Assembly: GCA_021827985.1 (NCBI GenBank)
Contig: JAKATL010000002.1
Coordinates: 62,001 to 126,000, forward strand
Source: a bacterium
GTDB lineage: Bacteria > Chloroflexota > Dormibacteria > Aeolococcales > Bog-877
Direction: 5' to 3'
DNA: 64,000 nt
The notes under the pieces were generated by a model. The model was not told the DNA's origin. It worked only from the letters and a program-made list of their open reading frames with translations, and ran no database searches. Shown piece after piece: positions 1-64,000 of the stretch (the first letter of the stretch is position 1; the number at the start of each line of letters is the position of its first letter). The translations under genes and the position numbers were made by a program.

Positions 1-429
1 GGCGGCATTGCGGGCGGAGGGATCGGGAACCGCCTCGGTCAGCATCACCCGCCGAGATGGGCTTCGCAGGTTGCGGAACCACCAACCCCCGGTGAGCAGT
101 CCGATGGAGACGGAGGGGCTGGTGGACAGGGCACTCAGGGAGAGCAGGGGGATCAAGGAGTTGCCCAGGATGGCGACGCGGCGGTGGCCCCAGCGATCTC
201 CCAGCCTTCCCCCCAGCAGCGAGAAGAATGTGCCTCCCCCATAGCTGAGCGCACTGGCCACTCCGAACAGCGCGACGGGCTGGTGAAGGTCCAGCACCAG
301 ATACAGGGGGAAGCCGGCCAGTACTGCCTGGTAGCCGAGGTCGGCGCAGAAGGCCGAAAGTGAGATGGCCCACACGTCCCCGGTGCGCCAGTGGGGCGGC
401 ACCGGTTCGGGTCTGCCTTTTGGGGTCAC
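1..429 (-). CDS. MFS transporter, N-terminal part (cut by window edge)
   Basis: Membrane transporter of the major facilitator superfamily; substrate unknown. The translation starts at a GTG (427-429), 7 bases after the parA stop, and runs off the left edge after about 143 residues. It shows a hydrophobic first helix (ISLSAFCADLGYQAVLAG), a second helix with SALSYGGGTFFSLLGG, and then the MFS motif A-like loop GGRLGDRWGHRR between helices 2 and 3. That loop is the main reason for the call. It is the last visible gene of the minus-strand run CHAD-parA-MFS and is probably co-transcribed. The C-terminal half lies outside the window, so the subfamily cannot be judged. Confidence 0.75.
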   Translation of the reverse strand, partial: MTPKGRPEPVPPHWRTGDVWAISLSAFCADLGYQAVLAGFPLYLVLDLHQPVALFGVASALSYGGGTFFSLLGGRLGDRWGHRRVAILGNSLIPLLSLSALSTSPSVSIGLLTGGWWFRNLRSPSRRVMLTEAVPDPSARNAA

Positions 430-436
430 CTGGCAG

Positions 437-1258
437 TCAAACCTCTTCGCGCTCCACGTGCGCCGTGGCGGCTGCCGACTTCGGCACAGCTGACGAGGAT
501 GTGCCGCCGTGACCGGGGGAGGTCAGCCCCCGCACCTCGGCCCACAGGTCCTGATAGGCGAGCGCCGCCCGGGTGCTCGCAGCGAAGGTGTGCACCGGTG
601 CCCGCCTGGGACCCATCTGTTCCACCGCGGAGGAGATGGGTATGGCGGCGCGGGCGAGGGACGGGAGTCCGGCCCGGAGCTCCTCGGCCACCTCCCGATG
701 CAAGCGGCGGCGGCGGTCGACCAGGGAGAGAAACGGAAGCATGGCCGGGCGCGGCGCCTTGAGCTCCTTGACCAGCCCGGTCACCTGGTTGAGGGTTCTA
801 AAGGAGAGGGTCGCCGGGATGACGGGGATCAGCACCAGCCGGGCGGCGCGCAGCGCGGCTTGGGAAACGAGGGATGCACTCGGCGGGCAGTCGAGGAGCA
901 CCAGGTCGTACCGCCTCGCCAGCGGCCGGAGCTGGTCCCCGAGGCGGCGGGTGGAATGGGATGTCCGGTCCAGGACCAGGTCCATGGCCCGGTAGGAGCG
1001 ATCGGCAGGCAGAAGATCAAGGTTGTCGAACTCGGTACCTCGTATGCGTTGCTCCAGCTGGCCGGGCTTGTTGATCAGGGACCGGGCTCCGCCCTTCACC
1101 TTGGGGCGGCCGCGCAGCAGGTACGTCGCCCCAGCTTGGGGATCGAGGTCCCACAGAATGGTCCGGTACCCATCACGAGCCGCCAGGAAGGCGAGGTTGA
1201 CGGCGGCCGAGGTCTTGCCCACGCCGCCCTTGAGGTTGTACACGGCAACGGTCAGCAT
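437..1258 (-). CDS. ParA/Soj-type ATPase
   Basis: A 273-residue P-loop ATPase of the ParA/MinD family, which positions or segregates cellular cargo using ATP-driven dimerisation. A deviant Walker A (KGGVGKT, residues 10-16) follows the first strand directly, Walker A' is LWDLDPQAG (about 35-43) and Walker B is LVLLDCPPS (about 119-127). I chose the ATG at 1258 because it puts the P-loop at the usual distance from the N-terminus and overlaps the upstream CHAD stop by 7 bases; an in-frame start at 1294 would only add 12 atypical residues. No parB is visible, so it is probably an orphan ParA rather than the main chromosome-partition protein. The C-terminal 30 residues are Ser/Ala-rich and look disordered. 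Confidence 0.85.
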   Translation of the reverse strand: MLTVAVYNLKGGVGKTSAAVNLAFLAARDGYRTILWDLDPQAGATYLLRGRPKVKGGARSLINKPGQLEQRIRGTEFDNLDLLPADRSYRAMDLVLDRTSHSTRRLGDQLRPLARRYDLVLLDCPPSASLVSQAALRAARLVLIPVIPATLSFRTLNQVTGLVKELKAPRPAMLPFLSLVDRRRRLHREVAEELRAGLPSLARAAIPISSAVEQMGPRRAPVHTFAASTRAALAYQDLWAEVRGLTSPGHGGTSSSAVPKSAAATAHVEREEV

Positions 1259-2823
1259 CGGGATCCTCTCCGCCCGGTGGCAGCCCGCGCCCACCGCCTC
1301 AACCTGGGCTGGGTGAACGCCGCAAGCCTGGGGATGATGGCTTGCCGGGCCCGCTCGCGGCGCTCCCGCAACTGGTGATCCAGCCGGCCCAGGGCGAGGA
1401 CCGCCTCGGGCCCCGAGGTAGCTGCCAAAGGGGCCAGTTGCATCAGCTCGGTCTCCTGCACCTGCGTGTCCTGGAATTCGCCTAGGCAGTCCTGAAGGGA
1501 GCGCAGCACGGTCAGGAGTTCACGGTACTCCACGCCGTCCAGGGCGGGAGCGAAGAACTCCAGCAGGTAGCGAAGCTCCTTGCAGCGTTTGCGCAGGCTG
1601 TGGAATACCTCGGGGGGCGAGGTCGGACCTAGGGCCAGGGCGATGCGGAGGGCCCGACGGTACGCCTTTCCCGCCCGTTCATGCGCCAGCGCCTCGACCG
1701 GGCGGTCACCCGGGACGGCGGCAGAGCTGCCCCGGGTGACCGCAGCCCAGCGGCGGAGCGCGGTCCTCCATCGGGGGCTCCTGATCTGGGCTGCGAGCTG
1801 GGACCACTCCTCGGCACGGCGCTCCGCGAGGTGCCGCAGCAGCGGCTCGGCCGCCGCGTCCCCGCTTGAGGAGAGCGCCTGGAGCAGGACATCCATGTCC
1901 CTGGTCGGGGTGGTCGAGTCCCCCATCCACCGGAGGTCGGAACCCAGCCGGGCCACTCCTGCCCCGGGTAGACAGTCACCCACCAGCTTGACGGCAGAGC
2001 GAGCCCGCCGCACCGCGACCCGGAGGTCGTGGAGGAACTCCACGTCGAGGTCGGCGAGGACCCCCGGGGTGTTGGCGGAGACCACCTCCATGAGGTCGCG
2101 CAGAATCCTCCTCACCGCGTCGGCCGAAGGCCCGCCCGGGTCGATGGGCCGCACGCGAGGCCCGTCGGCTCGGGCCAGCCAGGCCAGCCAGCCTCCCGAG
2201 CTGGGCTCCAGCCCTTCCACTCTCAGCAGGCGGCCCCGCAGCTCCTTGGCCCGGCGCTGGGCTTGGTGCAGCAGCGTTACCCGCAGCCAGGTTCGGGGCA
2301 TCACTCCCCCGGCCCCCAGGCGCTCTTCCCAGCGTGCCTCGCCGAGTGTCCGGCCCTGGGTATCGCGCAGCGAGATGCTGTGCCTCCGCGCCCGCAGGCT
2401 GGCGATCGGCAAGAGCGCCCTCCCTCCGATCACGGGGCCGAGCACAGAGGTCGCCGGCCCCTCGCCGATCAGCTGCTCCAACCGCCACCCCGCGTCGTTC
2501 CTCCGCGAGCGCGGCAGCTGGCAGGGGACGCTCCAGGTGGAGCCTCCGTCCACTCCCTCGATCTCGGCCCTGCCACTCTCCGGCCGTTGCCCCCAGGAGA
2601 GAAGCAGGGTGACGCCGACCCGCCGGAGGCGCCGGTCGAAGGTGTCGACCCACCGCTGATCGATGACCTCGACGGCCTCTGGCCCCGGTGCCCAGATCTG
2701 AAGCAGGTCACGGATGAGGGCCGCTGGGAGTGGTTCTCTGGAGGTGAACTCGAGCGACGTCCCGGGGCGGCCGGAAGCGGGCATCGGGGCGGCAGCCGAG
2801 CGGGGGCCTTCACGGGCTGCCAT
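1252..2823 (-). CDS. CYTH-like and CHAD domain protein
   Basis: A 523-residue protein. Its C-terminal half (about 245-515) is a CHAD helical domain with the conserved basic helices: LHDLRVAVRRARS near residue 263 and HSLRKRCKELRYLLEF near 407. CHAD domains bind polyphosphate through such His/Arg/Lys helices. The N-terminal half (about 22-200) resembles a triphosphate-tunnel CYTH domain (DQRWVDTFDRRLRRVGVTLLL corresponds to the usual YYDT...L segment, here split over a loop). It lacks the ExExK signature, so catalysis there is doubtful. The ATG at 2823 lies 6 bases from a CAGAAT -10 element. It is divergent from dnaE2 with a LexA box between them and is translationally coupled to parA. Confidence 0.8.
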   Translation of the reverse strand: MAAREGPRSAAAPMPASGRPGTSLEFTSREPLPAALIRDLLQIWAPGPEAVEVIDQRWVDTFDRRLRRVGVTLLLSWGQRPESGRAEIEGVDGGSTWSVPCQLPRSRRNDAGWRLEQLIGEGPATSVLGPVIGGRALLPIASLRARRHSISLRDTQGRTLGEARWEERLGAGGVMPRTWLRVTLLHQAQRRAKELRGRLLRVEGLEPSSGGWLAWLARADGPRVRPIDPGGPSADAVRRILRDLMEVVSANTPGVLADLDVEFLHDLRVAVRRARSAVKLVGDCLPGAGVARLGSDLRWMGDSTTPTRDMDVLLQALSSSGDAAAEPLLRHLAERRAEEWSQLAAQIRSPRWRTALRRWAAVTRGSSAAVPGDRPVEALAHERAGKAYRRALRIALALGPTSPPEVFHSLRKRCKELRYLLEFFAPALDGVEYRELLTVLRSLQDCLGEFQDTQVQETELMQLAPLAATSGPEAVLALGRLDHQLRERRERARQAIIPRLAAFTQPRLRRWARAATGRRGSRC

Positions 2824-2829
2824 GGCGAG

Positions 2830-2835
2830 ATTCTG
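2830..2835 (-). promoter_or_regulatory. -10 element for the CHAD-parA-MFS unit
   Basis: CAGAAT on the minus strand, 6 bases before the ATG of the CHAD gene. This geometry fits a leaderless transcript. No convincing -35 was seen. Confidence 0.4.
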
Positions 2836-2859
2836 ACAGCTGCGCTCGGGGCCACATAG

Positions 2860-2871
2860 GAACAGATGTTC
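2860..2871. promoter_or_regulatory. LexA (SOS) operator
   Basis: GAACAGATGTTC is an exact match to the GAAC-N4-GTTC core of the Gram-positive/actinobacterial LexA box. It lies in the 62-base gap between the divergent CHAD and dnaE2 genes and ends 2 bases before the dnaE2 -10 element, so bound LexA would block that promoter. It may also affect the divergent one. Confidence 0.85.
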
Positions 2872-2873
2872 GT

Positions 2874-2879
2874 TAACAT
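2874..2879 (+). promoter_or_regulatory. -10 element of dnaE2
   Basis: TAACAT, 6 bases before the dnaE2 ATG at 2886. This predicts transcription starting at or next to the start codon (leaderless). It lies immediately downstream of the LexA box. Confidence 0.5.
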
Positions 2880-2885
2880 ACGGGA

Positions 2886-5800
2886 ATGTCTCCTGTCCCA
2901 TTCTCAGAATGCTGGGCGCGTTCCTACTTCTCCTTCCTCGAGGGGGCCAGCTCTCCGGAGGCTGTGGCGGAGCGGGCCCGGGAGCTGGAGATGCCGGCCA
3001 TCGGGTTGGTGGACCGGGGCGGTCTGTACGGGGCTGTGCGGCTGGTGCGGGCCGCGCGGCGCCTGGGAGTGCGGGCCATGGTGGGGGCCGAGCTGGACCT
3101 GCACGGGGGCGGCCGCCTGGCAGTGCTCGCTCCGGATCGCCCCGCCTACCAGCAGCTCTGCCGGGCGGTTAGCCGATCCCAACTCGCCGGTGTCAAGGGG
3201 GCTCCACAACTGTGCCTCGAGGGCCTGGACGAGGTGCTGGGGAGAGCGGCCGGGAGTGCCGAATTGGGGCAGCGGGATGCCCGCCGACCGGCGGGGTTGA
3301 GCGAGCGGATTCGCCGCGACGACCGCGTCCGGGTGGCTGCGGAGCACTGGGTGCGGGCTGGCGATCTCGACCGCTGCGTCTTCCTTCTCGGGGGGCCGCA
3401 CAGCCCGGTGAGCCGGGCGCTGAGGCGGGGGGATCGGCAGGTGGCCAGGGAGGCGCTGGCCGCTCTCCAAGCACAGCTGGAGCCACACAACCTCTATCTC
3501 TGCCTGCAGCATCACCTGCACCCCGGCGACGACTGGCTGGCCGCTGAGACTGCCTCCCTGGCCGCGGAGGTGGGGGTGGCGGTCATGGCCAGCGCCGCGC
3601 CCCGCTATGCCCGTCCCGGTGACGGCCGACTCCTCGATGTGCTGACGGCCATTCGCCACGGCTGCACGCTGGAGGAGGCGGCGGCTTCGGGCCTGCTCCT
3701 GCCCAATCACGAGTACTGGATGCGAGACGGAGCGGGGCTGGCCGAGCTCTTGCCCCACCCGGAAGCCATGGTGGGGGCTTCTGAGCTGGCCTCTCGAGCC
3801 GACCTGGAGCTTGACTTCCGCCACAGCCGCTTCCCTGGCCTGAGACTGCCCCCGGGCGTGGACCCCGACCTGCGGCTGAGGCAGCTCTGTGAGGAGGGGA
3901 TCCCGGACCGCTACCCCGGCCCGCGGGAGGCCGTGGATGCCCGGCTGGCCCATGAGCTGGAGGTGATCGGCAGCTGCCACCTGGCGGAGTTCTTCCTCAT
4001 CGTGGCCGAGCTGATGCAGTTCGCCCGCCGGGAGCGGATCCCGGCCCAGGGCCGGGGTTCGGCGGCGGACAGTCTGGTCGCCTACCTCCTGGGGATCACC
4101 AGGGTCGATCCTCTGGCCCACAACCTTCTCTTCGAGCGCTTCCTCCACGAGGGCATGGAGAGCACCCCGGACATCGACATCGATGTCTCCACCACTCACC
4201 GCGAGCGGCTCATCCAGCACGTCTACGACACCTATGGCGAGGAGCGCACGGGGATGGTATGCACGGTCATCACCTTCCGCCTGCGCCTGGCGCTGCGCCA
4301 GGTCGGGGCCGCCCTCGGGATCCCCGACCGGCTCCTGGAGCAGCTGGCCAAGGCCGTGGACCGGGACGTCGAGGGCGAGGGGGGCGCGACCCTGGTCGAG
4401 CGGCTTCTGGCGGTGGCCAGCCGGGCGCCCTCCGAGGCGATGTCGGCTCGGGAGTGGAGGCAGTTCGCGGAGCTGGTGGACCAGGTGGTCGGGGTTCCGC
4501 GGCACCTCTCCATTCACGTCGGCGGGATGCTGGTCACGGGGGAGCCACTCTGGGACATCGCCCCTCTGGAGCGGGCCACTCATGCCGGCCGGGTGGTGGT
4601 GCAGTTTGACAAGGATGACGTCGAGGATCTCGGCCTCATCAAGATAGATCTGCTGGGCCTGCGCACCCTCTCCGCGGTGGAGGAGGCGCTGGCCGAGCTG
4701 GAGCGGGTGGGGGCGGGGCGGCCTGATCTGGACCGGTTGGACCTGGCCGACCCCAGGGTGTACGAGATGTGCTCCCGCGCCGACACCGTGGGGGTGTTCC
4801 AGATCGAGTCGCGTGCCCAGCAGCAGACCCTGCCTCGAGCCCGTCCTCGGGAGTTCAACGATCTCGTGGTGGAGGTGGCGATCATCCGCCCCGGGCCCAT
4901 CCAGGGGAAGGCGGTCCATCCCTACCTGCGCCGCCGCCAGGGAAAGGAGCCGGTCCGCTACCTGCACCCGAGGTTGGAGCCCATCCTCCGGGACACTCTG
5001 GGAGTGATCCTCTACCAGGAGCAGATCATCGAGATCGCCATGGGCCTGGCGGGCTTCAGCGCCGCCCGGGCGGACCGCTTCCGGCGGGCGATGAACCGGC
5101 ATCGCTCAAGGGAGGAGATGGACTCCCTGGAGGCGGAGTTTCTTGCCGGCTGCCAGTCCCAGGGAGTGGAGGCCGAGATCGGGGTCGAGCTGTTCGCCGC
5201 AGTGCGAGGGTTCGCCGAGTTCGGCTTCTGCCGCAGTCATGCCGCCGCCTTCGCCCGGACTGCGTACGAGACCGCCTGGCTGCGGCTGCACCATCCGGAG
5301 GCCTACCTGGTGGGGCTTCTCAACCTGCAGCCGATGGGCTTCTACCATCCCTCGGTTCTGGTGGACGACGCCCGCCGTCATGGGGTCGCGGTGCTGCCGG
5401 TGGATGTGAACCACAGCGCCTCCCGCTGCCGGGTGGAACGGCAGGGGTGCGGACTGGCGGTGCGCCTCGGGTTCAACTACGTGAAGGGGGTGGGCGAGGT
5501 CTGGGGCGAGCGGCTCGACGCCGAGCGCCGGCGCGGCGAGTACCGAAGCCCGGAGGAGTTCTGGCTCCGCACCCGGCTCAGCCGGGAGGCGATGGGGGCC
5601 CTGGTCCTGGTGGGAGCCCTGGATGGCTTCGCGGTGCCGCGCCGGGAGCTGCTCTGGAGGCTCCGCGGGATCGAGGATGAGATCGAATCCTCGGGCCAGC
5701 CCTGGCTCCTACCCCTGCCGGCCCCGCCACCGCCCCTGCCCCCCATGACGTCGGAGGAGCGCTTGGAGACCGACTATCGCTTCCTGGGCCTCAGCACCGG

Positions 5801-6170
5801 ACCCCACCCGGTGGAGCTGCTGCGTCCCCGGCTGGCCGTCCTGGGTGCCGTCCGGCTGGGGGAGGCGCGGGCCGCTGAGCCGGGGGCCAGGCTCACGGTG
5901 CTGGGGCTGGTGATCACCCGGCAGGCTCCCCCCTCGGCGCACGGGATGCGGTTCTTCACCCTAGCGGACGAGACTGGGCACCTGGACCTGGTGATCCCGC
6001 CTGAGGTGCATCGGCGGCACCGCCAACTGGCTCATCACCGGCCTCTGATCTGTGCTCAGGGGGTGATGCGGGCGGTGGACGGGGTGGTGAGCATGGCGGT
6101 GGAGCGGCTTCTGGCCCTACCCGAGGGTGCGGCCGGCATCGCCCCTACCGCCTCTCATGACTACCACTGA
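2886..6170 (+). CDS. dnaE2: Error-prone DNA polymerase III alpha subunit DnaE2
   Basis: A 1094-residue C-family polymerase used in damage-induced translesion synthesis. Order: PHP domain (about 5-290), palm with the catalytic aspartates in PDIDID (about 428-433), a second metal-binding segment in DLGLIKIDLLGLRTL (about 580-595), fingers with QEQIIEIAMGLAGFS, helix-hairpin-helix region and a C-terminal OB fold (GARLTVLGLVIT). Length is typical of DnaE2 and shorter than replicative DnaE. The PHP metal site looks degraded: the usual HxHSxYS start reads WARSYFSFLEG and the usual TDH reads VDR. The gene follows a LexA box and is predicted leaderless. The usual partners imuA/imuB are not in this window. 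Its 3' end overlaps the convergent BASS gene by 26 bases. Confidence 0.92.
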   Translation: MSPVPFSECWARSYFSFLEGASSPEAVAERARELEMPAIGLVDRGGLYGAVRLVRAARRLGVRAMVGAELDLHGGGRLAVLAPDRPAYQQLCRAVSRSQLAGVKGAPQLCLEGLDEVLGRAAGSAELGQRDARRPAGLSERIRRDDRVRVAAEHWVRAGDLDRCVFLLGGPHSPVSRALRRGDRQVAREALAALQAQLEPHNLYLCLQHHLHPGDDWLAAETASLAAEVGVAVMASAAPRYARPGDGRLLDVLTAIRHGCTLEEAAASGLLLPNHEYWMRDGAGLAELLPHPEAMVGASELASRADLELDFRHSRFPGLRLPPGVDPDLRLRQLCEEGIPDRYPGPREAVDARLAHELEVIGSCHLAEFFLIVAELMQFARRERIPAQGRGSAADSLVAYLLGITRVDPLAHNLLFERFLHEGMESTPDIDIDVSTTHRERLIQHVYDTYGEERTGMVCTVITFRLRLALRQVGAALGIPDRLLEQLAKAVDRDVEGEGGATLVERLLAVASRAPSEAMSAREWRQFAELVDQVVGVPRHLSIHVGGMLVTGEPLWDIAPLERATHAGRVVVQFDKDDVEDLGLIKIDLLGLRTLSAVEEALAELERVGAGRPDLDRLDLADPRVYEMCSRADTVGVFQIESRAQQQTLPRARPREFNDLVVEVAIIRPGPIQGKAVHPYLRRRQGKEPVRYLHPRLEPILRDTLGVILYQEQIIEIAMGLAGFSAARADRFRRAMNRHRSREEMDSLEAEFLAGCQSQGVEAEIGVELFAAVRGFAEFGFCRSHAAAFARTAYETAWLRLHHPEAYLVGLLNLQPMGFYHPSVLVDDARRHGVAVLPVDVNHSASRCRVERQGCGLAVRLGFNYVKGVGEVWGERLDAERRRGEYRSPEEFWLRTRLSREAMGALVLVGALDGFAVPRRELLWRLRGIEDEIESSGQPWLLPLPAPPPPLPPMTSEERLETDYRFLGLSTGPHPVELLRPRLAVLGAVRLGEARAAEPGARLTVLGLVITRQAPPSAHGMRFFTLADETGHLDLVIPPEVHRRHRQLAHHRPLICAQGVMRAVDGVVSMAVERLLALPEGAAGIAPTASHDYH

Positions 6171-7104
6171 CCACGGGACGCCCCAGCCAGGCGGCCACCG
6201 TGCCAGCCCCCGCCACCATGAGAATGCCGTAGACGCCGGCCACCGCAGCCGCCCGCGGCAGCACCGCTACGGCCACGGCGATCGCCACCCCGAACTCCCG
6301 GATGGCCACTGGGAACCCCACCGCAGCCGCCGTGCGGTGGGGGAGGGAGAGCCCGCGGCCGAGCCCCCATCCCAGGGCGCCTCCGGCCAGGAGAACCGCG
6401 CCCGCCAGCAGGACGATGGGTAGCAGCGTGGCAGAGAGGAGGGCCGGCCGAGCCGGGCCGATGCCCGCCAGAACCACCAGCACAAGGCAGGCGGCGCTCA
6501 GGTCGAGAAAGAGGTGGCGGTGACGGGCCAGGCCGGGGAAGCGGACTCTGAGCAACACCCCTGCCAGGAGGGGTACCAGGACCGACAGCCCGAGCTCATC
6601 CACCAAGGAGAGGGGGTTGAAGTGGGTGGAACCACCCAGCGCCAGGCTCAGCCAGACGGGAACGAGAATGGTGGCCAGGGCGAGGGAGCCGGCCATGATC
6701 GAGGTCGCCAGGGCCGCGTCGCCACCGGCCACCGCGGTCATCAGCCCGCTGGTGATCTCCGCCGGCGCGATGGCGCAGATGACCACACCTGACGCCAGCT
6801 CCCGACTGGGAATCGCCCTGCTGGCCAGCACTGCTAGCGCGGGGAGGACGGTCCACTCAAGGAGTAACGCACCTCCCACCAGATGGGCCCGTCGGGCCGC
6901 CGCGCGGAAGTCCGCCGGCGTCAGGTTCAGGGACACCCCGAGAACCTGCCCGGCCAGCAGGACAGGAACCACAGGTACCAGGGCGCCCGAAGTGGTGGGC
7001 ACCGCCAACCCAACACCCACGGCGAGGACGACCCAGGGAAGAAGGCGGTGGCGCACCGGGTGGAACGTGTGGACGGATAAGCGCCAGTGCTTGAGACGGG
7101 TCAC
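6145..7104 (-). CDS. Bile acid:sodium symporter-family (BASS/SBF) membrane protein
   Basis: A 319-residue, very hydrophobic protein with about 9-10 predicted membrane segments. It shows the family's first conserved segment (GVSLNLTPADFRAA) and a later unwound-helix segment with conserved small and polar residues (ICAIAPAEITSGLMTAVAGGDAAL split across two helices), as in SBF transporters of organic anions coupled to sodium. The substrate cannot be told: bile-acid-like, pantoate and arsenite carriers share this fold. The start is a GTG 25 bases after the stop of the GT2 gene on the same strand. The C-terminus overlaps the end of dnaE2. Confidence 0.7.
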   Translation of the reverse strand: MTRLKHWRLSVHTFHPVRHRLLPWVVLAVGVGLAVPTTSGALVPVVPVLLAGQVLGVSLNLTPADFRAAARRAHLVGGALLLEWTVLPALAVLASRAIPSRELASGVVICAIAPAEITSGLMTAVAGGDAALATSIMAGSLALATILVPVWLSLALGGSTHFNPLSLVDELGLSVLVPLLAGVLLRVRFPGLARHRHLFLDLSAACLVLVVLAGIGPARPALLSATLLPIVLLAGAVLLAGGALGWGLGRGLSLPHRTAAAVGFPVAIREFGVAIAVAVAVLPRAAAVAGVYGILMVAGAGTVAAWLGRPVVSGSHERR

Positions 7105-7129
7105 GCGGCCACTATGCCGCTCCGAGGTC

Positions 7130-8725
7130 TCAGCGGGCGGGGTCGGGGCTGACCCGTGGGGCGGGGGAGGTGACTCTGGGGGAGACCGGTTCCGCTGGGG
7201 GAGGGCTCAGCCATCTCAGCTGACGCATGGCGGCGTCCAGGTCGGCGCTGGTGAATGGGGTGCGCCGGTGCCTGAGAAGCACCACTCGGGGCCGATCGGT
7301 GGACCCGGAAGCCACGGGGATGACGATGATGGAGTCGACGGCCACGCTGGACCGGGCCTGGGCCCGGCCGGACGGAGGAGTGGTCCACATGATCGCGCGG
7401 CCGCTCGATCCGGCCCGTCGCCAGAGGTCTCGGACGGTCCGGGTGGGGCGGTACTGCTCCCCGGGATGGGTGGCCAGAACCGCCATGTCGGTGCCGAGTA
7501 GGGCGGCGTGGTCGGCACGTGCCGCCCGGGCCAGCCTCTGGAGCAGTGCCAAGGACCCCACCGGGACGTCCGGGACTCGGCGGCCCCACCGGACCAGCCG
7601 CAGGCTCAGCCAGGCGTTGACTGCTATCCCCAGGACCGCCGCCAACAGCCCCTCCAGCACCAGGGGCAGTCCCGTCGGTCGTAGCGCCAGGAACGCCAGC
7701 AGCTGAATGGCGCCGGATCCGAGCCCTGACAGCAGGTAGCGCCTCAGGAGGGGGGAACGCTCCCGATGAAGGTCGGCGAAGGTGATGCGCAAATTCAGCG
7801 CAGTGTTCCAGAGCAGAGAGATGGCGAAGGCAGCGGCCCAGGCCAGCAGCGCCGACCAGGCCAGCGTCACCCCCACGAACTGCAGGATGGCTAGGAGTAT
7901 GGCAAGGCCGCTCAGGCCGACGGCCGCGAACTTCCATCTCCGGGCACTCCCGGGGACGTCGCGCACAAGCGACCAGAGGTGGCACAGGTAGAGCCACCCC
8001 TGACGGACCGTCGCCTTGCTCTCGCCCGCTCCCCGCGGTTGGAAGTGCAGCGGGACCTCGGCGACACGCGCGCCGGGGGTGCACACCAGCAACTCCAGCA
8101 GAATCTTGAAGCCCACGGGCCGGAACTCCAGTCCGCGGACCAGGTCCGTTCGGCAGAGGAAGAAGCCAGCGAGCGGATCGGTGCTGGCTCTAGCTTCCAG
8201 GAAAAGGGTCCGTGCTACTAGAGTGGCGCCACGCGACACGAGCCGCCGGCTCCAGCTTCCCAGACCTCGTCTGGTGGCACCAGGTAGGTAGCGGCTCGCC
8301 ACCACCAGGTCTGCTCCCTCGTGGGCCCTGGCCACCATCTCCGGGATCAGCTCTGGGGGGTGCTGCAGATCGCCGTCCATGACGCAGGCCAGGCGGCCAC
8401 GAGCCCGGGCCAGGCCCGCCACGACCGCCGTGCTGAGTCCGCCCGCCCTCTCCTGTGGCCGGCGGTGAACCAGGCTGATCCGGGGATCTCGCCGGGTGGC
8501 CTCGCGCAGGACCCGGGTGGTGGAATCGTCGCTGTCGTCCACGAACAGCACATCGAAGGGGAACTCCGCCAGGGAGTTGCGGAGGCGCTGGATCAGAAGC
8601 GGTACGTTGCCGGCCTCGTTTCGGGTCGGGACCACGACTGTGAGCTCGAGGGTTGGCTGGGCGGCGGGCTTGCGGGACCGGGGCATCTCCTCGAGTCTAG
8701 GCATGCGCTTGTCAGGGCTCGGCAC
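7130..8725 (-). CDS. GT2 polyprenol-phosphate glycosyltransferase fused to GtrA membrane domain and a GAF-like tail
   Basis: A 531-residue three-part protein. Residues about 28-255 are a GT2/dolichol-phosphate mannosyltransferase-type catalytic domain: VVVPTRNEAGN at the nucleotide-binding strand, VDDSDDST, and the metal-binding DGDLQHPPE. Residues about 265-390 hold four hydrophobic helices of GtrA type, with LLWNTALNLRITF in place of the NFLLNRRWTF signature. Such pairs make and flip lipid-linked sugars for cell-envelope glycosylation. Residues about 395-531 form a soluble tail (LARAARADHAALLG, later SIIVIPVASG and PRVVLLRHRR) that resembles a GAF-type sensor. The GTG start overlaps the upstream stop by 14 bases; an ATG at 8704 is an alternative. 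Confidence 0.82.
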   Translation of the reverse strand: MPSPDKRMPRLEEMPRSRKPAAQPTLELTVVVPTRNEAGNVPLLIQRLRNSLAEFPFDVLFVDDSDDSTTRVLREATRRDPRISLVHRRPQERAGGLSTAVVAGLARARGRLACVMDGDLQHPPELIPEMVARAHEGADLVVASRYLPGATRRGLGSWSRRLVSRGATLVARTLFLEARASTDPLAGFFLCRTDLVRGLEFRPVGFKILLELLVCTPGARVAEVPLHFQPRGAGESKATVRQGWLYLCHLWSLVRDVPGSARRWKFAAVGLSGLAILLAILQFVGVTLAWSALLAWAAAFAISLLWNTALNLRITFADLHRERSPLLRRYLLSGLGSGAIQLLAFLALRPTGLPLVLEGLLAAVLGIAVNAWLSLRLVRWGRRVPDVPVGSLALLQRLARAARADHAALLGTDMAVLATHPGEQYRPTRTVRDLWRRAGSSGRAIMWTTPPSGRAQARSSVAVDSIIVIPVASGSTDRPRVVLLRHRRTPFTSADLDAAMRQLRWLSPPPAEPVSPRVTSPAPRVSPDPAR

Positions 8726-8996
8726 TGTTACCGAATCGTTCGTCCGCCAACAGCGCGAGCACCCGGCCGATGGCTATCTCGGCGCTGAACCGGCCCTCGC
8801 CCATCACCACGCCGCCCCAGAGCAGGACTGGGATGCGCTGCCCGAACGTTTCCTCTCTGTGGGTATCGGACTCCACGCTCATCTCGTCGAGGCGCAGGCC
8901 ATGAAGCGCGGCCAGCATGGCCAGCGGTCCCCGGACCCCGTCACAAAGGTGGCAGCCGGGCCGGGTGAGGAGGATCAGAGACGGCTCACCCGACAC
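8712..8996 (-). CDS. Glutaredoxin/thioredoxin-like protein (DUF836 type)
   Basis: A 94-residue protein with a thioredoxin-fold start, LILLTRPGCHLCDGVRGPL. The CHLC redox motif (about residues 14-17) is typical of the small glutaredoxin-like DUF836 family, and a cis-proline-like RIPVLLWGG follows at the expected distance. It is probably a small cytosolic thiol redox protein. The GTG start at 8996 overlaps the preceding gene's stop by 11 bases and places CxxC near the N-terminus as expected. The upstream extension of this open frame is the shadow of the membrane-protein gene. Confidence 0.78.
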   Translation of the reverse strand: MSGEPSLILLTRPGCHLCDGVRGPLAMLAALHGLRLDEMSVESDTHREETFGQRIPVLLWGGVVMGEGRFSAEIAIGRVLALLADERFGNSAEP

Positions 8997-9585
8997 CCCA
9001 GCTCTCCAGCAGCCCGAGATAACGGCGACGCCAGGCTTCGGCCACGGCGGCGAACAATGTCCAGGCCGCCGCCTCGGCCAGCACACCGGGGAGGGTGTCC
9101 GCTGCCAGGCGGCTGCCGGAGAGGCTGATGGCGGCGTAGAGGCAGAGGCGAACCACGGCCACCGCTCCCAGCACTCGGGCCGCGTCGCTCGAGGCCAGGA
9201 CCCACGACCGCTCACGGCGGAGGCCAGCCCGGAGTCGCGAGGCTGAGGGGGGGCGGTCGGATGACGCGCTCCAGGATGGCTCGGGCGGGGCGGATCGGAG
9301 GCGCAGCCAACCTAGGGTGGCGAGGATGGTGGCCGCCAGCACCGGCGGCAGAGCCTGCCATGGCGCTCCCAGACGGAGGAACTCCTGCCAGCCCGAGAGC
9401 CTTCCCCCCGCGGCAAAGACCCCCTGATAATGCATCTGCAACAGAAAGGACGCCAGGGAGACGGCCGCGCCCAGGGAGAGGGCCACGATGACCGTCAGCC
9501 CCTGGCGGCTGGAGAAGACCTGCCAGAGCCGAGCCCTACCGTCGGGGATTCGAGACGCCGCCCATCTGGCCCGGAGTCCTGCCAT
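8986..9585 (-). CDS. Membrane protein of unknown function
   Basis: A 199-residue protein without a recognised family. It has four likely membrane segments: GLTVIVALSLGAAVSLASFLL (split by glycines), ALPPVLAATILATLGWL, LGAVAVVRLCLYAAISLSG and VLAEAAAWTLFAAVAEAW. A basic, Ser/Pro-rich loop lies in the middle and a short basic C-terminus follows. I chose the ATG at 9585 because upstream residues in this frame look non-coding. It lies between the luciferase-like pseudogene (28 bases upstream) and the thioredoxin-like gene, which it overlaps, so it belongs to this minus-strand operon. Confidence 0.6.
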   Translation of the reverse strand: MAGLRARWAASRIPDGRARLWQVFSSRQGLTVIVALSLGAAVSLASFLLQMHYQGVFAAGGRLSGWQEFLRLGAPWQALPPVLAATILATLGWLRLRSAPPEPSWSASSDRPPSASRLRAGLRRERSWVLASSDAARVLGAVAVVRLCLYAAISLSGSRLAADTLPGVLAEAAAWTLFAAVAEAWRRRYLGLLESWGVG

Positions 9586-9613
9586 CACCCGGAGTCTATC
9601 CCCGATTGCCCGG

Positions 9614-10447
9614 CTACGAAGGAGGGCCGGCGCCGACCACCTGCTCGATGTTGGATGCGCTGATCCCCTCCGGGCCCAGCCACTCCAGCCACCAGGTGGC
9701 GCCGGCGGCCTCAAGTCCCGCGAGCGGAGATCGCGCGCTGGCCGGCCAGGCCCAGTTGGCGTGGGTCACCACGAGATCGGCATCTGGTGAGTCGCCCAGG
9801 TCCAGAAGCGCGGACCGGACCGCGCCGACCTGGTCGGGAGTAGGGGGTGGGGGTGGCCAGCCGCCCCCGAATATCGGGAAGCACCCCTCTAGGGCCGCGG
9901 CACGCCGCAAGGTTCGGCGATGGGGCCAGCGGCATGCGGCCCAGGTGGGGATCAGGTCTTGCATTGGGCGGGGGAGGAACGCCGGAGAGTCGACCCGGTG
10001 GACGGCTCCGAAGCGGTGGACCGGCGCCCCCGCCCACAGGGAGCGGATGATGGCCAGGCCCTCGTCGAGGGCCGCCGCACGAAGGGCCCTGGAAGCAGGG
10101 TCTGCGAAAGCGCTGAACTCCCCCCACCCGTCGTCACCGAGCCCCACGCCGAACACCAGCCGTCCGCCGGAGAGGCGATCCAGTGTCGCCGTTTGGCGCG
10201 CTAGCATCCAGGGCCGGCGCCGCGCCACGGGGGTGACCATGGCCCCGATCCGAATTCGCCCCGTGAGCGCCGCCACCCTGGCCAGGGTCACCCACGGGTC
10301 CGCCATGGGGGTTCCGGGGTCGGCCAGGATGTGGTCCCAGAGAAAGAGGCCATCCCAGCCGGCCCACTAGGCGCTCAAGGCCAGCTCCGCCACTCGCCGC
10401 GGGTCGGAGAACTCCCCGAAGGGCGCCAGGAACAATCCCCTTCGCAT
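9614..10447 (-). pseudogene. Luciferase-like (LLM) F420-type oxidoreductase with in-frame amber stop
   Basis: The frame from ATG 10447 encodes MRRGLFLAPFGEFSDP, VAELALSA, then TAG at 10367-10369, then WAGWDGLFLWDHILADPG and a further 230 residues typical of the luciferase-like family. These include RIRIGAMVTPVARRRPW and TLDRLSGGRLVFGVGLGDDG. The protein would be about 277 residues, near the normal length for the short LLM subgroup. In relatives the stop position is usually Glu (A-x-E-x-AGWDG), and GAG to TAG is one base. No other disruption is visible, so this is either a recent pseudogene, a sequencing error or a stop that is read through. A GATACT -10 element lies 7 bases before the start. 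Confidence 0.75.
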
Positions 10448-10454
10448 GGCCTCA

Positions 10455-10460
10455 AGTATC
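10455..10460 (-). promoter_or_regulatory. -10 element upstream of the LLM pseudogene
   Basis: GATACT on the minus strand, 7 bases before the ATG at 10447. Leaderless geometry. Confidence 0.35.
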
Positions 10461-10522
10461 CGCCCCCGGGACCTTGGAAATTGGGCGCCTAGAATCGACG
10501 GCAGTCCAACCCGTATTGGGGG

Positions 10523-11509
10523 ATGCCCGACCTGATGAGCCGGCTGCGGATCGCCACCTACAACATCCTTTCCGGCGGTGGGAGCCGCTGGGCCGCCATC
10601 GCGGAGATGGTCCAGGCGATCGATGCTGACGTCCTTGCACTTCAGGAGATCGAGGACCCCCGGCCGATGTACGGCCTTGCCGACCGCCTCGGCTACCGGG
10701 CCGTGTTCGGACGGGCCCCCCGCTTCCGGCACCAGGGGCTTCTGAGCCGCCTGCCGCTACGGGAATGGCGCAACCACCAGGATCCCCGGGCCTTCCCGCG
10801 CAACTCCCTGGAGGTCTCCCTCGACCTCCCGGGCGGCCCCGTCGCCCTCCACACTGTCCACCTAACCGCCGCCTTCCAGCGCCGTGGACGAGCAGAGCCG
10901 GACCGCCTACGTGAACTGGGAGCTGTGCGCGAGCAGGCCCGAGAGGGCAACCCCGACCGCCACGTGATACTGGGTGACTTCAACTCCCTCGCGCCTGGGG
11001 AGCGAGTCGATGCAGCGGGTTTCCTTTCGCTCCTGTCTGATTGGCGGCGGTCCGGAGCTTTGGAAAGGTACGGGACCCTGGGACCGGTGCCAGGTCGGCG
11101 CCAGGCGGCGGTTGGGGCGGGCGGGGGGACGGATCTGGACCTCTCGCCCGTGGCCAGGGAGGGGATGCCGCGCCTCCCCTGGGTGCTCCAGCCGCTGGTC
11201 GAGTTCGTGCCTAAGGGTGACGCGACCGATCTGGTGGTGGGTGCCATGATGCCCCGAGAGGTGGTGAGCGAGATGCTGGCCGCCGGGTACGTCGACTGCC
11301 TGCGCCGACTGCATCCCCAGGGTGATGAGTTCACCTGTCCCACCTACCACCCAGCGGTGCGCATCGACTATCTATTCGCGACCCCCGTCCTGGCCGACCG
11401 GCTCGTCGCCTGCGAGGTGGTTGGCAGGCAGGGTCCCTTGGCCGAGGTGGCGCGGCGGGCCAGCGACCACTTCCCCGTGGTGGCGGAGTTTCTCCTCGAG
11501 CCCGGCTGA
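10523..11509 (+). CDS. Endonuclease/exonuclease/phosphatase (EEP) family hydrolase
   Basis: A 328-residue metal-dependent phosphoesterase of the EEP (DNase I-like) fold. Visible motifs in order: RIATYNILSGG (Asn of strand 1), DVLALQEIED (metal-binding Glu), LHTVHL (His), HVILGDFNS (Asp/Asn pair), IDYLFAT, and RASDHFPVVAEF (terminal catalytic Asp-His). All catalytic positions are present. The substrate could be nucleic acid, a phospholipid or an inositol phosphate; an unusual insert at about 175-260 makes a precise call unsafe. No signal peptide. A TAGAAT -10 element is at 10490-10495. The start may be ATG 10523 or ATG 10535. Confidence 0.82.
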   Translation: MPDLMSRLRIATYNILSGGGSRWAAIAEMVQAIDADVLALQEIEDPRPMYGLADRLGYRAVFGRAPRFRHQGLLSRLPLREWRNHQDPRAFPRNSLEVSLDLPGGPVALHTVHLTAAFQRRGRAEPDRLRELGAVREQAREGNPDRHVILGDFNSLAPGERVDAAGFLSLLSDWRRSGALERYGTLGPVPGRRQAAVGAGGGTDLDLSPVAREGMPRLPWVLQPLVEFVPKGDATDLVVGAMMPREVVSEMLAAGYVDCLRRLHPQGDEFTCPTYHPAVRIDYLFATPVLADRLVACEVVGRQGPLAEVARRASDHFPVVAEFLLEPG

Positions 11510-11567
11510 GCCGGATAGGTCGGCTAGGCGCTCGACTCTAGCCCCGGGAGCGGCCGATCACTCCACA

Positions 11568-11573
11568 TATACT
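11568..11573 (+). promoter_or_regulatory. -10 element of the MTAP-like/menG operon
   Basis: TATACT, 6 bases before the GTG at 11580. Leaderless geometry; no Shine-Dalgarno sequence is present. Confidence 0.5.
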
Positions 11574-11579
11574 CGGCTG

Positions 11580-12473
11580 GTGGAAATTCGTGACCAGGCA
11601 GCGCCGCTGCCTCGGGCCGAGTACGCCCTGCTGGGCCGCTCGGGGACCGAGCCGGCAGGGCTTCCCGGCACCGACCCCAGGATCTCCGTGGTGCTTGGCC
11701 CCACCGCCTTCCCCACACCCTTTGGCTCGACTCCTGACCTGGAGTTCCTCACCCTTCGGACCGATTCGGGCGAGCTCCGCCGCCTGATCTTCGTCCGTCC
11801 GGCGCCGACGCCAGCTCCTGCCCTCGAGCCCGGGCTGCCGGGGAGGGAGCACCGGAGTCTAGCCCTCTTCTGGGCGCTGCGGGAAGCTGGGGTCGTGCGA
11901 GTCGTGGCCGAGTCCGGCGCCGCCAGCATCACCCAGCACTTCCACCCTCGAGATCTGGTCATACCCCATGACTTCATCGACTTCACCCCGCAGCGGTCGG
12001 GATGGCTCTCCCCGGGCCGCCCCGTGTCGATGCGGGAACCGTTTTGCCCCGACATCCGCGAAGTGCTTTGGCAGCGCTCGCGGCGCTTCGCCGCCGAGAA
12101 GGCGACCCGCGCCTTCAACCGCGCCGTCCACGCCTCGGTGGAGGGGCCACGGGCCGAAACGGCCGCTGAGGTGGCGGCGCTCGCGCGACTTGGCGGCGAC
12201 GTGATCAGCCAGGGGGTCACTCCCGATGTCTATCTGGCCCGGGAGATCGGTGCTTGCTTCGGGACCGTGGAGATGGTCTTGAACTACGCCGAGGGTGTCC
12301 GACCGGAGTGGGACTTCGAGCTGCTCCGGGCCATCATCCGCGAGGGGGCCGAGGAGCTGGGCAAGGTGGCTCTGGACGCGCTGGCGGCGCTGCCGGCAGA
12401 GCGGACCTGTCTCTGCGCCGCCAGCCCCGCCACGCCTGAGGGAACTACGGCCGAAGGTTTGCTCAGCGCATGA
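11580..12473 (+). CDS. Purine nucleoside / methylthioadenosine phosphorylase-like protein
   Basis: A 297-residue protein of the PNP/MTAP fold. Recognisable segments: VVLGPTAFPTPFGSTPDLEF, SLALFWALREAGVVRVVAESGAAS, the MTAP signature-like LVIPHDFIDFTPQR (about 127-140), SMREPFCPDIREVL and VEGPRAETAAEVAAL. Typical MTAP residues are altered: the phosphate-binding RHGxGH segment reads VRPAP and the GMTxxPE segment reads SQGVTPDVY. The substrate, or even phosphorolysis itself, is therefore uncertain. The GTG at 11580 is the first plausible start; longer frames run back through the EEP gene. It overlaps menG by 4 bases (ATGA), so a link to menaquinone, for example futalosine-type nucleoside cleavage, is possible but unproven. 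Confidence 0.7.
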   Translation: MEIRDQAAPLPRAEYALLGRSGTEPAGLPGTDPRISVVLGPTAFPTPFGSTPDLEFLTLRTDSGELRRLIFVRPAPTPAPALEPGLPGREHRSLALFWALREAGVVRVVAESGAASITQHFHPRDLVIPHDFIDFTPQRSGWLSPGRPVSMREPFCPDIREVLWQRSRRFAAEKATRAFNRAVHASVEGPRAETAAEVAALARLGGDVISQGVTPDVYLAREIGACFGTVEMVLNYAEGVRPEWDFELLRAIIREGAEELGKVALDALAALPAERTCLCAASPATPEGTTAEGLLSA

Positions 12474-13195
12474 CGGTGGAGGCGGCGGAGGAAGTCCTGC
12501 CCACCGCGGGTCGGCCTGAGGCCCCTGCTGTCCGGGCGATGTTCGGCGGCATCGCTGGCCGATACGACCTACTCAACGCGGTTCTCAGCCTGGGAGAGGA
12601 CCGCCGATGGCGTAGGCGGGCGGCACAGCTGACGCGGCTCCGGCGGGGGGGCAGGGCCCTGGACGTGTGCACCGGCACCGGGGCCTTGGCGCGTCTGCTC
12701 TGGCGCCGGGTGGGCCCGTCAGGCTTGGTGCTCGGTGTGGACATCACGGAGGAGATGCTTTCTCGGGCTGCCCGGGCGCTCCCGGAGGTGGAGTTCCGGG
12801 TCGGGGACGCCCTGGAGCTGCCCGTGCGAGAGCGGGATTTCGACGCCGTGACCATGGCCTTCGGGCTGCGCAACATCGCCGATCACCAGAGGGCACTGCG
12901 CGAGGTCTGGCGGGTCCTGCGCCCCGGGGGGCGGGTGGTGATCCTGGAGTTCAGCTCGCCTCGGGCGCTGATGCGGCCCCTTTATCGCGAGTACAGCCGG
13001 CTGGTGATCCCCAAGGTGGCGAGGCTCCTCCTGGGACGCACCGGGGCGTACCGCTATCTCACCTCCTCCATCTCCGCCTTTCCCGGGCCCGAGGTGGTCG
13101 CAGGCTGGCTGCGGGACGCGGGCTTCGAGAGGGTGAGCTACCAGCGCATGACACTGGGGATCGTGGCCCTCCACACAGGGCGCCGCCCGGCCTGA
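12470..13195 (+). CDS. menG: Demethylmenaquinone methyltransferase MenG/UbiE
   Basis: A 241-residue SAM-dependent methyltransferase that does the last C-methylation of menaquinone at the membrane. It has the UbiE hallmarks: MFGGIAGRYDLLNAVLSLGEDRRWRR at the N-terminus (about 24-49, split here by function), the SAM-binding ALDVCTGTGALA (about 63-74), VLGVDITEEML, FDAVTMAFGLRNIADHQRALRE and RPGGRVVILEFS. The C-terminus YRYLTSSISAFPGPEVVAGWL is also typical. Start ATG overlaps the previous stop (ATGA). It implies a menaquinone-based respiratory chain. A hairpin follows 8 bases after the stop. Confidence 0.93.
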   Translation: MTVEAAEEVLPTAGRPEAPAVRAMFGGIAGRYDLLNAVLSLGEDRRWRRRAAQLTRLRRGGRALDVCTGTGALARLLWRRVGPSGLVLGVDITEEMLSRAARALPEVEFRVGDALELPVRERDFDAVTMAFGLRNIADHQRALREVWRVLRPGGRVVILEFSSPRALMRPLYREYSRLVIPKVARLLLGRTGAYRYLTSSISAFPGPEVVAGWLRDAGFERVSYQRMTLGIVALHTGRRPA

Positions 13196-13203
13196 GCCAC
13201 CCG

Positions 13204-13220
13204 GCCGCTCTCTTAGCGGC
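13204..13220 (+). terminator. Hairpin after menG
   Basis: GCCGCT-CTCTT-AGCGGC, a perfect 6-bp stem with a 5-base loop just past the menG stop. No U-tract, so its strength is uncertain. Confidence 0.4.
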
Positions 13221-13266
13221 TAAGTGAGTTAGAGTTGGGCGCGACAGCCATGGGGAGAAGCGTCAG

Positions 13267-14937
13267 TTGATTCGCGCGCTGGTGATGGCCGCCGGGCCTG
13301 AGCTGGAGGCCATGGAGCCCTGGCTCTCCTACCTCCGTGAGACGAAGGAGGTGGAGACCAGGGTGATCAGCAGCCCCGAGGAGCTGGCCTCTCTCGAGAG
13401 GGCTGACGTGGTCGTGGCCCATGATCCGTCCGGAGCTTTGGGGGGGGCCGCAGAGGCCGGCATCGCCGACTTCCTTACCTCCGGCGGAGGGCTGGTTTCC
13501 CTGCACTGCACCAGCGCCATCTGGAGCCGGGGGCCACGTCTCGGCCCGCTGATCGGCGCGGCGGCCGACCGGCTTCCAGCCGGCGCACTGGTGGTCGACG
13601 TCGAGCGTTCGGACCACGACATCACCCGGAGGTCTCCGACCTCGTTCACGGTCCTCGACTCCGGATTCACGGTCGAGGACGCTGGGGCGAACGGTGCCGA
13701 GGCTGAGGTTCTGCTGAGCACGACCTGGAGGTCGGGGCGGAGACCTCTCGCCACGGTCCGCCGTGCCGGTTCCGGCCGGTTCGTGCACTTCGGGCTGGGT
13801 GGCGCGGCCTCCACCTTTCAGTCGCCCTCGGTCCAGGATCTGCTCTACCGGGGTGTGCGCCACGCCGCCGGCCGGTCCGAGGGCTCACCCGTGGGGGTCG
13901 GGCTGGTGGGTTTCGGGGCTATCGGTCCCGAACACCTGTCGGCGATCTCGGCCGTCCCGGGCCTGAGTGTGGCGGCGGTCGCCGACCACTCCCCGGAGCG
14001 GTTGAAAGCAGCCATCGCGCTGGCCCCCGAGGCGGCCCCGGCCGACGGTCTGGACGAGCTGCTGGACAACCCCGCGGTAGGCGCGGTGGTGATCTCCACT
14101 CCGCCGAACACCCACTTCGCCCTGGCGCGGCGCGCCCTGGAGGCCGGCCGCCACGTGATCGTGGAGAAGCCCTTCTGTCTCACCGTGGCGGAGGCGGATC
14201 AGCTCCTGGAGGCCGCAGCGGGCGCGCAGCGTACCCTCACCGTCTACCAGAGTCGTCGCTGGGATCCGGACTTCATGGCCCTTCGAGAGCTGGTGGAGAC
14301 AGGCCAGCTGGGGAGGGTCTTCCACCTTGAGGCCTTTGTCGGCGGCTTCGAGCACCCCTGCCATTTCTGGCACTCCGATTCCAGGGTGAGCGGGGGCGTG
14401 ATCTTCGACTGGGGCGCGCACTACCTCGACTGGATCCTGCAACTGCTCCCTGGGCGGGTGGTCGAGGTGAGCGCATCGAGCCAGAAGCTGATCTGGCTGG
14501 ACGTGACCAACGAGGACCATTTCGTGCTCAGGATGACCTTCGAAGACGGGGCCAGCGCTGACTTCATCCACTCCGACATCGCCGCCGCTCGGAAGCCGAA
14601 GTGGTACCTCCTGGGTACGGAGGGGGCGGCGGTCGGGCTCTGGCGAGAGGAGAGCCGGCTGGTGGCCACCCCAACCGGGGTCACAGAGGTCCAGGTGCCG
14701 GTCGCCGACCTGCCCTGCGAGCTCCATCTCCTGCGGCCGGGACCGGCCGGCCGCAGTCACGACCAGCGGGTGGCCCTTCCCACCGCCCCGCCCCAGGCCT
14801 TCTACCGGAACTTGGCGGGCCACCTGCTGGCCCGGGAGCCGCTGGCGGTCACACCGGAGACGGCGCGACGCAACATCGCCATCATGGAGTCGGCGATGCG
14901 CGCCACCAGTAACGGTCCGCAGCGGGTCAGGATCTGA
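13267..14937 (+). CDS. ThuA-like domain fused to Gfo/Idh/MocA oxidoreductase
   Basis: A 556-residue two-domain protein. Residues 1 to about 205 resemble the ThuA/glutamine-amidotransferase-like fold: ADVVVAHDPSG, FLTSGGGLVSLHC (nucleophile-elbow region) and GSGRFVHFGLGG. Residues about 212-555 are a complete NAD(P)-dependent sugar or polyol dehydrogenase of the Gfo/Idh/MocA family. They show VGLVGFGAIGPEHL (dinucleotide fold), AVVISTPPNTHF, the catalytic-lysine motif VEKPF and FDWGAHYLDWILQL. ThuA and MocA-type proteins are often neighbours in sugar operons; here they are fused. The TTG start at 13267 has GGGGAGAA 7 bases upstream. The next gene is a second Gfo/Idh/MocA enzyme. Confidence 0.85.
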   Translation: MIRALVMAAGPELEAMEPWLSYLRETKEVETRVISSPEELASLERADVVVAHDPSGALGGAAEAGIADFLTSGGGLVSLHCTSAIWSRGPRLGPLIGAAADRLPAGALVVDVERSDHDITRRSPTSFTVLDSGFTVEDAGANGAEAEVLLSTTWRSGRRPLATVRRAGSGRFVHFGLGGAASTFQSPSVQDLLYRGVRHAAGRSEGSPVGVGLVGFGAIGPEHLSAISAVPGLSVAAVADHSPERLKAAIALAPEAAPADGLDELLDNPAVGAVVISTPPNTHFALARRALEAGRHVIVEKPFCLTVAEADQLLEAAAGAQRTLTVYQSRRWDPDFMALRELVETGQLGRVFHLEAFVGGFEHPCHFWHSDSRVSGGVIFDWGAHYLDWILQLLPGRVVEVSASSQKLIWLDVTNEDHFVLRMTFEDGASADFIHSDIAAARKPKWYLLGTEGAAVGLWREESRLVATPTGVTEVQVPVADLPCELHLLRPGPAGRSHDQRVALPTAPPQAFYRNLAGHLLAREPLAVTPETARRNIAIMESAMRATSNGPQRVRI

Positions 14938-15935
14938 CCGTACCTCTCCGCTGGGGGGTCTTGGGCGCGGCCCGGATCGCCTGGGCCGCAGTCGTGCCGG
15001 CGATCCGGGCCGCGGGCGGGGAGGTGGTCGCCGTCGGCAGCCGTGACCCGGAGCGCGCCGAGAAGATGGCCCGGGAGCTGGGGATCCCGGAGGCCCATCC
15101 AAGCTACGAGGCCGTCCTGGCCTCCCCCTTGGACTGCATCTACCTGCCGCTGCCCAACTCCCTGCACCTTGAATGGGCGGTGCGGGCCCTGGCCGCTGGG
15201 AAGCACGTCCTGTGCGAGAAGCCGCTGGCACTCAGCGCGGATGAGGCGCTGGCCATGGACCGGGCGGCGCGCAGCCACGGCGGTGTCCTGGCTGAAGCGT
15301 TGATGTACCGCTATCACCCTCGCTGGCAGGAGGCTCTCCGCCTTCTCCGCTCAGGGGTTATCGGGGAGCCGCGGCACGTGGCGGGCAGCTTCGCCTTCCC
15401 GCTGGTGCCCGGGGACGACTACCGCTGGCACGCCGAGTTGGGCGGCGGCGCGCTCTACGACGTGGGCACCTACCTCATCAGTGCCAGCCGACAGGTTTTC
15501 GGGGCGGAGCCGCTCCGCGTTCTGGCCCGGGTCCGACTCCGCGAGGGCGTGGATGTCCGCTGCGATCTGCTGTTGGACTTCGGAGAGCTGGGGTCGGCGG
15601 CCCTGGGGTGTGGCTTCGACCGCGGGGAGAGCCAGTGGCTTCGTGTGGAGGGAGCGGACGGCGCCCTGCGCATCCCACTTCCCTTCACCGCCTGGACGGG
15701 GCAGCAGGTCCCGCTGTACCTGGAGCGCTCGCCGGCTGGCCCCGGGAAGCGGATCGAGACTTCCGCGGCAGACCCCTACCGGGAGATGGCGGACCACTTC
15801 ATGCGGACGGTCAGAACCCGGGAGCAGCCGCGCACCTCGGCCCGGGAGGCGGCCGCCAACCTGGCGGTGATGGACGCCTGCCGGAGCAGCATGGAGAGCG
15901 GAGCGGCGGCTCTTGTGGTCATGCCGCCAGGGTGA
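14934..15935 (+). CDS. Gfo/Idh/MocA family oxidoreductase
   Basis: An about 333-residue NAD(P)-dependent dehydrogenase. It shows LRWGVLGAARIAWAAVVPAI (Rossmann start), AVGSRDPERAEKMARELGI, DCIYLPLPNSLH, the catalytic HVLCEKPLAL, EALMYRYHPRWQ and GGGALYDVGTYLI. Start: the frame is closed upstream by a TAA at 14910, and the only ATG/GTG/TTG before the Rossmann strand is a TTG at 14961 that would delete that strand. The natural N-terminus TVPLRWGVLG is reached only from CTG at 14934, which overlaps the preceding stop as CTGA. I prefer this CTG start. It probably acts with the upstream fused protein on a sugar or inositol-like substrate. Confidence 0.85.
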   Translation: MTVPLRWGVLGAARIAWAAVVPAIRAAGGEVVAVGSRDPERAEKMARELGIPEAHPSYEAVLASPLDCIYLPLPNSLHLEWAVRALAAGKHVLCEKPLALSADEALAMDRAARSHGGVLAEALMYRYHPRWQEALRLLRSGVIGEPRHVAGSFAFPLVPGDDYRWHAELGGGALYDVGTYLISASRQVFGAEPLRVLARVRLREGVDVRCDLLLDFGELGSAALGCGFDRGESQWLRVEGADGALRIPLPFTAWTGQQVPLYLERSPAGPGKRIETSAADPYREMADHFMRTVRTREQPRTSAREAAANLAVMDACRSSMESGAAALVVMPPG

Positions 15936-17283
15936 CCGTGCAATCCGGCGTTAAGATCCGGAGCCGAACCCCGCCCGGGTAGGCGCCGGCGAGCTGGGCG
16001 CAACCACCAAGGAGGTGCGGCGAGGGCAGGCTGGCGGGCCAGGCGACATCGGCCACGGCCGGGCTGGAGACCTCTGCGAACCTCGCCGCGAGTACGCGTC
16101 GCGAGGTGGAGTAGTCCATGGACAGGAGCCGACCCGGGGCGGCTTGTACGTACGGCTGGGAGAGGGTGTCCAGCCAGGCGCGGTCGACCGGCCCAGTTCC
16201 GGTGCGCACCCCCCACCCGGCCGGGTCATCCCACTGCCACCAGGCCCAACCGGTCCGGTACTGGTCGGAGAGCGCGATCTCGGTTAGTGCCCAGGAGGTG
16301 GCCCCGGGGAGCTGATGGTCGATCCCCAGCTCCCCGGTCCAGTAGGCGGCTGGTATCTGGGCGGCCTCGGAGATGCCCTGGGTTAGTTCGGATCGAAGTG
16401 GGGCGGATTGGCCGTGAAACGACCCGCCGATGAGGCTGCCCGCGTACAGGTGGGTGGAGAAGACGAGGTCGGGGGCGCGCAGGGGGTCCACCCGGGTGGG
16501 GAGGTCCCCGAAGAGGTCACCCTCGATGATGAAGAGGTGGTTGGGGTCTACCTGGGCGATCTCCCGGATCCCGGCCGCATAGAAGGGAAACAGAATCCGG
16601 GGCGCGAAGATGCCTGGTGGCACCGGCAGTGGGTGGGGCTCGTTGTACAGGTCGAACCCGGCTACGGCGGAGTCGCCGGCCAGCGGCCTCGCCAGCACCC
16701 GCCAAGCCTGCCAGTAGAGACGCTGCCAGTTGGGGTACAGCCAGAAGAACGCCAGGTCGGCGTTCACCGCCGGGGAGAGGTGCCGCTGCCAGGCGGCGGG
16801 GACCACGGGGAAGTGCCAGTCGGGGAGAGCCGGGAGGGTGAGCCAGCTGGGCGCCCCGCTCCCGCCGAAAGCCACCCCGAAGTCCTCAGTGTGCAGGTCG
16901 AGGACCGTGTACAGTCCAGCCCGGGCGCACAGGTCGACCATCGCCTCCACCTTCCGCAGGTAGCTCTGGCTGAACCTCCCCGGCCGCGGCTCCAGAAGGG
17001 ACCAGGACACCGGGATCCGGACCACGTCGAACCCCTGAGCACGCATCAGCAGGGCGTCCCGCAGGGTGAGGGGAGGAGGCAGCGGCGATCTCCCGCTCTG
17101 CAGCAGGGCGTCGTCGTTGAAGCCCCGAAGGATCACCGACTCCCCCTGGCTGTTGGTGATCTGGCCGCCGCGGACACTGAGCCAGGGGAGGTTGCCCGCG
17201 GGCGGCCTTTTCGGCTGGAAGGAGGCCGCCAGAGTCGGGAGCGGGGAGAGGACGATCGCGCCCAGGGCAACGACCGCGAGCAC
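15919..17283 (-). CDS. Secreted or membrane-anchored GH5-type glycoside hydrolase (endoglycoceramidase-like)
   Basis: A glycosidase of clan GH-A, family 5. It shows LSVRGGQITNSQGESVILRG (substrate-loop strand), FDVVRIPVSWSLLEPRPG, LYTVLDLHTEDFG, the acid/base motif FDLYNEPHPLP and the nucleophile motif WTGELGIDHQ, then WAWWQWDDP. This pattern is closest to endoglycoceramidase/cellulase-like GH5. The C-terminal 80 residues form a beta-sandwich-like domain. A hydrophobic signal or anchor segment (LVLAVVALGAIVLSPLPTLAA) is present. The start is unresolved: coding-like sequence with a basic n-region extends to about 17360, but the only standard starts are GTG 17283, inside the signal, and GTG 17526, well inside the upstream gene. 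It overlaps the convergent oxidoreductase gene by 17 bases. Confidence 0.78.
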   Translation of the reverse strand: MLAVVALGAIVLSPLPTLAASFQPKRPPAGNLPWLSVRGGQITNSQGESVILRGFNDDALLQSGRSPLPPPLTLRDALLMRAQGFDVVRIPVSWSLLEPRPGRFSQSYLRKVEAMVDLCARAGLYTVLDLHTEDFGVAFGGSGAPSWLTLPALPDWHFPVVPAAWQRHLSPAVNADLAFFWLYPNWQRLYWQAWRVLARPLAGDSAVAGFDLYNEPHPLPVPPGIFAPRILFPFYAAGIREIAQVDPNHLFIIEGDLFGDLPTRVDPLRAPDLVFSTHLYAGSLIGGSFHGQSAPLRSELTQGISEAAQIPAAYWTGELGIDHQLPGATSWALTEIALSDQYRTGWAWWQWDDPAGWGVRTGTGPVDRAWLDTLSQPYVQAAPGRLLSMDYSTSRRVLAARFAEVSSPAVADVAWPASLPSPHLLGGCAQLAGAYPGGVRLRILTPDCTVTLAA

Positions 17284-17360
17284 CAGCCACAGAGCGGCGC
17301 TGATCCCACCCGCGCTCGCCCTTCCTGGGCTGACGGGCGGAGATGGCTTGGCTGACGTGG

Positions 17361-17846
17361 CTACTCCGAGCCCACTCCGGAGTGGGCCGGGCCCTGGAAG
17401 GCGATGACCGCGGTCAGGAAGCGTCCGCTGCGAGCGTCGATCACCACGGCATAGAGGGTTATCTGGCCGGGGGCCGGCAGGTTGCCACTGGAATCCGCGC
17501 CGGCCTGCAACAGCACCACCCAGCAAAGGCGCGGCCGCGCCCCCACAGTGCCCCCCTCAGGCTGGCTGGCCAGCGCCAGGAAGGCGGACTGGGGCAGATC
17601 CTGGAACCCCTGCCCCCGGGCCACCCGGAAGGCCCGGCCCTCATTGACCAGCGCTCGACCCCGTGGCGCCTGGAGACTGACCCCACTCTGGTTCAGGAGC
17701 AGGACAGTGGACGGTGTGATGCCCAACCCGTTCGCCTGGGCGGGGCCGGTCGGCCCGGTCACGGTGAGGGTCACTAAGCCGACCAGCACCAGCAGAAGCA
17801 CGAAGGTGGCTGGGGACGCCCAGTGACGTCCGTCCTTGGTACCCAT
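17361..17846 (-). CDS. Secreted or anchored hypothetical protein
   Basis: A 161-residue protein not recognised as any family. It has a short basic start (MGTKDGRHW) and one hydrophobic segment (ATFVLLLVLVGLVTLTVTG, about 13-31), then an extracytoplasmic domain of about 125 residues. That domain has beta-type repeats: STVLLLNQSGVSLQ, ITLYAVVIDARSGRFLTAVIAFQG. The LYAVVIDARSGRFL stretch resembles the PepSY-like or copper-amine-type YVVVDARTG motif, but this is weak. The neighbouring downstream gene is the GH5 glycosidase, with no spacer, so the two are probably one unit. Confidence 0.55.
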   Translation of the reverse strand: MGTKDGRHWASPATFVLLLVLVGLVTLTVTGPTGPAQANGLGITPSTVLLLNQSGVSLQAPRGRALVNEGRAFRVARGQGFQDLPQSAFLALASQPEGGTVGARPRLCWVVLLQAGADSSGNLPAPGQITLYAVVIDARSGRFLTAVIAFQGPAHSGVGSE

Positions 17847-17993
17847 GGCCCTTCATCATCCGGCAACGCGGGTGGGGCGTGAGGCCGGTAAGCGGGGCTT
17901 CCGTTTGGGGCTCCCCACTCTGCGGTAGGGTAATGGTGGCGGGCGGGCCGCCCCGCGGCCCCCGACCCCAACGCACGGAGGTAACTCAACTTC

Positions 17994-19906
<1,913 letters not shown>

Positions 19907-19910
<4 letters not shown>

Positions 19911-20857
19911 ACCGCAGCCTTCGGGCTGGGGCGGGGGCCGGGTTGCTGGCCCTCGCCTACGCGGCGGCCGTAGCCGGGGCGCGGCGCCCCCGGCGCGCCG
20001 GGCTCAGCGAGGCATCGGTCGAGGCGGCGATGGATCGCCAGTTCCAGGGGACCGCACCCAGGCACCGGTACCTGGGATCCGCCGGCGGCCGGACGCACCT
20101 GATCGACATGGGCGCGGGGCCCCGGGCGACCCTGGTGTTCCTCTCCGGCATGGGCGGCTGCCCGGCCGCCTACCACGACCTCTTGGATGAGCTGTCGCGA
20201 GACCGGCGGGTGGTTGCCGTGGACCGGTTCGGCACCGGGCTCAGCACCGGGCTGCGGGGCCAGGGGCATCCCCGGAACTCATGGGTCGGGCAGGTGGAGG
20301 CGGTGGTGACCTCCCTCGGCCTGGCTCCGGTGGATCTGGTCGGCCACTCGCTCGGGGGCTTCGTCGCCGGAGCGTTGGCGGTGGAGCGCCCGGAGCTGGT
20401 CCGGCGAGTGGTGCTATTGAGTCCCGTGGGAGTGGTGCGCGACCACCCCTGGAGCTGGACCCCGGCACTCCTTCCCGGTGCCCTCCACCTGGCGGCGGCT
20501 CTCGCCTGGGGGCGCCATCTCACGGGCGCCGCGGAAGGCCCGGCGGGGCCGGACCCCTGCCAGCTGGCTGCGGACCGCTGGTGGGGAGACTCAGACCTGA
20601 ACTCCATTGCCAGGCTGATCGGGCCGCGGGGGTTCCGCCAGGAGACCCTGCTCCTGCCGGAACTGGGTCTACTTCAGGACAGGATTTGCCTGATCTGGGG
20701 AGACCGGGATCGCCAGGTTCCGCTGCAGGCGGCGCAGAGAGAGCTCCTGTCGTACCCGGCACTTCACCTGGAGGTTCTGCCGGGAGCCGGGCACCTGGTT
20801 CCGTTTGAGCGCCCCGGGGAGGTAGCCCAGGCGATACGTGGCTGGCTGGACGCCTGA
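19907..20857 (+). CDS. Alpha/beta hydrolase
   Basis: A 316-residue alpha/beta-hydrolase-fold enzyme. It has an N-terminal hydrophobic segment ([18 protein letters not shown], about 7-24) followed by Arg/Pro-rich sequence, so it may be membrane-anchored. Catalytic triad candidates: Ser in VGHSLGGF (about residue 147), Asp in [10 protein letters not shown] (near 266) and His in [10 protein letters not shown] (near 294). The oxyanion-hole segment is [11 protein letters not shown]. The substrate is unknown. The TTG start overlaps the dnaK stop, giving translational coupling to a chaperone gene. It ends 15 bases before the convergent tryptophanase gene. Confidence 0.85.
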
Positions 20858-20877
20858 GGGGAGCGGGACGCCTCAGC
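20855..20877. terminator. Convergent hairpin between hydrolase and tnaA
   Basis: CTGAGG at 20855-20860 pairs with CCTCAG at 20872-20877. The stem overlaps both stop codons and could serve both directions. No U-tract. Confidence 0.35.
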
Positions 20878-22270
20878 CGCCGATGCCCGCCCCGGCTATG
20901 GGCGCGAAGCGGGCGGTGAAGTGCCGGAGCGCTGGCGGCTCTTCGACGATGCGGTATCCCGGGAGCTGATCGGCCGTTTGCGCCACCCGCTGCACCACCT
21001 CGACCACGTAGTCGATGTGGCTCTGGGTGTAGGTCCGCCGGGGGATGGCCAGCCGAACCAGGTCCATGGGGCCCTCATGCTCCGAGCCGTCGGGCTGTCG
21101 GCCGAACATCACCGTCCCGATCTCCACGCTGCGGATCCCCCCCACCTCGTAAAGAGCCACCGCCAGCGCTTGGCCCGGGTATTGCAGCGGGGGGATGTGT
21201 GGAAGCAGGGCCCGCGCGTCCAGATAGACGGCGTGGCCACCTATGGGTTGCACGACCGGCACCCCAGCGGCCGCGACCGCCTCTCCGAGGTACGCCGTGG
21301 AGCGGATGCGATAGCGCAGGTAGTCGGGGTCCACGGCCTCCTTGAGGCCCTGGGCTATCGCCTCCAGGTCGCGTCCGGCCAGTCCCCCATAGGTGGGGAA
21401 GCCCTCTGTCAGGATGAGCAGGTTGCGGCAGCGCTCCGCTAGCCGGTCGTCGTTCATCGCCAGCCAGCCCCCGATGTTCCCGAAGGGGTCCTTCTTGGCG
21501 CTCATGGTCATGCCGTCGGCGCAGCCGGCCATCTCGCGGACGATGTCGGCGATCTCCCGGTCCCGCTGGCCCTCCTCGCGCTCGCGGATGAACCAAGCGT
21601 TCTCGGCGAAACGGCAGGCGTCCAGGAAGAGCGGAACCCCGTGGCGGTGGCAGACCGAGCTGGCCTCCTTGAGGTTGGCTAGGGATACCGGTTGCCCTCC
21701 GCCGGAGTTGTTGGTGATGGTGACGAAGGCGACCGGGACGTCCCGGCCCCGCCGCCGGAGCAGCTCGTCCAGGGCGGCGGTGTCGATGTTTCCCTTGAAG
21801 GGGTGGATGAGGGACGGCTCACGCCCCTCCGGGATCACCAGGTCCACCGCCTCCGCGCCGGTGAACTCCACGTTCGCCCGGGTGGTGTCGAAGTGGGTGT
21901 TGTTGGGGATCACCTTGCCCGGGCCCCCCAGGACGGAGAACAGGATCTTCTCCGCGGCCCGGCCCTGGTGGGTGGGGATGACGTGGCGGAAAGGAAACAG
22001 CTCCTGCACCGCCGCAAGAAACCTGAACCAAGAGGGCGAGCCCGCGTAGCTCTCGTCCCCGTGCTGGATCGCGGCCCACTGGTCACGGGACATCGCCCCG
22101 GTGCCGGAGTCGGTGAGGAGGTCGATGAGGACCAGCTCGGCGGGGAGGTTGAAGAGGTTGAAGCCGGCCTCGGCGATCGCCCGTCGCCTCTCCTCCTGAG
22201 TGGTGAGGTGCAGGGGCTCGACCGAATGGATGCGGAAGGGTTCGATAATGGTCCGGAAGACGCCGTCCAT
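20873..22270 (-). CDS. tnaA: Tryptophanase (tryptophan indole-lyase)
   Basis: A 465-residue PLP-dependent beta-eliminating lyase that would convert tryptophan to indole, pyruvate and ammonia. PLP lysine is Lys260 in MSAKKD. Other motifs: IPTHQGRAAEKIL (PLP phosphate loop), TNNSGGGQPVS, LDACRFAENAWFI and LTEGFPTYGGLAGRD. Tyrosine phenol-lyase is the alternative. Two specificity sites favour tryptophanase: Asp128 in HFDTTR (tyrosine phenol-lyase has Thr) and Ile in SVEIG (the other enzyme has Arg in MERG). SAKKD then reads PFGNIGGWL, closer to tyrosine phenol-lyase, so some doubt remains. No tnaC leader peptide is visible: a TACCAT -10 lies 6 bases before the ATG. Confidence 0.8.
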   Translation of the reverse strand: MDGVFRTIIEPFRIHSVEPLHLTTQEERRRAIAEAGFNLFNLPAELVLIDLLTDSGTGAMSRDQWAAIQHGDESYAGSPSWFRFLAAVQELFPFRHVIPTHQGRAAEKILFSVLGGPGKVIPNNTHFDTTRANVEFTGAEAVDLVIPEGREPSLIHPFKGNIDTAALDELLRRRGRDVPVAFVTITNNSGGGQPVSLANLKEASSVCHRHGVPLFLDACRFAENAWFIREREEGQRDREIADIVREMAGCADGMTMSAKKDPFGNIGGWLAMNDDRLAERCRNLLILTEGFPTYGGLAGRDLEAIAQGLKEAVDPDYLRYRIRSTAYLGEAVAAAGVPVVQPIGGHAVYLDARALLPHIPPLQYPGQALAVALYEVGGIRSVEIGTVMFGRQPDGSEHEGPMDLVRLAIPRRTYTQSHIDYVVEVVQRVAQTADQLPGYRIVEEPPALRHFTARFAPIAGAGIGG

Positions 22271-22276
22271 GGGGCG

Positions 22277-22282
22277 ATGGTA
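22277..22282 (-). promoter_or_regulatory. -10 element of tnaA
   Basis: TACCAT on the minus strand, 6 bases before the tnaA ATG. Leaderless geometry, which leaves no room for a tnaC-type leader. Confidence 0.4.
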
Positions 22283-22464
22283 CTCGCCAGACCTAGCTGG
22301 GAAGACCGTCCGGAGGACAACCAGGTCGTGCCGTGAGTCCTGGCGCCCGGGTCCCGGGCTGGTTCCAGAGGCTGCCTAGGGCCGTGAATTCCCCACCCCA
22401 CGAGTTCTGTCGAGAACGGCACGTGAAGTCGGTCCACGACGGAGGGTCGGGATCAATCTCCAGC

Positions 22465-22495
22465 TTGACAAGGGGCGGCGCGGCTCTGGCAGAAT
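22465..22495 (+). promoter_or_regulatory. Candidate promoter of the Ehr-like operon
   Basis: TTGACA at 22465-22470, 19-base spacer, CAGAAT at 22490-22495. The predicted start near 22502 leaves an untranslated leader of about 80 bases. The rest of this gap (22271-22464) shows no supported gene. Confidence 0.5.
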
Positions 22496-22523
22496 AGCGT
22501 TGCGACGCGATGAGGCCCGCGTA

Positions 22524-22564
22524 AGCCGGCACTCCCGGCTAATGGCTTCTAGTAGCTGTTAGCC
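22524..22564 (+). promoter_or_regulatory. Leader with two mutually exclusive hairpins
   Basis: AGCCGG (22524-22529) can pair with CCGGCT (22535-22540). Alternatively GGCTAA (22537-22542) can pair with TTAGCC (22559-22564), with an inner GCT/AGC stem. Both use bases 22537-22540, so only one can form at a time. The element sits between the promoter and the TTG start of the first Ehr-like gene. No known riboswitch consensus is recognised. Confidence 0.4.
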
Positions 22565-22584
22565 CACCTTTCCGAGGGTTCGCG

Positions 22585-23532
22585 TTGCCGTACCTGCTGC
22601 AGTTCCTGCAGACCTTACTGATCCTAGCCATATCCCCGCTGTACGTCGGGGTCATTGCCAGGGGCACTGCGATTCTGCAGTCCAAGCACGGCCCCAGCGT
22701 CCTACAGCCCTATCGCGACCTGAGGAAGTGGCTTCACAAGGGGGTGGTCCGCTCCGAGCACGCGGGCCTGGTGTTTGTGGCGGCTCCGTACGTGGCCATG
22801 GCGTGCTATCTGACGGTGTCCACCATCGTTCCCATCATCACCGACGAGCCGCTGCCGCTCGCGTTCATGGGTGACCTGCTGGGCGGGGCGCTGGTGCTCG
22901 CGCTGGCCGGGTTTGCGATGTCGTTGGGGGCCATGGACTCGGCCAGCCCGTTAGGGGCGCTGGGGGCGAGCCGCACCGCCTGGCTTGGCAGCCTGGCGGA
23001 GCCCGCGCTCATCCTGGTCTTCTTCACCGTTGGGGTGCTGTCGGCGTCCGACAACCCCTACCTCATGAACCATGCTATAGCCGGTTCACCGGCGGCACTG
23101 ATTCTCCCCACCCATCTCCTCGGCGCGGTGGCCTTCCTCCTCCTCATCCTGGCCGAGAACGGCCACATCCCCGTCGACAATCCGGCCGGGACCACCGAGA
23201 TCGCGATGATCGAGGAGTCCCGGGTCCTGGAGTACTCAGGCCGGGATTACGCCCTGGTGAAGTGGGGCAGCTGGATGAAGTTCACCGTCCTTTCCTGCGT
23301 CTTCATGAACGTGTTCGTGCTTCCCTGGGGATTGGGGAGCGCCACCAGTCTCGCCCAGGGGTTGCTGGGGAGTGCCGCCGTGGCCGGCAAGCTGGCCTTG
23401 AGCGCGGCTCTGATGATGATGATTGACAGCTCCTTTGCCAAGTTGCGCTTCTTCAGGATCGCGGAGTATCTGGGGGGAGCGTTCCTGCTCGCGCTCATCG
23501 GGATCATCACCTCATACGTGGTGGGCAGGTAG
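22585..23532 (+). CDS. HyfC/HycD-like membrane subunit (NuoH family) of Ehr-like complex
   Basis: A 315-residue integral membrane protein homologous to formate hydrogenlyase subunit 4 and NuoH, the subunit joining the peripheral arm to the proton-pumping arm. It shows about 8 membrane helices. Family signatures present: GVIARGTAILQSKHGPSVLQPYRDLRKWLHK (about 26-56, the cytosolic loop) and HIPVDNPAGTTEIAMIEESRVLEYSG, which carries the conserved acidic loop. The TTG start has CCGAGGG about 7 bases upstream. It is the first gene of a ten-gene run with 2-base gaps or overlaps to the end at 33611. Confidence 0.9.
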   Translation: MPYLLQFLQTLLILAISPLYVGVIARGTAILQSKHGPSVLQPYRDLRKWLHKGVVRSEHAGLVFVAAPYVAMACYLTVSTIVPIITDEPLPLAFMGDLLGGALVLALAGFAMSLGAMDSASPLGALGASRTAWLGSLAEPALILVFFTVGVLSASDNPYLMNHAIAGSPAALILPTHLLGAVAFLLLILAENGHIPVDNPAGTTEIAMIEESRVLEYSGRDYALVKWGSWMKFTVLSCVFMNVFVLPWGLGSATSLAQGLLGSAAVAGKLALSAALMMMIDSSFAKLRFFRIAEYLGGAFLLALIGIITSYVVGR

Positions 23533-23534
23533 CC

Positions 23535-24206
23535 ATGCAGGAGTTGACGCTGGCCTCGCCCGGGGGCGCCGTCCTCAGTCTGACCGCGGTCCTGATTCTG
23601 CTGTCGGCACTGGCCTGTTTGGGGTCCAAACTCTTCGACCGTTACCTCACCTACTACGCGCTGCAGTCGGTGCTGCTGGCGGTGGCCGCCGCCACCGCCG
23701 CCTACCTGGAAGGGGACCCCGCCCTCTGGGTGCTGGCCGGCCTGACTCTGGTGCTGAAGGGATGGGCGATCCCCGCAGCAGCCCGTCATTGGCTGGTCCA
23801 ACGCCTTGACCTGAAGCGCGACAGCGGGATCACTACCGGCCTCTCCCTGACCTTGGTGCTGGGAACGGCTCTCTGTGCGTTCGCCTATCTGGCGGTGTCG
23901 CCCGAACGCTTGGCCCACGGCCTGCTCGCAGCCTCGGTGGTTCCCATCTCCACCGCCGTGGTTCTCCTTGGGGCTCTGGCGATGGTCGTGCGCCGGCACA
24001 TGGTCGCCCAGTTGATCGGCTGGCTGATCATGGAGAATGGGGTCTTCCTGGGAGCCATCACCCTCACCGCCAGCTTCCCCCTGATCGTCGAGGTGGGGAT
24101 CTTCTTCGATCTGCTGGCGGGCTTCCTGATCATGCTGGCGATGACCACGGGACTGGCTGAGCGGATCAGCCCCTTGCCCATCGGTCGATCAGGGCGGGAC
24201 TCCTGA
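23535..24206 (+). CDS. HyfE-like membrane subunit of Ehr-like complex
   Basis: A 223-residue membrane protein with about seven helices, matching hydrogenase-4 component E, which resembles a fusion of NuoJ- and NuoK-like helices. Supporting segments: FDRYLTYYALQSVLLA, LVLKGWAIPAAARHWL with the conserved Lys in a membrane-facing helix, and LIGWLIMENGVFLGAI with the buried Glu as in NuoK. It starts 2 bases after the HyfC-like stop. Its stop abuts the next gene (1-base overlap). Confidence 0.88.
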   Translation: MQELTLASPGGAVLSLTAVLILLSALACLGSKLFDRYLTYYALQSVLLAVAAATAAYLEGDPALWVLAGLTLVLKGWAIPAAARHWLVQRLDLKRDSGITTGLSLTLVLGTALCAFAYLAVSPERLAHGLLAASVVPISTAVVLLGALAMVVRRHMVAQLIGWLIMENGVFLGAITLTASFPLIVEVGIFFDLLAGFLIMLAMTTGLAERISPLPIGRSGRDS

Positions 24207-25684
24207 TGGTCTGGCTCCCGGTGCTGGTCGCCGCCTTGCCTCTGGTGGGCAGCGCCATCGCCACCTTTAGCGGCCGCACGGGGTGGGCAGCCGTCGCCAC
24301 CGTGGCCGGCGCCGCCGCAAGCCTGCTGCTGGCGGTTGTCGTGGCCACCGTCACCATTACCGGTGCGCCTCTGGCCAGCGCCGGAGCGTTCGTCTACGTG
24401 GACGGGTTGGGGGGGTTCTTCCTGGTCACCGTGGCGGCGGTGGTTCTTCTCGCCAGCCTGGGGTCCGCGTCCTACCTGGCAGTCGAGGAGCGCTCCGGGC
24501 AGCTGTCAGTCCGGCGGGTGAGGATCTACTTCGGAGCGTTCGGCCTCTTCGCCGCTGCGATGCTCGCCGCGGTCGAGACCGCCAATCTCGGGCTGTTGTT
24601 CATCTTGGTGGAGGCAGCGACCCTGGCGAGCGTGGTGCTGGTCCCCATAGAGGGGCGCACGGAGGGCCTGGAAGCCGGCTGGCGCTACGTGATCATCAGC
24701 AGCCTGGGGATCACCGTAGCGCTGGTCGGGGCGCTCTTCCTCTTCTACTCCGCCAGCGCCCTACCGGGGAGCGCGGAAGCCCACCTCGCCTGGCCGTTCC
24801 TCCTCGCCCATGCCCACCGGCTCGCCCCCACGGCCCTGCGGCTGGGATTCCTTCTGGGAGTCGTGGGCTACGGCACCAAGGTGGGTCTGGCACCGATGCA
24901 CACCTGGCTGCCGGATGCCCACGCCGAGGCTCCTGCGCCGGCGAGCGCGATGCTCTCGGGGGCTCTCCTGAATGTCGGAATGTACGCCATCATCCGGCTC
25001 CTGGCGATCGCCAACCGAGGGTTGGGATCCCAGTACGGCGGGCGGACGATGTTGGTCTTCGGCTTCCTGTCGGTGCTGGTGGGGGTTGTGTTCATGATCC
25101 GCCGGCGTGATTTCAAGCGACTTTTCGCCTACTCCTCCGTCGAGCACATGGGAATCATCGCGGTGGGGCTGGGCTTTGGCGGCGTGCTGGGGATCTATGG
25201 CGCCCTTCTGCATAGCCTGAACCACAGCCTGGGAAAGACCATCCTGTTCCTTAGCGGAGGGTCCGTGGCTCTGGCCTACGGCACCAGGCGGACCGATCGA
25301 CTCGGTGGCGTGGTCGGTGCCATGCCGTGGACTGGTGCGCTGCTGCTCGGCGCCGCCCTGGCCATCCTGGGCGCGCCGCCTTTCGGACTGTTCATCAGCG
25401 AGTTCACCATCGTTCGGGCGGGACTCGCGGGCGACCAGCCGTGGCTGGTTGCCCTGCTCCTGGCCCTCCTGGCGGTTGCGTTCCTGGCGTTCATAAGGAC
25501 CGTGGGCGGGATGCTGCTGGGTGCCCCTCGTGGTGTCCATCGGGAGCCATACCGCGGGTCACGCGAGCACCTCTTGGCGGTTGGCCCCTCTCTGGTGGGT
25601 CTGCTCGCCCTCTTGGGTCTCGGGCTCTGGATCCCCTCCTGGCTCAACTCTCTGCTGGCCCATTCGGTGGCCCTGGTGCGATGA
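24206..25684 (+). CDS. HyfF-like antiporter-type subunit (NuoN/MrpD family)
   Basis: A 492-residue Mrp-antiporter-like membrane subunit with about 14 helices, likely a proton- or sodium-translocating module. Typical residues: LFILVEAATLASVVLV (transmembrane Glu), VGYGTKVGLAPMHTWLPDAHAEAPAPASAML (TM7-8 Lys and discontinuous helix), RRDFKRLFAYSSVEHMG and LLHSLNHSLGKTILF with the TM12 Lys. All charged residues needed for ion transfer appear to be kept. Start ATG overlaps the HyfE-like stop by one base. Confidence 0.9.
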   Translation: MVWLPVLVAALPLVGSAIATFSGRTGWAAVATVAGAAASLLLAVVVATVTITGAPLASAGAFVYVDGLGGFFLVTVAAVVLLASLGSASYLAVEERSGQLSVRRVRIYFGAFGLFAAAMLAAVETANLGLLFILVEAATLASVVLVPIEGRTEGLEAGWRYVIISSLGITVALVGALFLFYSASALPGSAEAHLAWPFLLAHAHRLAPTALRLGFLLGVVGYGTKVGLAPMHTWLPDAHAEAPAPASAMLSGALLNVGMYAIIRLLAIANRGLGSQYGGRTMLVFGFLSVLVGVVFMIRRRDFKRLFAYSSVEHMGIIAVGLGFGGVLGIYGALLHSLNHSLGKTILFLSGGSVALAYGTRRTDRLGGVVGAMPWTGALLLGAALAILGAPPFGLFISEFTIVRAGLAGDQPWLVALLLALLAVAFLAFIRTVGGMLLGAPRGVHREPYRGSREHLLAVGPSLVGLLALLGLGLWIPSWLNSLLAHSVALVR

Positions 25685-27219
25685 ACGAGGGGGAGAGTGG
25701 ATTGACGCTCGCGCAGCTGGCCCGGAATGGCACCTCGAGCCAACCGATGGTTGTGAACCTGCACATGTCGGTCGCCGGCGCAGGCGACCTGGTGGCCAAA
25801 CTGGCACCGATCGCTCGCTTTGCCGACATGTTCGTCCGGCCGGCGGAGCAAGGGCTGGAGCGGGTGCTGGTGTTCGCCGATGCCCAGTCGGGCGGCTATC
25901 TACGCCTCATCTGCCCGTTGGACAAGAGCTTTCCGGTTCCGCTCTCCCGGGTGCTGCCGGCGGCGTACCAGGAGGAGTGCGAACTGTACGAGCTTTGGGG
26001 CGTCGAGCCAGGGGGCGGGAAGCCAGTGAACCGGGTGATCCTGCCCCCATCCGCGGAGACCGCTGAGCCCCTTCGACTACCCGGCGGTGACCGGCTGTCC
26101 AGCGAAGTCAGGGCTCCTCACGTCGTCCAGGGCGAGGCGATCGAGTTCCCCTGGGGGCCGATCCGCGGCGCGGGACAGGAGTCCTTGTACCTGGGGCTGG
26201 TGACCACCGGAGAAGAGCTTCTGGACGCTTACCTCGCGATGTTCCACAAACATCGGGGCCTGGAGCATCGGATGGTCGGGCAGACGCTGGCCCGTGCCCT
26301 ATTTCTGGCCGAGCGCTGTGAGGGCCTTGGCGCCGTGGGAAACGCCCTCGCCTTCGCCCGGGCCGCGGAGGCGGCCTTGGGCATCGCGGTCGAGCCAGCA
26401 GCGGAGGTGACCCGATGTCTGGCGCTCGAGCTGGAGCGCATCTACAACCACATCGGGTCCCTGGCGGCCCTCGGGGCTGCGACCGGGCTCAGCGTGGGTC
26501 AGGCCGAGGCGGAGATCCTCCTGGAGGACTGTCTTCGACTCAATGCCAGGGTGTTCGGCCACCGATACATTTTCAATCTCCTTGAAGTCGGAGGGGTCAG
26601 GCGCGGCGCCGACCTGGCGGCTCTGGATTCAGCACTGGATCGACTCGAAGCCAGGTTTGAGTCCCTGGTGGCGGACCTTTTGGCCACCAACTCCTACGTG
26701 GATCGGCTCGAGGGGGCTGGCACGATCGCAGCCGAGGCCGCCCATCGTCTGGGCCTGGTCGGGCCGGTGGCGCGAGCGGCCGGCGTGGCTACCGACTTGC
26801 GCCGCACGCATCAGGTCTCAAGCACCTCGTACGTCGGATTCCGGCCGGCGCGAGAGCAGCCCGGGGACTGCCTTGCCCGGATGCGGGTCGGTGCGGCGGA
26901 GGTGAGGGAGTCGCTGCGCCTTGTGCGCCACTGGGTTCGGTCCGGCACGCCACTTCAGGATGATTGGGCCACGCCAGGGCCCGGCCAGGACCATGTTGGG
27001 GGTCCCGCGGAGGGACTGGGATGGGCCGAGACCTGTCGCGGTGAAGCCCTCGTTCACCTGGAGGTGGCCGGGGGGCGGGTTAGCTTCGCTCGTCTGCGGC
27101 CGGCGGCGACGCGGAACTGGCGGGCGTTTGACGATGCCCTGCGGGCCCGCAACGTGTTCACCGACGTGCCCATCGTGGAAGCCAGTTTCTGGCTGACCGT
27201 GGCCGGTTTCGCGCGCTGA
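25681..27219 (+). CDS. HyfG-like large subunit (NuoC-NuoD fusion) without [NiFe] ligands
   Basis: A 512-residue protein of the hydrogenase-4 large subunit/NuoCD type. The NuoC-like part (about 25-130) has YLRLICPLDKSFPVPLSRVLPAAY and ECELYELWGVEP; the NuoD-like part follows with HRGLEHRMVGQT and LELERIYNHIGSLAALG. In active group 4 hydrogenases the four nickel-binding cysteines lie in ERxCxxC and near the C-terminus in DPCxxC. Here the first site reads AERCEGLGAVG (the lone Cys213 is out of register) and the C-terminus reads EASFWLTVAGFAR. All four ligands are missing, so H2 chemistry is not expected. Start ATG at 25681 overlaps the previous stop (ATGA). Confidence 0.88.
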   Translation: MNEGESGLTLAQLARNGTSSQPMVVNLHMSVAGAGDLVAKLAPIARFADMFVRPAEQGLERVLVFADAQSGGYLRLICPLDKSFPVPLSRVLPAAYQEECELYELWGVEPGGGKPVNRVILPPSAETAEPLRLPGGDRLSSEVRAPHVVQGEAIEFPWGPIRGAGQESLYLGLVTTGEELLDAYLAMFHKHRGLEHRMVGQTLARALFLAERCEGLGAVGNALAFARAAEAALGIAVEPAAEVTRCLALELERIYNHIGSLAALGAATGLSVGQAEAEILLEDCLRLNARVFGHRYIFNLLEVGGVRRGADLAALDSALDRLEARFESLVADLLATNSYVDRLEGAGTIAAEAAHRLGLVGPVARAAGVATDLRRTHQVSSTSYVGFRPAREQPGDCLARMRVGAAEVRESLRLVRHWVRSGTPLQDDWATPGPGQDHVGGPAEGLGWAETCRGEALVHLEVAGGRVSFARLRPAATRNWRAFDDALRARNVFTDVPIVEASFWLTVAGFAR

Positions 27220-27554
27220 TGGCACTGTGGGCCCTCCGCGGCGCTCGCCGGGGGATCGTCACGACTCGATTCCCCAGGCGCCCGGAGCCAGAGGCGGCCG
27301 GGTGGCCGGCTCCTCCTCGCTTCCGGGATGGTGAGATCAGACGCGATCTTGCGCTCCGGATGTCCGCTGCGTGTCCCAGCTCCGCTCTGGAGGTTGTCGG
27401 ACCGCGGCTGGTCTTGGATCTGGGCCGCTGCACCGCCTGTGGCCGATGCCTGGAGCTGGTGCAGGGCCCAGGGAGCAGCCGTCCTGAGGCGCTGCTGGCG
27501 ACCCGACGCCGGGCGAATCTGGTGGTCAGCTACCGCCTGGGAGATGTGAAGTGA
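27219..27554 (+). CDS. HyfH-like ferredoxin subunit reduced to one [4Fe-4S] cluster
   Basis: A 111-residue iron-sulfur subunit in the position of HyfH/NuoI. Normal members have two CxxCxxCxxxCP motifs. Here the first triplet is gone, leaving only ACP (Cys52-Pro53). The second is CTACGRC (Cys71, Cys74, Cys77) and lacks its fourth Cys-Pro, reading LELVQGPG. In two-cluster ferredoxins the fourth Cys of motif 1 completes the cluster held by motif 2, so the four remaining cysteines are exactly the ligand set for one cluster. The other cluster is lost. Start overlaps the HyfG-like stop by one base, and it ends with a GTGA overlap. Confidence 0.8.
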   Translation: MALWALRGARRGIVTTRFPRRPEPEAAGWPAPPRFRDGEIRRDLALRMSAACPSSALEVVGPRLVLDLGRCTACGRCLELVQGPGSSRPEALLATRRRANLVVSYRLGDVK

Positions 27555-28078
27555 CCCCGAGAGTTCTAGACCCAGGCGCCCTGCCGCTACCCGGCGCGGC
27601 GCATGGGGAGATCGACGCAGCCGCGGTCCGGCTGAAGCGGCGCAGTATGGCGGTTTTGCGCCGCAGCCTGCACATCCGCACGGTGGACACGGGGTCCTGC
27701 GGGGCTTGCGAGTCGGAGATACGGCTCCTCTCTTCCCCCTATTACGACTTCCATCGCCTTGGCCTGTTCTTCACCCCCACTCCCCGTCACGCCGACTGCC
27801 TGCTGGTTACCGGTCCGGGGTGCCGGGCGATGGATCATGCGCTCCTCAGCGCCTACGAGGCCATGCCGGCCCCCAAGGTGGTGGTGGCAGTGGGGGCGTG
27901 TCCGCTGGGCGGAGTGTTCGGCGCTGACCGCTACACACGAGGTGAGATCACGGACGTAGTTCCCGTCGACGTCGTCGTGCCGGGGTGCCCCCCAAGTCCG
28001 CTAGCCCTCATCCACGGTCTCCTTCTGGCCCTGGACCGGATTGAGGAGCGAATCACTCTTCAGGAAGGCGAGCAGTGA
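27551..28078 (+). CDS. HyfI-like small subunit (NuoB family) of Ehr-like complex
   Basis: A 175-residue subunit matching the NuoB/hydrogenase small-subunit fold. All four ligands of the proximal [4Fe-4S] cluster are kept: Cys50 and Cys53 in GSCGACESE, Cys117 in GACPLGG and Cys146 in PGCPPSP. It should pass electrons to or from the active-site region of the large subunit, where the nickel site is missing. GTG start overlaps the previous stop (GTGA). A quinone-like or other redox partner at the interface is possible but not shown by the sequence. Confidence 0.88.
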   Translation: MTPRVLDPGALPLPGAAHGEIDAAAVRLKRRSMAVLRRSLHIRTVDTGSCGACESEIRLLSSPYYDFHRLGLFFTPTPRHADCLLVTGPGCRAMDHALLSAYEAMPAPKVVVAVGACPLGGVFGADRYTRGEITDVVPVDVVVPGCPPSPLALIHGLLLALDRIEERITLQEGEQ

Positions 28079-30087
28079 ATCTGGGACTCGAGCTCGCGGT
28101 GACCGCAGCGGGCGCCTGGGCCGCAACCCTGATCGCCGCGGCGGCCGGCAGATGGCCCATCGGGCTGCGCGCTTGCTCCTGGCTGTCAGCCGTGGGAGGG
28201 GTTCTGGCGGCCGCCTCAGGCGTGGCCGTGATCGCCTCAGGTCGGGTGGGAGCGCTCACCCTGGAAAGGGGGGCGGCCGGTAGCCTTGTCCTTCGGACGA
28301 CGCCCTTGGCCGCTGTATTCATGGTCGCCCTCGGGCTGGTGGCCGTCGCCATCGGGATGTATGGGCCACGGTACCACCTTCCCAGTCCGGGAACTTCGGC
28401 CTATCAGGCGGCCTACACCGTTGCCCTGGTCGCGAGCCTCGGGGTGCTGCTCGCCGGCTCGGTCACCACATTTCTGGTCGCCTGGGAGACCATGACGATC
28501 GCCGGATACCTGATGATCCTGCGCCACCCGGGCCAGGCTGCGGCGGTCCGGGGCGGGTACCTCTTCCTCGCGCTGGGAGAGGTGGGCTTCATGATGGTGC
28601 TTGGAGCTTTGGGCGTGCTCGCTGCCTATACGGGAACGCTCTCGTTCGCTGAGATAGCGGTCCGCGTCCACTCGCTGCCGGCGGGGTACCAGGACCTGGT
28701 GTTCGTCCTCGCCCTTGTCGGGTTCGGGTTCAAAGCCGGCATCGTCCCGTTTCACATCTGGTTGCCAGAGGCCCATCCGGTCGCGCCCGCCGACGGCTCG
28801 GGGTTCCTCTCGGGGGTGGTCACCAAACTCGGTGTCTACGGCTTCATGCTGGTCGCCTTTGAGTTGCTGCCGAGGGGGCCGGTCTGGTGGGGGCTGCTCG
28901 CACTCGCCCTCGGAAGCCTCTCGGCGGTGCTGGGGGTCCTCTACTCGCTGATGGAGCGCGACTGGAAGAGGTTCCTGGCATTCTCCACGATCGAGAACAT
29001 CGGTATCGTGGTCATCGCGCTGGGCGCCTCTCTGACCTTCTTCGAGTCGGGGCTGAAAGCTCTGGGGGCGCTGCTGCTCATCGCCGGCCTGTACCAGGTG
29101 CTCAACCACGCCGCCTACAAGACGTTGCTCTTCCTCGGGGTAGGGGTGGTGGAACATGCGGCGGGGACACGGGACATGGACCGCCTAGGGGGATTGGCTC
29201 GCCGCCTTCCCAAGACGGCGGTCCTGATGCTGGTGGGGTCCCTCGGCATAGCCGCCCTGCCACCCCTGAACGGATTCGTGTCAGAGTGGCTCATCTTCCA
29301 GGGCCTCTTCCAGGGCTTCAGGATAGGCTCCCACCTGACCGCCGTTCTACTGGTGGTGGCGGCCGCGGTGCTGGCGCTTACCGGGGGATTGGCGGTGGGC
29401 GCCTTCGCGCGGAGCTTTGGGATACCCCTGCTCGGCATGCCGAGGGGCGCAGGTGCTGCGGCTGCCACGGAGCAAAGGCAGCCGTGGCTGGGTGGCGCCT
29501 TCCTAGCCGGGGACTGCGTCTTCCTGGCGCTGGGAGCCCCGCTGGTGCTGGGCGGCCTGGGCAATGTCGCCGGGGAGATCTCCGGAGAACACCTGGGCGG
29601 CCTGTTGCTGGTGCCAGGACTGACCATCATCCCCGCCCACGTTGCCTTCAGCTCGCTCGCGCCGACCTGGCTGGCGGTCTGCCTGGTCGCGATGCTGGCC
29701 GTGCCGTTCGCCATCTCCCGGGTAGGTCGGGGCGGGGAGGCGGACCGGGTCGGCCCGGTCTGGGCTGGGGGAATGCTCCGCTTTCGGGCGCGGATGCAGT
29801 ACTCCGCCACCACGTTCGCCAACCCCGTGCGCGTCACCTTCGATCGCCTCTATCGCCCCACGGTGGAGGTCGCCCGGGCCTCGGATGACCCCGCCGGCCA
29901 GTCGGGTCCGGTGCACTACGGCTTCCGAGTGACCCCAGTCTTCGAGCGGGGGCTGTACCAGCCGGCGGCCCGGCTTCTGAGCCGCATTGGGGCCGCCGCC
30001 AACCGCCTGCAATCGGGGAACGTCAACACCTATCTGCTCTACGTGTTCGTAGCCATCCTCATCGCCTATGGGGCGGCGCTGCTGTGA
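28075..30087 (+). CDS. HyfB-like antiporter-type subunit (NuoL family)
   Basis: A 670-residue membrane protein with about 16 helices, homologous to hydrogenase-4 component B and NuoL. Conserved features: FLVAWETMTIAGYLMIL (transmembrane Glu), VGFGFKAGIVPFHIWLPEAHPVAPADGSGFLSG (TM7-8 Lys and His), ERDWKRFLAFSTIENIG and NHAAYKTLLFLGVG (TM12 Lys). It ends with a hydrophobic anchor VNTYLLYVFVAILIAYGAALL (about 650-670). It is the second antiporter-like module in the operon, placed last among the complex genes rather than first as in the hyf operon. GTG start overlaps the previous stop; its own stop overlaps the first MutS-like gene. Confidence 0.9.
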   Translation: MNLGLELAVTAAGAWAATLIAAAAGRWPIGLRACSWLSAVGGVLAAASGVAVIASGRVGALTLERGAAGSLVLRTTPLAAVFMVALGLVAVAIGMYGPRYHLPSPGTSAYQAAYTVALVASLGVLLAGSVTTFLVAWETMTIAGYLMILRHPGQAAAVRGGYLFLALGEVGFMMVLGALGVLAAYTGTLSFAEIAVRVHSLPAGYQDLVFVLALVGFGFKAGIVPFHIWLPEAHPVAPADGSGFLSGVVTKLGVYGFMLVAFELLPRGPVWWGLLALALGSLSAVLGVLYSLMERDWKRFLAFSTIENIGIVVIALGASLTFFESGLKALGALLLIAGLYQVLNHAAYKTLLFLGVGVVEHAAGTRDMDRLGGLARRLPKTAVLMLVGSLGIAALPPLNGFVSEWLIFQGLFQGFRIGSHLTAVLLVVAAAVLALTGGLAVGAFARSFGIPLLGMPRGAGAAAATEQRQPWLGGAFLAGDCVFLALGAPLVLGGLGNVAGEISGEHLGGLLLVPGLTIIPAHVAFSSLAPTWLAVCLVAMLAVPFAISRVGRGGEADRVGPVWAGGMLRFRARMQYSATTFANPVRVTFDRLYRPTVEVARASDDPAGQSGPVHYGFRVTPVFERGLYQPAARLLSRIGAAANRLQSGNVNTYLLYVFVAILIAYGAALL

Positions 30088-31667
30088 TGCCAATTACCGG
30101 CGGCCCGACTCGGCCCAACGGTGACTCGGCCGGGGGCCGGGCCGGCGCGAGCCTGCTCTTCCCGGGACCGGTCCCCGAGCAGCCCGGGACCCTGGATGGC
30201 GAGTGGCTGGTGGATCTGCGTCTCGATCAGCTGATCTCGCAGGTCACCGGCGGCCGGGAGTCCTACCAACTGGCGCAGCCGTTCCGCATCCGGCTCCGGA
30301 CGCCCGAGGAGGTTCGCTATCGGCAGGAAGTGTGCCGTGACCTTGAGCTTCCGGCGGTCGCGGACGCCTGGCGCAACTTCAGCCAGCAGCTGGCCGAAAC
30401 GCGTGCCTGCCTGGGCCGGGCCGACAGGATGCGGCATAAGTGGGAACGGAGCCTCTGGCATCTCGACGCGGTGGTCGAGTACGTGCGAGCGGTGGAGGAG
30501 CTTGTTGCCGCGCTTGAAGTTGCAGGCTTTTCGTCCGCCGCGTTGGCGGCCGCTCGGGACTACCTGCGAGGCTACCAGGCGTCCTCGGAGTTCTCGGATC
30601 TGGCCCGGGAGGGGCGCGAGGTCAGGGGCGAATTGGGCGCTCTCCGCTACTCCGTCAAGGTGACTGGCAATCGGGTCGCTGTGGGGCGCTTCCTGGGGGA
30701 GGCCGACCTGGGTGAGGAGGTCACCGACGCGTTCCGGCGGTTTCAGCAGATCGCCGTGGCCGGACGGGAGTTCGACGTCAGCCGTCCCGAGTTCCTGGAC
30801 CCGGTGGAGCTGAGGATCCTGGATCGCGTGGCCCGGTTGTTCCCCGAGCCCTTCAGCCGCCTCGAACGGTTCTGTCTCCGGGCACCTCAGTTCCGCGACG
30901 CGGTCGTCATGGAGCTCGACCGGGAGGCGCAGTTCTACCTCTCTTACCTGGACTTTCTCGCCCCGGTCAGGGGGGCCGGCCTGTCTGTCTGCTATCCCGA
31001 GGTGGTCGAGGTGGGCGAGCCAGTCGGGGCGGACTCCACATACGAACTCGTCCTGGCCCGCAAGCTGGTCGCCCTGGGCCAGGGGGTGGTCGTCAACGAC
31101 TTCCGCCTCACGGGCGCCGAGCGCATCCTGGTCGTGTCCGGACCGAACCAGGGTGGCAAGACGACGTTCGCTATCACCGTGGGTCAGGTCTTTCACCTGG
31201 GGGCGCTGGGCCTTCCCGTGGCGGGCTCCCAGGCCCGGATCTCGGTCTGCGACGCCGTCCTGACGCACTTTGGCCGCACCGAGGACCTGGGAGAGCGACA
31301 GGGCCGGCTGGAGGCCGACCTCGCCGCCCTGGCGAAGATCCTCTCCGGGGCCACGGACCGGAGCGTGGTCATTTTGAACGAGACTTTCGGCTCTGCCAGC
31401 TTGCAGGACGCTCGATCTCTCGGGCGGAGGGTTCTGGAACGGCTGGTGGCGATCGGGGTCCGCGGCGTCTACGTCACGTTCATCGATGAACTCGCAAGCA
31501 TGGGGCCGGCCATGGTGAGCATGGTGAGTATGGTCGACCCCGAAGATCCGGCTGAACGGACCTTCAGGGTGGAGCGGCGGCCGCCCGACGGCCTCGCCTA
31601 TGCCCTGGCGATCGCCCGCAAGTACCGGCTGACCCACGATCAGCTCAGGGAGCGGTTGGGCAGGTGA
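30084..31667 (+). CDS. MutS-like ATPase 1
   Basis: A 527-residue protein with a MutS-type ATPase at the C-terminus: Walker A VVSGPNQGGKTTF (about 349-361), the DAVLTHFGRTEDLGERQGRL segment matching the MutS loop before Walker B, and Walker B VVILNETFGS (about 428-437). The first 330 residues are helical with lever/core-like repeats. There is no mismatch-recognition domain with the FYE motif, no Smr nuclease domain as in MutS2 and no clear clamp. It is therefore a short MutS-like protein of unknown target. It starts with GTG (30084) or ATG (30087), the former overlapping the HyfB-like stop, and is coupled by GTGA overlap to a second MutS-like gene. Confidence 0.85.
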   Translation: MMPITGGPTRPNGDSAGGRAGASLLFPGPVPEQPGTLDGEWLVDLRLDQLISQVTGGRESYQLAQPFRIRLRTPEEVRYRQEVCRDLELPAVADAWRNFSQQLAETRACLGRADRMRHKWERSLWHLDAVVEYVRAVEELVAALEVAGFSSAALAAARDYLRGYQASSEFSDLAREGREVRGELGALRYSVKVTGNRVAVGRFLGEADLGEEVTDAFRRFQQIAVAGREFDVSRPEFLDPVELRILDRVARLFPEPFSRLERFCLRAPQFRDAVVMELDREAQFYLSYLDFLAPVRGAGLSVCYPEVVEVGEPVGADSTYELVLARKLVALGQGVVVNDFRLTGAERILVVSGPNQGGKTTFAITVGQVFHLGALGLPVAGSQARISVCDAVLTHFGRTEDLGERQGRLEADLAALAKILSGATDRSVVILNETFGSASLQDARSLGRRVLERLVAIGVRGVYVTFIDELASMGPAMVSMVSMVDPEDPAERTFRVERRPPDGLAYALAIARKYRLTHDQLRERLGR

Positions 31668-33169
31668 AGCCTCACCTGCTGTTTGCGGATCGCGACTTCA
31701 ACCGTGAGGGTGAGCTCCCAGACTCCGCGGGCGATCTCAGCCAGGACCTGGGCCTGGAGACAATTTGGCGGGCCATGAGTGGAGGTGACCGGTTCATCTG
31801 GGACGTGGTCCGACGGGTAACCCTGGAAGGACTGAAGACAGTCGAGGACATCGACTATCGCCAGGAGGTGGCCCGGGATCTAATGGATCGGGCGGAGGAA
31901 TTGGAGCAGCTCTACCAGGTGGCGGTCGATGCGGTGGAGTCGGAGAGACGGATCTGGGGCCTCAGCGGGCGCCATCCAGCGGGTGCGCTGCATCACGGCG
32001 TGGAGGTGCTCTCAGTTCTGGTACCGGCCGCTCGACGCCTGCGCGACCTCAGTGAGGGCATGAGGAGCAGCTGGAAGTCGAGGGGGTTGAACCAGTTCGC
32101 GGCGAGCCTCAGGCAGGACCTCGACGACGCTTACCTTGAACGGGTCAGTGCGCTGCTAAGGGCCCTGCGGCTGGAGTCAGGGGCACTGTTCGGGGCCAAC
32201 CTGGGAGCGGGCGGCGCCGGGAGCGGATACCTCCTTCTGCGGCCATCGGCGCGAAGGGTCCCTCTTGGCGAACGGCTGGGGGTGCGGGAACGCTCACAGC
32301 ACGTCTTCACCGTGGACCCTCGAGATGAGATGGGGCTGAAGGCTCTCGGAAACCTGACCGACCGGGGCCTGGCCGGCGTCGCCAGTTCGGTGTCCGAAGC
32401 GGCAGACCATGTGCTGGCGTTCTTCCGGTCTCTCCGCTTCGAGCTTGGCTTCTACCTCGGCTGCCTCAATCTCCACCGCGCCCTGGCGGACCAGGGGCTG
32501 CCCGTCTGCTGGCCCCGGCTGGCTCCCGGGGAGGAGCGGCGGTGGTCTGCTCGAGGGCTCTACGACCTCACGCTTCCACTTCGCGACGGGACCCGGCCCG
32601 TGGGGAACGATCTGGATGCGGACGGCTGCCCTTTGCTGGTGATCACTGGAGCCAACTCCGGAGGAAAGAGCACCTTCGTCAGAAGCTTGGCCATGGCCCA
32701 GCTGTTGGCCCAATCGGGCATGTTCGTGGGCGCTCGAGGGTTCGTCTCGAGCCTGGCCACCAGTACCCACACCCACTTTGTCCGTCCGGAGGACGATTCC
32801 ATGTCCCGCGGCAGGCTGGCGGATGAGCTGGAGCGCCTGAGCAGGACCGTGGACCAAATGAGGCCAAGCGCGCTCCTGGCCATGAACGAGTCCTTCTCAT
32901 CCACCAATGAGTTGGAAGGTTCCGAGATCGCCCGCCAGGTGATAACCGCGCTTCTGGAGGGCGGAGTGCGGGTGGCCATCGTGACCCACTTTTTTGAGCT
33001 GGCGAGCTCGCTTCTGGAATCTCCCCCCCGGCCCGCGGCTTTTCTCCGCGCCGAGCGTCTTGCCGATGGGAGTCGAACTTACCGGGTCCCGCCAGGTGAG
33101 CCGCTGGCGACGGCGTTCGGGTCGGACCTGCTGGGGAGGCCGAACTCTGAAGGCCGGATGGATGGCTAG
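31664..33169 (+). CDS. MutS-like ATPase 2
   Basis: A 501-residue partner of the preceding gene. It has Walker A LVITGANSGGKSTF (about 324-337), STSTHTHFVRPEDDSMSRGRLADEL (split: the loop with conserved acidic residues), Walker B LLAMNESFSSTNELEGSEIA and the switch His in AIVTHFFELA. The helical N-terminal region contains DIDYRQEVARDLMDR, echoing EEVRYRQEVCRDLEL of MutS-like 1. The two are therefore diverged paralogues that may form a heterodimer. It lacks mismatch-recognition and Smr domains. GTG start overlaps the first gene's stop, and its own stop lies inside the next gene. Confidence 0.85.
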   Translation: MKPHLLFADRDFNREGELPDSAGDLSQDLGLETIWRAMSGGDRFIWDVVRRVTLEGLKTVEDIDYRQEVARDLMDRAEELEQLYQVAVDAVESERRIWGLSGRHPAGALHHGVEVLSVLVPAARRLRDLSEGMRSSWKSRGLNQFAASLRQDLDDAYLERVSALLRALRLESGALFGANLGAGGAGSGYLLLRPSARRVPLGERLGVRERSQHVFTVDPRDEMGLKALGNLTDRGLAGVASSVSEAADHVLAFFRSLRFELGFYLGCLNLHRALADQGLPVCWPRLAPGEERRWSARGLYDLTLPLRDGTRPVGNDLDADGCPLLVITGANSGGKSTFVRSLAMAQLLAQSGMFVGARGFVSSLATSTHTHFVRPEDDSMSRGRLADELERLSRTVDQMRPSALLAMNESFSSTNELEGSEIARQVITALLEGGVRVAIVTHFFELASSLLESPPRPAAFLRAERLADGSRTYRVPPGEPLATAFGSDLLGRPNSEGRMDG

Positions 33170-33611
33170 GTCGGGTTGGACCGCTTCGGGTGATCTGTTC
33201 CAGGACCTCTGGGGCGCCCGGGAGCTGCGGAGCTGGGAGCGAGCCCTGGCCCACGCCATTCGCGTCAGGTGTCGCCTCGGGCCCACATCGGTTCGATTGC
33301 TCTTCCTGGTGGCCGCCTCCGGCCCCCAGGGGATCGGAGTGGTGCAGTTGGCCGCAGCGCTGGGTCTCTCCACCAGCGGTGCCAGCCGGGCTGCGGCCCC
33401 GCTTGTGAGCCGGGGGCTGGTGGAGCGACGTGCGTCAGCAGCTGACCGACGTCTCCGGCCGCTCACCCTATCCGCCGAAGGAGCGCAGCTGGTGCGCGCT
33501 CTCGTGCTGACCCCACCGAGTGTGCCCGCGTCGGGGCTGGGGCAGAGCGGCACGGAGACGAAAGGCGCGGAGGGCCGGGGACAGCCGCCAGCGGGTTCCC
33601 CTCTGGGTTAG
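33162..33611 (+). CDS. MarR-type winged-helix regulator, last gene of the Ehr-like operon
   Basis: A 149-residue DNA-binding protein. The central part is a MarR winged helix: [39 protein letters not shown] (recognition helix at about 60-72) and then the wing [22 protein letters not shown] with the MarR DRR motif. The C-terminal 30 residues are Gly/Pro-rich and may be disordered. ATG at 33162 overlaps the MutS-like 2 stop by 8 bases; longer frames run through that gene. As the last gene of the operon it is a candidate autoregulator, but no palindrome was identified near the operon promoter. Confidence 0.72.
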
Positions 33612-33670
33612 CAGCAGACACCGTCGGGTATATCCCTTCTTGGGCGATACCTTCGCCCTGGAGGTGTTTC

Positions 33671-36322
33671 ATGCGACTCGACCGGTTCACCCAGCGCAGC
33701 CAGGAAGCTCTGGAGGACGCCACTCAGCTGGCCACCTCGGGCTCGCACCCACAGGTAGATCCCGAGCATCTGCTCCTGGCGTTGCTCCGCCAGTCGGACG
33801 GATCGGTGCCGGCGCTCCTTCGCCAGTTGGAGGTCGACCCCGCACAGGTCGCTGAGCGGGTCAGTTCGGACCTTGCCGGGCGGCCCCGGCAGGAGGGAGC
33901 AACGCCTACGGCCTCCCGGGAGCTGGAGCAGGTGCTGCGCTCGGCGTGGGAGGAGATGGAGCGGCTCCAGGACGAGTACTGCTCCACCGAGCACCTCCTG
34001 CTGGCGCTGGCGGCGCTGCCCGGTGGCCCTGCCGCCGGGATCCTGCGGTCCGCAGGGGTGAACCGGGAGCGGCTTCTGCGGGCGCTGGAGGGGCTTCGGC
34101 AGGGTCAGCGGGTGACCGACCCCAACCCGGAGAGCAAGTTCCAGGTGCTGGATAAGTACGCGCGGGATCTCACCCAGCTGGCGCGTGAAGGCAAGCTGGA
34201 CCCCGTCATAGGGCGCGATGAAGAGATTCGACGGACCATGCAGGTGCTGGCCCGCCGCACCAAGAACAACCCGGTGCTCATCGGCGATCCCGGGGTGGGG
34301 AAGACCGCCATCGTCGAGGGCCTGGCCCAGCGCATCGCCGCGGGAGACGTGCCCGAGACTCTGAAGAACCGGCGGGTGGTGGCCCTGGATCTGGGCACCC
34401 TGGTCGCCGGGACCAAGTTCCGGGGTGAGTTCGAAGAGCGCCTCAAGGCCCTACTGAAGGAGGTGGCCGATTCCAGCGGCCAGGTGGTTCTCTTCATTGA
34501 CGAGCTTCACACCCTGATCGGGGCGGGGGCGGCCGAGGGGGCCATGGACGCCAGCAACATGCTCAAGCCGGCGCTGGCTCGGGGCGAGCTGAGGGCGATT
34601 GGTGCCACCACCTATGACGAGTACCGCAAGCACATTGAGAAGGATCCAGCGCTGGAACGCCGCTTCCAGCCGGTCTACGTGGGTGAGCCGTCGGTCGAGG
34701 ACACGGTCAGCATCCTCCGCGGGCTGAAGGAGCGCTACGAGGTCCACCACGGGGTCCGGATCAAGGACTCGGCCCTGGTGGCCGCCGCGGTGCTGTCGTC
34801 CCGCTACATCAGCGGCCGGTTCCTCCCCGACAAGGCCATCGACCTAGTGGACGAGGCGGCCTCCCGGCTGCGCATGGAGATCGACTCCATGCCGGTGGAG
34901 CTGGACCAGGTGGAGCGTGGCATCCGTCAGCTGGAGATCGAGCGTCAGGCTCTGCGCAAGGAGACAGACCGGGCTTCGGTCGAGCGGCTCCAGTCGCTGG
35001 AGCGGGAGCTCGCGGACCTGCAAGAGCAGGCGGTCGGACTGCGCCAGCGGTGGGAGCGCGAGAAGGCCCAGATCGCCCGGACGCGCGCCATCAAGGAGGA
35101 GATCGAGCGGGTCACCTTCGAGGCCGAGCGGGCGGAGCGCATGGCCGACTTCGGTCGGGCCGCGGAACTCCGCTACGGTCGGCTGGGGGAGCTGCGCTCC
35201 CAGTTAGCCGAGCAGCAGGCCCGCCTGGACCAGACCCCGGATGGCGAGCCCCTGCTCAAGGAGGAGGTGGGGGAGGAGGACATCGCCGAGGTGGTCTCCC
35301 GCTGGACCGGGATCCCGGTGCAGCGGATGCTGGAGGGGGAGGTCCACAAGCTGGTGGAGATGGAGGCGCGCCTGCACCAGCGGGTGGTGGGCCAGGACGA
35401 GGCGATCTCGGCCGTGGCCAGCGCCGTGCGGCGGGCTCGCGCCGGCCTCCAGGACCCAAGGCGCCCGCTGGGGTCCTTCATCTTCCTCGGTCCTACCGGG
35501 GTGGGCAAGACTGAGGTGGCGAGGGCGCTGGCGGAATTCCTCTTCGACAGCGAGGACGCGATGGTCCGCCTGGACATGTCGGAGTACATGGAGAAGCACT
35601 CGGTGGCCCGCCTGGTCGGTGCTCCTCCTGGGTACGTCGGCTATGAGGAGGGTGGGCATCTCACCGAGGCCGTGCGTCGCCGACCCTATGCGGTGCTCCT
35701 GCTGGACGAGATCGAGAAGGCTCATCCGGACGTCTTCAACGTGCTCTTGCAACTGCTCGACGATGGCCGGCTCACCGACGGCAAGGGGCACACCGTCGAC
35801 TTCCGCAACTGCGTCGTGATCATGACTAGCAACCTGGGCAGTCCGGTCATCGCCGCCCTCCCCGACCACCCCAGTCCCGAGGCGCAGGAGGGGGCCAGGC
35901 AGGCGGTACTGGCGGAGCTGCGCTCGCAGTTCCGGCCCGAATTCCTCAACCGCGTGGATGACATCATCATCTTCCAGCGGCTGGATCTCGCGCAGATTGA
36001 GCGCATCGTGGCACTGCAGCTGGAGGAGATGCGCGCGCGCCTCGCTGACCGGCACTTGGATCTGCGACCCCTGCCGACGGCGGTGCGTTGGCTGGCTGAG
36101 AAGGGCTACGACCCCGTGTACGGTGCCCGCCCCCTGCGGCGGCTGATCCAGCGGCAGCTGGCCGATCGGGTCGCCGTGGGAGTCCTCGATGGAACATTCG
36201 CCGAGGGCGACGTCATCACGGTGGACGCCGATGCCTCGGGCCTTGTCCTCCACCGTGAGGTCAGGGCCGGCTCGGAGGCGGAGCCAGAGACGGTGGACGC
36301 CCAGGTGGAGGTTCTGGGCTGA
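33671..36322 (+). CDS. clpB: Chaperone disaggregase ClpB
   Basis: An 883-residue Hsp100 AAA+ ATPase that rescues aggregated protein with DnaK. Order: double Clp-N repeat (1-145), first AAA domain with GDPGVGKT (about 205-212) and [14 protein letters not shown], a long coiled-coil middle domain (about 390-520, rich in ER/EL heptads), second AAA domain with GPTGVGKT (about 607-614), [13 protein letters not shown] and sensor MTSNLGS, and a C-terminal D2 small domain. The long middle domain separates ClpB from ClpC. Start ATG has GGAGGTG 5 bases upstream and a TATATC hexamer about 40 bases upstream. No HAIR or CIRCE operator is seen. Confidence 0.93.
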
Positions 36323-36326
36323 GGGA

Positions 36327-36686
36327 TCACCAGCTCAGGTCGGTGCGGCGCGCGGCCGCGCGAAGCGCCTCCAGCACCTGATCGAGTCGGGAGGAGAGCG
36401 CCGGGGCCGCCCGGACCGTCTCCAGCCGTTTCCCGGCCATGACCAGCTCGCAGCTGCTCCCCATAAGGTGGGGGCGGACTGAGGGCCGAGCGGAATGGGC
36501 CAGCAGTGCGGGGCCGGCGGCCTTGTTCAGGGCTCGGGGGGACAGCTCACCGGCCGCGACCTGGAGTTCGGACCCCACCGACCGGAGGCGGAACTGGTAC
36601 ACGCGCCGTCCGGCCTTGGCGCAGGACTCGCAGCGTCCGAATGGGTCACCCGCCACCTCGGGGCGGCGCTGGCAGACCTTGCACAC
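36327..36686 (-). CDS. Small zinc-ribbon protein
   Basis: A 119-residue protein. It begins with two CxxC knuckles: CKVC (residues 2-5) and CESC (about 19-22), as in small treble-clef or zinc-ribbon proteins. The rest is basic with a helical C-terminus (LETVRAAPALSSRLDQVL). I do not recognise the family beyond the zinc ribbon. The GTG start lies 9 bases after the MarR stop on the same strand, so it is probably the third gene of the DHA2-MarR unit. It ends 4 bases from the convergent clpB stop. Confidence 0.55.
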   Translation of the reverse strand: MCKVCQRRPEVAGDPFGRCESCAKAGRRVYQFRLRSVGSELQVAAGELSPRALNKAAGPALLAHSARPSVRPHLMGSSCELVMAGKRLETVRAAPALSSRLDQVLEALRAAARRTDLSW

Positions 36687-36695
36687 GTCCGGAGT

Positions 36696-37154
36696 CTAGT
36701 CCTCTCCCTGGAGGAGTCCAGCCAGCTCCTGGAGAGACGCGGCCAAAGCAGCCCGGCGGTCGGGTGGGAGGCCGTGCATCCTCTCGTCCAGCATCTCCGC
36801 CCGGGCGCGCCGCAGGCGAGCCAGCAGCCGGGTCCCCCCTGGACTCACCGCCAGGAGCACGGCGCGCCGGTCGGCGGGATCCTCCTGGCGGTACACCAAG
36901 CCCTCCAGCAAGAGCCGGCGCAGCTTGGGAGTCATGGTGGAGTTGTCCACTCCGAAGTAGTCCGCCAGCTCGCTGGGCCGGCAGGGTCCGGTGGCCGCGA
37001 TCCGGTTCACCACCCAGACGTGGGAAGTGGGCACCGGGCAGCGGGCGCGGCGGCTCACCTCCATCTGCACGTCGTGGCGCACCACCCAGTTGGCCAGCGT
37101 GGTCAGACCTTCCTCCAGGTCGTCGCGGATCCCGTCTCCGGCGCGGGCGCTCAT
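36696..37154 (-). CDS. MarR family transcriptional regulator
   Basis: A 152-residue MarR regulator. It shows [41 protein letters not shown] (helix-turn-helix at about 58-80) and the wing [23 protein letters not shown] with the DRR motif. It likely represses the adjacent efflux pump and responds to a small phenolic or drug ligand, as other MarR proteins next to DHA2 pumps do. The ATG overlaps the DHA2 transporter stop by 4 bases. A palindrome in the transporter promoter (38957-38976) is the probable operator. Confidence 0.85.
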
Positions 37155-38938
37155 GCCTCGCCGCTCCCACCCTCTAGGTGGGAAAGGCTGGGGACCGGTG
37201 GCGAGGTGGGCCTCTCCTTGATCGGAACCTTGACGCCTTCTGGGGCAAGCTCGGGATGAACGTACCGCCCACCTCGCAGTGCGCTCGCCACTGCGGCCAG
37301 GATGCAGGCCAGGGTGGCGAAGTCCAGAGCGGCCCGCAGCCCGGACATGAAGGCGGGCGCGATCAACCGGGGGAAGAACGCCCGCCCAGTGAGGTAGGCG
37401 GCATGAGCCGGGGCCAGGTGGGGAAGAATCGGACCCAGCAAGGTGGCTACCGGATTGAAACCGAGGAAGGCGGCAAAGAGACTGCCGACGGCCGGCAGGT
37501 GGGACACCCGAGAGGCTGCCGCAGACGGCACCCCCTGGGCTACCAGCCCGCTGTACAGGGCGTGAGGAAGGGAGGCGGAGAGCCCCACGATGATCAGGGT
37601 GAAGAAGATCCCGATCGACAGGACGGAGGCGGAGTTCTGGAAAGTGGCGGCCATGCCCGCTCCCACCCCGCGCTGGCGGGGTGGGAGGCTGTTCATGATC
37701 CCGGCCTGATTGGGAGAGGCGAACAGCCCGCTGGAGAGCCCATATATGAAGAGCAGGGCGGCGAAGGCGGGGTAGCTGAAGTCCGCCGGCAGGAGCTGCA
37801 TCCCCCCAAACGTGGCCGCCGATATGAGCACCCCGGCGGTGGCGAAGGTGCGCGAGCCGTAGCGGTCGGACAGCGCACCGGCCACCGGTCCGGCGACCAG
37901 GAAGCCAGCTGTGAGCGGAAGCAGGTAGATACCCGCCCACAGCGGAGTGGAGGCGAAGCTGTAACCGTGTAGGGGCAGCCAGATCCCCTGCAGCCATATG
38001 ATCAGGATGAACATCAATCCTCCCCGGGCCAGAGCCGCCAGCAGGGCCGCCAGGTTGCCGGCCGCGAAGGCGCGGATCCGGAAGAGCGGCATCCGGAACA
38101 TTGGCTGCTCCACGCGCAGCTCCACCCAGATGAATAGCCCCAGGAAGGCCACTCCGCCGATCAGGGCGGCCAGGACCAGGGGGTTGGACCAGCCCATTGA
38201 CTGCCCCCGGTAGGGGAGGATTCCGTAGGTTATCCCCACCAAGACCGCGATCAAGCCAATCGCGAACGTGGCGTTGCCCCACCAGTCGATGGTGGAGTGC
38301 GTCCTCTGCCCGGTGTCTTTGAGCTTGAGGTAGGCCCACACGGTCCCGAAGAGACCGAACGGCACCGAGACCAGGAACACCAGATGCCACTCGATCGGGC
38401 CGAGGATCCCGCCCAGGACGAGACCGATGAAGGACCCGGCGATGGCCGCCACCATGTTGGTGCCCAGGGCGAGTCCGCGCTGAGTGGCGGGGAAGGCGTC
38501 GGTGAGTATGGCCGAGGAGTTGGCCCAGAGGAACGCGCCTCCGATCCCCTGCAGCACGCGCATGACGATGAGGTAAAGGGCCGGGCCGGGGCCGGTCCCA
38601 AAGGTGAGTGAGAGGAGGATGGAAAAGAGGGTGAACACGGCGAAGCCGAGGTTGTACATGCGCACCCGGCCGAACATGTCTCCGATCCGCCCCAGGCTCA
38701 CCACCAGAACGGCCGTCACCACCATGTAGCCCATCAGCATCCAAAGGAAGTAGGGGGTGTTCCCGGGAGCCAGTGGGTTGAGGTGGATCCCGCGGAAGAT
38801 GTCAGGGAGGGCGATCAGCACGATCGAGGAGTTGATGGTCGCCATCAGGATGCCGAGGGTCGTGTTGGAGAGGGCGATCCACTTGTAGGCGATGTGGCCG
38901 CTGGACGCGCCAGAGGCTGCCGGCAGGGTGGGAGACAC
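37151..38938 (-). CDS. DHA2-type (EmrB/QacA) multidrug efflux MFS transporter
   Basis: A 595-residue drug:H+ antiporter-like protein with about 14 membrane helices. It shows [22 protein letters not shown] (TM1 motif D1), [19 protein letters not shown] (motif A), [21 protein letters not shown] (motif B) and [23 protein letters not shown] (motif C-like). The C-terminal tail is soluble. Start: GTG codons occur at 38944 and 38938; a GGAGG lies directly against the first but 5 bases from the second, so 38938 is preferred. Its promoter carries a MarR-type palindrome, and the divergent gene is an L,D-transpeptidase. Confidence 0.88.
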
Positions 38939-38956
38939 GGACACCTCCGACTACTG

Positions 38957-38976
38957 GTTGGTTGGCACAAACCAAC
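38957..38976. promoter_or_regulatory. Palindromic operator (MarR-type) at the DHA2 promoter
   Basis: GTTGGTT-N6-AACCAAC, a perfect 7-bp inverted repeat. A minus-strand -10 hexamer TATAGT (38975-38980) overlaps its edge, so a bound dimer would block transcription of the efflux gene. A related palindrome occurs at 40312-40329. Confidence 0.65.
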
Positions 38977-39076
38977 TATACGGACTGGGAGTCGCAGCCG
39001 AGCCGCAGGTCGGCCAGACTCCGAGGGCGGCGCCGGGCCGGGGTGATCCAGCGGAACGAAATCCGGTGGCGAAGGT

Positions 39077-39082
39077 TATATT
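39077..39082 (+). promoter_or_regulatory. -10 element of the L,D-transpeptidase gene
   Basis: TATATT, 7 bases before ATG 39090 and 4 bases before an alternative GTG at 39087. Leaderless geometry. Confidence 0.45.
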
Positions 39083-39089
39083 TGCCGTG

Positions 39090-40256
39090 ATGCCATCTCT
39101 GTCGGGCTCCGGCCACCAGCTTTGGCGGCGGGTGGGACTCAGCCTCGGGGCGGTGGCGGTGCTGGGGGGAGCCGCGACCGGGATCGCCGCCGCCGCGCGG
39201 CCCCTGCCGATCGTCCATCCCGAGCTTGCGGTGACGCTCCCCAGCAGCTCGGGCACCCTGGCCCCCACGGCGTCGATCGGCCTCTCGGTGCGGCATGCTC
39301 ACCTGGAGGCGGTCTCGGTACGCACCTCAGCCGGGCTGCTGATCGGTGGGAGTGTGGCCCACGGGGTTTGGAAGCCCACCGCCCCCATGCCTTGGGCGAC
39401 CACCTTCCGGATGGTGGCCACGGCGCGCGGGGGTAGGCCGGCCAGGACCGTGACCCGGGTAGTGAGCTGGACCACTCCGCAGCAGCCGCTCCCGGCGGGG
39501 ACCATTGGCATAACCATCTCGCCGAGCCCGGGGGAGCAGGTCGGGATGGGAGCCACCTGGGTGGTGCAGTTCAGCCAACCAATCCCGGCGGCGGACCAGC
39601 CGATGGTGCTGCAGCGGCTCTCTGCAGGCGAGTCCCTCTCGGACCCCTTGGGGTGGCACTGGTGGTCGCCTACCGAGGTGGACGGGAGGCCGGAGCAGTT
39701 CTGGCCCCTCAACGAGCAGGCCACGCTGACTGTGAACCTGAATGGGCTGGCGATCAACGGGGAGCGGCTGGTCAACTCCTCGGTGTCCAGCAGCTTCACG
39801 GTGGTCAATCAGCACATCGCCAGGATCAGCGCCGCGACTCACGAGATGCTGGTGTACAACGGCAGCCAGCTGGTCCGCACTGAGCCGGTCAGTCTGGGGC
39901 GCCCGGGCTTTCCCACCATCTCCGGGACCTTGGTCGTGCTGTCCAAGACCCCGGTGGTGTTCATGAACTCGGCGACCATCGGCTACCCCGGCCTCTACGC
40001 CCAGAATGTATACGACGACGTGGCCATCAGCACCGATGGGTACTACATCCACATGGCCAACTGGGACATCTACGACCACGGCCGCCACAACGTCTCCTAC
40101 GGCTGCGTGGAGCAGAACCCCAGCGACGCCGTGTGGTTCTACAACTGGTCCATACCTGGAGACGTGGTGGTGATCACCGGAACCACCCTGCAGGCCAGCG
40201 AGGCAGATGGCGAGGGAGACTGGAACATCCCCTGGTCGGAGTTCCAACCCGCCTGA
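39090..40256 (+). CDS. L,D-transpeptidase (Ig-like/YkuD type)
   Basis: A 388-residue exported cell-wall enzyme of the actinobacterial Ldt kind, which makes 3-3 cross-links in peptidoglycan. It has an N-terminal signal or anchor (VGLSLGAVAVLGGAATGIAAA, about 14-34), two Ig-like domains (about 40-240) and a YkuD catalytic domain. The active site is YYIHMANWD (His321) and VSYGCVEQN (Cys339). The His-to-Cys spacing of 18 equals that in mycobacterial LdtMt2. The residue two before Cys is Tyr337 where the family has His (SHGC), and the usual Asn after CV is Glu. Start ATG 39090; sequence further upstream overlaps the divergent promoter. Confidence 0.88.
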   Translation: MPSLSGSGHQLWRRVGLSLGAVAVLGGAATGIAAAARPLPIVHPELAVTLPSSSGTLAPTASIGLSVRHAHLEAVSVRTSAGLLIGGSVAHGVWKPTAPMPWATTFRMVATARGGRPARTVTRVVSWTTPQQPLPAGTIGITISPSPGEQVGMGATWVVQFSQPIPAADQPMVLQRLSAGESLSDPLGWHWWSPTEVDGRPEQFWPLNEQATLTVNLNGLAINGERLVNSSVSSSFTVVNQHIARISAATHEMLVYNGSQLVRTEPVSLGRPGFPTISGTLVVLSKTPVVFMNSATIGYPGLYAQNVYDDVAISTDGYYIHMANWDIYDHGRHNVSYGCVEQNPSDAVWFYNWSIPGDVVVITGTTLQASEADGEGDWNIPWSEFQPA

Positions 40257-40311
40257 TCTGTCCCTCCGGCCGGGACCGGGTCGGCACCGGGCGAACGTGA
40301 TACGATCGATC

Positions 40312-40329
40312 TAGTTGCCCGCACAACTA
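40312..40329. promoter_or_regulatory. Palindromic operator upstream of the dioxygenase gene
   Basis: TAGTTG-N6-CAACTA, a perfect 6-bp inverted repeat just downstream of a TACGAT -10 hexamer (40301-40306). It covers the expected transcription start. Arm sequence and spacing resemble the palindrome at 38957-38976 (GTTG/CAAC core), so the same MarR protein may bind both. Confidence 0.55.
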
Positions 40330-40362
40330 CATATGAGGTCGCCCCGCGGCGGAGGAAGTGAG

Positions 40363-41169
40363 ATGGAAGTGAAGAGCTTGTCCAACGGGGCAGACCGGAT
40401 GCCCGTCGTCTACCTCAGCCATGGAGCGCCCCCTTTGGCCGACGACCACGAGTGGAAGTCGGAGCTGGTGGACTGGTCGAAGGCCATGCCGAAGCCCAGG
40501 GCCATCCTGGTGGTGTCGGCGCACTGGGAGTCGGCACCGGCCACCGTCGGCGCCACCTCAACGGTGCCCCTGGTGTACGACTTCTGGGGCTTCCCGGAGC
40601 GCTACTACCAGGTGAAGTACCCTGCGCCGGGCGCGCCCTGGTTGGCAGAGAGGGTCGCGAGCCTACTCTCCAAGCCCGGCGAGCCGGTGCGGAACGACCC
40701 GGCCCGAGGCCTGGACCACGGAGCCTACGTTCCCTTGGTGGAGATGTACCCGCAGGCGGACGTCCCCGTGCTCCAGCTCTCGCTCCCCACCCTGGATCCG
40801 GAGCGGCTGCTGGCCACCGGGGCCCAGCTCGCCCCCCTGCGGGACGAGGGGGTCCTGATCATGGGGAGTGGGTTCTTCACCCACAACCTCCAGGCGATGC
40901 GCCTGTCGCCAACTCCGGAGGCGGCGCCACCATCCTGGTCGGCGGAATTCGACCACTGGGGTAGTGAGGCATTCGCCCGGTGGGACCTCGACGCCCTGGT
41001 CGACTTCGAGAACAAGGCCCCGGCAGGACACCTGGCCCACCCCAGGACGGAGCATTTCGCCCCTCTCTTCGTGGCGCTGGGAGCGGCGAGCGGGGAGGGT
41101 GAGGAACGCCGGACCGTCATCGATGGATTCTGGTACGGCCTGGCCAAGCGGTCGATGCAGGTGGGGTGA
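40363..41169 (+). CDS. LigB/DODA-type extradiol ring-cleavage dioxygenase
   Basis: A 268-residue class III extradiol dioxygenase of the 4,5-DOPA-dioxygenase-like subgroup; it would cleave a catechol-type ring next to the hydroxyls with Fe(II) or Zn(II). Metal and catalytic histidines are visible: YLSHGAPP (about residue 16), VVSAHWES (near 49) and GSGFFTHNLQAM (near 170). Length fits the family. The ATG at 40363 follows GGAGGAAGTGAG, a clear Shine-Dalgarno. An operator-like palindrome lies in its promoter. A luciferase-like oxygenase gene follows at 49 bases, probably in one operon. Confidence 0.85.
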   Translation: MEVKSLSNGADRMPVVYLSHGAPPLADDHEWKSELVDWSKAMPKPRAILVVSAHWESAPATVGATSTVPLVYDFWGFPERYYQVKYPAPGAPWLAERVASLLSKPGEPVRNDPARGLDHGAYVPLVEMYPQADVPVLQLSLPTLDPERLLATGAQLAPLRDEGVLIMGSGFFTHNLQAMRLSPTPEAAPPSWSAEFDHWGSEAFARWDLDALVDFENKAPAGHLAHPRTEHFAPLFVALGAASGEGEERRTVIDGFWYGLAKRSMQVG

Positions 41170-41217
41170 ACAACCGCCACTTGCCCGAAGTCTGGCAACT
41201 GAGCGGGAGGTGAGCGA

Positions 41218-42162
41218 ATGAGCGTGCCCTTCTTCGGATTCCACATGCCCAGTTTCACCTTCGAGGGGGTCGCTCCCGAGGGCCTCTTCGCCCACGTCGT
41301 CGGCCTGGCCCAGACGGCGGAGGAGGCCGGCTTCGACATGGTGTCGGTGATGGACCACTTCTATCAGATCCGCGGGCTGGGCGAGGAGACCGAGCCGATG
41401 CTGGAGGCCTGCACCACGCTGGGGGCCCTCTCCCAGCGCACCAGCAAGGTTCTCTTGGGAGCGCTGGTGACCGGGGTGACCTATCGCAACCCGGCGCTTC
41501 TGGTCAAAGAGGTCACCACCCTCGACGTTCTCTCCGGAGGCCGGGCCATTCTCGGCCTGGGCGCCGCCTGGAACGAGGATGAGCACCGGGGCTACGGCTT
41601 CGACTTCCCCAGGGTGGGTCGCCGGATGGACAGGCTCGAAGAGGCCCTCCGCATCGCCCGGGCGATGTTCGCCGAGGATCGACCGTCACTCGAAGGGCGC
41701 TACTTCCGCATCGATCGAGCGCTGAACGTCCCCCGACCCCTGCAGCCCGGGGGACCGCGGATCCTGGTCGGGGGCGGCGGGGAGCAGCGCACGCTCCGGC
41801 TGGTCGCTCGCTATGCCGACATCTCCAACTGGTTCGGGGGCGTCGAGGAGATGAGGCGAAAGGGGGAGATCTTGGAGCGGTACTGCGCTGAGGAGGGCCG
41901 GGATCCCTCCACCATCCTGCGCACCGCCAACGCCCCCATTATGATGGCCACCGGACCGGAGGATGCCCGGCGGCTGGAGGCGCGCATCCCCGAGGAGAGG
42001 CGTCGCTTGGTTGGTCCCCCGCTCCTTCCCGAGCAGGCGGCCGACAAGCTCAGGTCATTCCTGGACGCCGGCATCGGCGGGTTCACCTTCGGCAACGCCA
42101 ACCTCTTCGACCGGGAACTGATCCTGGCCGCGGGTGAGGTGAAGAGGATGCTCTCGGCCTGA
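41218..42162 (+). CDS. Luciferase-like (LLM) F420-dependent oxidoreductase
   Basis: A 314-residue flavin/F420-type TIM-barrel enzyme. It shows GFDMVSVMDHFYQIRG (N-terminal cofactor region), VLLGALVTGVTYRNPALLVKEVTTLDVLSGGRAILGLGAAWNEDEHRGYG (the LLM signature, about 78-127) and PRILVGGGGEQRTLRLVARYAD. Members oxidise or hydroxylate small organic molecules with F420 or FMN. The substrate is unknown; the neighbouring ring-cleavage dioxygenase suggests aromatic compounds. ATG has GGGAGGTGAG upstream. Unlike the copy at 9.6-10.4 kb, this frame is intact. Confidence 0.88.
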   Translation: MSVPFFGFHMPSFTFEGVAPEGLFAHVVGLAQTAEEAGFDMVSVMDHFYQIRGLGEETEPMLEACTTLGALSQRTSKVLLGALVTGVTYRNPALLVKEVTTLDVLSGGRAILGLGAAWNEDEHRGYGFDFPRVGRRMDRLEEALRIARAMFAEDRPSLEGRYFRIDRALNVPRPLQPGGPRILVGGGGEQRTLRLVARYADISNWFGGVEEMRRKGEILERYCAEEGRDPSTILRTANAPIMMATGPEDARRLEARIPEERRRLVGPPLLPEQAADKLRSFLDAGIGGFTFGNANLFDRELILAAGEVKRMLSA

Positions 42163-42216
42163 CGCGGCACCTCAGAAGCATCCCGGCAGCTCGCCTACCC
42201 TTGCCGCGGTGGCGGT

Positions 42217-42232
42217 GTTGTGGTATACATGC
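42217..42232. promoter_or_regulatory. Candidate GntR/FCD operator
   Basis: A GTATAC core (42223-42228) within TTGTGGTATACATGCAC, about 75 bases before the GntR start. TGGTATACAT resembles the GTATAC-centred sites bound by VanR-like FCD regulators. It could mediate autoregulation and control of the liv genes. Confidence 0.4.
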
Positions 42233-42299
42233 ACACCAAGTTTCGGGTTGACCGCCGTCGCCATCAGCGGCCAGCCCCCCATTGCAGGGAGTGGAGCAA

Positions 42300-43049
42300 G
42301 TGAGCATCCGACGTCCTGGCTTCTGGCTGGAGACCCCGCAAGTACGGCGGGAGTCCGCGGCCCAGGTGGTGTACCGGCTCCTGCGCGAGGCGATGATCAA
42401 TCATGACCTGGCCCCTTCCACCCGGCTTCACGAGCCCGAACTCGCCGTTCATCTCTCGGTGAGCCGCACCCCGGTGCGGGAGGCGCTCCGGGCCCTCGAG
42501 GCCGACGGGTTTGTGAAGCGTCTGCCGAATGGCGGACTCATGGTGGCCGAGGTGGACGCCAGGGACGTGGCGGAGCTGTACGAGGTCCGTCGAGCGCTCG
42601 AGGGGCTGGCTGCGCACCAGGCGGCTCAGCGTGCCACCATGCACGATGCCCGCGAGCTGGTGTCGATCCTGGACCAGGCCGATCGACGCTCGGACGAGCC
42701 GGCAGCGCTCAGGGAACTGGGGGAGAGGTTTCATCGCCGGATCGCGGAGGTGGCCGATAATCGCCGGGCGGCAGAGCTGCTGGACAAACTGCACGACCAC
42801 ATCGTTCGCTACCGGCTGGCCACGGCGGTGGAGAGTCGCGAGCGCCAGGATGGAGCCCGCCGGGAGCACCGGCGAGTTGCGGAGGCCATCCTGGATGGCA
42901 ACCCGGCGGGGGCGGAGCGGGCCATGGCGGTTCACGTACGCCGTGAGAGCGCCTACCTGGTGGCCGCCCTGTCCCCGGAGGCCGCAACTGGTGGCGCCCG
43001 TCCCTCCGGGCGCCGCCAGTTGCGGCCTGCCCTCGGCGAGGCCCAATGA
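42300..43049 (+). CDS. GntR family regulator, FadR/FCD subfamily
   Basis: A 249-residue regulator. The N-terminal winged helix is YRLLREAMINHDLAPSTRLHEPELAVHLSVSRTPVREALRALEADGFV (about 24-71) with the conserved SRTPVREAL recognition helix. The all-helical FCD ligand domain contains DVAELYEVRRALEG, FHRRIAEVADN and REHRRVAEAI, whose His/Asp residues bind a metal and an organic acid. GTG at 42300 is preferred (GGAGTGGAG upstream); a TTG lies 18 bases earlier. It precedes an ABC transporter operon by 70 bases and probably senses its substrate or a breakdown product. Confidence 0.85.
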   Translation: MSIRRPGFWLETPQVRRESAAQVVYRLLREAMINHDLAPSTRLHEPELAVHLSVSRTPVREALRALEADGFVKRLPNGGLMVAEVDARDVAELYEVRRALEGLAAHQAAQRATMHDARELVSILDQADRRSDEPAALRELGERFHRRIAEVADNRRAAELLDKLHDHIVRYRLATAVESRERQDGARREHRRVAEAILDGNPAGAERAMAVHVRRESAYLVAALSPEAATGGARPSGRRQLRPALGEAQ

Positions 43050-43119
43050 TCGCCAGGGCGGGATCCTCGATGAGCGACCGCCTAAGCGGGTGGGCAGCAT
43101 CGACCAGGAGCCAGGCGGC

Positions 43120-43995
43120 GTGAACCTGGTCATCCAGTCGGTGGGGTTCGGACTGGTCACGGCCTCGGTCCTGGCGCTGGCCTCTGTGGGCCTCACTCTC
43201 CAGTTCGGCGTCACCAACTACATCAACTTCGCCTACGGCACCTACCTGGTCCTGGCCGCCTACTTCGCCATGGCCCTCAGCACCCGGGCGCACCTGCCGT
43301 TCCTGCTGGCAGCTGTGCTGGCCTGCCTGGCCATGGGGGTGGTGGCGGTGGCGATCGCCAAGGGCGTGATGCAGCACTTCGTCTCCCGGCAGGCGCCCCT
43401 GTTCTACCTCCTGATCGTTACCTTCGGGCTCTCCCTGATCATCGAGAACCTGGTGCAGGCGATCTGGGGACCGGGGTTCCAGACCTACAACCTTGCGGTT
43501 GGCAGCCCCCTGAACCTGGGACCCTTCTCCCTCACCCCAACCCAGCTGATCATCATCGGTCTGGCGGTGGTGGCCATGGTGGCTATCCATCTGATGCTCA
43601 GCCGGACCAGCCTGGGCAAGGCCATGCGAGCGATGTCGGACAACAAGGACCTCGCCCAGGTGAGCGGGATCGACACCGAACGCATCACCACCTGGACCTG
43701 GTTCATCACCGGGTGCCTGGCCGGCCTGGCCGGGATCGCGCTCACCGTGACCACGGTGAGCTTCAACCCCACCAGCGCCGACAGCTTCCTGTTTGTGATC
43801 TTCGCCGCGGTGATCCTAGGAGGGATCGGCCGGCCCTACGGGGCGATGGCGGCTGCCGCCATTCTGGGCATCGTCACCGAGGTCTCGGCGGTCGTGGTCA
43901 GCTCCACCTACAAGGATGACATCGCCTTCGTGGCCCTGGTGGTCGTCCTCCTGATCCGCCCCCAGGGCCTCATCGCCACTCGTGGAAAGGCCTGA
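43120..43995 (+). CDS. livH: Branched-chain amino acid-type ABC transporter permease LivH
   Basis: A 291-residue permease with about 8 helices. It shows GLTLQFGVTNYINFAYGTYLVLAAY near the N-terminus and the cytoplasmic coupling loop RTSLGKAMRAMSDNKDLAQVSGID (about 165-188), both typical of LivH. Later comes FVIFAAVILGGIGRPYGAM. The GTG at 43120 follows AGGAGCCAGGCG; the open frame extends upstream through the GntR gene but that part is not coding. First gene of livHMGFK. Confidence 0.9.
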   Translation: MNLVIQSVGFGLVTASVLALASVGLTLQFGVTNYINFAYGTYLVLAAYFAMALSTRAHLPFLLAAVLACLAMGVVAVAIAKGVMQHFVSRQAPLFYLLIVTFGLSLIIENLVQAIWGPGFQTYNLAVGSPLNLGPFSLTPTQLIIIGLAVVAMVAIHLMLSRTSLGKAMRAMSDNKDLAQVSGIDTERITTWTWFITGCLAGLAGIALTVTTVSFNPTSADSFLFVIFAAVILGGIGRPYGAMAAAAILGIVTEVSAVVVSSTYKDDIAFVALVVVLLIRPQGLIATRGKA

Positions 43996-43997
43996 AT

Positions 43998-45008
43998 ATG
44001 GATCTGATACTGCCCTACCTCGCCACCCTGGCCATCTTTTTCTTCGTGTACAACATCCTGACCTGGGGACTGAACATCCAGTTCGGCTACGCCGGGGTGC
44101 TGGACTTCACCTTCATCACCTTCGTCGCCTGCGGCGCCTACTTCTCAGGGGTGTTCGCGCTCGGGCCTGGCCAGAAGTCCACCGGGTTCGAATGGATACT
44201 GGGGTTGAATTGGCCGTTCCCCATCGCCTTGGTCATGGGGGCTCTGGCCGCCGGTCTTCTGGGGATCGTGATCGGCCTCATCGCCATCAACCGGCTGCGC
44301 AGCGACTACATGGCCATCGTCACCCTGGCCACCGGGACGGTGATCTACGGGCTGGTGAGCAACTACACCCCCCTCTTCGACGGGTTCGACGGACTGGCGG
44401 GGCTGCAGACCCCCTTCAGCCAGTGGCTGAACATCAACTACAACCAGTTCACCTACCTGTGGGTGGGCTTCTGCGCCGTGGTCATGGTCATCTGCTGGTT
44501 CATCGCCCAGCGCATTCTCAACTCTCCTCTGGGTCGAACCATGCGGGCAATCCGCGAGGATCAGGAAGCAGCCGAGGCGTTCGGCAAGGACTCGGTCCGC
44601 GTGCGCCTCATCGCCATGTCGATGGGAGCTGTGCTGGCAGGTGTCGGCGGGGCCCTGCTCATGGGCTTCATCGGAGCGTTCAACCCCGCCGGGTGGACCT
44701 CGGGGGAGACCTTCGTTGTCTGGGCGGCGCTGATCGTGGGCGGGCGGGGCAACAACTGGGGAGGGGTGGTCGGTTCCTTCGTGGTGGCGGTCCTGGTCAA
44801 CGAGGCGACGCGGTACATACCGCCGATTCCCGGCAACGCCACCCTCATCCCCACGGTGCGCAACATGCTGATCGGAGCTTCCCTCATCGCCGTCCTCTGG
44901 TTGCGCCCCGAGGGGATCATCCCCGAGGCCAGGCGCCGCTTCTACCAGCTGCCGCTGCTGCCCGGCCGACGGACTCCGGCCGAAGGGGTGGGAAGTGCCG
45001 GAAGCTGA
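43998..45008 (+). CDS. livM: Branched-chain amino acid-type ABC transporter permease LivM
   Basis: A 336-residue permease with about 9 helices. It shows NILTWGLNIQFGYAGVLDFTFITFVACGAY at the start and the LivM coupling loop NSPLGRTMRAIREDQEAAEAFGKDSVRVR (about 175-203). The C-terminal LIAVLWLRPEGIIPEARRRF is also typical. It starts 2 bases after the LivH stop. LivH and LivM form the membrane channel of the importer. Confidence 0.92.
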   Translation: MDLILPYLATLAIFFFVYNILTWGLNIQFGYAGVLDFTFITFVACGAYFSGVFALGPGQKSTGFEWILGLNWPFPIALVMGALAAGLLGIVIGLIAINRLRSDYMAIVTLATGTVIYGLVSNYTPLFDGFDGLAGLQTPFSQWLNINYNQFTYLWVGFCAVVMVICWFIAQRILNSPLGRTMRAIREDQEAAEAFGKDSVRVRLIAMSMGAVLAGVGGALLMGFIGAFNPAGWTSGETFVVWAALIVGGRGNNWGGVVGSFVVAVLVNEATRYIPPIPGNATLIPTVRNMLIGASLIAVLWLRPEGIIPEARRRFYQLPLLPGRRTPAEGVGSAGS

Positions 45009-45789
45009 CCTCGTCCTGCGGGTCGAACACCTGAGCCACTCCTTCGGGGGCTTCAAGGCGGTGGACGACTGCACCTTTGAGATCGCCAGAGGCTCCATCT
45101 CGGCCCTCATCGGGCCCAACGGGGCGGGCAAGAGCACTGCAGTTGGGCTGATCGCCGGAGCCCTCAAGGTGCAGTCGGGCCGGGTCTACTTCGACGGGCA
45201 GGACGTGACTCGCCTTCCCGCCTACAAGATGGCTCGCCGCGGTCTGCTTCGGACGTACCAGGTATCGCGCGAGTTTCCGCTGCTCACGGTCATGGAGAAC
45301 CTACTGGTCCCGCCCCCGGACCAGCGCGGAGAGAGCCTTCTGAACGCCCTCTTGCGGCCGTCCGTGGGGCGACGCCAGGACGCCGCGCTGGCGAGCCGCG
45401 CGGTCGATGTGCTCGAGACCTATGGGCTGCTTCCACTGCGGGATGAGTACGCGGGCAATCTCAGTGGAGGCGAGAAACGGCTGCTGGAGCTGGCTCGGGC
45501 GGAGATGGCCAACGCGAAGTTCATGCTCCTGGATGAGCCCATGGCGGGGATCAACCCCGCGCTGATCGCTCGGCTGGACGGGCACATACGGCGCCTCCGC
45601 GAGCAGGCCGGGATCACCTTCCTGCTGGTCGAGCACAACCTGGATGTGGTGGAGAGGATCTGCGACCAAGTTGTGGTCATGGCGTCGGGCCGGACCCTCG
45701 CCGAGGGCAGCATGGCGGAGCTCCGAAGGAACCCTGAGGTCGTCCGAGCATACCTCGGAGGAGGGCTCGATGAGCGTGCTGTCGGCTGA
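44995..45789 (+). CDS. livG: ABC transporter ATP-binding protein LivG
   Basis: A 264-residue ATPase. Walker A GPNGAGKST (about 39-47), signature NLSGGEKRLLELARA (about 155-169), Walker B FMLLDEPMAGIN (about 177-188) and switch His in LLVEHNLDVVERI. Long LivG-type insert between Walker A and the signature, with RTYQVSREFPLLTVMENLL. GTG start overlaps livM by 14 bases and it overlaps livF by 20 bases. Confidence 0.92.
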   Translation: MPEADLVLRVEHLSHSFGGFKAVDDCTFEIARGSISALIGPNGAGKSTAVGLIAGALKVQSGRVYFDGQDVTRLPAYKMARRGLLRTYQVSREFPLLTVMENLLVPPPDQRGESLLNALLRPSVGRRQDAALASRAVDVLETYGLLPLRDEYAGNLSGGEKRLLELARAEMANAKFMLLDEPMAGINPALIARLDGHIRRLREQAGITFLLVEHNLDVVERICDQVVVMASGRTLAEGSMAELRRNPEVVRAYLGGGLDERAVG

Positions 45790-46525
45790 GGGTGTCACCG
45801 CTGGATACGGCAAGGTACCCATAGTCCAGGGGGTGTCGGCGCGGGCCGCCGAGGGTCAGGTGGTCAGCATCGTTGGTCCGAACGGGGCCGGAAAGTCCAC
45901 CTTCCTCAAGTCGGTATTTGGGCTACTCCGCAAGCTCGAGGGGTCGGTGACCGTGGGCGGGGTCGACGTCACCAATCTGCCGCCTTACCGAATCGCCGCC
46001 AGCGGGATGGCCTACGTCCCCCAGGTCAACAACGTCTTCCCGTCCATGTCCGTGGTGGAGAACCTGGAGATGGGCGCCTACATCCGGCGCGCCGGCGTGG
46101 AGCGTCGGATCGAGGAGGTGCTGGCCATCTTCCCCGACCTGCAGCGGGCCCGGCGGGGCAAGGCCGGGGTCTTGAGCGGGGGCCAGCGCAACATGTTGGG
46201 GATGGCGCGGGCTCTGATGCTGGAGCCCAAGGTGGTCCTGCTGGACGAGCCCACCGCCGGCCTCTCACCGCAGTACACCACCGTGGTCTGGCAGCAGGTG
46301 AGGCGGATCGCCGAGCAGGGAACGGCCGTGGTGGTCGTCGAGCAGAACGTGGACATGGCCGTCCGCCACTCCGACTGGACCTACGTGCTGGTGGCGGGGC
46401 GCAACCGACTTGACGGACCGGCTGCCGAGGTGGGCAAGCAGGACCTTAGTGCCATCTTCCTGGGGGGCGGCGGTGGGGCGGACTCCGAGGTGGGACAGAC
46501 GGCGGGCGGTGGGTCGAGGAGGTGA
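45770..46525 (+). CDS. livF: ABC transporter ATP-binding protein LivF
   Basis: A 251-residue ATPase. Walker A GPNGAGKST (about 34-42), GMAYVPQVNNVFPSMSVVENL (Q-loop region), signature VLSGGQRNMLGMARALM and Walker B VVLLDEPTAGLS. ATG 45770 has GGAGGAGGG upstream. With LivG it forms the nucleotide-binding dimer. The C-terminal 15 residues are Gly-rich. Confidence 0.92.
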   Translation: MSVLSAEGVTAGYGKVPIVQGVSARAAEGQVVSIVGPNGAGKSTFLKSVFGLLRKLEGSVTVGGVDVTNLPPYRIAASGMAYVPQVNNVFPSMSVVENLEMGAYIRRAGVERRIEEVLAIFPDLQRARRGKAGVLSGGQRNMLGMARALMLEPKVVLLDEPTAGLSPQYTTVVWQQVRRIAEQGTAVVVVEQNVDMAVRHSDWTYVLVAGRNRLDGPAAEVGKQDLSAIFLGGGGGADSEVGQTAGGGSRR

Positions 46526-46575
46526 GGCACTGGATCTGACCGGGAAGCGACGGGTTCTTCGGTAGCGAAAGGGAA

Positions 46576-47841
46576 ATGGAGGGTAGCAACTTGAGATTCG
46601 GTTTTCGAAAGGCGGGCTGGGCGGGGATGGGGCTCTTTGCCATCCTCCTGGCCGCCTGCGGCAGCACCGCTACGACCGCGAACCACTCGATTCCGAGTGG
46701 GCCAATCAGCGTGGGAGAGCTCCTGCCCATGACCGGGGCGGAGTCCTTCGTAGGACAGTGGTTCCTGCATGGGATCAAGGCGGGGATCTACGCCGTCAAC
46801 TCCAACGGTGGGGTGGACGGCCATAAGTTCAGCGCCACCCTGGAGGACACCGCCGGTGACCCGGTGGACGCGGTGACGGCGCTCCAGACGCTCCTCACCC
46901 ATTCTCCGGTGGTGGTGTTCGGCCCCAGCTCCCTGGAGATCGAGGGCGTGGACAAGAGCTTCAGCACTGACCACGTGGTGGACTTCATGGAGGGAGGCGC
47001 CACCTTCCTGGACCACATGACCTTCCCCTACGTTTACCGGGTCTTCCCCTCCGACTCCGTGCTGCTGACGGGTGAGGCCTATTACGCCCTGCACACCGGC
47101 TGCTCAACCGCCAGCCTGATGTACACCAACGACGCCAACGCCCAGGCCGAGGTTCCGCCTCTGGTCAAGGCGTTCACCGGCCACGGTGGCCACATCCTCA
47201 GCAACCAGCAGATCGTTCCCGATCAGACCTCCTACCTGAGCGAGGTCCAGGTCGCGTTCCAGGGCAACCCGCAGTGCGTGTTCTTCCACGCCGACCCCCA
47301 GACCGCCAGCACTCTGTTCGCCAACGTGAAGCAGCTGGGGCACATGAACGTCCGCTTCATCACCGGTGACACCGGAGCCAGCATCCAGCTGGCGAACGCC
47401 ATGGGGCTGAGCACCGCGAGCCACTGGATGACCGGGATGGCCGGGACCACCCCGTATGGCGCCGCCAACAGCGCCTTCCTGAGCGCCTACCAGGCGGTGT
47501 GGAACACCAACAAGCCCCTCCCCGCCTCGCCGGCTATGTACGACGCGGTGGTGATGGCGGCCCTCGCCATGACCGCCGCCCACTCCACCAACCCGGTGGT
47601 GTGGCGACCCTACATCCTCAAGATCTCCAACCCGCCGGGCACCGCGTGCTACACCTACCCGAGCTGCGTGAAGCTGCTCAAGGCCGGCAAGAAGATCAAC
47701 TACCAGGGCGCCAGCGGGAACGAGGACTTCAACCAGTACCACAATGTCTTCACCCCGCTGCAGGTGGTGCAGTTCGACTCCAGCGGCAAGCTGCACACCA
47801 TCTACTCTGTCTCGACAGCCGACCTGAACTCCTACTACTGA
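46576..47841 (+). CDS. ABC transporter substrate-binding lipoprotein (LivK type)
   Basis: A 421-residue type I periplasmic-binding protein. It has a lipoprotein signal with lipobox LLAAC (Cys28) and then a Thr/Ser linker. It begins SVGELLPMTGAESFVGQWFLHGIKAGIYAVNSNGGVDG, the standard LivK opening, later KFSATLEDTAGDPVDAVTALQTL. Two further Cys pairs (such as CSTASL and CVKLLKAG) may form disulfides. The ligand may not be an amino acid: related systems take up amides, urea or aromatic acids. ATG 46576 is used here; TTG 46591 with GGAGGG upstream is an equally good start. A strong hairpin follows. Confidence 0.9.
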   Translation: MEGSNLRFGFRKAGWAGMGLFAILLAACGSTATTANHSIPSGPISVGELLPMTGAESFVGQWFLHGIKAGIYAVNSNGGVDGHKFSATLEDTAGDPVDAVTALQTLLTHSPVVVFGPSSLEIEGVDKSFSTDHVVDFMEGGATFLDHMTFPYVYRVFPSDSVLLTGEAYYALHTGCSTASLMYTNDANAQAEVPPLVKAFTGHGGHILSNQQIVPDQTSYLSEVQVAFQGNPQCVFFHADPQTASTLFANVKQLGHMNVRFITGDTGASIQLANAMGLSTASHWMTGMAGTTPYGAANSAFLSAYQAVWNTNKPLPASPAMYDAVVMAALAMTAAHSTNPVVWRPYILKISNPPGTACYTYPSCVKLLKAGKKINYQGASGNEDFNQYHNVFTPLQVVQFDSSGKLHTIYSVSTADLNSYY

Positions 47842-47858
47842 GCAGAGTGCCCGGGCGA

Positions 47859-47882
47859 GGGGGCCGGCGCGGGCCGGCCCCC
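47859..47882 (+). terminator. Strong hairpin after the liv operon
   Basis: GGGGGCCGGC-GCGG-GCCGGCCCCC, a perfect 10-bp stem 17 bases after the binding-protein stop. There is no U-tract. Confidence 0.6.
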
Positions 47883-48185
47883 GACCTCGGGCTCGCTCCG
47901 TCCCTCGCTGGAGACCCTCAGATGCATCCGGCGCAGACTTGATCTGCTGGCTGGGCCGCGCCCGGATCGCCGGACACGGGTCGGGCGTCGGCCCGATCAG
48001 GGGCGCGAGAGCTTCGAGGCTGGCGCCGCCGGGCCGCCACTGACATACGTTGGGCGCCCCGTCCCAGCCCGGCCACGGGGCCCGTTCCAGTTCGCGGCTG
48101 CCTGGGCGACGTAGACTGGGCCGAGGCGAGACAGCCGGGCGGACGCCGGACGGGCCAACGCTCGGCGCGTTCGAGTGAGGACCAC
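47883..48185. other. Non-coding gap before aroQ
   Basis: About 300 bases with no supportable gene on either strand; the only open frame is Arg/Pro-rich and looks like a GC-rich artefact. A TAGACT hexamer at 48112-48117 could be a -10 for aroQ, with about 65 bases of leader. Confidence 0.5.
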
Positions 48186-48635
48186 ATGCAGCCTGCGCGC
48201 TTTCGGATCCTGGTGCTGAACGGCCCCAACCTCAATCTCCTGGGAAGCCGGGAGCCTGCGGTGTACGGTGAGGAGACCCTGGAGACGATCTCCGACCGTC
48301 TGAGGGCGATGGCTCCGGAGCTCGGCTGCGAGATGGAGTTCTTTCAGGCCAACGGCGAGGGCGAGATCATCGACGCTCTCCACCGTGCACCAGCGACGTT
48401 CGACGGGGTGGTGCTCAACCCCGGGGCCCTCGGCCACTACAGCTACGCACTGAGGGATGCGGTGAGTGGGGTGGGGCTTCCAGTTTTCGAGGTCCACCTC
48501 AGCAATGTCTTCGCCCGGGAGCCATTCCGAAGAATACTGGTGATTGCCCCGGTTGCCACGGGTGTCATTGTTGGAGCCGGGGCGATGGGATACGAGCTGG
48601 CGATCCGGGGCCTTCTGGCCCAACTTCGCCGGTGA
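48186..48635 (+). CDS. aroQ: Type II 3-dehydroquinate dehydratase
   Basis: A 149-residue dodecameric-type dehydroquinase interconverting 3-dehydroquinate and 3-dehydroshikimate. Active-site residues are present: Asn in NGPNLNLLG, Arg and catalytic Tyr in REPAVYG (about 23-29), Asn and His in NPGALGHYS (about 79-87), Glu/His in EVHLSN and Arg in FAREPFRR. Consensus parts that differ are NPGAYTHTS and FRHHS. It sits between a transporter and a dienelactone hydrolase, not with shikimate genes, so a catabolic role on quinate-like compounds is possible. ATG 48186 follows GTGAGGACC. Confidence 0.85.
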   Translation: MQPARFRILVLNGPNLNLLGSREPAVYGEETLETISDRLRAMAPELGCEMEFFQANGEGEIIDALHRAPATFDGVVLNPGALGHYSYALRDAVSGVGLPVFEVHLSNVFAREPFRRILVIAPVATGVIVGAGAMGYELAIRGLLAQLRR

Positions 48636-48695
48636 TCTTGGGCCTGGACAGGCTGGTCGGCAAACTGTCGATGCGTTCTGTTGGGAGGTACGGCA

Positions 48696-49439
48696 TTGGA
48701 TGAGGCGATCCGGGCTGGCGTGGTGGAGATCGCAGGGCATGGGGGGGACCCGATTCGGGCGTACTTCGCCGAGCCGTTGGAGTCGGGAAGCCGACCAGGC
48801 ATGGTGGTGATCCATCACATGCCGGGGCTGGACCGGCAGACCAAGGAGACCGTCCGGCGCTTCGCGGCGCAGGGTTACTTCGCCATCAGCCCGAACCTGT
48901 ACTGGCGGGAGGCGCCGGGGGCCGAGCCGGACGATGCCGCCGCGGCTGCCCGGGCGAGGGGCGGGGTGCCGGACGACCGGCTGGTGGGAGACGTCGGCGG
49001 AGCGGCAGACTTCCTGAGGGCCAGGCCGTTGGCGTCGGGCAAGGTGGGGGTTATCGGCTACTGTTCCGGTGGGCGGCAGGCGGTTCTGGCGGCTTGCCAC
49101 CTGCCTATGCAGGCCGCCGTCGATTGCTACGGTGCCTTCGTGGTGGGCCAACCGCCCGAGGGCTTCCCCATCCCCATCAGCAACCTGACCGCCCAGCTCC
49201 CGAACCTCGGCTGCCCTCTCCTGGGGCTTTTCGGGGAGGATGACCAGCACCCGTCGCCGGCCGAGACCGCGGAGCTGGATGCCCTCCTCACCGGGCACGG
49301 CAAGGAGCACGATTTCACGACCTATCCGGGGGCTGGGCACGCGTTCTTCGCCGTGGACCGGCCCAGCTACCGGCCTGAGGCGGCGGTGGACGGATGGGGG
49401 CGAATCTTCGCGTTCTTGGGCAGGACCCTGGAGGGCTGA
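48696..49439 (+). CDS. Dienelactone hydrolase family protein
   Basis: A 247-residue alpha/beta hydrolase. Triad as in dienelactone hydrolases: Cys in VIGYCSGGRQ (about 121), Asp in LFGEDDQHPS (near 184) and His in YPGAGHAFFAV (near 213). The family's GYCLGG is here GYCSGG, and the Glu of the usual HEIFG segment is missing (IHHMPGLD). It may hydrolyse a lactone from aromatic ring cleavage, which would fit the nearby dioxygenase. TTG 48696 is preferred, with GGGAGG 5 bases upstream; a TTG 15 bases earlier is possible. Confidence 0.82.
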   Translation: MDEAIRAGVVEIAGHGGDPIRAYFAEPLESGSRPGMVVIHHMPGLDRQTKETVRRFAAQGYFAISPNLYWREAPGAEPDDAAAAARARGGVPDDRLVGDVGGAADFLRARPLASGKVGVIGYCSGGRQAVLAACHLPMQAAVDCYGAFVVGQPPEGFPIPISNLTAQLPNLGCPLLGLFGEDDQHPSPAETAELDALLTGHGKEHDFTTYPGAGHAFFAVDRPSYRPEAAVDGWGRIFAFLGRTLEG

Positions 49440-49441
49440 AT

Positions 49442-49705
49442 ATGTGCACCTATCTCACCAAGCGACTCGGGGTGGCCGGAAGCGGCAAGGGTGCCGCCGG
49501 GTGGATGCGTGTGACTGACGCGACCGTCTACCTCGACCATCCGGCGCATGCACCTGCTGACCACACCCTCAACATCGACCTGCTCAACCCTGACCTCGGT
49601 CCGGCGGCACGGGTGGCGCTGGAGCTGGAACCGCGGTCAGCGCGGGAGCTGGCCGAGGCCATCCTCGAGATGCTGGCGGCTGAGACGGTGCCTCCGGCCG
49701 CCTAG
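49442..49705 (+). CDS. DUF6295-like small protein
   Basis: An 87-residue protein starting MCTYLTKRLGVAGSGKG, followed by TVYLDHPAHAPADHTLNIDLLNP. This resembles the small conserved DUF6295 family seen mainly in actinobacteria; the function is unknown. Conserved His and Asp residues could bind a metal, but this is a guess. The ATG lies 2 bases after the dienelactone hydrolase stop. The C-terminus overlaps the convergent deoA gene by 4 bases. Confidence 0.65.
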   Translation: MCTYLTKRLGVAGSGKGAAGWMRVTDATVYLDHPAHAPADHTLNIDLLNPDLGPAARVALELEPRSARELAEAILEMLAAETVPPAA

Positions 49706-50988
49706 TCGCCAGCCACGTGCTCCAGCACCAGGCGCCGTGGTGGGGGCGGTGAGGATCGCACGCGAACCGCGCCCTTCAGAGCGAGCAGAGCGGGAGTGGG
49801 GTCCTGGCCCGGACGCCCCCACAGCTCAAGCAGTGGCTGGCCGCGCTCCACCGCAGCGCCTACCTTGGCGAGGCACATGATCCCGGCGACCGGATCGACG
49901 GGCTCGGAGGGCGAACGCCGCCCGCTCCCGAGCCTCCAGGCCGCCAGCCCGATGGCCCCCGCATCCAGCCGGGAGAGGAACCCTCTCCGGGGTGCGTCTA
50001 CGGTGGCCAGTCGCACTCCCAGGGGAAGTGGCGCCCCCGGAGCACCGCCCTGCGCCTTGACCATGGCGTTGAACCGCTCCCTGGCCACGCCGCCATCCAG
50101 GGCCACGACTGGGTCGGCGGTCTGGCCGCTCAGCCGTAGGAGTTCCCGTGCCTCCGCGAGCACCAGGTCGCGGAGGTCGGGAGGGCCACCCCCGGAGAGC
50201 ACGTCGATTGCCTCCCTCACCTCGAGGGCGTTGCCCACGGCCCTCCCCAGCGGCTGGTCCATGGCCGTGACCATGGCAACGGCTCGAATTTGGAATCCTG
50301 ATGCCAGCTCGACCAGTGTTGCCGCCAGCCGCCGCGCCCCAGCGGCCTTGGTCATCAGGGCCCCGCTACCGACCTTGACGTCGAAGAGCAGGCATTGGAC
50401 GCCCTCGGCCATCTTCTTGGAGACGATCGAGCCGGCGATGAGGGGTATGGATTGAACGGTGGCGGTCGCGTCGCGCAGGGCATACAGGCGGCGGTCCGCG
50501 GGAGCCAGCTCCGGTGAGGCGGCCGCGATGACGCAACCCACCTCCCGCACCACCCTCATGATCTCGCTCGAAGAGAGCTCACAGCGGACTCCGGGGATCG
50601 ACTCCATCTTGTCCAGCGTCCCTCCGGTCGTGCCCAGCGTCCGACCCGACAGCTGGGGCACGAAGCAACCGAGCGCGGCCATGAGCGGCACCAGGACCAG
50701 GGAGACCTTGTCCCCGACTCCTCCAGTGGAGTGCTTGTCGACCGTCGGCCCGGGCAGTCCACTAAGATCCAGGCGGCCGCCACTCTCGGCCATGGAGGCT
50801 GTAAGCTCTCGCAGCTCCTCCTCGGTGAGGCCCCGCCAGCAGACCGCCATCAGCCAGGAGGCCATCTGGGCCTCGGCGGTCTGGCCGTCGAGATAGTCGC
50901 CCACTAGCTGGCGGATCTCGCCCGGGGCCAGGGCCCGGCCCCGGCGCTTGTCGGCGATCAGCTCCACGGTCGCTCGGGCTGACGCCAT
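49702..50988 (-). CDS. deoA: Thymidine/pyrimidine-nucleoside phosphorylase
   Basis: A 428-residue nucleoside phosphorylase that splits thymidine or uridine into base and sugar-1-phosphate. It shows the signature SGRTLGTTGGTLDKMESIPG (about 113-132), KHSTGGVGDKVSLVL (phosphate site, about 83-97), the KMAEG segment and VKVGSGALM. Length is typical. Deoxyribonucleoside salvage with the upstream cytidine deaminase gene; the start overlaps the cdd stop by one base (TGATG). Confidence 0.92.
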   Translation of the reverse strand: MASARATVELIADKRRGRALAPGEIRQLVGDYLDGQTAEAQMASWLMAVCWRGLTEEELRELTASMAESGGRLDLSGLPGPTVDKHSTGGVGDKVSLVLVPLMAALGCFVPQLSGRTLGTTGGTLDKMESIPGVRCELSSSEIMRVVREVGCVIAAASPELAPADRRLYALRDATATVQSIPLIAGSIVSKKMAEGVQCLLFDVKVGSGALMTKAAGARRLAATLVELASGFQIRAVAMVTAMDQPLGRAVGNALEVREAIDVLSGGGPPDLRDLVLAEARELLRLSGQTADPVVALDGGVARERFNAMVKAQGGAPGAPLPLGVRLATVDAPRRGFLSRLDAGAIGLAAWRLGSGRRSPSEPVDPVAGIMCLAKVGAAVERGQPLLELWGRPGQDPTPALLALKGAVRVRSSPPPPRRLVLEHVAGD

Positions 50989-51407
50989 CAGCGCTGGCTG
51001 CGCTGGAGGTCCTCCGGTCCGAAGGCCATTGGGAGGAGATCGGCCACAGTGAGCGGAGGGCGGTCGGGCCCGTCGTCGATCACGAGCTCTGGTCCGCCCA
51101 GCTCATGGAGCAGCTGTCGGCAGCGCCCACAGGGGGTCAGAGGAGCACCGTCCCCGGCGCACACGGCGACGGCCACAAGGCGCGTCCCGCCACCGGCTCG
51201 GAGGGCCGAGACCAGCCCGCACTCGGCGCAGAGGGTGAGTCCGTAGGAGGCGTTCTCGACGTTGCACCCGGTCACCAGGCGGCCCTGGTCGTCGATGCCG
51301 GCGGCGCCCACTCGGAGCCCGGAGTAGGGGGCGTAGGCGCCGGCCGCCGCCTCCAATGCGCGGCGCCTCAGAGCACTCCAATCGATCACCGTGCCGTCCT
51401 GGGTCAC
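50988..51407 (-). CDS. cdd: Cytidine deaminase
   Basis: A 139-residue zinc enzyme deaminating cytidine and deoxycytidine. Zinc and catalytic residues: CAEC in SYGLTLCAECGLVSA (Cys and Glu, about 60-63) and PCGRCRQ (two Cys). Also NVENASYG and AYAPYSGLRVGA. It is a tetrameric three-cysteine type. GTG start with a TAAGAT -10 hexamer 6 bases upstream. Confidence 0.93.
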   Translation of the reverse strand: MTQDGTVIDWSALRRRALEAAAGAYAPYSGLRVGAAGIDDQGRLVTGCNVENASYGLTLCAECGLVSALRAGGGTRLVAVAVCAGDGAPLTPCGRCRQLLHELGGPELVIDDGPDRPPLTVADLLPMAFGPEDLQRSQR

Positions 51408-51413
51408 CTGGGC

Positions 51414-51419
51414 ATCTTA
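51414..51419 (-). promoter_or_regulatory. -10 element of cdd-deoA
   Basis: TAAGAT on the minus strand, 6 bases before the GTG of cdd. Leaderless geometry. Confidence 0.45.
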
Positions 51420-51566
51420 GAGGTCTGCGCGTCGGGCTGGGAGGTGCCCGGAAACGTCCCTCTGCCCACCCCGGTAAAGTCGGGTGCGGGAGCTCCGGGT
51501 GAGAAGGGGGGGGCGCCTCCGGCATGGCAGGCCGAAAGCGGTCTGCCGGTTCAAAGGGTATGAGGG

Positions 51567-52787
51567 ATGGACATGGCCAAGATCAAGGTTGCGGGTCCGG
51601 TTGTTGAGCTTGACGGGGACGAGATGACCAAGGTGATCTGGCAGCTGATCAAGGACCAGCTAATCCTGCCCCATCTGGAGCTGGACATCCGCTACTTCGA
51701 TCTGGGAATCGAGAATCGCGATGCCACCGATGACCGGGTCACCGTGCAGGCGGCGGAGGCCATCCGGGACTTCGGGGTGGGGATCAAGTGCGCCACCATC
51801 ACCCCAGACGAGGCTCGGGTGGCGGAGTTCGGGCTCAAGCGCATGTGGAAGTCGCCCAACGGGACCATCCGCAACATCCTGGGGGGGGTGATATTCCGCG
51901 AGCCGATCGTGATGCAGAACATCCCCCGGCTGGTGCCCAGCTGGACCAAGCCGATAGTGATCGGCCGTCATGCCCACGGCGACCAGTACCGCGCCACCGA
52001 CTTCGTCGTACCCGGTCCGGGCAAGGTCACCATCACCTACACACCCAGGGACGGGTCCCCGGCCAAGACCTACGAGGTGGCCGAGTACGAGGGGGGCGGG
52101 GTCGCCATGGCGATGTACAACTTCGACGACTCGATCCGGGACTTCGCCAGGGCGTGCTTGCGCTACGGCCTGACCCGCCACTACCCCGTCTACCTCTCCA
52201 CCAAGAACACCATCCTCAAGGCCTACGACGGCCGCTTCAAGGACCTCTTCGCCGAGGTCTTCGCCGCCGAGTTCGCTACCCAGTTCGCCGAAGCCGGGAT
52301 CACCTATGAGCACCGGCTGATCGACGACATGGTGGCCGCCGCCCTGAAGTGGGGCGGGGGGTACCTATGGGCCTGCAAGAACTATGACGGTGACGTCCAG
52401 TCGGATGCGGTGGCCCAGGGCTTCGGATCACTGGGGCTCATGACCAGCGTCCTGTTGACCCCGGACGGGAAGACCATGGAGGCGGAGGCGGCGCATGGCA
52501 CCGTCACCCGGCACTACCGCATGCACCAGAAGGGCGAGCCCACCTCCACCAACCCCATCGCGTCGATATTCGCCTGGACCAGGGGGCTGGCTCACCGCGG
52601 CCGGCTGGATGGCAATCGGGACCTGATGGCGTTCAGCGAGACCTTGGAGTCGGTCTGCGTGCGCACCGTGGAGGGGGGCCAGATGACCAAGGACCTCGCG
52701 CTCCTGGTCGGACCGAGCCAGAGCTATCTCAGCACCGAGGCGTTCATGTCCGCCCTGGCCGAGAACCTCGAGGCCGCATTGGCCTGA
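51567..52787 (+). CDS. icd: NADP-dependent isocitrate dehydrogenase (eukaryotic-like type)
   Basis: A 406-residue TCA enzyme forming 2-oxoglutarate and NADPH. It belongs to the homodimeric eukaryotic-like class: [21 protein letters not shown] at the start, [12 protein letters not shown] (substrate-binding Ser/Asn/Arg), [20 protein letters not shown] (catalytic Lys) and [12 protein letters not shown] (NADP-binding). The first ATG (51567) follows TGAGGG; the second ATG (51573) is also possible. It faces gltA, so two consecutive TCA steps share a terminator region. Confidence 0.93.
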
Positions 52788-52796
52788 GGTTGCGCC

Positions 52797-52824
52797 GGCC
52801 CCGGGGCGCTGCCGCCCCGGGGCC
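52797..52824. terminator. Strong convergent hairpin between icd and gltA
   Basis: GGCCCCGGGGCG-CTGC-CGCCCCGGGGCC, a perfect 12-bp stem with a 4-base loop in the 49-base gap. It can act in both directions. No U-tract. Confidence 0.65.
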
Positions 52825-52836
52825 GCACCCGGCCGC

Positions 52837-54126
52837 TCAGGCGCCGAGGTGGCGGAGCTCCGGGCCGACGTACAGCTGGCGTGGGCGTCCGATCTTCTGC
52901 TCGGGGTCGAGGAGCCCCTCCTGCCAGTGGGCCAGCCAGCCGGGGGTGCGCCCGATGGCGAAAAGCACCGGGAACATCTCCACCGGGATGCCCATGGCGA
53001 GGTAGATGATCCCAGAGTAGAAGTCGACGTTGGGGTACAGCTTGTGGTTGATGAAGTAGTCGTCCTCAAGGGCGATCTTCTCGATCTCCAGGGCGATGTC
53101 CAAGAGTGGGCTCGGCCCCGTCACCTCGAACACCTCCTCCGCAACCCGCTTGATCAGCTGGGCCCGGGGGTCGAAGTTCTTGTACACCCGGTGGCCGAAG
53201 CCCATGAGGCGGAACTCGCCCTCCTTGACCCTCTTGATGTAGTCCGGAATGTTGGCCACCGACCCGATGCTTCGCAGCATCCGCAGGACCTGTTCGTTGG
53301 CGCCTCCGTGAAGCGGTCCGTAGAGCGCGGCGCAGGCGGCCGACATCGCCGAGTAGGGGTCGGCCTGGGAGCTCCCCACCAGCCGCATGGTGCTGGTAGA
53401 ACAGTTCTGCTCATGGTCGGCATGGAGGATGAGGAGCACGTCCAGCGCATGTTCCAGGACCGGGTCGGGGTGGTACTTCAGCTCGGTCGCGCGCCACATC
53501 ATGTTGAGGAAGTTCGCCGAGTAGGAGAGCTCGTCGTCCGGGTAGGCGTAGTAGAGCCCCATGGCGTGCCGGTAGGCGAACGCCGCCAGGGTCGGCATCT
53601 TGGCGATGAGGCGGACGATCTGGCGGTGCCGGACCTCCGGGTCGTGTATCTGCTTGGCCTCCGGATAGAAGGTCGAAAGCGCCCCCACCGCTGACACCAG
53701 CATCCCCATGGGGTGGGCATCGTGGTGGAACCCGTCGATGAACTTCTTGATGCTCTCGTGGATGAACGTGTGGTTGGTGATGTCGCCCACCCATTCCAGG
53801 TGCTGGTCGGGGGTGGGCAGCTCCCCTGTGAGGAGTAGCTGCGCGACCTCCAGAAAGCTGTGCCGGGCAGCCAGCTCCTCGATGGGGTAACCGCGGTAGC
53901 GCAAGATGCCCTTGTCGCCGTCGATGAAGGTTATGCTGCTGCGGCAGCTGGCAGTATTTTGAAATGCCGGGTCGTAACCCATCAAGCCGAAGTCGTCGGG
54001 CCCCGTCTTGATCTTTCGCAGGTCCAGCGTGCGGATCGCCCCATCCACGATGGGGAGTTCATATGTCTTCCCCGTGCGGCTGTCGGTCACGGTTAGCGTG
54101 CCCTCGGCCGCTGCCTCCTCAGCCAT
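52837..54126 (-). CDS. gltA: Citrate synthase
   Basis: A 429-residue citrate synthase condensing acetyl-CoA with oxaloacetate. Catalytic residues: His in GPLHGGANEQV, the second His in MGFGHRVYKNFDPRA and the downstream Asp region. FHHDAHPMGMLVSAVGAL is also diagnostic. The N-terminal small beta domain (TVTDSRTGKTYELPI) marks the type II-like bacterial form. ATG 54126 has GGAGGTGAGG upstream. Confidence 0.95.
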   Translation of the reverse strand: MAEEAAAEGTLTVTDSRTGKTYELPIVDGAIRTLDLRKIKTGPDDFGLMGYDPAFQNTASCRSSITFIDGDKGILRYRGYPIEELAARHSFLEVAQLLLTGELPTPDQHLEWVGDITNHTFIHESIKKFIDGFHHDAHPMGMLVSAVGALSTFYPEAKQIHDPEVRHRQIVRLIAKMPTLAAFAYRHAMGLYYAYPDDELSYSANFLNMMWRATELKYHPDPVLEHALDVLLILHADHEQNCSTSTMRLVGSSQADPYSAMSAACAALYGPLHGGANEQVLRMLRSIGSVANIPDYIKRVKEGEFRLMGFGHRVYKNFDPRAQLIKRVAEEVFEVTGPSPLLDIALEIEKIALEDDYFINHKLYPNVDFYSGIIYLAMGIPVEMFPVLFAIGRTPGWLAHWQEGLLDPEQKIGRPRQLYVGPELRHLGA

Positions 54127-54287
54127 GCCTCACCTCCATCGATGAACCACGATTCGTCCATCTTGCGCCAAGTACATCTGCCAAGTCGAATTGACGATGG
54201 TGCTTGCGCCTATTGGCCGCGGGCCCGCCACCCTGAAGTCGAGGCCGAGTGCGCCGTCACCCGGGCCTCCCGGATGAGGGGACGGCC

Positions 54288-55475
54288 ATGGGCCTGATCA
54301 CCGGCCTGCACGGGGCGGTCGCGATCATCCTTCTCTGCAGCCTCCTGTTGGTGGAGGAGGCCGGGGTGCCCCTGCCGTTCGCCCCCGGAGAGTTGACCCT
54401 GCTGGCGGCGGGGCTGCTCATTGCCACCGGGGGGCTCCAGCCCTACCTCTTCGTCCCGCTGGCGTTCCTCGCCTGTTCGGCAGGAGCGTTGGTCGGCTTC
54501 AGCTGGGCCAGGGTGGTGGGGGAGAGGGGCCTTTCCGCGCTGGCCGCCCGGATCCACCAGCAGAAGGCCCTCGGCAAGGTGGAGAAGCGGATCCGGGCGG
54601 CCAGCCCACTGGACATCGCGATCTCCCGGTTGATCCCGGGACTGCGGATCTACACAACCCTAGTCGCCGGTGCGCTGGGGGTTCGGCGCCGCGACTTCCT
54701 CTTCGGGATGCTTCCCAGCACGGCCCTCTGGGTGGTGGTCTGGGTGGCTCTGGGAGCTGTGATGGGGATCCCCCTCGAGCACCTGTTCACCAAGGTGTCG
54801 AGCCTGGCGGTGCAGGGGGTCATCTTGGTGGTGATCGGGGTGGGGGGCTACCTCGCCATCCGAAGGGCGCCGACAGGGCAGCGCGAGTCGCTGGTCCGTC
54901 TACCGGTGGGGCTGAGGACCGGACTCGCTGTGGCGGTGGATGTCACGGTGGTGGCCAGCATCCTGACCGGACTGGCCGCGATCGCGAGGCGTTTCAGTGG
55001 TGTGGGTCCAACGGCCAGCTGGGCGGACGTGGCGGTGGTCGTGGCCGCCATCGCCGCCCTCTACCTCTTCCTGACCCGGCAGGGCGCGGGGGCCACCGTG
55101 GGCGAGGCCCTGCTGCAAACCCAATACCTGCCCCACCGGGGTGAGCGCTCGGTGCGGGAGTCCCTGCGGGCCGCAGTCGGAGCGGACCACCTCGACCCAC
55201 AGCTTCACGCGGCCTCCGACCGGCTCCGTGTGGTGAGTGGGGCTGTGCGGCTGGGCCTGCTTCGGGCGCTGCTGGAGCGGCCGGGGAGCGCTGCCGACCT
55301 GGCCCCGATGGTGCAGCTTCCCGTGGACGAAGCGACCTACCACCTTCAGGCTCTCTGCCACGCCGGCGTGGTGCAGCCGGTGGCCGCGTCCCAGGAGACC
55401 TATGAGGTGGCCGAGGGCTGGCGATCCTGGCTCGCCGAACTGATGCGGGCAGCCCAGGCGACGGTCCCGGAGTGA
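54288..55475 (+). CDS. DedA-family membrane protein fused to ArsR-like winged helix
   Basis: A 395-residue protein. Residues 1 to about 190 are a DedA/SNARE-associated domain: LLVEEAGVPLPFAPGELTLLAAG at the start (conserved acidic-Gly-Pro segment) and RLIPGLRIYTTLVAGALGVRRRDF, matching the F/R-x3-R-x-G motif of DedA lipid-transport proteins. Two further membrane helices follow (about 210-270). The C-terminus (about 320-385) reads LGLLRALLERPGSAADLAPMVQLPVDEATYHLQALCHAGVV, an ArsR-type helix-turn-helix. A membrane-tethered DNA-binding module on a DedA protein is unusual. ATG 54288 has GAGGGG 6 bases upstream. Confidence 0.75.
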   Translation: MGLITGLHGAVAIILLCSLLLVEEAGVPLPFAPGELTLLAAGLLIATGGLQPYLFVPLAFLACSAGALVGFSWARVVGERGLSALAARIHQQKALGKVEKRIRAASPLDIAISRLIPGLRIYTTLVAGALGVRRRDFLFGMLPSTALWVVVWVALGAVMGIPLEHLFTKVSSLAVQGVILVVIGVGGYLAIRRAPTGQRESLVRLPVGLRTGLAVAVDVTVVASILTGLAAIARRFSGVGPTASWADVAVVVAAIAALYLFLTRQGAGATVGEALLQTQYLPHRGERSVRESLRAAVGADHLDPQLHAASDRLRVVSGAVRLGLLRALLERPGSAADLAPMVQLPVDEATYHLQALCHAGVVQPVAASQETYEVAEGWRSWLAELMRAAQATVPE

Positions 55476-55555
55476 GGCCCGTGAAGGCCCGGGCGCCTAG
55501 GGCGGGCCGAGCCGGCAACGACGCGCTCTGAACCCAGCATCTTGTGTCTCAGGCG

Positions 55556-55584
55556 TTGACACGCCACTAGATATGGCCGACAAT
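55556..55584 (+). promoter_or_regulatory. Promoter of the NCS1 permease gene
   Basis: TTGACA (55556-55561), 17-base spacer, GACAAT (55579-55584). The predicted start near 55591 leaves a leader of about 65 bases; no riboswitch was recognised in it. Confidence 0.55.
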
Positions 55585-55655
55585 GTGCGGAGCGGGCTCT
55601 GGCCCGCGGGAGTGGAGACGGCGGTGCACTAGAGCCCATCAGGAGGGGAAGAGGC

Positions 55656-57122
55656 TTGGCCACCAGTCAACCGATGGACCTGGACCGGAGCGCGTTCACG
55701 GGCGCGGGCGAGGACTACTCCGCCTTCAAGGTGGAGAAGCGGGGAATCGAACTTATCCCCGAGGGGCAGCGGAAGATGACGCCGGCGGCGCTTTTCTGGC
55801 TCTGGGCCGGAGGGATTTGGAACGTGGAGTTCCTGGTCTACGGCGCCCTCATCATCTCCTTTGGGCTGTCGTTCGGCCAGGCGGTTCTGGCCATCCTGGT
55901 GGGCAACGTCTTCTACGCCTTCCTCGGCCTCGCCAGCCTACTTGGGCCGGAAACGGGGACCACCGCTTTCATGGTCTCCCGAGCCCCGTTCGGGCTCAAC
56001 GGCAACCGGGTGGTGGCCCTGTTCAACTGGATCACCCAGGTCGGCTTTGAGATCGAGGGGATCGTTCTGGTCGTCCTGGTGGCTCTGGCCATGTTCGCCA
56101 GGGGAGGGGTGGCCGGCAGCACAGGACTCAAGATCGCCCTGGTGCTGGCGGCGGTGGCCATCCAGTTCGTGGTGCCCTTCCTGGGCCATGCCATGATCAC
56201 CAAGACCCTGCGCTACCTCTCCTACGTCTTCATCGTCCTCTTCGCAGTCATGGCGGCGCTGGTCATCCCCCACGTGAATCTCGGCCACTTCCACCAGCAG
56301 GCGTCCTGGGCGGTGTGGACCACCGCGGTGGTGCTGATCGTCTCGGCGGGGGGGCTGGGCTGGACGGAGAACGCCGCCGACTACTCGCGCTACCTCCCCC
56401 GGGCGACGCGTCGGGCCAAGACCTTCTGGGCGGCCACCCTCGGTGGAGCGATCCCGTCGATCCTCCTGGAGCTGCTGGGGGCCGCAGCGTTCACCATCAG
56501 CCCCAAGGTCACGGCGGTGACCGGGGTTCCGGCTTCGTTTGCCAGCTGGTTCTTCTGGCCCTTCCTGATCCTGGCGCTGCCCCAGCTGTTCGCCATCAAC
56601 TCCCTCGACCTCTACTCGTCGGGAGTCACCCTGCAGGCCCTCGGTGTCCCGGTGCGCCGCTGGGGCGCCGTGGTCATCGACACCCTGGTGGCCGGGGGAG
56701 TGACCGCTCTGGTCATCTTCAAGGGCAACTTTTACACGGACCTAGCCGGGTTCCTCAACTACATCGTGGTCTGGCTTGGCCCCTGGTTCGGCATCATCAT
56801 GGTCGACTACCTGCTGCGGCGGGGCAGCTATCGCCCCGCCGATCTTGGAAACCGCCGCGAGGGGATCTACTGGCGTGCCGGAGGGTTCAACTGGCGCGCA
56901 CTGGTGGCCCAGGCGTTGGGGATGGCCGCGGCCATGATCTGGATCGACGCTGCCTTCTCCTTCCCGCCCTTCGTGGGACCGCTGTCCAAGGTGACTGGAG
57001 GAGCTGACTTCAGCTGGGCGCTGGGCATCATCGTCGGTGGGCTGGTGTACTTCGCGCTCTCTCGCCTCTCGGTAAGGCGGGAGGTCGAGGCGCCCGAGGC
57101 CAGGGTGGCTAGCCAGGTCTGA
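55656..57122 (+). CDS. NCS1-family purine/cytosine permease
   Basis: A 488-residue cation-coupled nucleobase transporter with about 12 helices. The N-terminal signature includes VEKRGIELIPEGQRKM followed by PAALFWLWAGGIWNVEF (about 43-59), typical of CodB-like NCS1 proteins. Further typical parts: LGPETGTTAFMVSRAPFGLNG and DYLLRRGSY. It may import cytosine or a purine base; the convergent neighbour is hpt, which favours a purine. TTG start with AGGAGGGG upstream. Confidence 0.85.
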   Translation: MATSQPMDLDRSAFTGAGEDYSAFKVEKRGIELIPEGQRKMTPAALFWLWAGGIWNVEFLVYGALIISFGLSFGQAVLAILVGNVFYAFLGLASLLGPETGTTAFMVSRAPFGLNGNRVVALFNWITQVGFEIEGIVLVVLVALAMFARGGVAGSTGLKIALVLAAVAIQFVVPFLGHAMITKTLRYLSYVFIVLFAVMAALVIPHVNLGHFHQQASWAVWTTAVVLIVSAGGLGWTENAADYSRYLPRATRRAKTFWAATLGGAIPSILLELLGAAAFTISPKVTAVTGVPASFASWFFWPFLILALPQLFAINSLDLYSSGVTLQALGVPVRRWGAVVIDTLVAGGVTALVIFKGNFYTDLAGFLNYIVVWLGPWFGIIMVDYLLRRGSYRPADLGNRREGIYWRAGGFNWRALVAQALGMAAAMIWIDAAFSFPPFVGPLSKVTGGADFSWALGIIVGGLVYFALSRLSVRREVEAPEARVASQV

Positions 57123-57132
57123 CGGCCGGCGG

Positions 57133-57156
57133 CGGGGTGGGGTCTACCCCACCCCG
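57133..57156. terminator. Convergent hairpin between NCS1 permease and hpt
   Basis: CGGGGTGGGG-TCTA-CCCCACCCCG, a perfect 10-bp stem between the two stop codons. No U-tract. Confidence 0.6.
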
Positions 57157-57157
57157 C

Positions 57158-57811
57158 TCAGCCGGCGGTGGGCGGCGGGGGTATCCACTGGGCGAGGTAG
57201 GGTAGCTCCCGATACTTGCCGTCATAGTCGAGGCCGTAACCCACCACGAACCCTGGTCCACGCAGGTGGAACCCCACGTAGCGCGGATGGACCGGAACCT
57301 CCCTGGCCTCGGGTCGGTCCAGGAGTGCGCAGTACTCGATCCTTCGGGAGGGGGAGGCGAGCCGGTTGATCATCGCCTGGGCGGTGTGGCCGGCGTCGAC
57401 GATGTCGTCGATGATGAGGATGGTCTGGCGGCCATCGGTGCTGGGGTCGCCCAGCTCCTCGATGACCGGAGCGCGCCAGGCCTTGGTGCCCCGGTAGCTG
57501 CTGGCATGGAAGAAGGTGACCAGCAGGTTCTCCATCTTATTCACGATCAGCTCTCGGGCCAGGTCGGCGGCGAAGACAAAGGCTCCCCGTAGGACCACGG
57601 CCAGGGTCAGCGGCTCTGCCCCCATGTCCTGGGCGATCTCCCGAGCCAGTGCGGCCACCCGTTCGCGCACCATGTCGGCGCTGGCGATCTCCCGGACCGG
57701 GACCGGCTCGACCCCGACGTCGTTCCAAAAGGCCAACTGGCCCACCGCCTCGGGCGCCGGAACCGTCAACTCCGGCACCTCGAGCTGCCGGGTCGGCGGT
57801 GGAGCCTCCAT
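57158..57811 (-). CDS. hpt: Hypoxanthine phosphoribosyltransferase
   Basis: A 217-residue purine salvage enzyme making IMP or GMP from base and PRPP. It shows VVLRGAFVFAADL (pyrophosphate loop, about 70-82), SSYRGTK (flexible loop), the PRPP signature ILIIDDIVDAGHTAQ (about 131-145) and VGYGLDYDGKYRELPYL (base/magnesium site). It has about 30 extra N-terminal residues compared with typical bacterial Hpt. Predicted leaderless from a TAGAGT -10 hexamer. Confidence 0.92.
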   Translation of the reverse strand: MEAPPPTRQLEVPELTVPAPEAVGQLAFWNDVGVEPVPVREIASADMVRERVAALAREIAQDMGAEPLTLAVVLRGAFVFAADLARELIVNKMENLLVTFFHASSYRGTKAWRAPVIEELGDPSTDGRQTILIIDDIVDAGHTAQAMINRLASPSRRIEYCALLDRPEAREVPVHPRYVGFHLRGPGFVVGYGLDYDGKYRELPYLAQWIPPPPTAG

Positions 57812-57817
57812 GAACTA

Positions 57818-57823
57818 ACTCTA
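57818..57823 (-). promoter_or_regulatory. -10 element of hpt
   Basis: TAGAGT on the minus strand, 6 bases before the hpt ATG. Leaderless geometry. Confidence 0.45.
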
Positions 57824-57859
57824 GCAACCGATGGCGGGCGGGCGATCAACCGCTACCGG

Positions 57860-58807
57860 TCAGCCGCCCGAGAGCAGCACCACCTTGCCGAAGTTCCCCC
57901 CCTCTCCGACCCTGGCATACGCCGCTGGGGCATCGGTAAGGGGGAAGGTAGCTGCCACCGGCACCAGCAGGCGGTGAGAGGTGAGCTGGGGCAGCAGTCT
58001 CTCTCCCAGGGTCCGGACCAGTGCGGCCTTTTCGAAGGGGGATCGGGCGCGCAGGGTGGAGGCCACGATTCCGGCTCTCCGCGACATGAGCAGGGAGAGG
58101 TCGAGGTCGAGCCGTCGGCCGGCACCCACGCCGATGACCAACATGCGTCCCGAGGTCGCCAGCTGTTCCAGGTGGGAGGACAACATCGGACCGCCCACCA
58201 GCTCCAGCACCAAATCGTATGGCCCGGCCGCAGCAGCCTCCGCCGGCGGCATCACCCGCTGCGCCCCCAGCTCGCGGAGCCGGAAATGAAACTCTGTCCT
58301 CCGGACCGACGCGGTGACATCGGCCCCCGCCAGAGCCGCCAGCTGGACGGCAGCGGTGCCGACGCCTCCCGCCGCTCCGGTGACCAGAACCCTGGCTCCG
58401 ACCGTGAGCCCACCCTGGATGATCAGCGCGTCATAGGCGGTGGCGAAGGCCTCCATGAACCCCCCAGCGCTCTCCCACCCGATCTCCACCGGGGCCGGCA
58501 GCGCCGCGGACTCCTCGACCAGCACCAGCTCTGCCTGCGCGCCTCCCCCAACCAGGGCCATGACGCGGTCGCCGACCTTGAAGTGCCGGGCCAGCGGGCC
58601 GACTCCCACCACGGTGCCGGCCAGTTCAAGTCCGGGAACGTCCTGGGGCACGTCGGGAGGAGGGGGATAGTGGCCCCTGACCTGGAGCAGGTCGGCGGGG
58701 TTGACCCCGGCCGCGCGGACCTCCACCAGCAGCTGCGATCCCTGGGGCACGGGGTCAGGTTTCGCGGCCCACTCCAGCTGGCCTGAGACGATCGTCAGAG
58801 CGTGCAT
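57860..58807 (-). CDS. Quinone oxidoreductase-like MDR protein
   Basis: A 315-residue medium-chain dehydrogenase/reductase of the NADPH:quinone reductase type. It shows VRAAGVNPADLLQVRGHYP (about 30-48), DVPGLELAGTVVGVG, FATAYDALIIQGGLTVGARVLVTGAAGGVGTAAVQLA (nucleotide-binding GxGxxG-like AAGGVG). There are no zinc-binding cysteines, as usual in this branch. ATG 58807 is preferred; it has a TACCCT hexamer 6 bases upstream. Confidence 0.87.
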   Translation of the reverse strand: MHALTIVSGQLEWAAKPDPVPQGSQLLVEVRAAGVNPADLLQVRGHYPPPPDVPQDVPGLELAGTVVGVGPLARHFKVGDRVMALVGGGAQAELVLVEESAALPAPVEIGWESAGGFMEAFATAYDALIIQGGLTVGARVLVTGAAGGVGTAAVQLAALAGADVTASVRRTEFHFRLRELGAQRVMPPAEAAAAGPYDLVLELVGGPMLSSHLEQLATSGRMLVIGVGAGRRLDLDLSLLMSRRAGIVASTLRARSPFEKAALVRTLGERLLPQLTSHRLLVPVAATFPLTDAPAAYARVGEGGNFGKVVLLSGG

Positions 58808-58811
58808 CTGC

Positions 58812-60188
58812 TCAGGGTAGGGGCGCGGGCCCAGCGGGGGTGGAGCGCCGCGCCGTCGCACAGAGCGAGGGCAGGCGCCCTAGGAGCTCTCGGGCTTCCT
58901 CGGACGACCGGTCCCGCAGCGCTGCCCCGGTGCTGCGGCCCCCGGCCGCGTCCAGGTGAACGGTGGCCAGGCCAAGTCGTCTCTGGACCGGTCCCTGGAC
59001 CCAGCGCACGCTCTGGACCTTGGCGAGCGGGATGATGGTGGTGAGGCGCCGGACCCGGCCTACGACGGAGACCGCGTAGCCATCCGCAAGCCCGGCGCGG
59101 AGCAGGGGGTAGCTCAGCGGCGCCTTGAGCCTCGCCCTGGTGGGTGGGGCGGTGCCCGCCTCCCTGGCTGCGGGGCCGACGATGGATTCAGCCACCCTGA
59201 GGACCTCCGTCCGGGTGGCGACCGGCACCAACGTGCGAATCCGCCCGGAGGCGGAGCGGTCCTCATCGCGTCGCCGCTGCCCTCCGGCCATGTCGGCCAC
59301 CAACTTGGCCCAACCGAACGGACGCCAAAGCAGCGGTTCGACCACCCGGAGCGCCTGGATGCGGTGCAGGGCCAGGGTTTCGGTGAAGGTTCCCACTGCC
59401 CCGCCCCGAATCAGCAGCCCATCCTGGGTGCGGGCTACTTCGAAGCCATATTGGGAGGAGAGGATCCGGGCCGCGCCGGTGCCCACCGCCAGCAGAACGA
59501 GTGTGGCCATCGCCACCGCGCCGCCGCCGTGGGTGAGATGGCGCCCAAAGACCAGGAGTGCCGCTGCGGCCAGGATCGGCCAGAGGATCGCCCCGCGCAG
59601 CGGGGTGGAGATCAGCAGCCGGGAGGTGGAGGCGCGGGCGATCGGGTTCTCGGACATGGGGGACGAGGTGTGGCTGCCGCGCACCAGGGCCAGCAGCCCG
59701 TCCCGCAGGTGCTCGGCTCGCTCTGCGGCCAGATAGGCCAGCCGCACATCCCCCTCCCGGGAACCCCCGCTACGGACCCTCACTTCGGCAAGGCCCAGCA
59801 ACCGAGCGGTGCCCGGCCGCACCAGGTCGATCGACTGGACGCGGCTCAGAGGAAGCTTGGTCGTCCGCCGGCGCACCAGACCGGTGTCAATCCTCAGCAC
59901 CCCGGCCTCAATGCGCCAGCGGGTCACTAGCCACTCCGCCGCCCCTGCGACCACCGCCAGCCCGACCAAGCCTGCGTCGACCAGGCTCTGAGACTTCGTG
60001 GATGACCCTTGGGAGAGGAAGGGCACCGCCAGAACGACCACCAAGGGCAGTATCCGGCGGCCCGCCTGGACGACCGGGGAGAGGGGGTGGAGCCGGTGCC
60101 ATGAGTCCCACGCCGGGGTTGAGCCCCCAGTTGGGGATGCTGCCATTCCGGGGGCCGCGGCTGGGTCCTCCGCCGGTCCGGTGTTCAA
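58812..60188 (-). CDS. YdbT-like PH-domain membrane protein
   Basis: A 458-residue protein with repeated bacterial PH (bPH2) domains and paired membrane helices. It shows ILPLVVVLAVPFLSQG, LVGLAVVAGAAEWLV then WRIEAGVLRIDTGLVRRRTTKLPLSRVQSIDL. A second unit has LISTPLRGAILWPILAAAALLVFG and YGFEVARTQDGLLIRGGAVG with ALHRIQALRV. A third PH-like stretch has YAVSVVGRVRRLTTIIPLAKVQSV. The repeated GL-x-R-x3-x-LP-x-x-R-x-Q-x pattern is typical of the YdbS/YdbT pair. Role unknown; such pairs have been linked to envelope or small-peptide resistance. TTG start overlaps the YdbS-like stop. Confidence 0.8.
   Translation of the reverse strand: MNTGPAEDPAAAPGMAASPTGGSTPAWDSWHRLHPLSPVVQAGRRILPLVVVLAVPFLSQGSSTKSQSLVDAGLVGLAVVAGAAEWLVTRWRIEAGVLRIDTGLVRRRTTKLPLSRVQSIDLVRPGTARLLGLAEVRVRSGGSREGDVRLAYLAAERAEHLRDGLLALVRGSHTSSPMSENPIARASTSRLLISTPLRGAILWPILAAAALLVFGRHLTHGGGAVAMATLVLLAVGTGAARILSSQYGFEVARTQDGLLIRGGAVGTFTETLALHRIQALRVVEPLLWRPFGWAKLVADMAGGQRRRDEDRSASGRIRTLVPVATRTEVLRVAESIVGPAAREAGTAPPTRARLKAPLSYPLLRAGLADGYAVSVVGRVRRLTTIIPLAKVQSVRWVQGPVQRRLGLATVHLDAAGGRSTGAALRDRSSEEARELLGRLPSLCATARRSTPAGPAPLP
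58814..58819 (-). promoter_or_regulatory. -10 element of the quinone oxidoreductase gene
   Basis: TACCCT on the minus strand, 6 bases before the ATG at 58807. It lies at the very end of the upstream PH-domain gene. Confidence 0.3.
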
Positions 60189-60670
60189 AGCCCTTCGGCG
60201 GTGGCCTCGCCCCGGCCCACGAGTCGATCGCGGAGGTCGGCCGCGGTCGCACGATCCAAACCCGGGATCCGGGCGTCACTGGCAGCGGATGCGGTGTGCA
60301 GCTGCACGGTGGCCAGACCCAATGACCGCTCAAGGGGGCCGGCGGTCACCTCGACGGTCTGCATCCTTCCATAGGGGACCACGGAGAGCCGTTCGAACAT
60401 CACCCCCCGGTGCACCAGGAGGTCCTCGACCCGCTCGAGGTAGCCCCAGGAGCGGAAGCGACGTCCGACGTAGGTCAGGCCGACGCCGGCGACCAGCAGC
60501 GCCGCCACCGCCAGGCATGCGCCCACGACCATGTTGGTGAAGCTGAGCCCCACCCCGATCAGCAGGAGGGCCCCGGCGCCCGCTCCCACCTCTCCGCGTC
60601 GCAGGGTGAGCAGCCTCGGGTTGGGGCGGCTCCAGCTGTTGGCTTGGTCGGCGGGGGCCGGATTCTCCAT
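60185..60670 (-). CDS. YdbS-like PH-domain membrane protein
   Basis: A 161-residue protein. Two membrane helices (GALLLIGVGLSFTNMVVGA and ACLAVAALLVAGVGLTYVG, about 30-65) precede a bPH2 domain: YLERVEDLLVHRGVMFERLSVVPYGRMQTVEVTAGPLERSLGLATVQLHT (about 75-124, quoted here only as a span of motifs VVPYGRMQTV and GLATVQLHT). It forms a coupled pair with the YdbT-like gene (4-base overlap). ATG 60670 is preferred: a TACCAT hexamer lies 8 bases upstream and the longer frame is not coding-like. Confidence 0.78.
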   Translation of the reverse strand: MENPAPADQANSWSRPNPRLLTLRRGEVGAGAGALLLIGVGLSFTNMVVGACLAVAALLVAGVGLTYVGRRFRSWGYLERVEDLLVHRGVMFERLSVVPYGRMQTVEVTAGPLERSLGLATVQLHTASAASDARIPGLDRATAADLRDRLVGRGEATAEGL

Positions 60671-60743
60671 GTGGGCGCATGGTAGCGAAGGGATCGCCAA
60701 GCGGTGGGCCGGTCCCGACACGAGGCGGGTTCGGCCGCGGACC

Positions 60744-60773
60744 TTGACGGCGTCCTGTCCCAGGCAGCACACT
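60744..60773 (+). promoter_or_regulatory. Promoter of the trp/aro operon
   Basis: TTGACG (60744-60749), 18-base spacer, CACACT (60768-60773). The start codon of the leader peptide lies 6 bases downstream, so the leader mRNA is probably leaderless. Confidence 0.45.
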
Positions 60774-60779
60774 GCGCGG

Positions 60780-60836
60780 GTGATTTCGATTCGCGGCTAT
60801 GTCTGGCGCTGGAGCTGGCCCCCCGGGGCCCGATGA
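60780..60836 (+). CDS. trpL: trp leader peptide with three Trp codons
   Basis: An 18-residue frame (GTG start, TGA at 60834-60836) encoding VISIRGYVWRWSWPPGAR. It has three Trp codons within five positions (TGG at 60804, 60810, 60816) in a genome where Trp is rare. It is followed 36 bases later by a terminator hairpin and then trpE, the classic layout of ribosome-mediated transcription attenuation: when charged tRNA-Trp is scarce the ribosome stalls at these codons. No Shine-Dalgarno; predicted leaderless. Confidence 0.8.
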   Translation: MISIRGYVWRWSWPPGAR

Positions 60837-60872
60837 GAGTGAGCCGGTAGCCGACATCTGGCCGCGAACATC

Positions 60873-60908
60873 GAGCCCTGGGTGAGCCCCGGGGCTCTTT
60901 CTTTTATT
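60873..60908 (+). terminator. trp attenuator
   Basis: GAGCCCTGGG (60873-60882), loop TGAGC, CCCGGGGCTC (60888-60897): a 10-bp stem with one T-G pair. The run TTTCTTTTATT follows directly. It is the only hairpin with a proper U-tract in the window and it sits between trpL and trpE. Confidence 0.85.
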
Positions 60909-60927
60909 GCGCGAAGGAGCTTCACTG

Positions 60928-62415
60928 ATGGCAACTGCTGCGGGGGCCCGGGAGGGGGTTCACTCGCTGCCCGCCCGCGAGGGCTACGCCCTGCGGCCGG
61001 TCTGGCTCGAGCTTCCGATCGACACCTGCTCCTTCGAGGCCGCCTTCCAGGTGCTGGCCCAGGATGGGCCGGGGGTCCTACTGGAGAGCCTGGACCTCGC
61101 GGGGATGCCCGGACCGTTCACCATCGTGGCGGGCGATCCGGCGGCGGTGGTGGTGGCCGACTCGACCGGTGCGCGGCTCACGGATGTGCGGCGCCGGCTC
61201 CCAGGCCTCGCCATCAACGCCGGGGCTCCGGTCGGCGAGGCGCTGCGCCAGCTCAGCCGCCAACTCTCCGCCGAAGAGGTCCCTGGCCTCTCCACCTGTT
61301 CGGGTGGCCTGGCCGGGATGCTCTCCTACGAGGCTGCCCAACTGCTCCACAGCCAGATGGCTCCGGGGGGGCGGGGACGCCCCCCGGCCCCGCCGATCAG
61401 CCTCCTGGTGCTTGACCGGGTGGCCGTGTACGACCACCTGGGGGGTCGCCTCTGCCTGGTGGCCCATCTCGGGTCCGAGCAGCCGGACGAGGATGCTCTG
61501 CCCGTACTCCGGGGGATGGCGAGTCGGCTCTCCAGGCAGTCGGAAATTGGGGAGGTCCCTTCCGCGCCCTCGGAGTCGCTGGCCGCGGCGCCGAACATCC
61601 CCGCGAGGGAATTCCTGGCGGCCGTCCGCCGCGCTCAGGAGCACATCGTGGAGGGCGACATCTACCAGGTGGTTCTCTCGCGCCGCCTGACGGTTCCCGC
61701 CCGGGAGCCGGCATTCACCCTCTACCGCCGCCTCCGCCAGACCAATCCCTCGCCGGCGATGTTCTTCGTCCGACTCCCCGGTGTGGAGCTCGCGGGGTCC
61801 TCGCCGGAGCCGTTGCTCAAGGTCCATCGCCGACGCGCCCTCAGCCGTCCGATCGCCGGCACCAGGCCGAGGGGGCGCGACCTGGAGCACGACCGCCAGC
61901 TGGCCGAGGACCTGCTGGCGGACCCCAAAGAGCGAGCCGAGCATTCCATGCTCGTCGATCTGGCACGAAACGACCTGGGACAGATCTGCGCCCCCGGTTC
62001 CGTTCAGGTCACCGAGTTCATGGCGGTGCAGAACTTCCCCCGGGTGATGCACCTGGTGAGCACCGTGGAGGGCGAGCTCCCGACTGGTACGACACCCATG
62101 GAAGCCCTCTTCGCGACCTTCCCAGCGGGCACCGTCAGCGGGGCGCCCAAGCGGAGGGCGATGGAGATCATCGCGGCCGAGGAGCCCACCCCCAGGGGGC
62201 CGTACGCCGGGGCGGTCGGCTACTGCTCGTTCGCGGGCGAACTGGACTTCTGCATCACCATCCGCACCGCGGTGGTCACCCGCGGCCAGGTCCATGTGCA
62301 GGCCGGAGCGGGGGTGGTGCTGGACTCTGACCCGGCGCGTGAGCTCCTGGAGACGGAGGCCAAGGCGTCCGCCATCCTGGCCGCCGTCGGCGAGCCTGAT
62401 AGGAGATCCCGGTGA
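60928..62415 (+). CDS. trpE: Anthranilate synthase component I
   Basis: A 495-residue chorismate-using enzyme, first committed step of tryptophan synthesis. The N-terminal Trp-feedback site motif LLES is present (GVLLESLDLAG, about 49-52). Catalytic domain: GDIYQVVLSRRL, SSPEPLLKV, PIAGTRPRGRD, LVDLARNDLGQIC, VMHLVSTVEGEL, FPAGTVSGAPKRRAMEII and GYCSFAGELDFCITIRTAV. p-Aminobenzoate synthase PabB is the alternative; the Trp leader upstream and LLES motif favour TrpE. ATG 60928 follows AAGGAG. Confidence 0.92.
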   Translation: MATAAGAREGVHSLPAREGYALRPVWLELPIDTCSFEAAFQVLAQDGPGVLLESLDLAGMPGPFTIVAGDPAAVVVADSTGARLTDVRRRLPGLAINAGAPVGEALRQLSRQLSAEEVPGLSTCSGGLAGMLSYEAAQLLHSQMAPGGRGRPPAPPISLLVLDRVAVYDHLGGRLCLVAHLGSEQPDEDALPVLRGMASRLSRQSEIGEVPSAPSESLAAAPNIPAREFLAAVRRAQEHIVEGDIYQVVLSRRLTVPAREPAFTLYRRLRQTNPSPAMFFVRLPGVELAGSSPEPLLKVHRRRALSRPIAGTRPRGRDLEHDRQLAEDLLADPKERAEHSMLVDLARNDLGQICAPGSVQVTEFMAVQNFPRVMHLVSTVEGELPTGTTPMEALFATFPAGTVSGAPKRRAMEIIAAEEPTPRGPYAGAVGYCSFAGELDFCITIRTAVVTRGQVHVQAGAGVVLDSDPARELLETEAKASAILAAVGEPDRRSR

Positions 62416-63002
62416 TCGTGGTGATCGACCACCAGGACTCGTTCGTCTACAACCTGGTGCAGCAGGTGCAGGTGCTGGGGCAGGAGGTGCTGGTGCTTCC
62501 CTCGCGGGCGAGGGTCGATGAGGTCCTGGGCCACTCGCCGACGGGCGTCCTGCTCTCCCCCGGGCCGGGAAGGCCGGAGGCGGCCGGCTGCTTCGTGGAG
62601 CTGATTCAGGCACTTCCGGCCACAACGCCGCTCCTGGGCGTCTGCCTCGGCCACCAGGCTCTCGCCGTGGCCCTGGGAGGCCGGGTGGGACACGCCCCGC
62701 GCCCGGTGCACGGGCGGGCCAGTGAGGTCTCCCACCAGGGGGATGGGGTGCTGGCCGGCTTGCCCGTGCCGTTTGCCGCGGGCCGGTACCACTCGCTGGT
62801 CGTGGAGCGGGATGGTCTGCCGAAAGAGCTGGAGGTGACGGCGACCAGTGAGGGTGGGTTGATCATGGCCATGCGCCACCGCTCCCGCCCCTGGTTCGGG
62901 GTCCAGTTCCACCCCGAGTCGGTCCTGACCCCCCTGGGCAGCCGCCTGATGGCCAACTTCCTCGAGATGGCGCGGCCGGCGGTCTCGGCGGAGGGGGCTT
63001 GA
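62412..63002 (+). CDS. trpG: Anthranilate synthase component II (glutamine amidotransferase)
   Basis: A 196-residue class I amidotransferase supplying ammonia to TrpE. Triad: Cys in LLGVCLGHQALA (about 78), His and Glu in FGVQFHPESVLTPLG (about 168-170). Also HQDSFVYNLVQ at the N-terminus and LLSPGPGRPEAAG. It may also serve folate synthesis (PabA). GTG start overlaps the trpE stop (GTGA). Confidence 0.93.
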   Translation: MIVVIDHQDSFVYNLVQQVQVLGQEVLVLPSRARVDEVLGHSPTGVLLSPGPGRPEAAGCFVELIQALPATTPLLGVCLGHQALAVALGGRVGHAPRPVHGRASEVSHQGDGVLAGLPVPFAAGRYHSLVVERDGLPKELEVTATSEGGLIMAMRHRSRPWFGVQFHPESVLTPLGSRLMANFLEMARPAVSAEGA

Positions 63003-63025
63003 CGTGGGCCCCTGGACCCCTCAGC

Positions 63026-63130
63026 ATGGGGTGTCAGATGCAGGTCGATGGACGGCTCTTTACCGGCGCGGTGGACTATCCGTACGCCTATGCGCACGGG
63101 ACGCCTTCCGCGTCGCTGGTGAGGAGCTAG
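63026..63130 (+). CDS. Possible small leader frame rich in Tyr
   Basis: A 34-residue open frame (ATG at 63026, or ATG 63038) ending in TAG at 63128-63130. It contains Tyr-Pro-Tyr-Ala-Tyr within DYPYAYAHG. It lies in a 235-base gap between trpG and aroH that otherwise holds no gene. A hairpin follows. The clustering of Tyr codons ahead of aroH and a DAHP synthase gene suggests a regulatory leader peptide, but there is no clear ribosome-binding site and no U-tract terminator. Confidence 0.3.
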   Translation: MGCQMQVDGRLFTGAVDYPYAYAHGTPSASLVRS

Positions 63131-63156
63131 CCGGCTCGACCCAGGGGCTGCGGGAG

Positions 63157-63176
63157 GCGCGGAGCGGAGTCCGCGC
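63157..63176 (+). promoter_or_regulatory. Hairpin in the trpG-aroH gap
   Basis: GCGCGGA-N6-TCCGCGC, a perfect 7-bp stem 26 bases after the small Tyr-rich frame and about 60 bases before aroH. No U-tract, so it could be an mRNA-stability or regulatory element rather than a terminator. Confidence 0.4.
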
Positions 63177-63237
63177 CCACCCCTCGGCCGGCCCGGTACC
63201 CCGCTCCGCACCTCCCCTCACCGAAGGAGGTGTTGAC

Positions 63238-63639
63238 ATGGAGGCTCAGCGGGACGGTGGGCGGATCGCCTGCCGCGGGGTGCGCGGCGCGGTCTCGGTG
63301 GACCGGGACCAGGAGCTGGAGGCGCTGGTGGGGGAGCTGCTGGCCGCAATGCTCGAGGGCAGCGGCGGCAGCCTTGAGGATGTGGCGGCGGTGGTCTTCT
63401 CGGTTCAGGATGATCTGGCCGGGCTCAACCCGGCGGCGGCGGCGCGGCGGCGCGGCTACTCCCTGGTGCCCCTCCTGGTGGTCCGCGAACACGGAGGTGA
63501 CACGGCAGTTTCTCGCTGCCTTCGAGCGCTCATGCTGGTCAACACCAGCAGGCCGCAGGCGAAGATCCGCCACGCCTACCTCGGGGTTGCCGGCAGCCTC
63601 CGCCCGGATCTGAGCTCCGGCTGGGGGACCCGGCCGTGA
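63238..63639 (+). CDS. aroH: Chorismate mutase, AroH type
   Basis: A 133-residue trimeric chorismate mutase turning chorismate into prephenate. Active-site residues of the Bacillus-type enzyme are present: Arg in CRGVRGAVSV (about 12-15), Glu and Arg in VPLLVVREHGGD and CLRALMLVN, Tyr in HAYLGVAGSLRPDL. Start ATG has a strong Shine-Dalgarno, GAAGGAGG, 7 bases upstream; longer frames in the gap are not coding-like. It supplies phenylalanine and tyrosine synthesis and overlaps the next gene as GTGA. Confidence 0.9.
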   Translation: MEAQRDGGRIACRGVRGAVSVDRDQELEALVGELLAAMLEGSGGSLEDVAAVVFSVQDDLAGLNPAAAARRRGYSLVPLLVVREHGGDTAVSRCLRALMLVNTSRPQAKIRHAYLGVAGSLRPDLSSGWGTRP

Positions 63640-64000
63640 TCGTGATGGCGGCCGGGGCAACCGCGGAGCAGGTGGAGGAGGTCGTGCGGCGGGCCCGGCA
63701 GCTGGGCCTGACACCGGAGGTCTCCCATGGGAGGGAGCGCACCATCGTTGGCCTCATCGGCCACGAGACCGAGCCCGACCTGGAGAAGCTGTCCGTCCTG
63801 GGCGGCGTGGAGAGGGTGGTGCGGGTGTTGCACGACCATCCGCTCGCCAGCCGGGACTTCCATCCTGAAGATCGGGTCATCACCTTCGGCCCGGGGCTGA
63901 CGCTAGGAGGGCCGCAGGTCCTGATCATGGCCGGGCCCTGTGCGGTCGAAGGGGCGGAGCAGCTGGAGGCCGCCGCGGCCGCCGTCCGCCGGGTAGGGGT
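63636..64000 (+). CDS. 3-deoxy-7-phosphoheptulonate (DAHP) synthase, N-terminal part
   Basis: The first about 121 residues of a type I DAHP synthase of the AroF/AroA-beta-like form; cut by the window edge. It has an N-terminal ferredoxin-like regulatory domain (VIVMAAGATAEQVEEVV, then TIVGLIGHET, about 1-70). The catalytic barrel begins at QVLIMAGPCAVEGAEQL, containing the GPCAVE PEP/metal-binding motif. It is the first step of aromatic amino acid synthesis. The GTG start overlaps the aroH stop (GTGA). Coupling to chorismate mutase is known for enzyme pairs of this class. Confidence 0.9.
   Translation, partial: MIVMAAGATAEQVEEVVRRARQLGLTPEVSHGRERTIVGLIGHETEPDLEKLSVLGGVERVVRVLHDHPLASRDFHPEDRVITFGPGLTLGGPQVLIMAGPCAVEGAEQLEAAAAAVRRVG

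Follow-up and report, generated by a model that had tools for sequence, protein, structure and literature searches.

Ten open reading frames, all on the + strand, form one operon within the window, the 64,000-nucleotide stretch of DNA analysed here, and are preceded by a candidate fluoride riboswitch (Table 1). The order of domains is NADHdh/HyfC, HyfE, HyfF, 49-kDa HyfG, a 111-aa gene, HyfI/NuoB, HyfB, two MutS_V proteins and MarR. The nine junctions consist of a 2-base gap followed by overlaps of 1, 4, 1, 4, 4, 4, 4 and 8 bases. Coordinates and spacings agree with a preliminary description of this DNA, and its expectation of joint expression is upheld in that, judged by its anatomy, the operon is one co-expressed unit. 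The extent given there holds for the ten genes and fails for the start at 22585, since the riboswitch leader precedes that position. Five further members of the genus have the same ten-gene order, in some cases truncated or gapped. Values of dN/dS were 0.06–0.42 for each of the ten genes, which are therefore protein-coding and not chance frames. The 111-aa fifth gene found no match in a Pfam family search; it retains one ferredoxin half, with one CP and one CxxCxxC motif. Similarity of the MarR gene is intact in one relative (G006) and broken in another (G002).

Table 1. Features of the operon and its leader, in window coordinates.
Feature	Position	Strand	Evidence
Promoter-like TTGACA-N19-CAGAAT (tentative; spacer long)	22465..22495	+	Directly 5' of aptamer; 7 aligned leaders
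Fluoride riboswitch aptamer (RF01734)	22497..22558	+	Rfam 21.0 bits, E=0.0013; custom model R2
Predicted expression platform	22537..22588	+	Folding of 7 leaders
HyfC/NuoH-like membrane subunit	22585..23532	+	Pfam NADHdh 5e-30; dN/dS ~0.07
HyfE-like membrane subunit	23535..24206	+	NCBIfam NF008556 3e-16
HyfF-like antiporter-type subunit	24206..25684	+	Domain calls; E136, K225, H340, K344, E399 invariant in clade
HyfG-like large subunit lacking the CxxC ligands of [NiFe]	25681..27219	+	Pfam Complex1_49kDa; alignment of relatives
Ferredoxin-like remnant of HyfH (111 aa) with one set of [4Fe-4S] cluster ligands	27219..27554	+	CP...CxxCxxC kept in relatives
HyfI/NuoB-like subunit	27551..28078	+	Four proximal-cluster Cys (50, 53, 117, 146)
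HyfB-like antiporter-type subunit (final complex gene)	28075..30087	+	K220, E307, H345, K349, E404 invariant
MutS-like ATPase 1, core and domain V	30084..31667	+	Walker B N432-E433; TF replaces TH motif
MutS-like ATPase 2, core and domain V	31664..33169	+	Walker B N408-E409; TH motif retained
MarR-type regulator, last gene	33162..33611	+	Pfam MarR_2 1e-11

The riboswitch leader

An Rfam scan of the window at gathering threshold returned nothing, and the aptamer emerged only in a permissive search of the leader, where it falls short of the RF01734 gathering score (21.0 against 34 bits). A custom covariance model, R2, trained without this genus, scores it at 24.5 bits (E=1.4e-4 in 1.3 Mb); R2 scores of 18–22 bits are also found elsewhere in the same genome. 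P1 (22505-22509/22518-22522), P2 (22524-22529/22535-22540), the loop-to-tail pseudoknot (22512-22517/22544-22549) and the conserved GAUG cores are all present in the 5' leader, and the aptamer ends 26 nt 5' of the first start codon. The second core reads AAUG, as it does at two other loci (L047 and L079) whose aptamers both pass gathering.

The score below gathering and a P1 pairing that departs from the consensus would suit a chance or decayed look-alike, in which case the operon would have no fluoride control. Against this, all seven genus members in which the locus is retained have an unchanged core in the same position, although their flanks vary, and the 6-bp pseudoknot is intact. In relatives, moreover, aptamers ahead of the same genes score 34–62 bits and precede homologous operons as well as the stand-alone MutS pair (52.8 bits in G008). 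We regard a look-alike as very improbable, and consider it almost certain, as far as sequence can tell, that fluoride controls the ten-gene operon.

In six of the seven aligned genus leaders the -35-like box is TTGACA, and in G006 it is TGGACA; a consensus promoter scan restricted to 16–18 nt spacers did not report TTGACA-N19-CAGAAT. Folding of the seven leaders predicts an anti-aptamer hairpin (22537-22564), a hairpin that hides the Shine–Dalgarno sequence (22574-22578), and base-pairing of the TTG start to the aptamer's 5' strand (22502-22510). Because a terminator scan found nothing above chance, the platform we propose acts on translation and not through a terminator. When fluoride is absent, the leader would fold with the Shine–Dalgarno and UUG start paired; fluoride would stabilise the aptamer and free both, giving an ON switch.

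Two modules behind one leader

The closest solved relative of the HyfG-like subunit is Escherichia coli HycE (PDB 7z0s). Both CxxC pairs of the HyfG [NiFe] ligand motifs are missing in all 11 aligned relatives, with ERxEG and DxPIIEASF standing where the motifs would be, and they are likewise missing in all nine fluoride-type Chloroflexota HyfG. The alignment and the HycE comparison thus bear out the earlier view of an Ehr-like complex devoid of [NiFe] ligands. Having group-4-like and antiporter-type subunits and no NiFe ligands, the complex belongs with the Ehr group, in which it represents a distinct HyfG clade with hyfB last. The fluoride-linked side of the HyfG tree has 100/99 support and spans six phyla. 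In unselected Chloroflexota, the aptamer was present in 6/6 NiFe-less, hyfB-last operons with readable leaders and in none of 20 related operons (0/13 [NiFe], 0/7 other NiFe-less). In a second NiFe-less clade, from small-genome Chloroflexota, the gene order begins with hyfB and the aptamer is lacking. Channel residues of the antiporter-type subunits are invariant in 22/22 cases, even in HyfI-altered complexes, one subclade having lost the Fe-S cluster cysteines of HyfI. On account of these conserved residues we lean slightly towards an ion-translocating role.

The MutS-like proteins are ∼500–530 aa long and combine a MutS core with the ATPase fold. Their Walker A motifs are GPNQGGKT and GANxGGKS, and Walker B reads NE, with Asp replaced by Asn and the catalytic Glu retained, in 112 of 115 MutS1 and 92 of 101 MutS2 proteins with readable motifs. 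Walker A and the catalytic Glu indicate that both would be P-loop ATPases. Pfam detected MutS_V only, mismatch-recognition domain I and the connector domain being absent from both proteins. No Smr/KOW domain was detected in either by Pfam or NCBIfam, and the TIGR01069 score lies far under its cut-off. These searches agree with the initial characterization of the proteins as lacking mismatch and Smr domains.

It had also been suggested that the two genes be sought in distant genomes. They occur together in 79 of 80 loci, bacterial and archaeal, from ∼16 phyla. A fluoride aptamer lies 54–629 nt upstream of MutS1–MutS2 in 53/79 loci, some of these aptamers independently exceeding the Rfam gathering score, and in an unselected Chloroflexota sample an aptamer was found at 19 of 24 pair loci. 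About one-third of the pair loci have no directly upstream aptamer, and 9/80 have none in the fetched stretch. The surroundings of the pair are fluoride islands that contain enolase (23 loci), pyrophosphatase (12 loci), CrcB/Fluc, a Na+/H+ exchanger, UspA and dynamin. PADLOC gave no defence-system kinship for the pair. No riboswitch was found next to the CLC transporter of the window's own genome, whose filter reads GHGVP...GREGP.

Alternative readings and a proposed mechanism

The preliminary description proposed a role for the MutS-like ATPases in assembling or gating the membrane complex, to which maturation might be added. That hyfB and MutS1 are translationally coupled in six members of the genus would fit such a partnership, as would the presence of hyf genes within 10 kb of the pair at 17 of 80 loci. 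This direct coupling, however, was seen only in this genus, most pairs have no hyf genes nearby, and where a complex does neighbour the pair it usually has its own fluoride riboswitch. In G006 the complex has decayed, whereas the aptamer and the MutS pair are intact and the pair remains under purifying selection; across 301 Chloroflexota, co-occurrence of complex and pair by genome is only modest. The assembly or gating proposal is not sustained by these observations and seems to us quite improbable. From the separate riboswitches and the survival of the pair in G006 we conclude that the modules are linked by fluoride control and not by physical partnership. A role in DNA repair, induced because fluoride stress damages DNA, is a reading that dates from 2010, before the ligand was identified (PMC2864571); it draws on the MutS core and ATPase fold and on the literature association with crcB RNAs. 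We think it unlikely, because these short proteins have domain V and none of the mismatch-recognition, connector or Smr domains, they match MutS/MSH structures in the C-terminal ATPase region only, the genomes separately encode longer MutS-family proteins, and the recurrent neighbours identified for the pair include neither MutL nor a nuclease or repair gene.

Rather less doubtful, though still improbable, is that the pair acts as a KamC-like reactivase that pries a fluoride–phosphate inhibitor from enolase or pyrophosphatase. KamC (NF052383) is the top family match of the MutS2-like protein (1e-17, 64 bits, ATPase only), and both putative clients recur near the pair; both, however, are fluoride genes of a generic kind and not necessarily clients. 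Kinship with KamC itself was dropped, since the pair scores 60–85 bits against a cut-off of 300, while ordinary MutS-family proteins score 150–248 bits. That the complex might be a working formate hydrogenlyase or hydrogenase, providing anaerobic energy under fluoride (reviewed in PMC11139923), is suggested by the relationship of HyfG to HycE and by fluoride riboswitches reported ahead of 'formate hydrogen lyase' genes. The loss of both CxxC pairs in 11/11 aligned and 9/9 fluoride-type proteins speaks against H2 chemistry, the HyfI cluster is also lost in one subclade, and Pfam and NCBIfam found no formate dehydrogenase gene among the ten operon genes; we give this reading hardly any credence. 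Both modules are probably fluoride-stress proteins rather than parts of hydrogen metabolism or DNA repair.

Our preferred reading, which we hold to be likely, is a fluoride-induced stress operon of two separable modules that this genus would have brought under one riboswitch. The complex is of Ehr type with its [NiFe] chemistry lost, its two antiporter-type subunits probably exporting or exchanging H+ or Na+, and this ion movement may restore the pH and proton-motive force lost through HF entry. Independently of the complex, the MutS-like proteins would form an ATP-dependent pair, presumably a heterodimer, which might reset or clear a fluoride-poisoned Mg-dependent target through its Walker-B Asn ATPase sites; we offer this role tentatively, as our best guess, and give it a low probability. 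MarR would be a local regulator. A bolder version, which we consider rather unlikely as a joint claim, posits two undescribed fluoride-defence machines, a widespread MutS-like heterodimer and an Ehr-clade ion exchanger. The altered Mg site of the former (Walker-B Asn in both subunits) would strip fluoride-trapped states from Mg-dependent targets, and the latter, with no hydrogenase chemistry and, in part of the clade, no HyfI Fe-S ligands, would counter HF-borne acid or fluoride.

Relation to known systems

Weinberg et al. (2010) listed crcB-motif RNAs ahead of 'mutS' and 'formate hydrogen lyase' genes (PMC2864571), and fluoride was identified as the ligand by Baker et al. (2012), as related in PMC7266159. 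The statement that no link between such a complex and MutS-like proteins had been described thus needs amending, both targets of the motif having been listed, so that the link is already described in part; our literature searches on Ehr with MutS and on the fluoride riboswitch with MutS found no study of the pair. What is new is that the 'lyase' target is a complex that has no NiFe ligands and probably translocates ions, and that the 'mutS' target is, by its motifs, two paired ATPases whose Walker B is altered. The two labels, known at fluoride riboswitches since 2010, are both probably wrong, and the papers searched contain no study of either set of genes; two annotation puzzles become testable hypotheses of fluoride defence. 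The genus, which appears to be without the usual Fluc exporter, may depend on these proteins; fluoride tolerance is also relevant to organofluorine and PFAS biotechnology.

The operon shares with the fluoride riboswitch regulon (RF01734) the class of RNA, the broad annotation of targets and the companion genes. It differs in that a single transcript carries both targets, the 'lyase' has no NiFe ligands, the 'mutS' genes are conserved as a pair and lack mismatch domains, and Fluc appears to be missing from the genus. As in the Ehr complexes (PMC6349859 and PMC10284858), there are group-4-like subunits, two antiporter-type subunits and no Ni/Fe ligands; unlike them, the present complex has a separate HyfG clade, the gene order C-E-F-G-fdx-I-B and a fluoride riboswitch, and its operon has no formate dehydrogenase partner. 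E. coli HycE, the nearest solved homologue, differs from the window HyfG in possessing both CxxC pairs. With MutS and the MutS2 core (PDB 7vuf, Thermus thermophilus) the pair has in common the core/lever helices and the domain V ATPase, whereas it has no Smr/KOW or mismatch domain, carries Asn for Asp in Walker B and consists of two adjacent, dissimilar copies. KamC, the lysine 5,6-aminomutase reactivase ATPase, is similarly a MutS-like ATPase of ∼500 aa, from which the pair is set apart by an ATPase-only similarity far under the full-length NF052383 cut-off.

The operon and its leader

The preliminary description had drawn a forward-strand operon of ten genes, joining an Ehr-like complex to two MutS-like ATPases (MutS1 and MutS2) and a MarR regulator. 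All ten reading frames, their strand and every junction were borne out on checking, but the leader, which carries a fluoride-riboswitch aptamer, had been overlooked. The products were assigned to HyfC/NuoH, HyfE, HyfF, HyfG (49 kDa), a small ferredoxin-like protein, HyfI/NuoB, HyfB, two MutS_V proteins and MarR. Within the genus, G002–G005 and G007 keep the gene order and close spacing (some contigs being truncated or gapped), and dN/dS values of 0.06–0.42 indicate purifying selection on all ten genes. A ClpB disaggregase gene starts 59 nt past the MarR gene, with a GGGCGA/TCGCCC hairpin in the gap, and the same succession occurs in G002 and G006; ClpB could share the operon's message.

The aptamer, located between a divergent beta-eliminating-lyase gene and hyfC, comprises a 5-bp P1, a 6-bp P2 and a 6-bp pseudoknot, GAGGCC/GGCTTC. 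Rfam scores it at 21 bits (E 0.0013), short of the gathering score of 34. R2, a covariance model trained solely on aptamers from outside the genus, gives 24.5 bits (E 1.4e-4, 1.3 Mb searched), and the site ranks second among matches over the whole genome. Weaker R2 matches (~21.5 bits in the window's genome, G000, and similar in G002, G003, G004 and G007) occur in five genus genomes. Across seven genus members the aptamer core is invariant and its flanks are variable, with a TTGACA-N19-CAGAAT box immediately 5' of it. The leader folds would fit a translational ON switch, because in the ligand-free state these seven leaders are predicted to pair the aptamer 5' strand with the UUG start codon and to mask the Shine-Dalgarno sequence in a small hairpin.

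A second fluoride riboswitch in the same genome (36 bits, above the Rfam cut-off) directly precedes a dynamin-family GTPase gene. No fluoride role for bacterial dynamins was found in the literature searched. CrcB/Fluc was not found in eight genus genomes, whose assemblies are incomplete; a CLC protein is present in some.

Coordinates of features named in the text (L numbers denote the loci compared)
Feature	Locus	Position	Position in G000
Fluoride aptamer	window	22497–22558	
ClpB gene	window	33671–36322	
Weaker R2 match			C2:17744–17802
Second fluoride riboswitch and dynamin-family GTPase	L143	4225–6033	C18, about 96224–98030
Cys-less HyfI, subclade	L044	19371–20207	
Cys-less HyfI, subclade	L049	19978–20757	
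Cys-less HyfI, subclade	L076	2355–3134	
Cys-less HyfI, subclade	L097, second copy	15087–16118	
Cys-less HyfI, subclade	L115	17344–18186	
Cys-less HyfI	L197		

Two fluoride modules

A search with a MutS1 profile turned up relatives across many phyla. The top 80 loci (38–49% identity) span ~16 phyla, four archaeal lineages included. MutS1 sits next to MutS2 in 79 of these; the exception (L062) stops at a contig edge. An aptamer lies 54–629 nt upstream of MutS1 in 53 of the 79 loci with upstream sequence (7 of the 53 were in the model's training set), and 71 of the 80 have at least one. Rfam, applied with its own threshold, also places fluoride riboswitches there, and an unselected Chloroflexota draw had the aptamer in 19 of 24 MutS-pair loci. 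Genes recurring nearby encode enolase, CrcB/Fluc, DUF190, inorganic pyrophosphatase, a Na+/H+ exchanger and UspA, as well as histidine phosphatase, a P-type ATPase, MFS and dynamin-family GTPases (dynamin-like genes in 29 of the 80 loci). These surroundings make up a fluoride island, and the pair itself counts as a fluoride module. Archaeal contigs with the pair and nearby aptamers (L103, L068, L098, L067 and L093; Bathyarchaeota, Woesearchaeota, Nitrososphaerota and Thermoplasmatota) come from MAG bins, in which contamination is possible.

Within MutS-pair loci, an aptamer precedes hyfC at 10 of 11 hyfC starts, once with a histidine phosphatase gene intervening. To sidestep selection via MutS, we searched 301 Chloroflexota genomes for HyfG and found three kinds of operon. 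Those resembling the window, without CxxC ligands and ordered C-E-F-G-fdx-I-B, had the aptamer in all six with readable leaders; it was present in 0 of 13 operons with CxxC ligands and 0 of 7 other ligand-less operons, both kinds starting with hyfB. In a tree of 44 HyfG, a branch with 100/99 support has every fluoride-type sequence on the same side. These come from Actinomycetota, Chloroflexota, Pseudomonadota, Thermodesulfobacteriota, Bacillota and one archaeon; because those from outside Chloroflexota entered via the MutS pair, they give no independent count of the fluoride association. Independently of the MutS pair, the complex is also a fluoride module. L217–L223, from small-genome Chloroflexota, form a distinct NiFe-less Ehr clade in which hyfB leads and fluoride aptamers are absent.

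G006 shows that the two modules can come apart: its aptamer, MutS1, MutS2 and MarR remain intact, but its complex has a broken hyfC, no middle genes and a hyfB reduced to the 3' end; purifying selection continues on MutS1 and MutS2 (dN/dS 0.29 and 0.19), and the hyfC remnant is relaxed, from about 0.07 to 0.33. Among the loci compared, direct hyfB–MutS1 coupling was confined to this genus. Joint fluoride control, rather than physical partnership, is the best-supported explanation of the hyf–MutS link.

Possible activities

AlphaFold models of MutS1 and MutS2 (pLDDT 84) resemble the MutS2 core and the MutS/MSH lever and ATPase; sequence similarity to known structures is limited to the ATPase. 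Both proteins keep Walker A and the catalytic Glu. Among sequences with readable motifs, Asn replaces the Walker-B Asp in 112 of 115 MutS1 and 92 of 101 MutS2, and MutS1 has TF in place of the TH motif; the copies thus seem to have specialised, and a MutS1–MutS2 heterodimer is likely. Kinship with KamC was tried and fails.

Unlike HycE (7z0s) and the membrane-bound hydrogenase (6cfw), the window HyfG lacks both NiFe-binding motifs. HyfI keeps four Cys and the ferredoxin-like protein one cluster, so electron transfer as far as HyfI would be possible. All four Cys are lost in one subclade and in L197, with for example SDGxD/E where SCxxC is expected. L203–L206, L212 and L213 combine HyfG bearing NiFe CxxC motifs with HyfI lacking most or all four cluster Cys, an odd pairing for a hydrogenase. 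The proton path of complex I runs through a TM5 Glu, TM7 Lys, TM8 His/Lys and TM12 Glu; such residues are invariant in 22 of 22 HyfF and in nearly all HyfB. They stay so even where the HyfI Cys are lost. The economical reading is that the complex may translocate ions, serving pH and proton-motive force. This would fit HF entering as a weak acid and the frequent Na+/H+ antiporters of fluoride regulons (PMC11139923).

Relation to known fluoride-regulon targets

crcB motifs ahead of mutS ('DNA repair') and formate hydrogen lyase genes were listed by Weinberg et al. (2010; PMC2864571), and fluoride was identified as the ligand in 2012, as cited in PMC7266159. A 2024 review still takes the hydrogenase-like target as formate hydrogen lyase (PMC11139923), and Ehr complexes were already known as NiFe-less (PMC6349859, PMC10284858). 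The literature searched yielded no work on this fluoride-linked MutS pair. The finding thus adds a new variant to the fluoride regulon, two of whose long-listed targets receive corrected identities.
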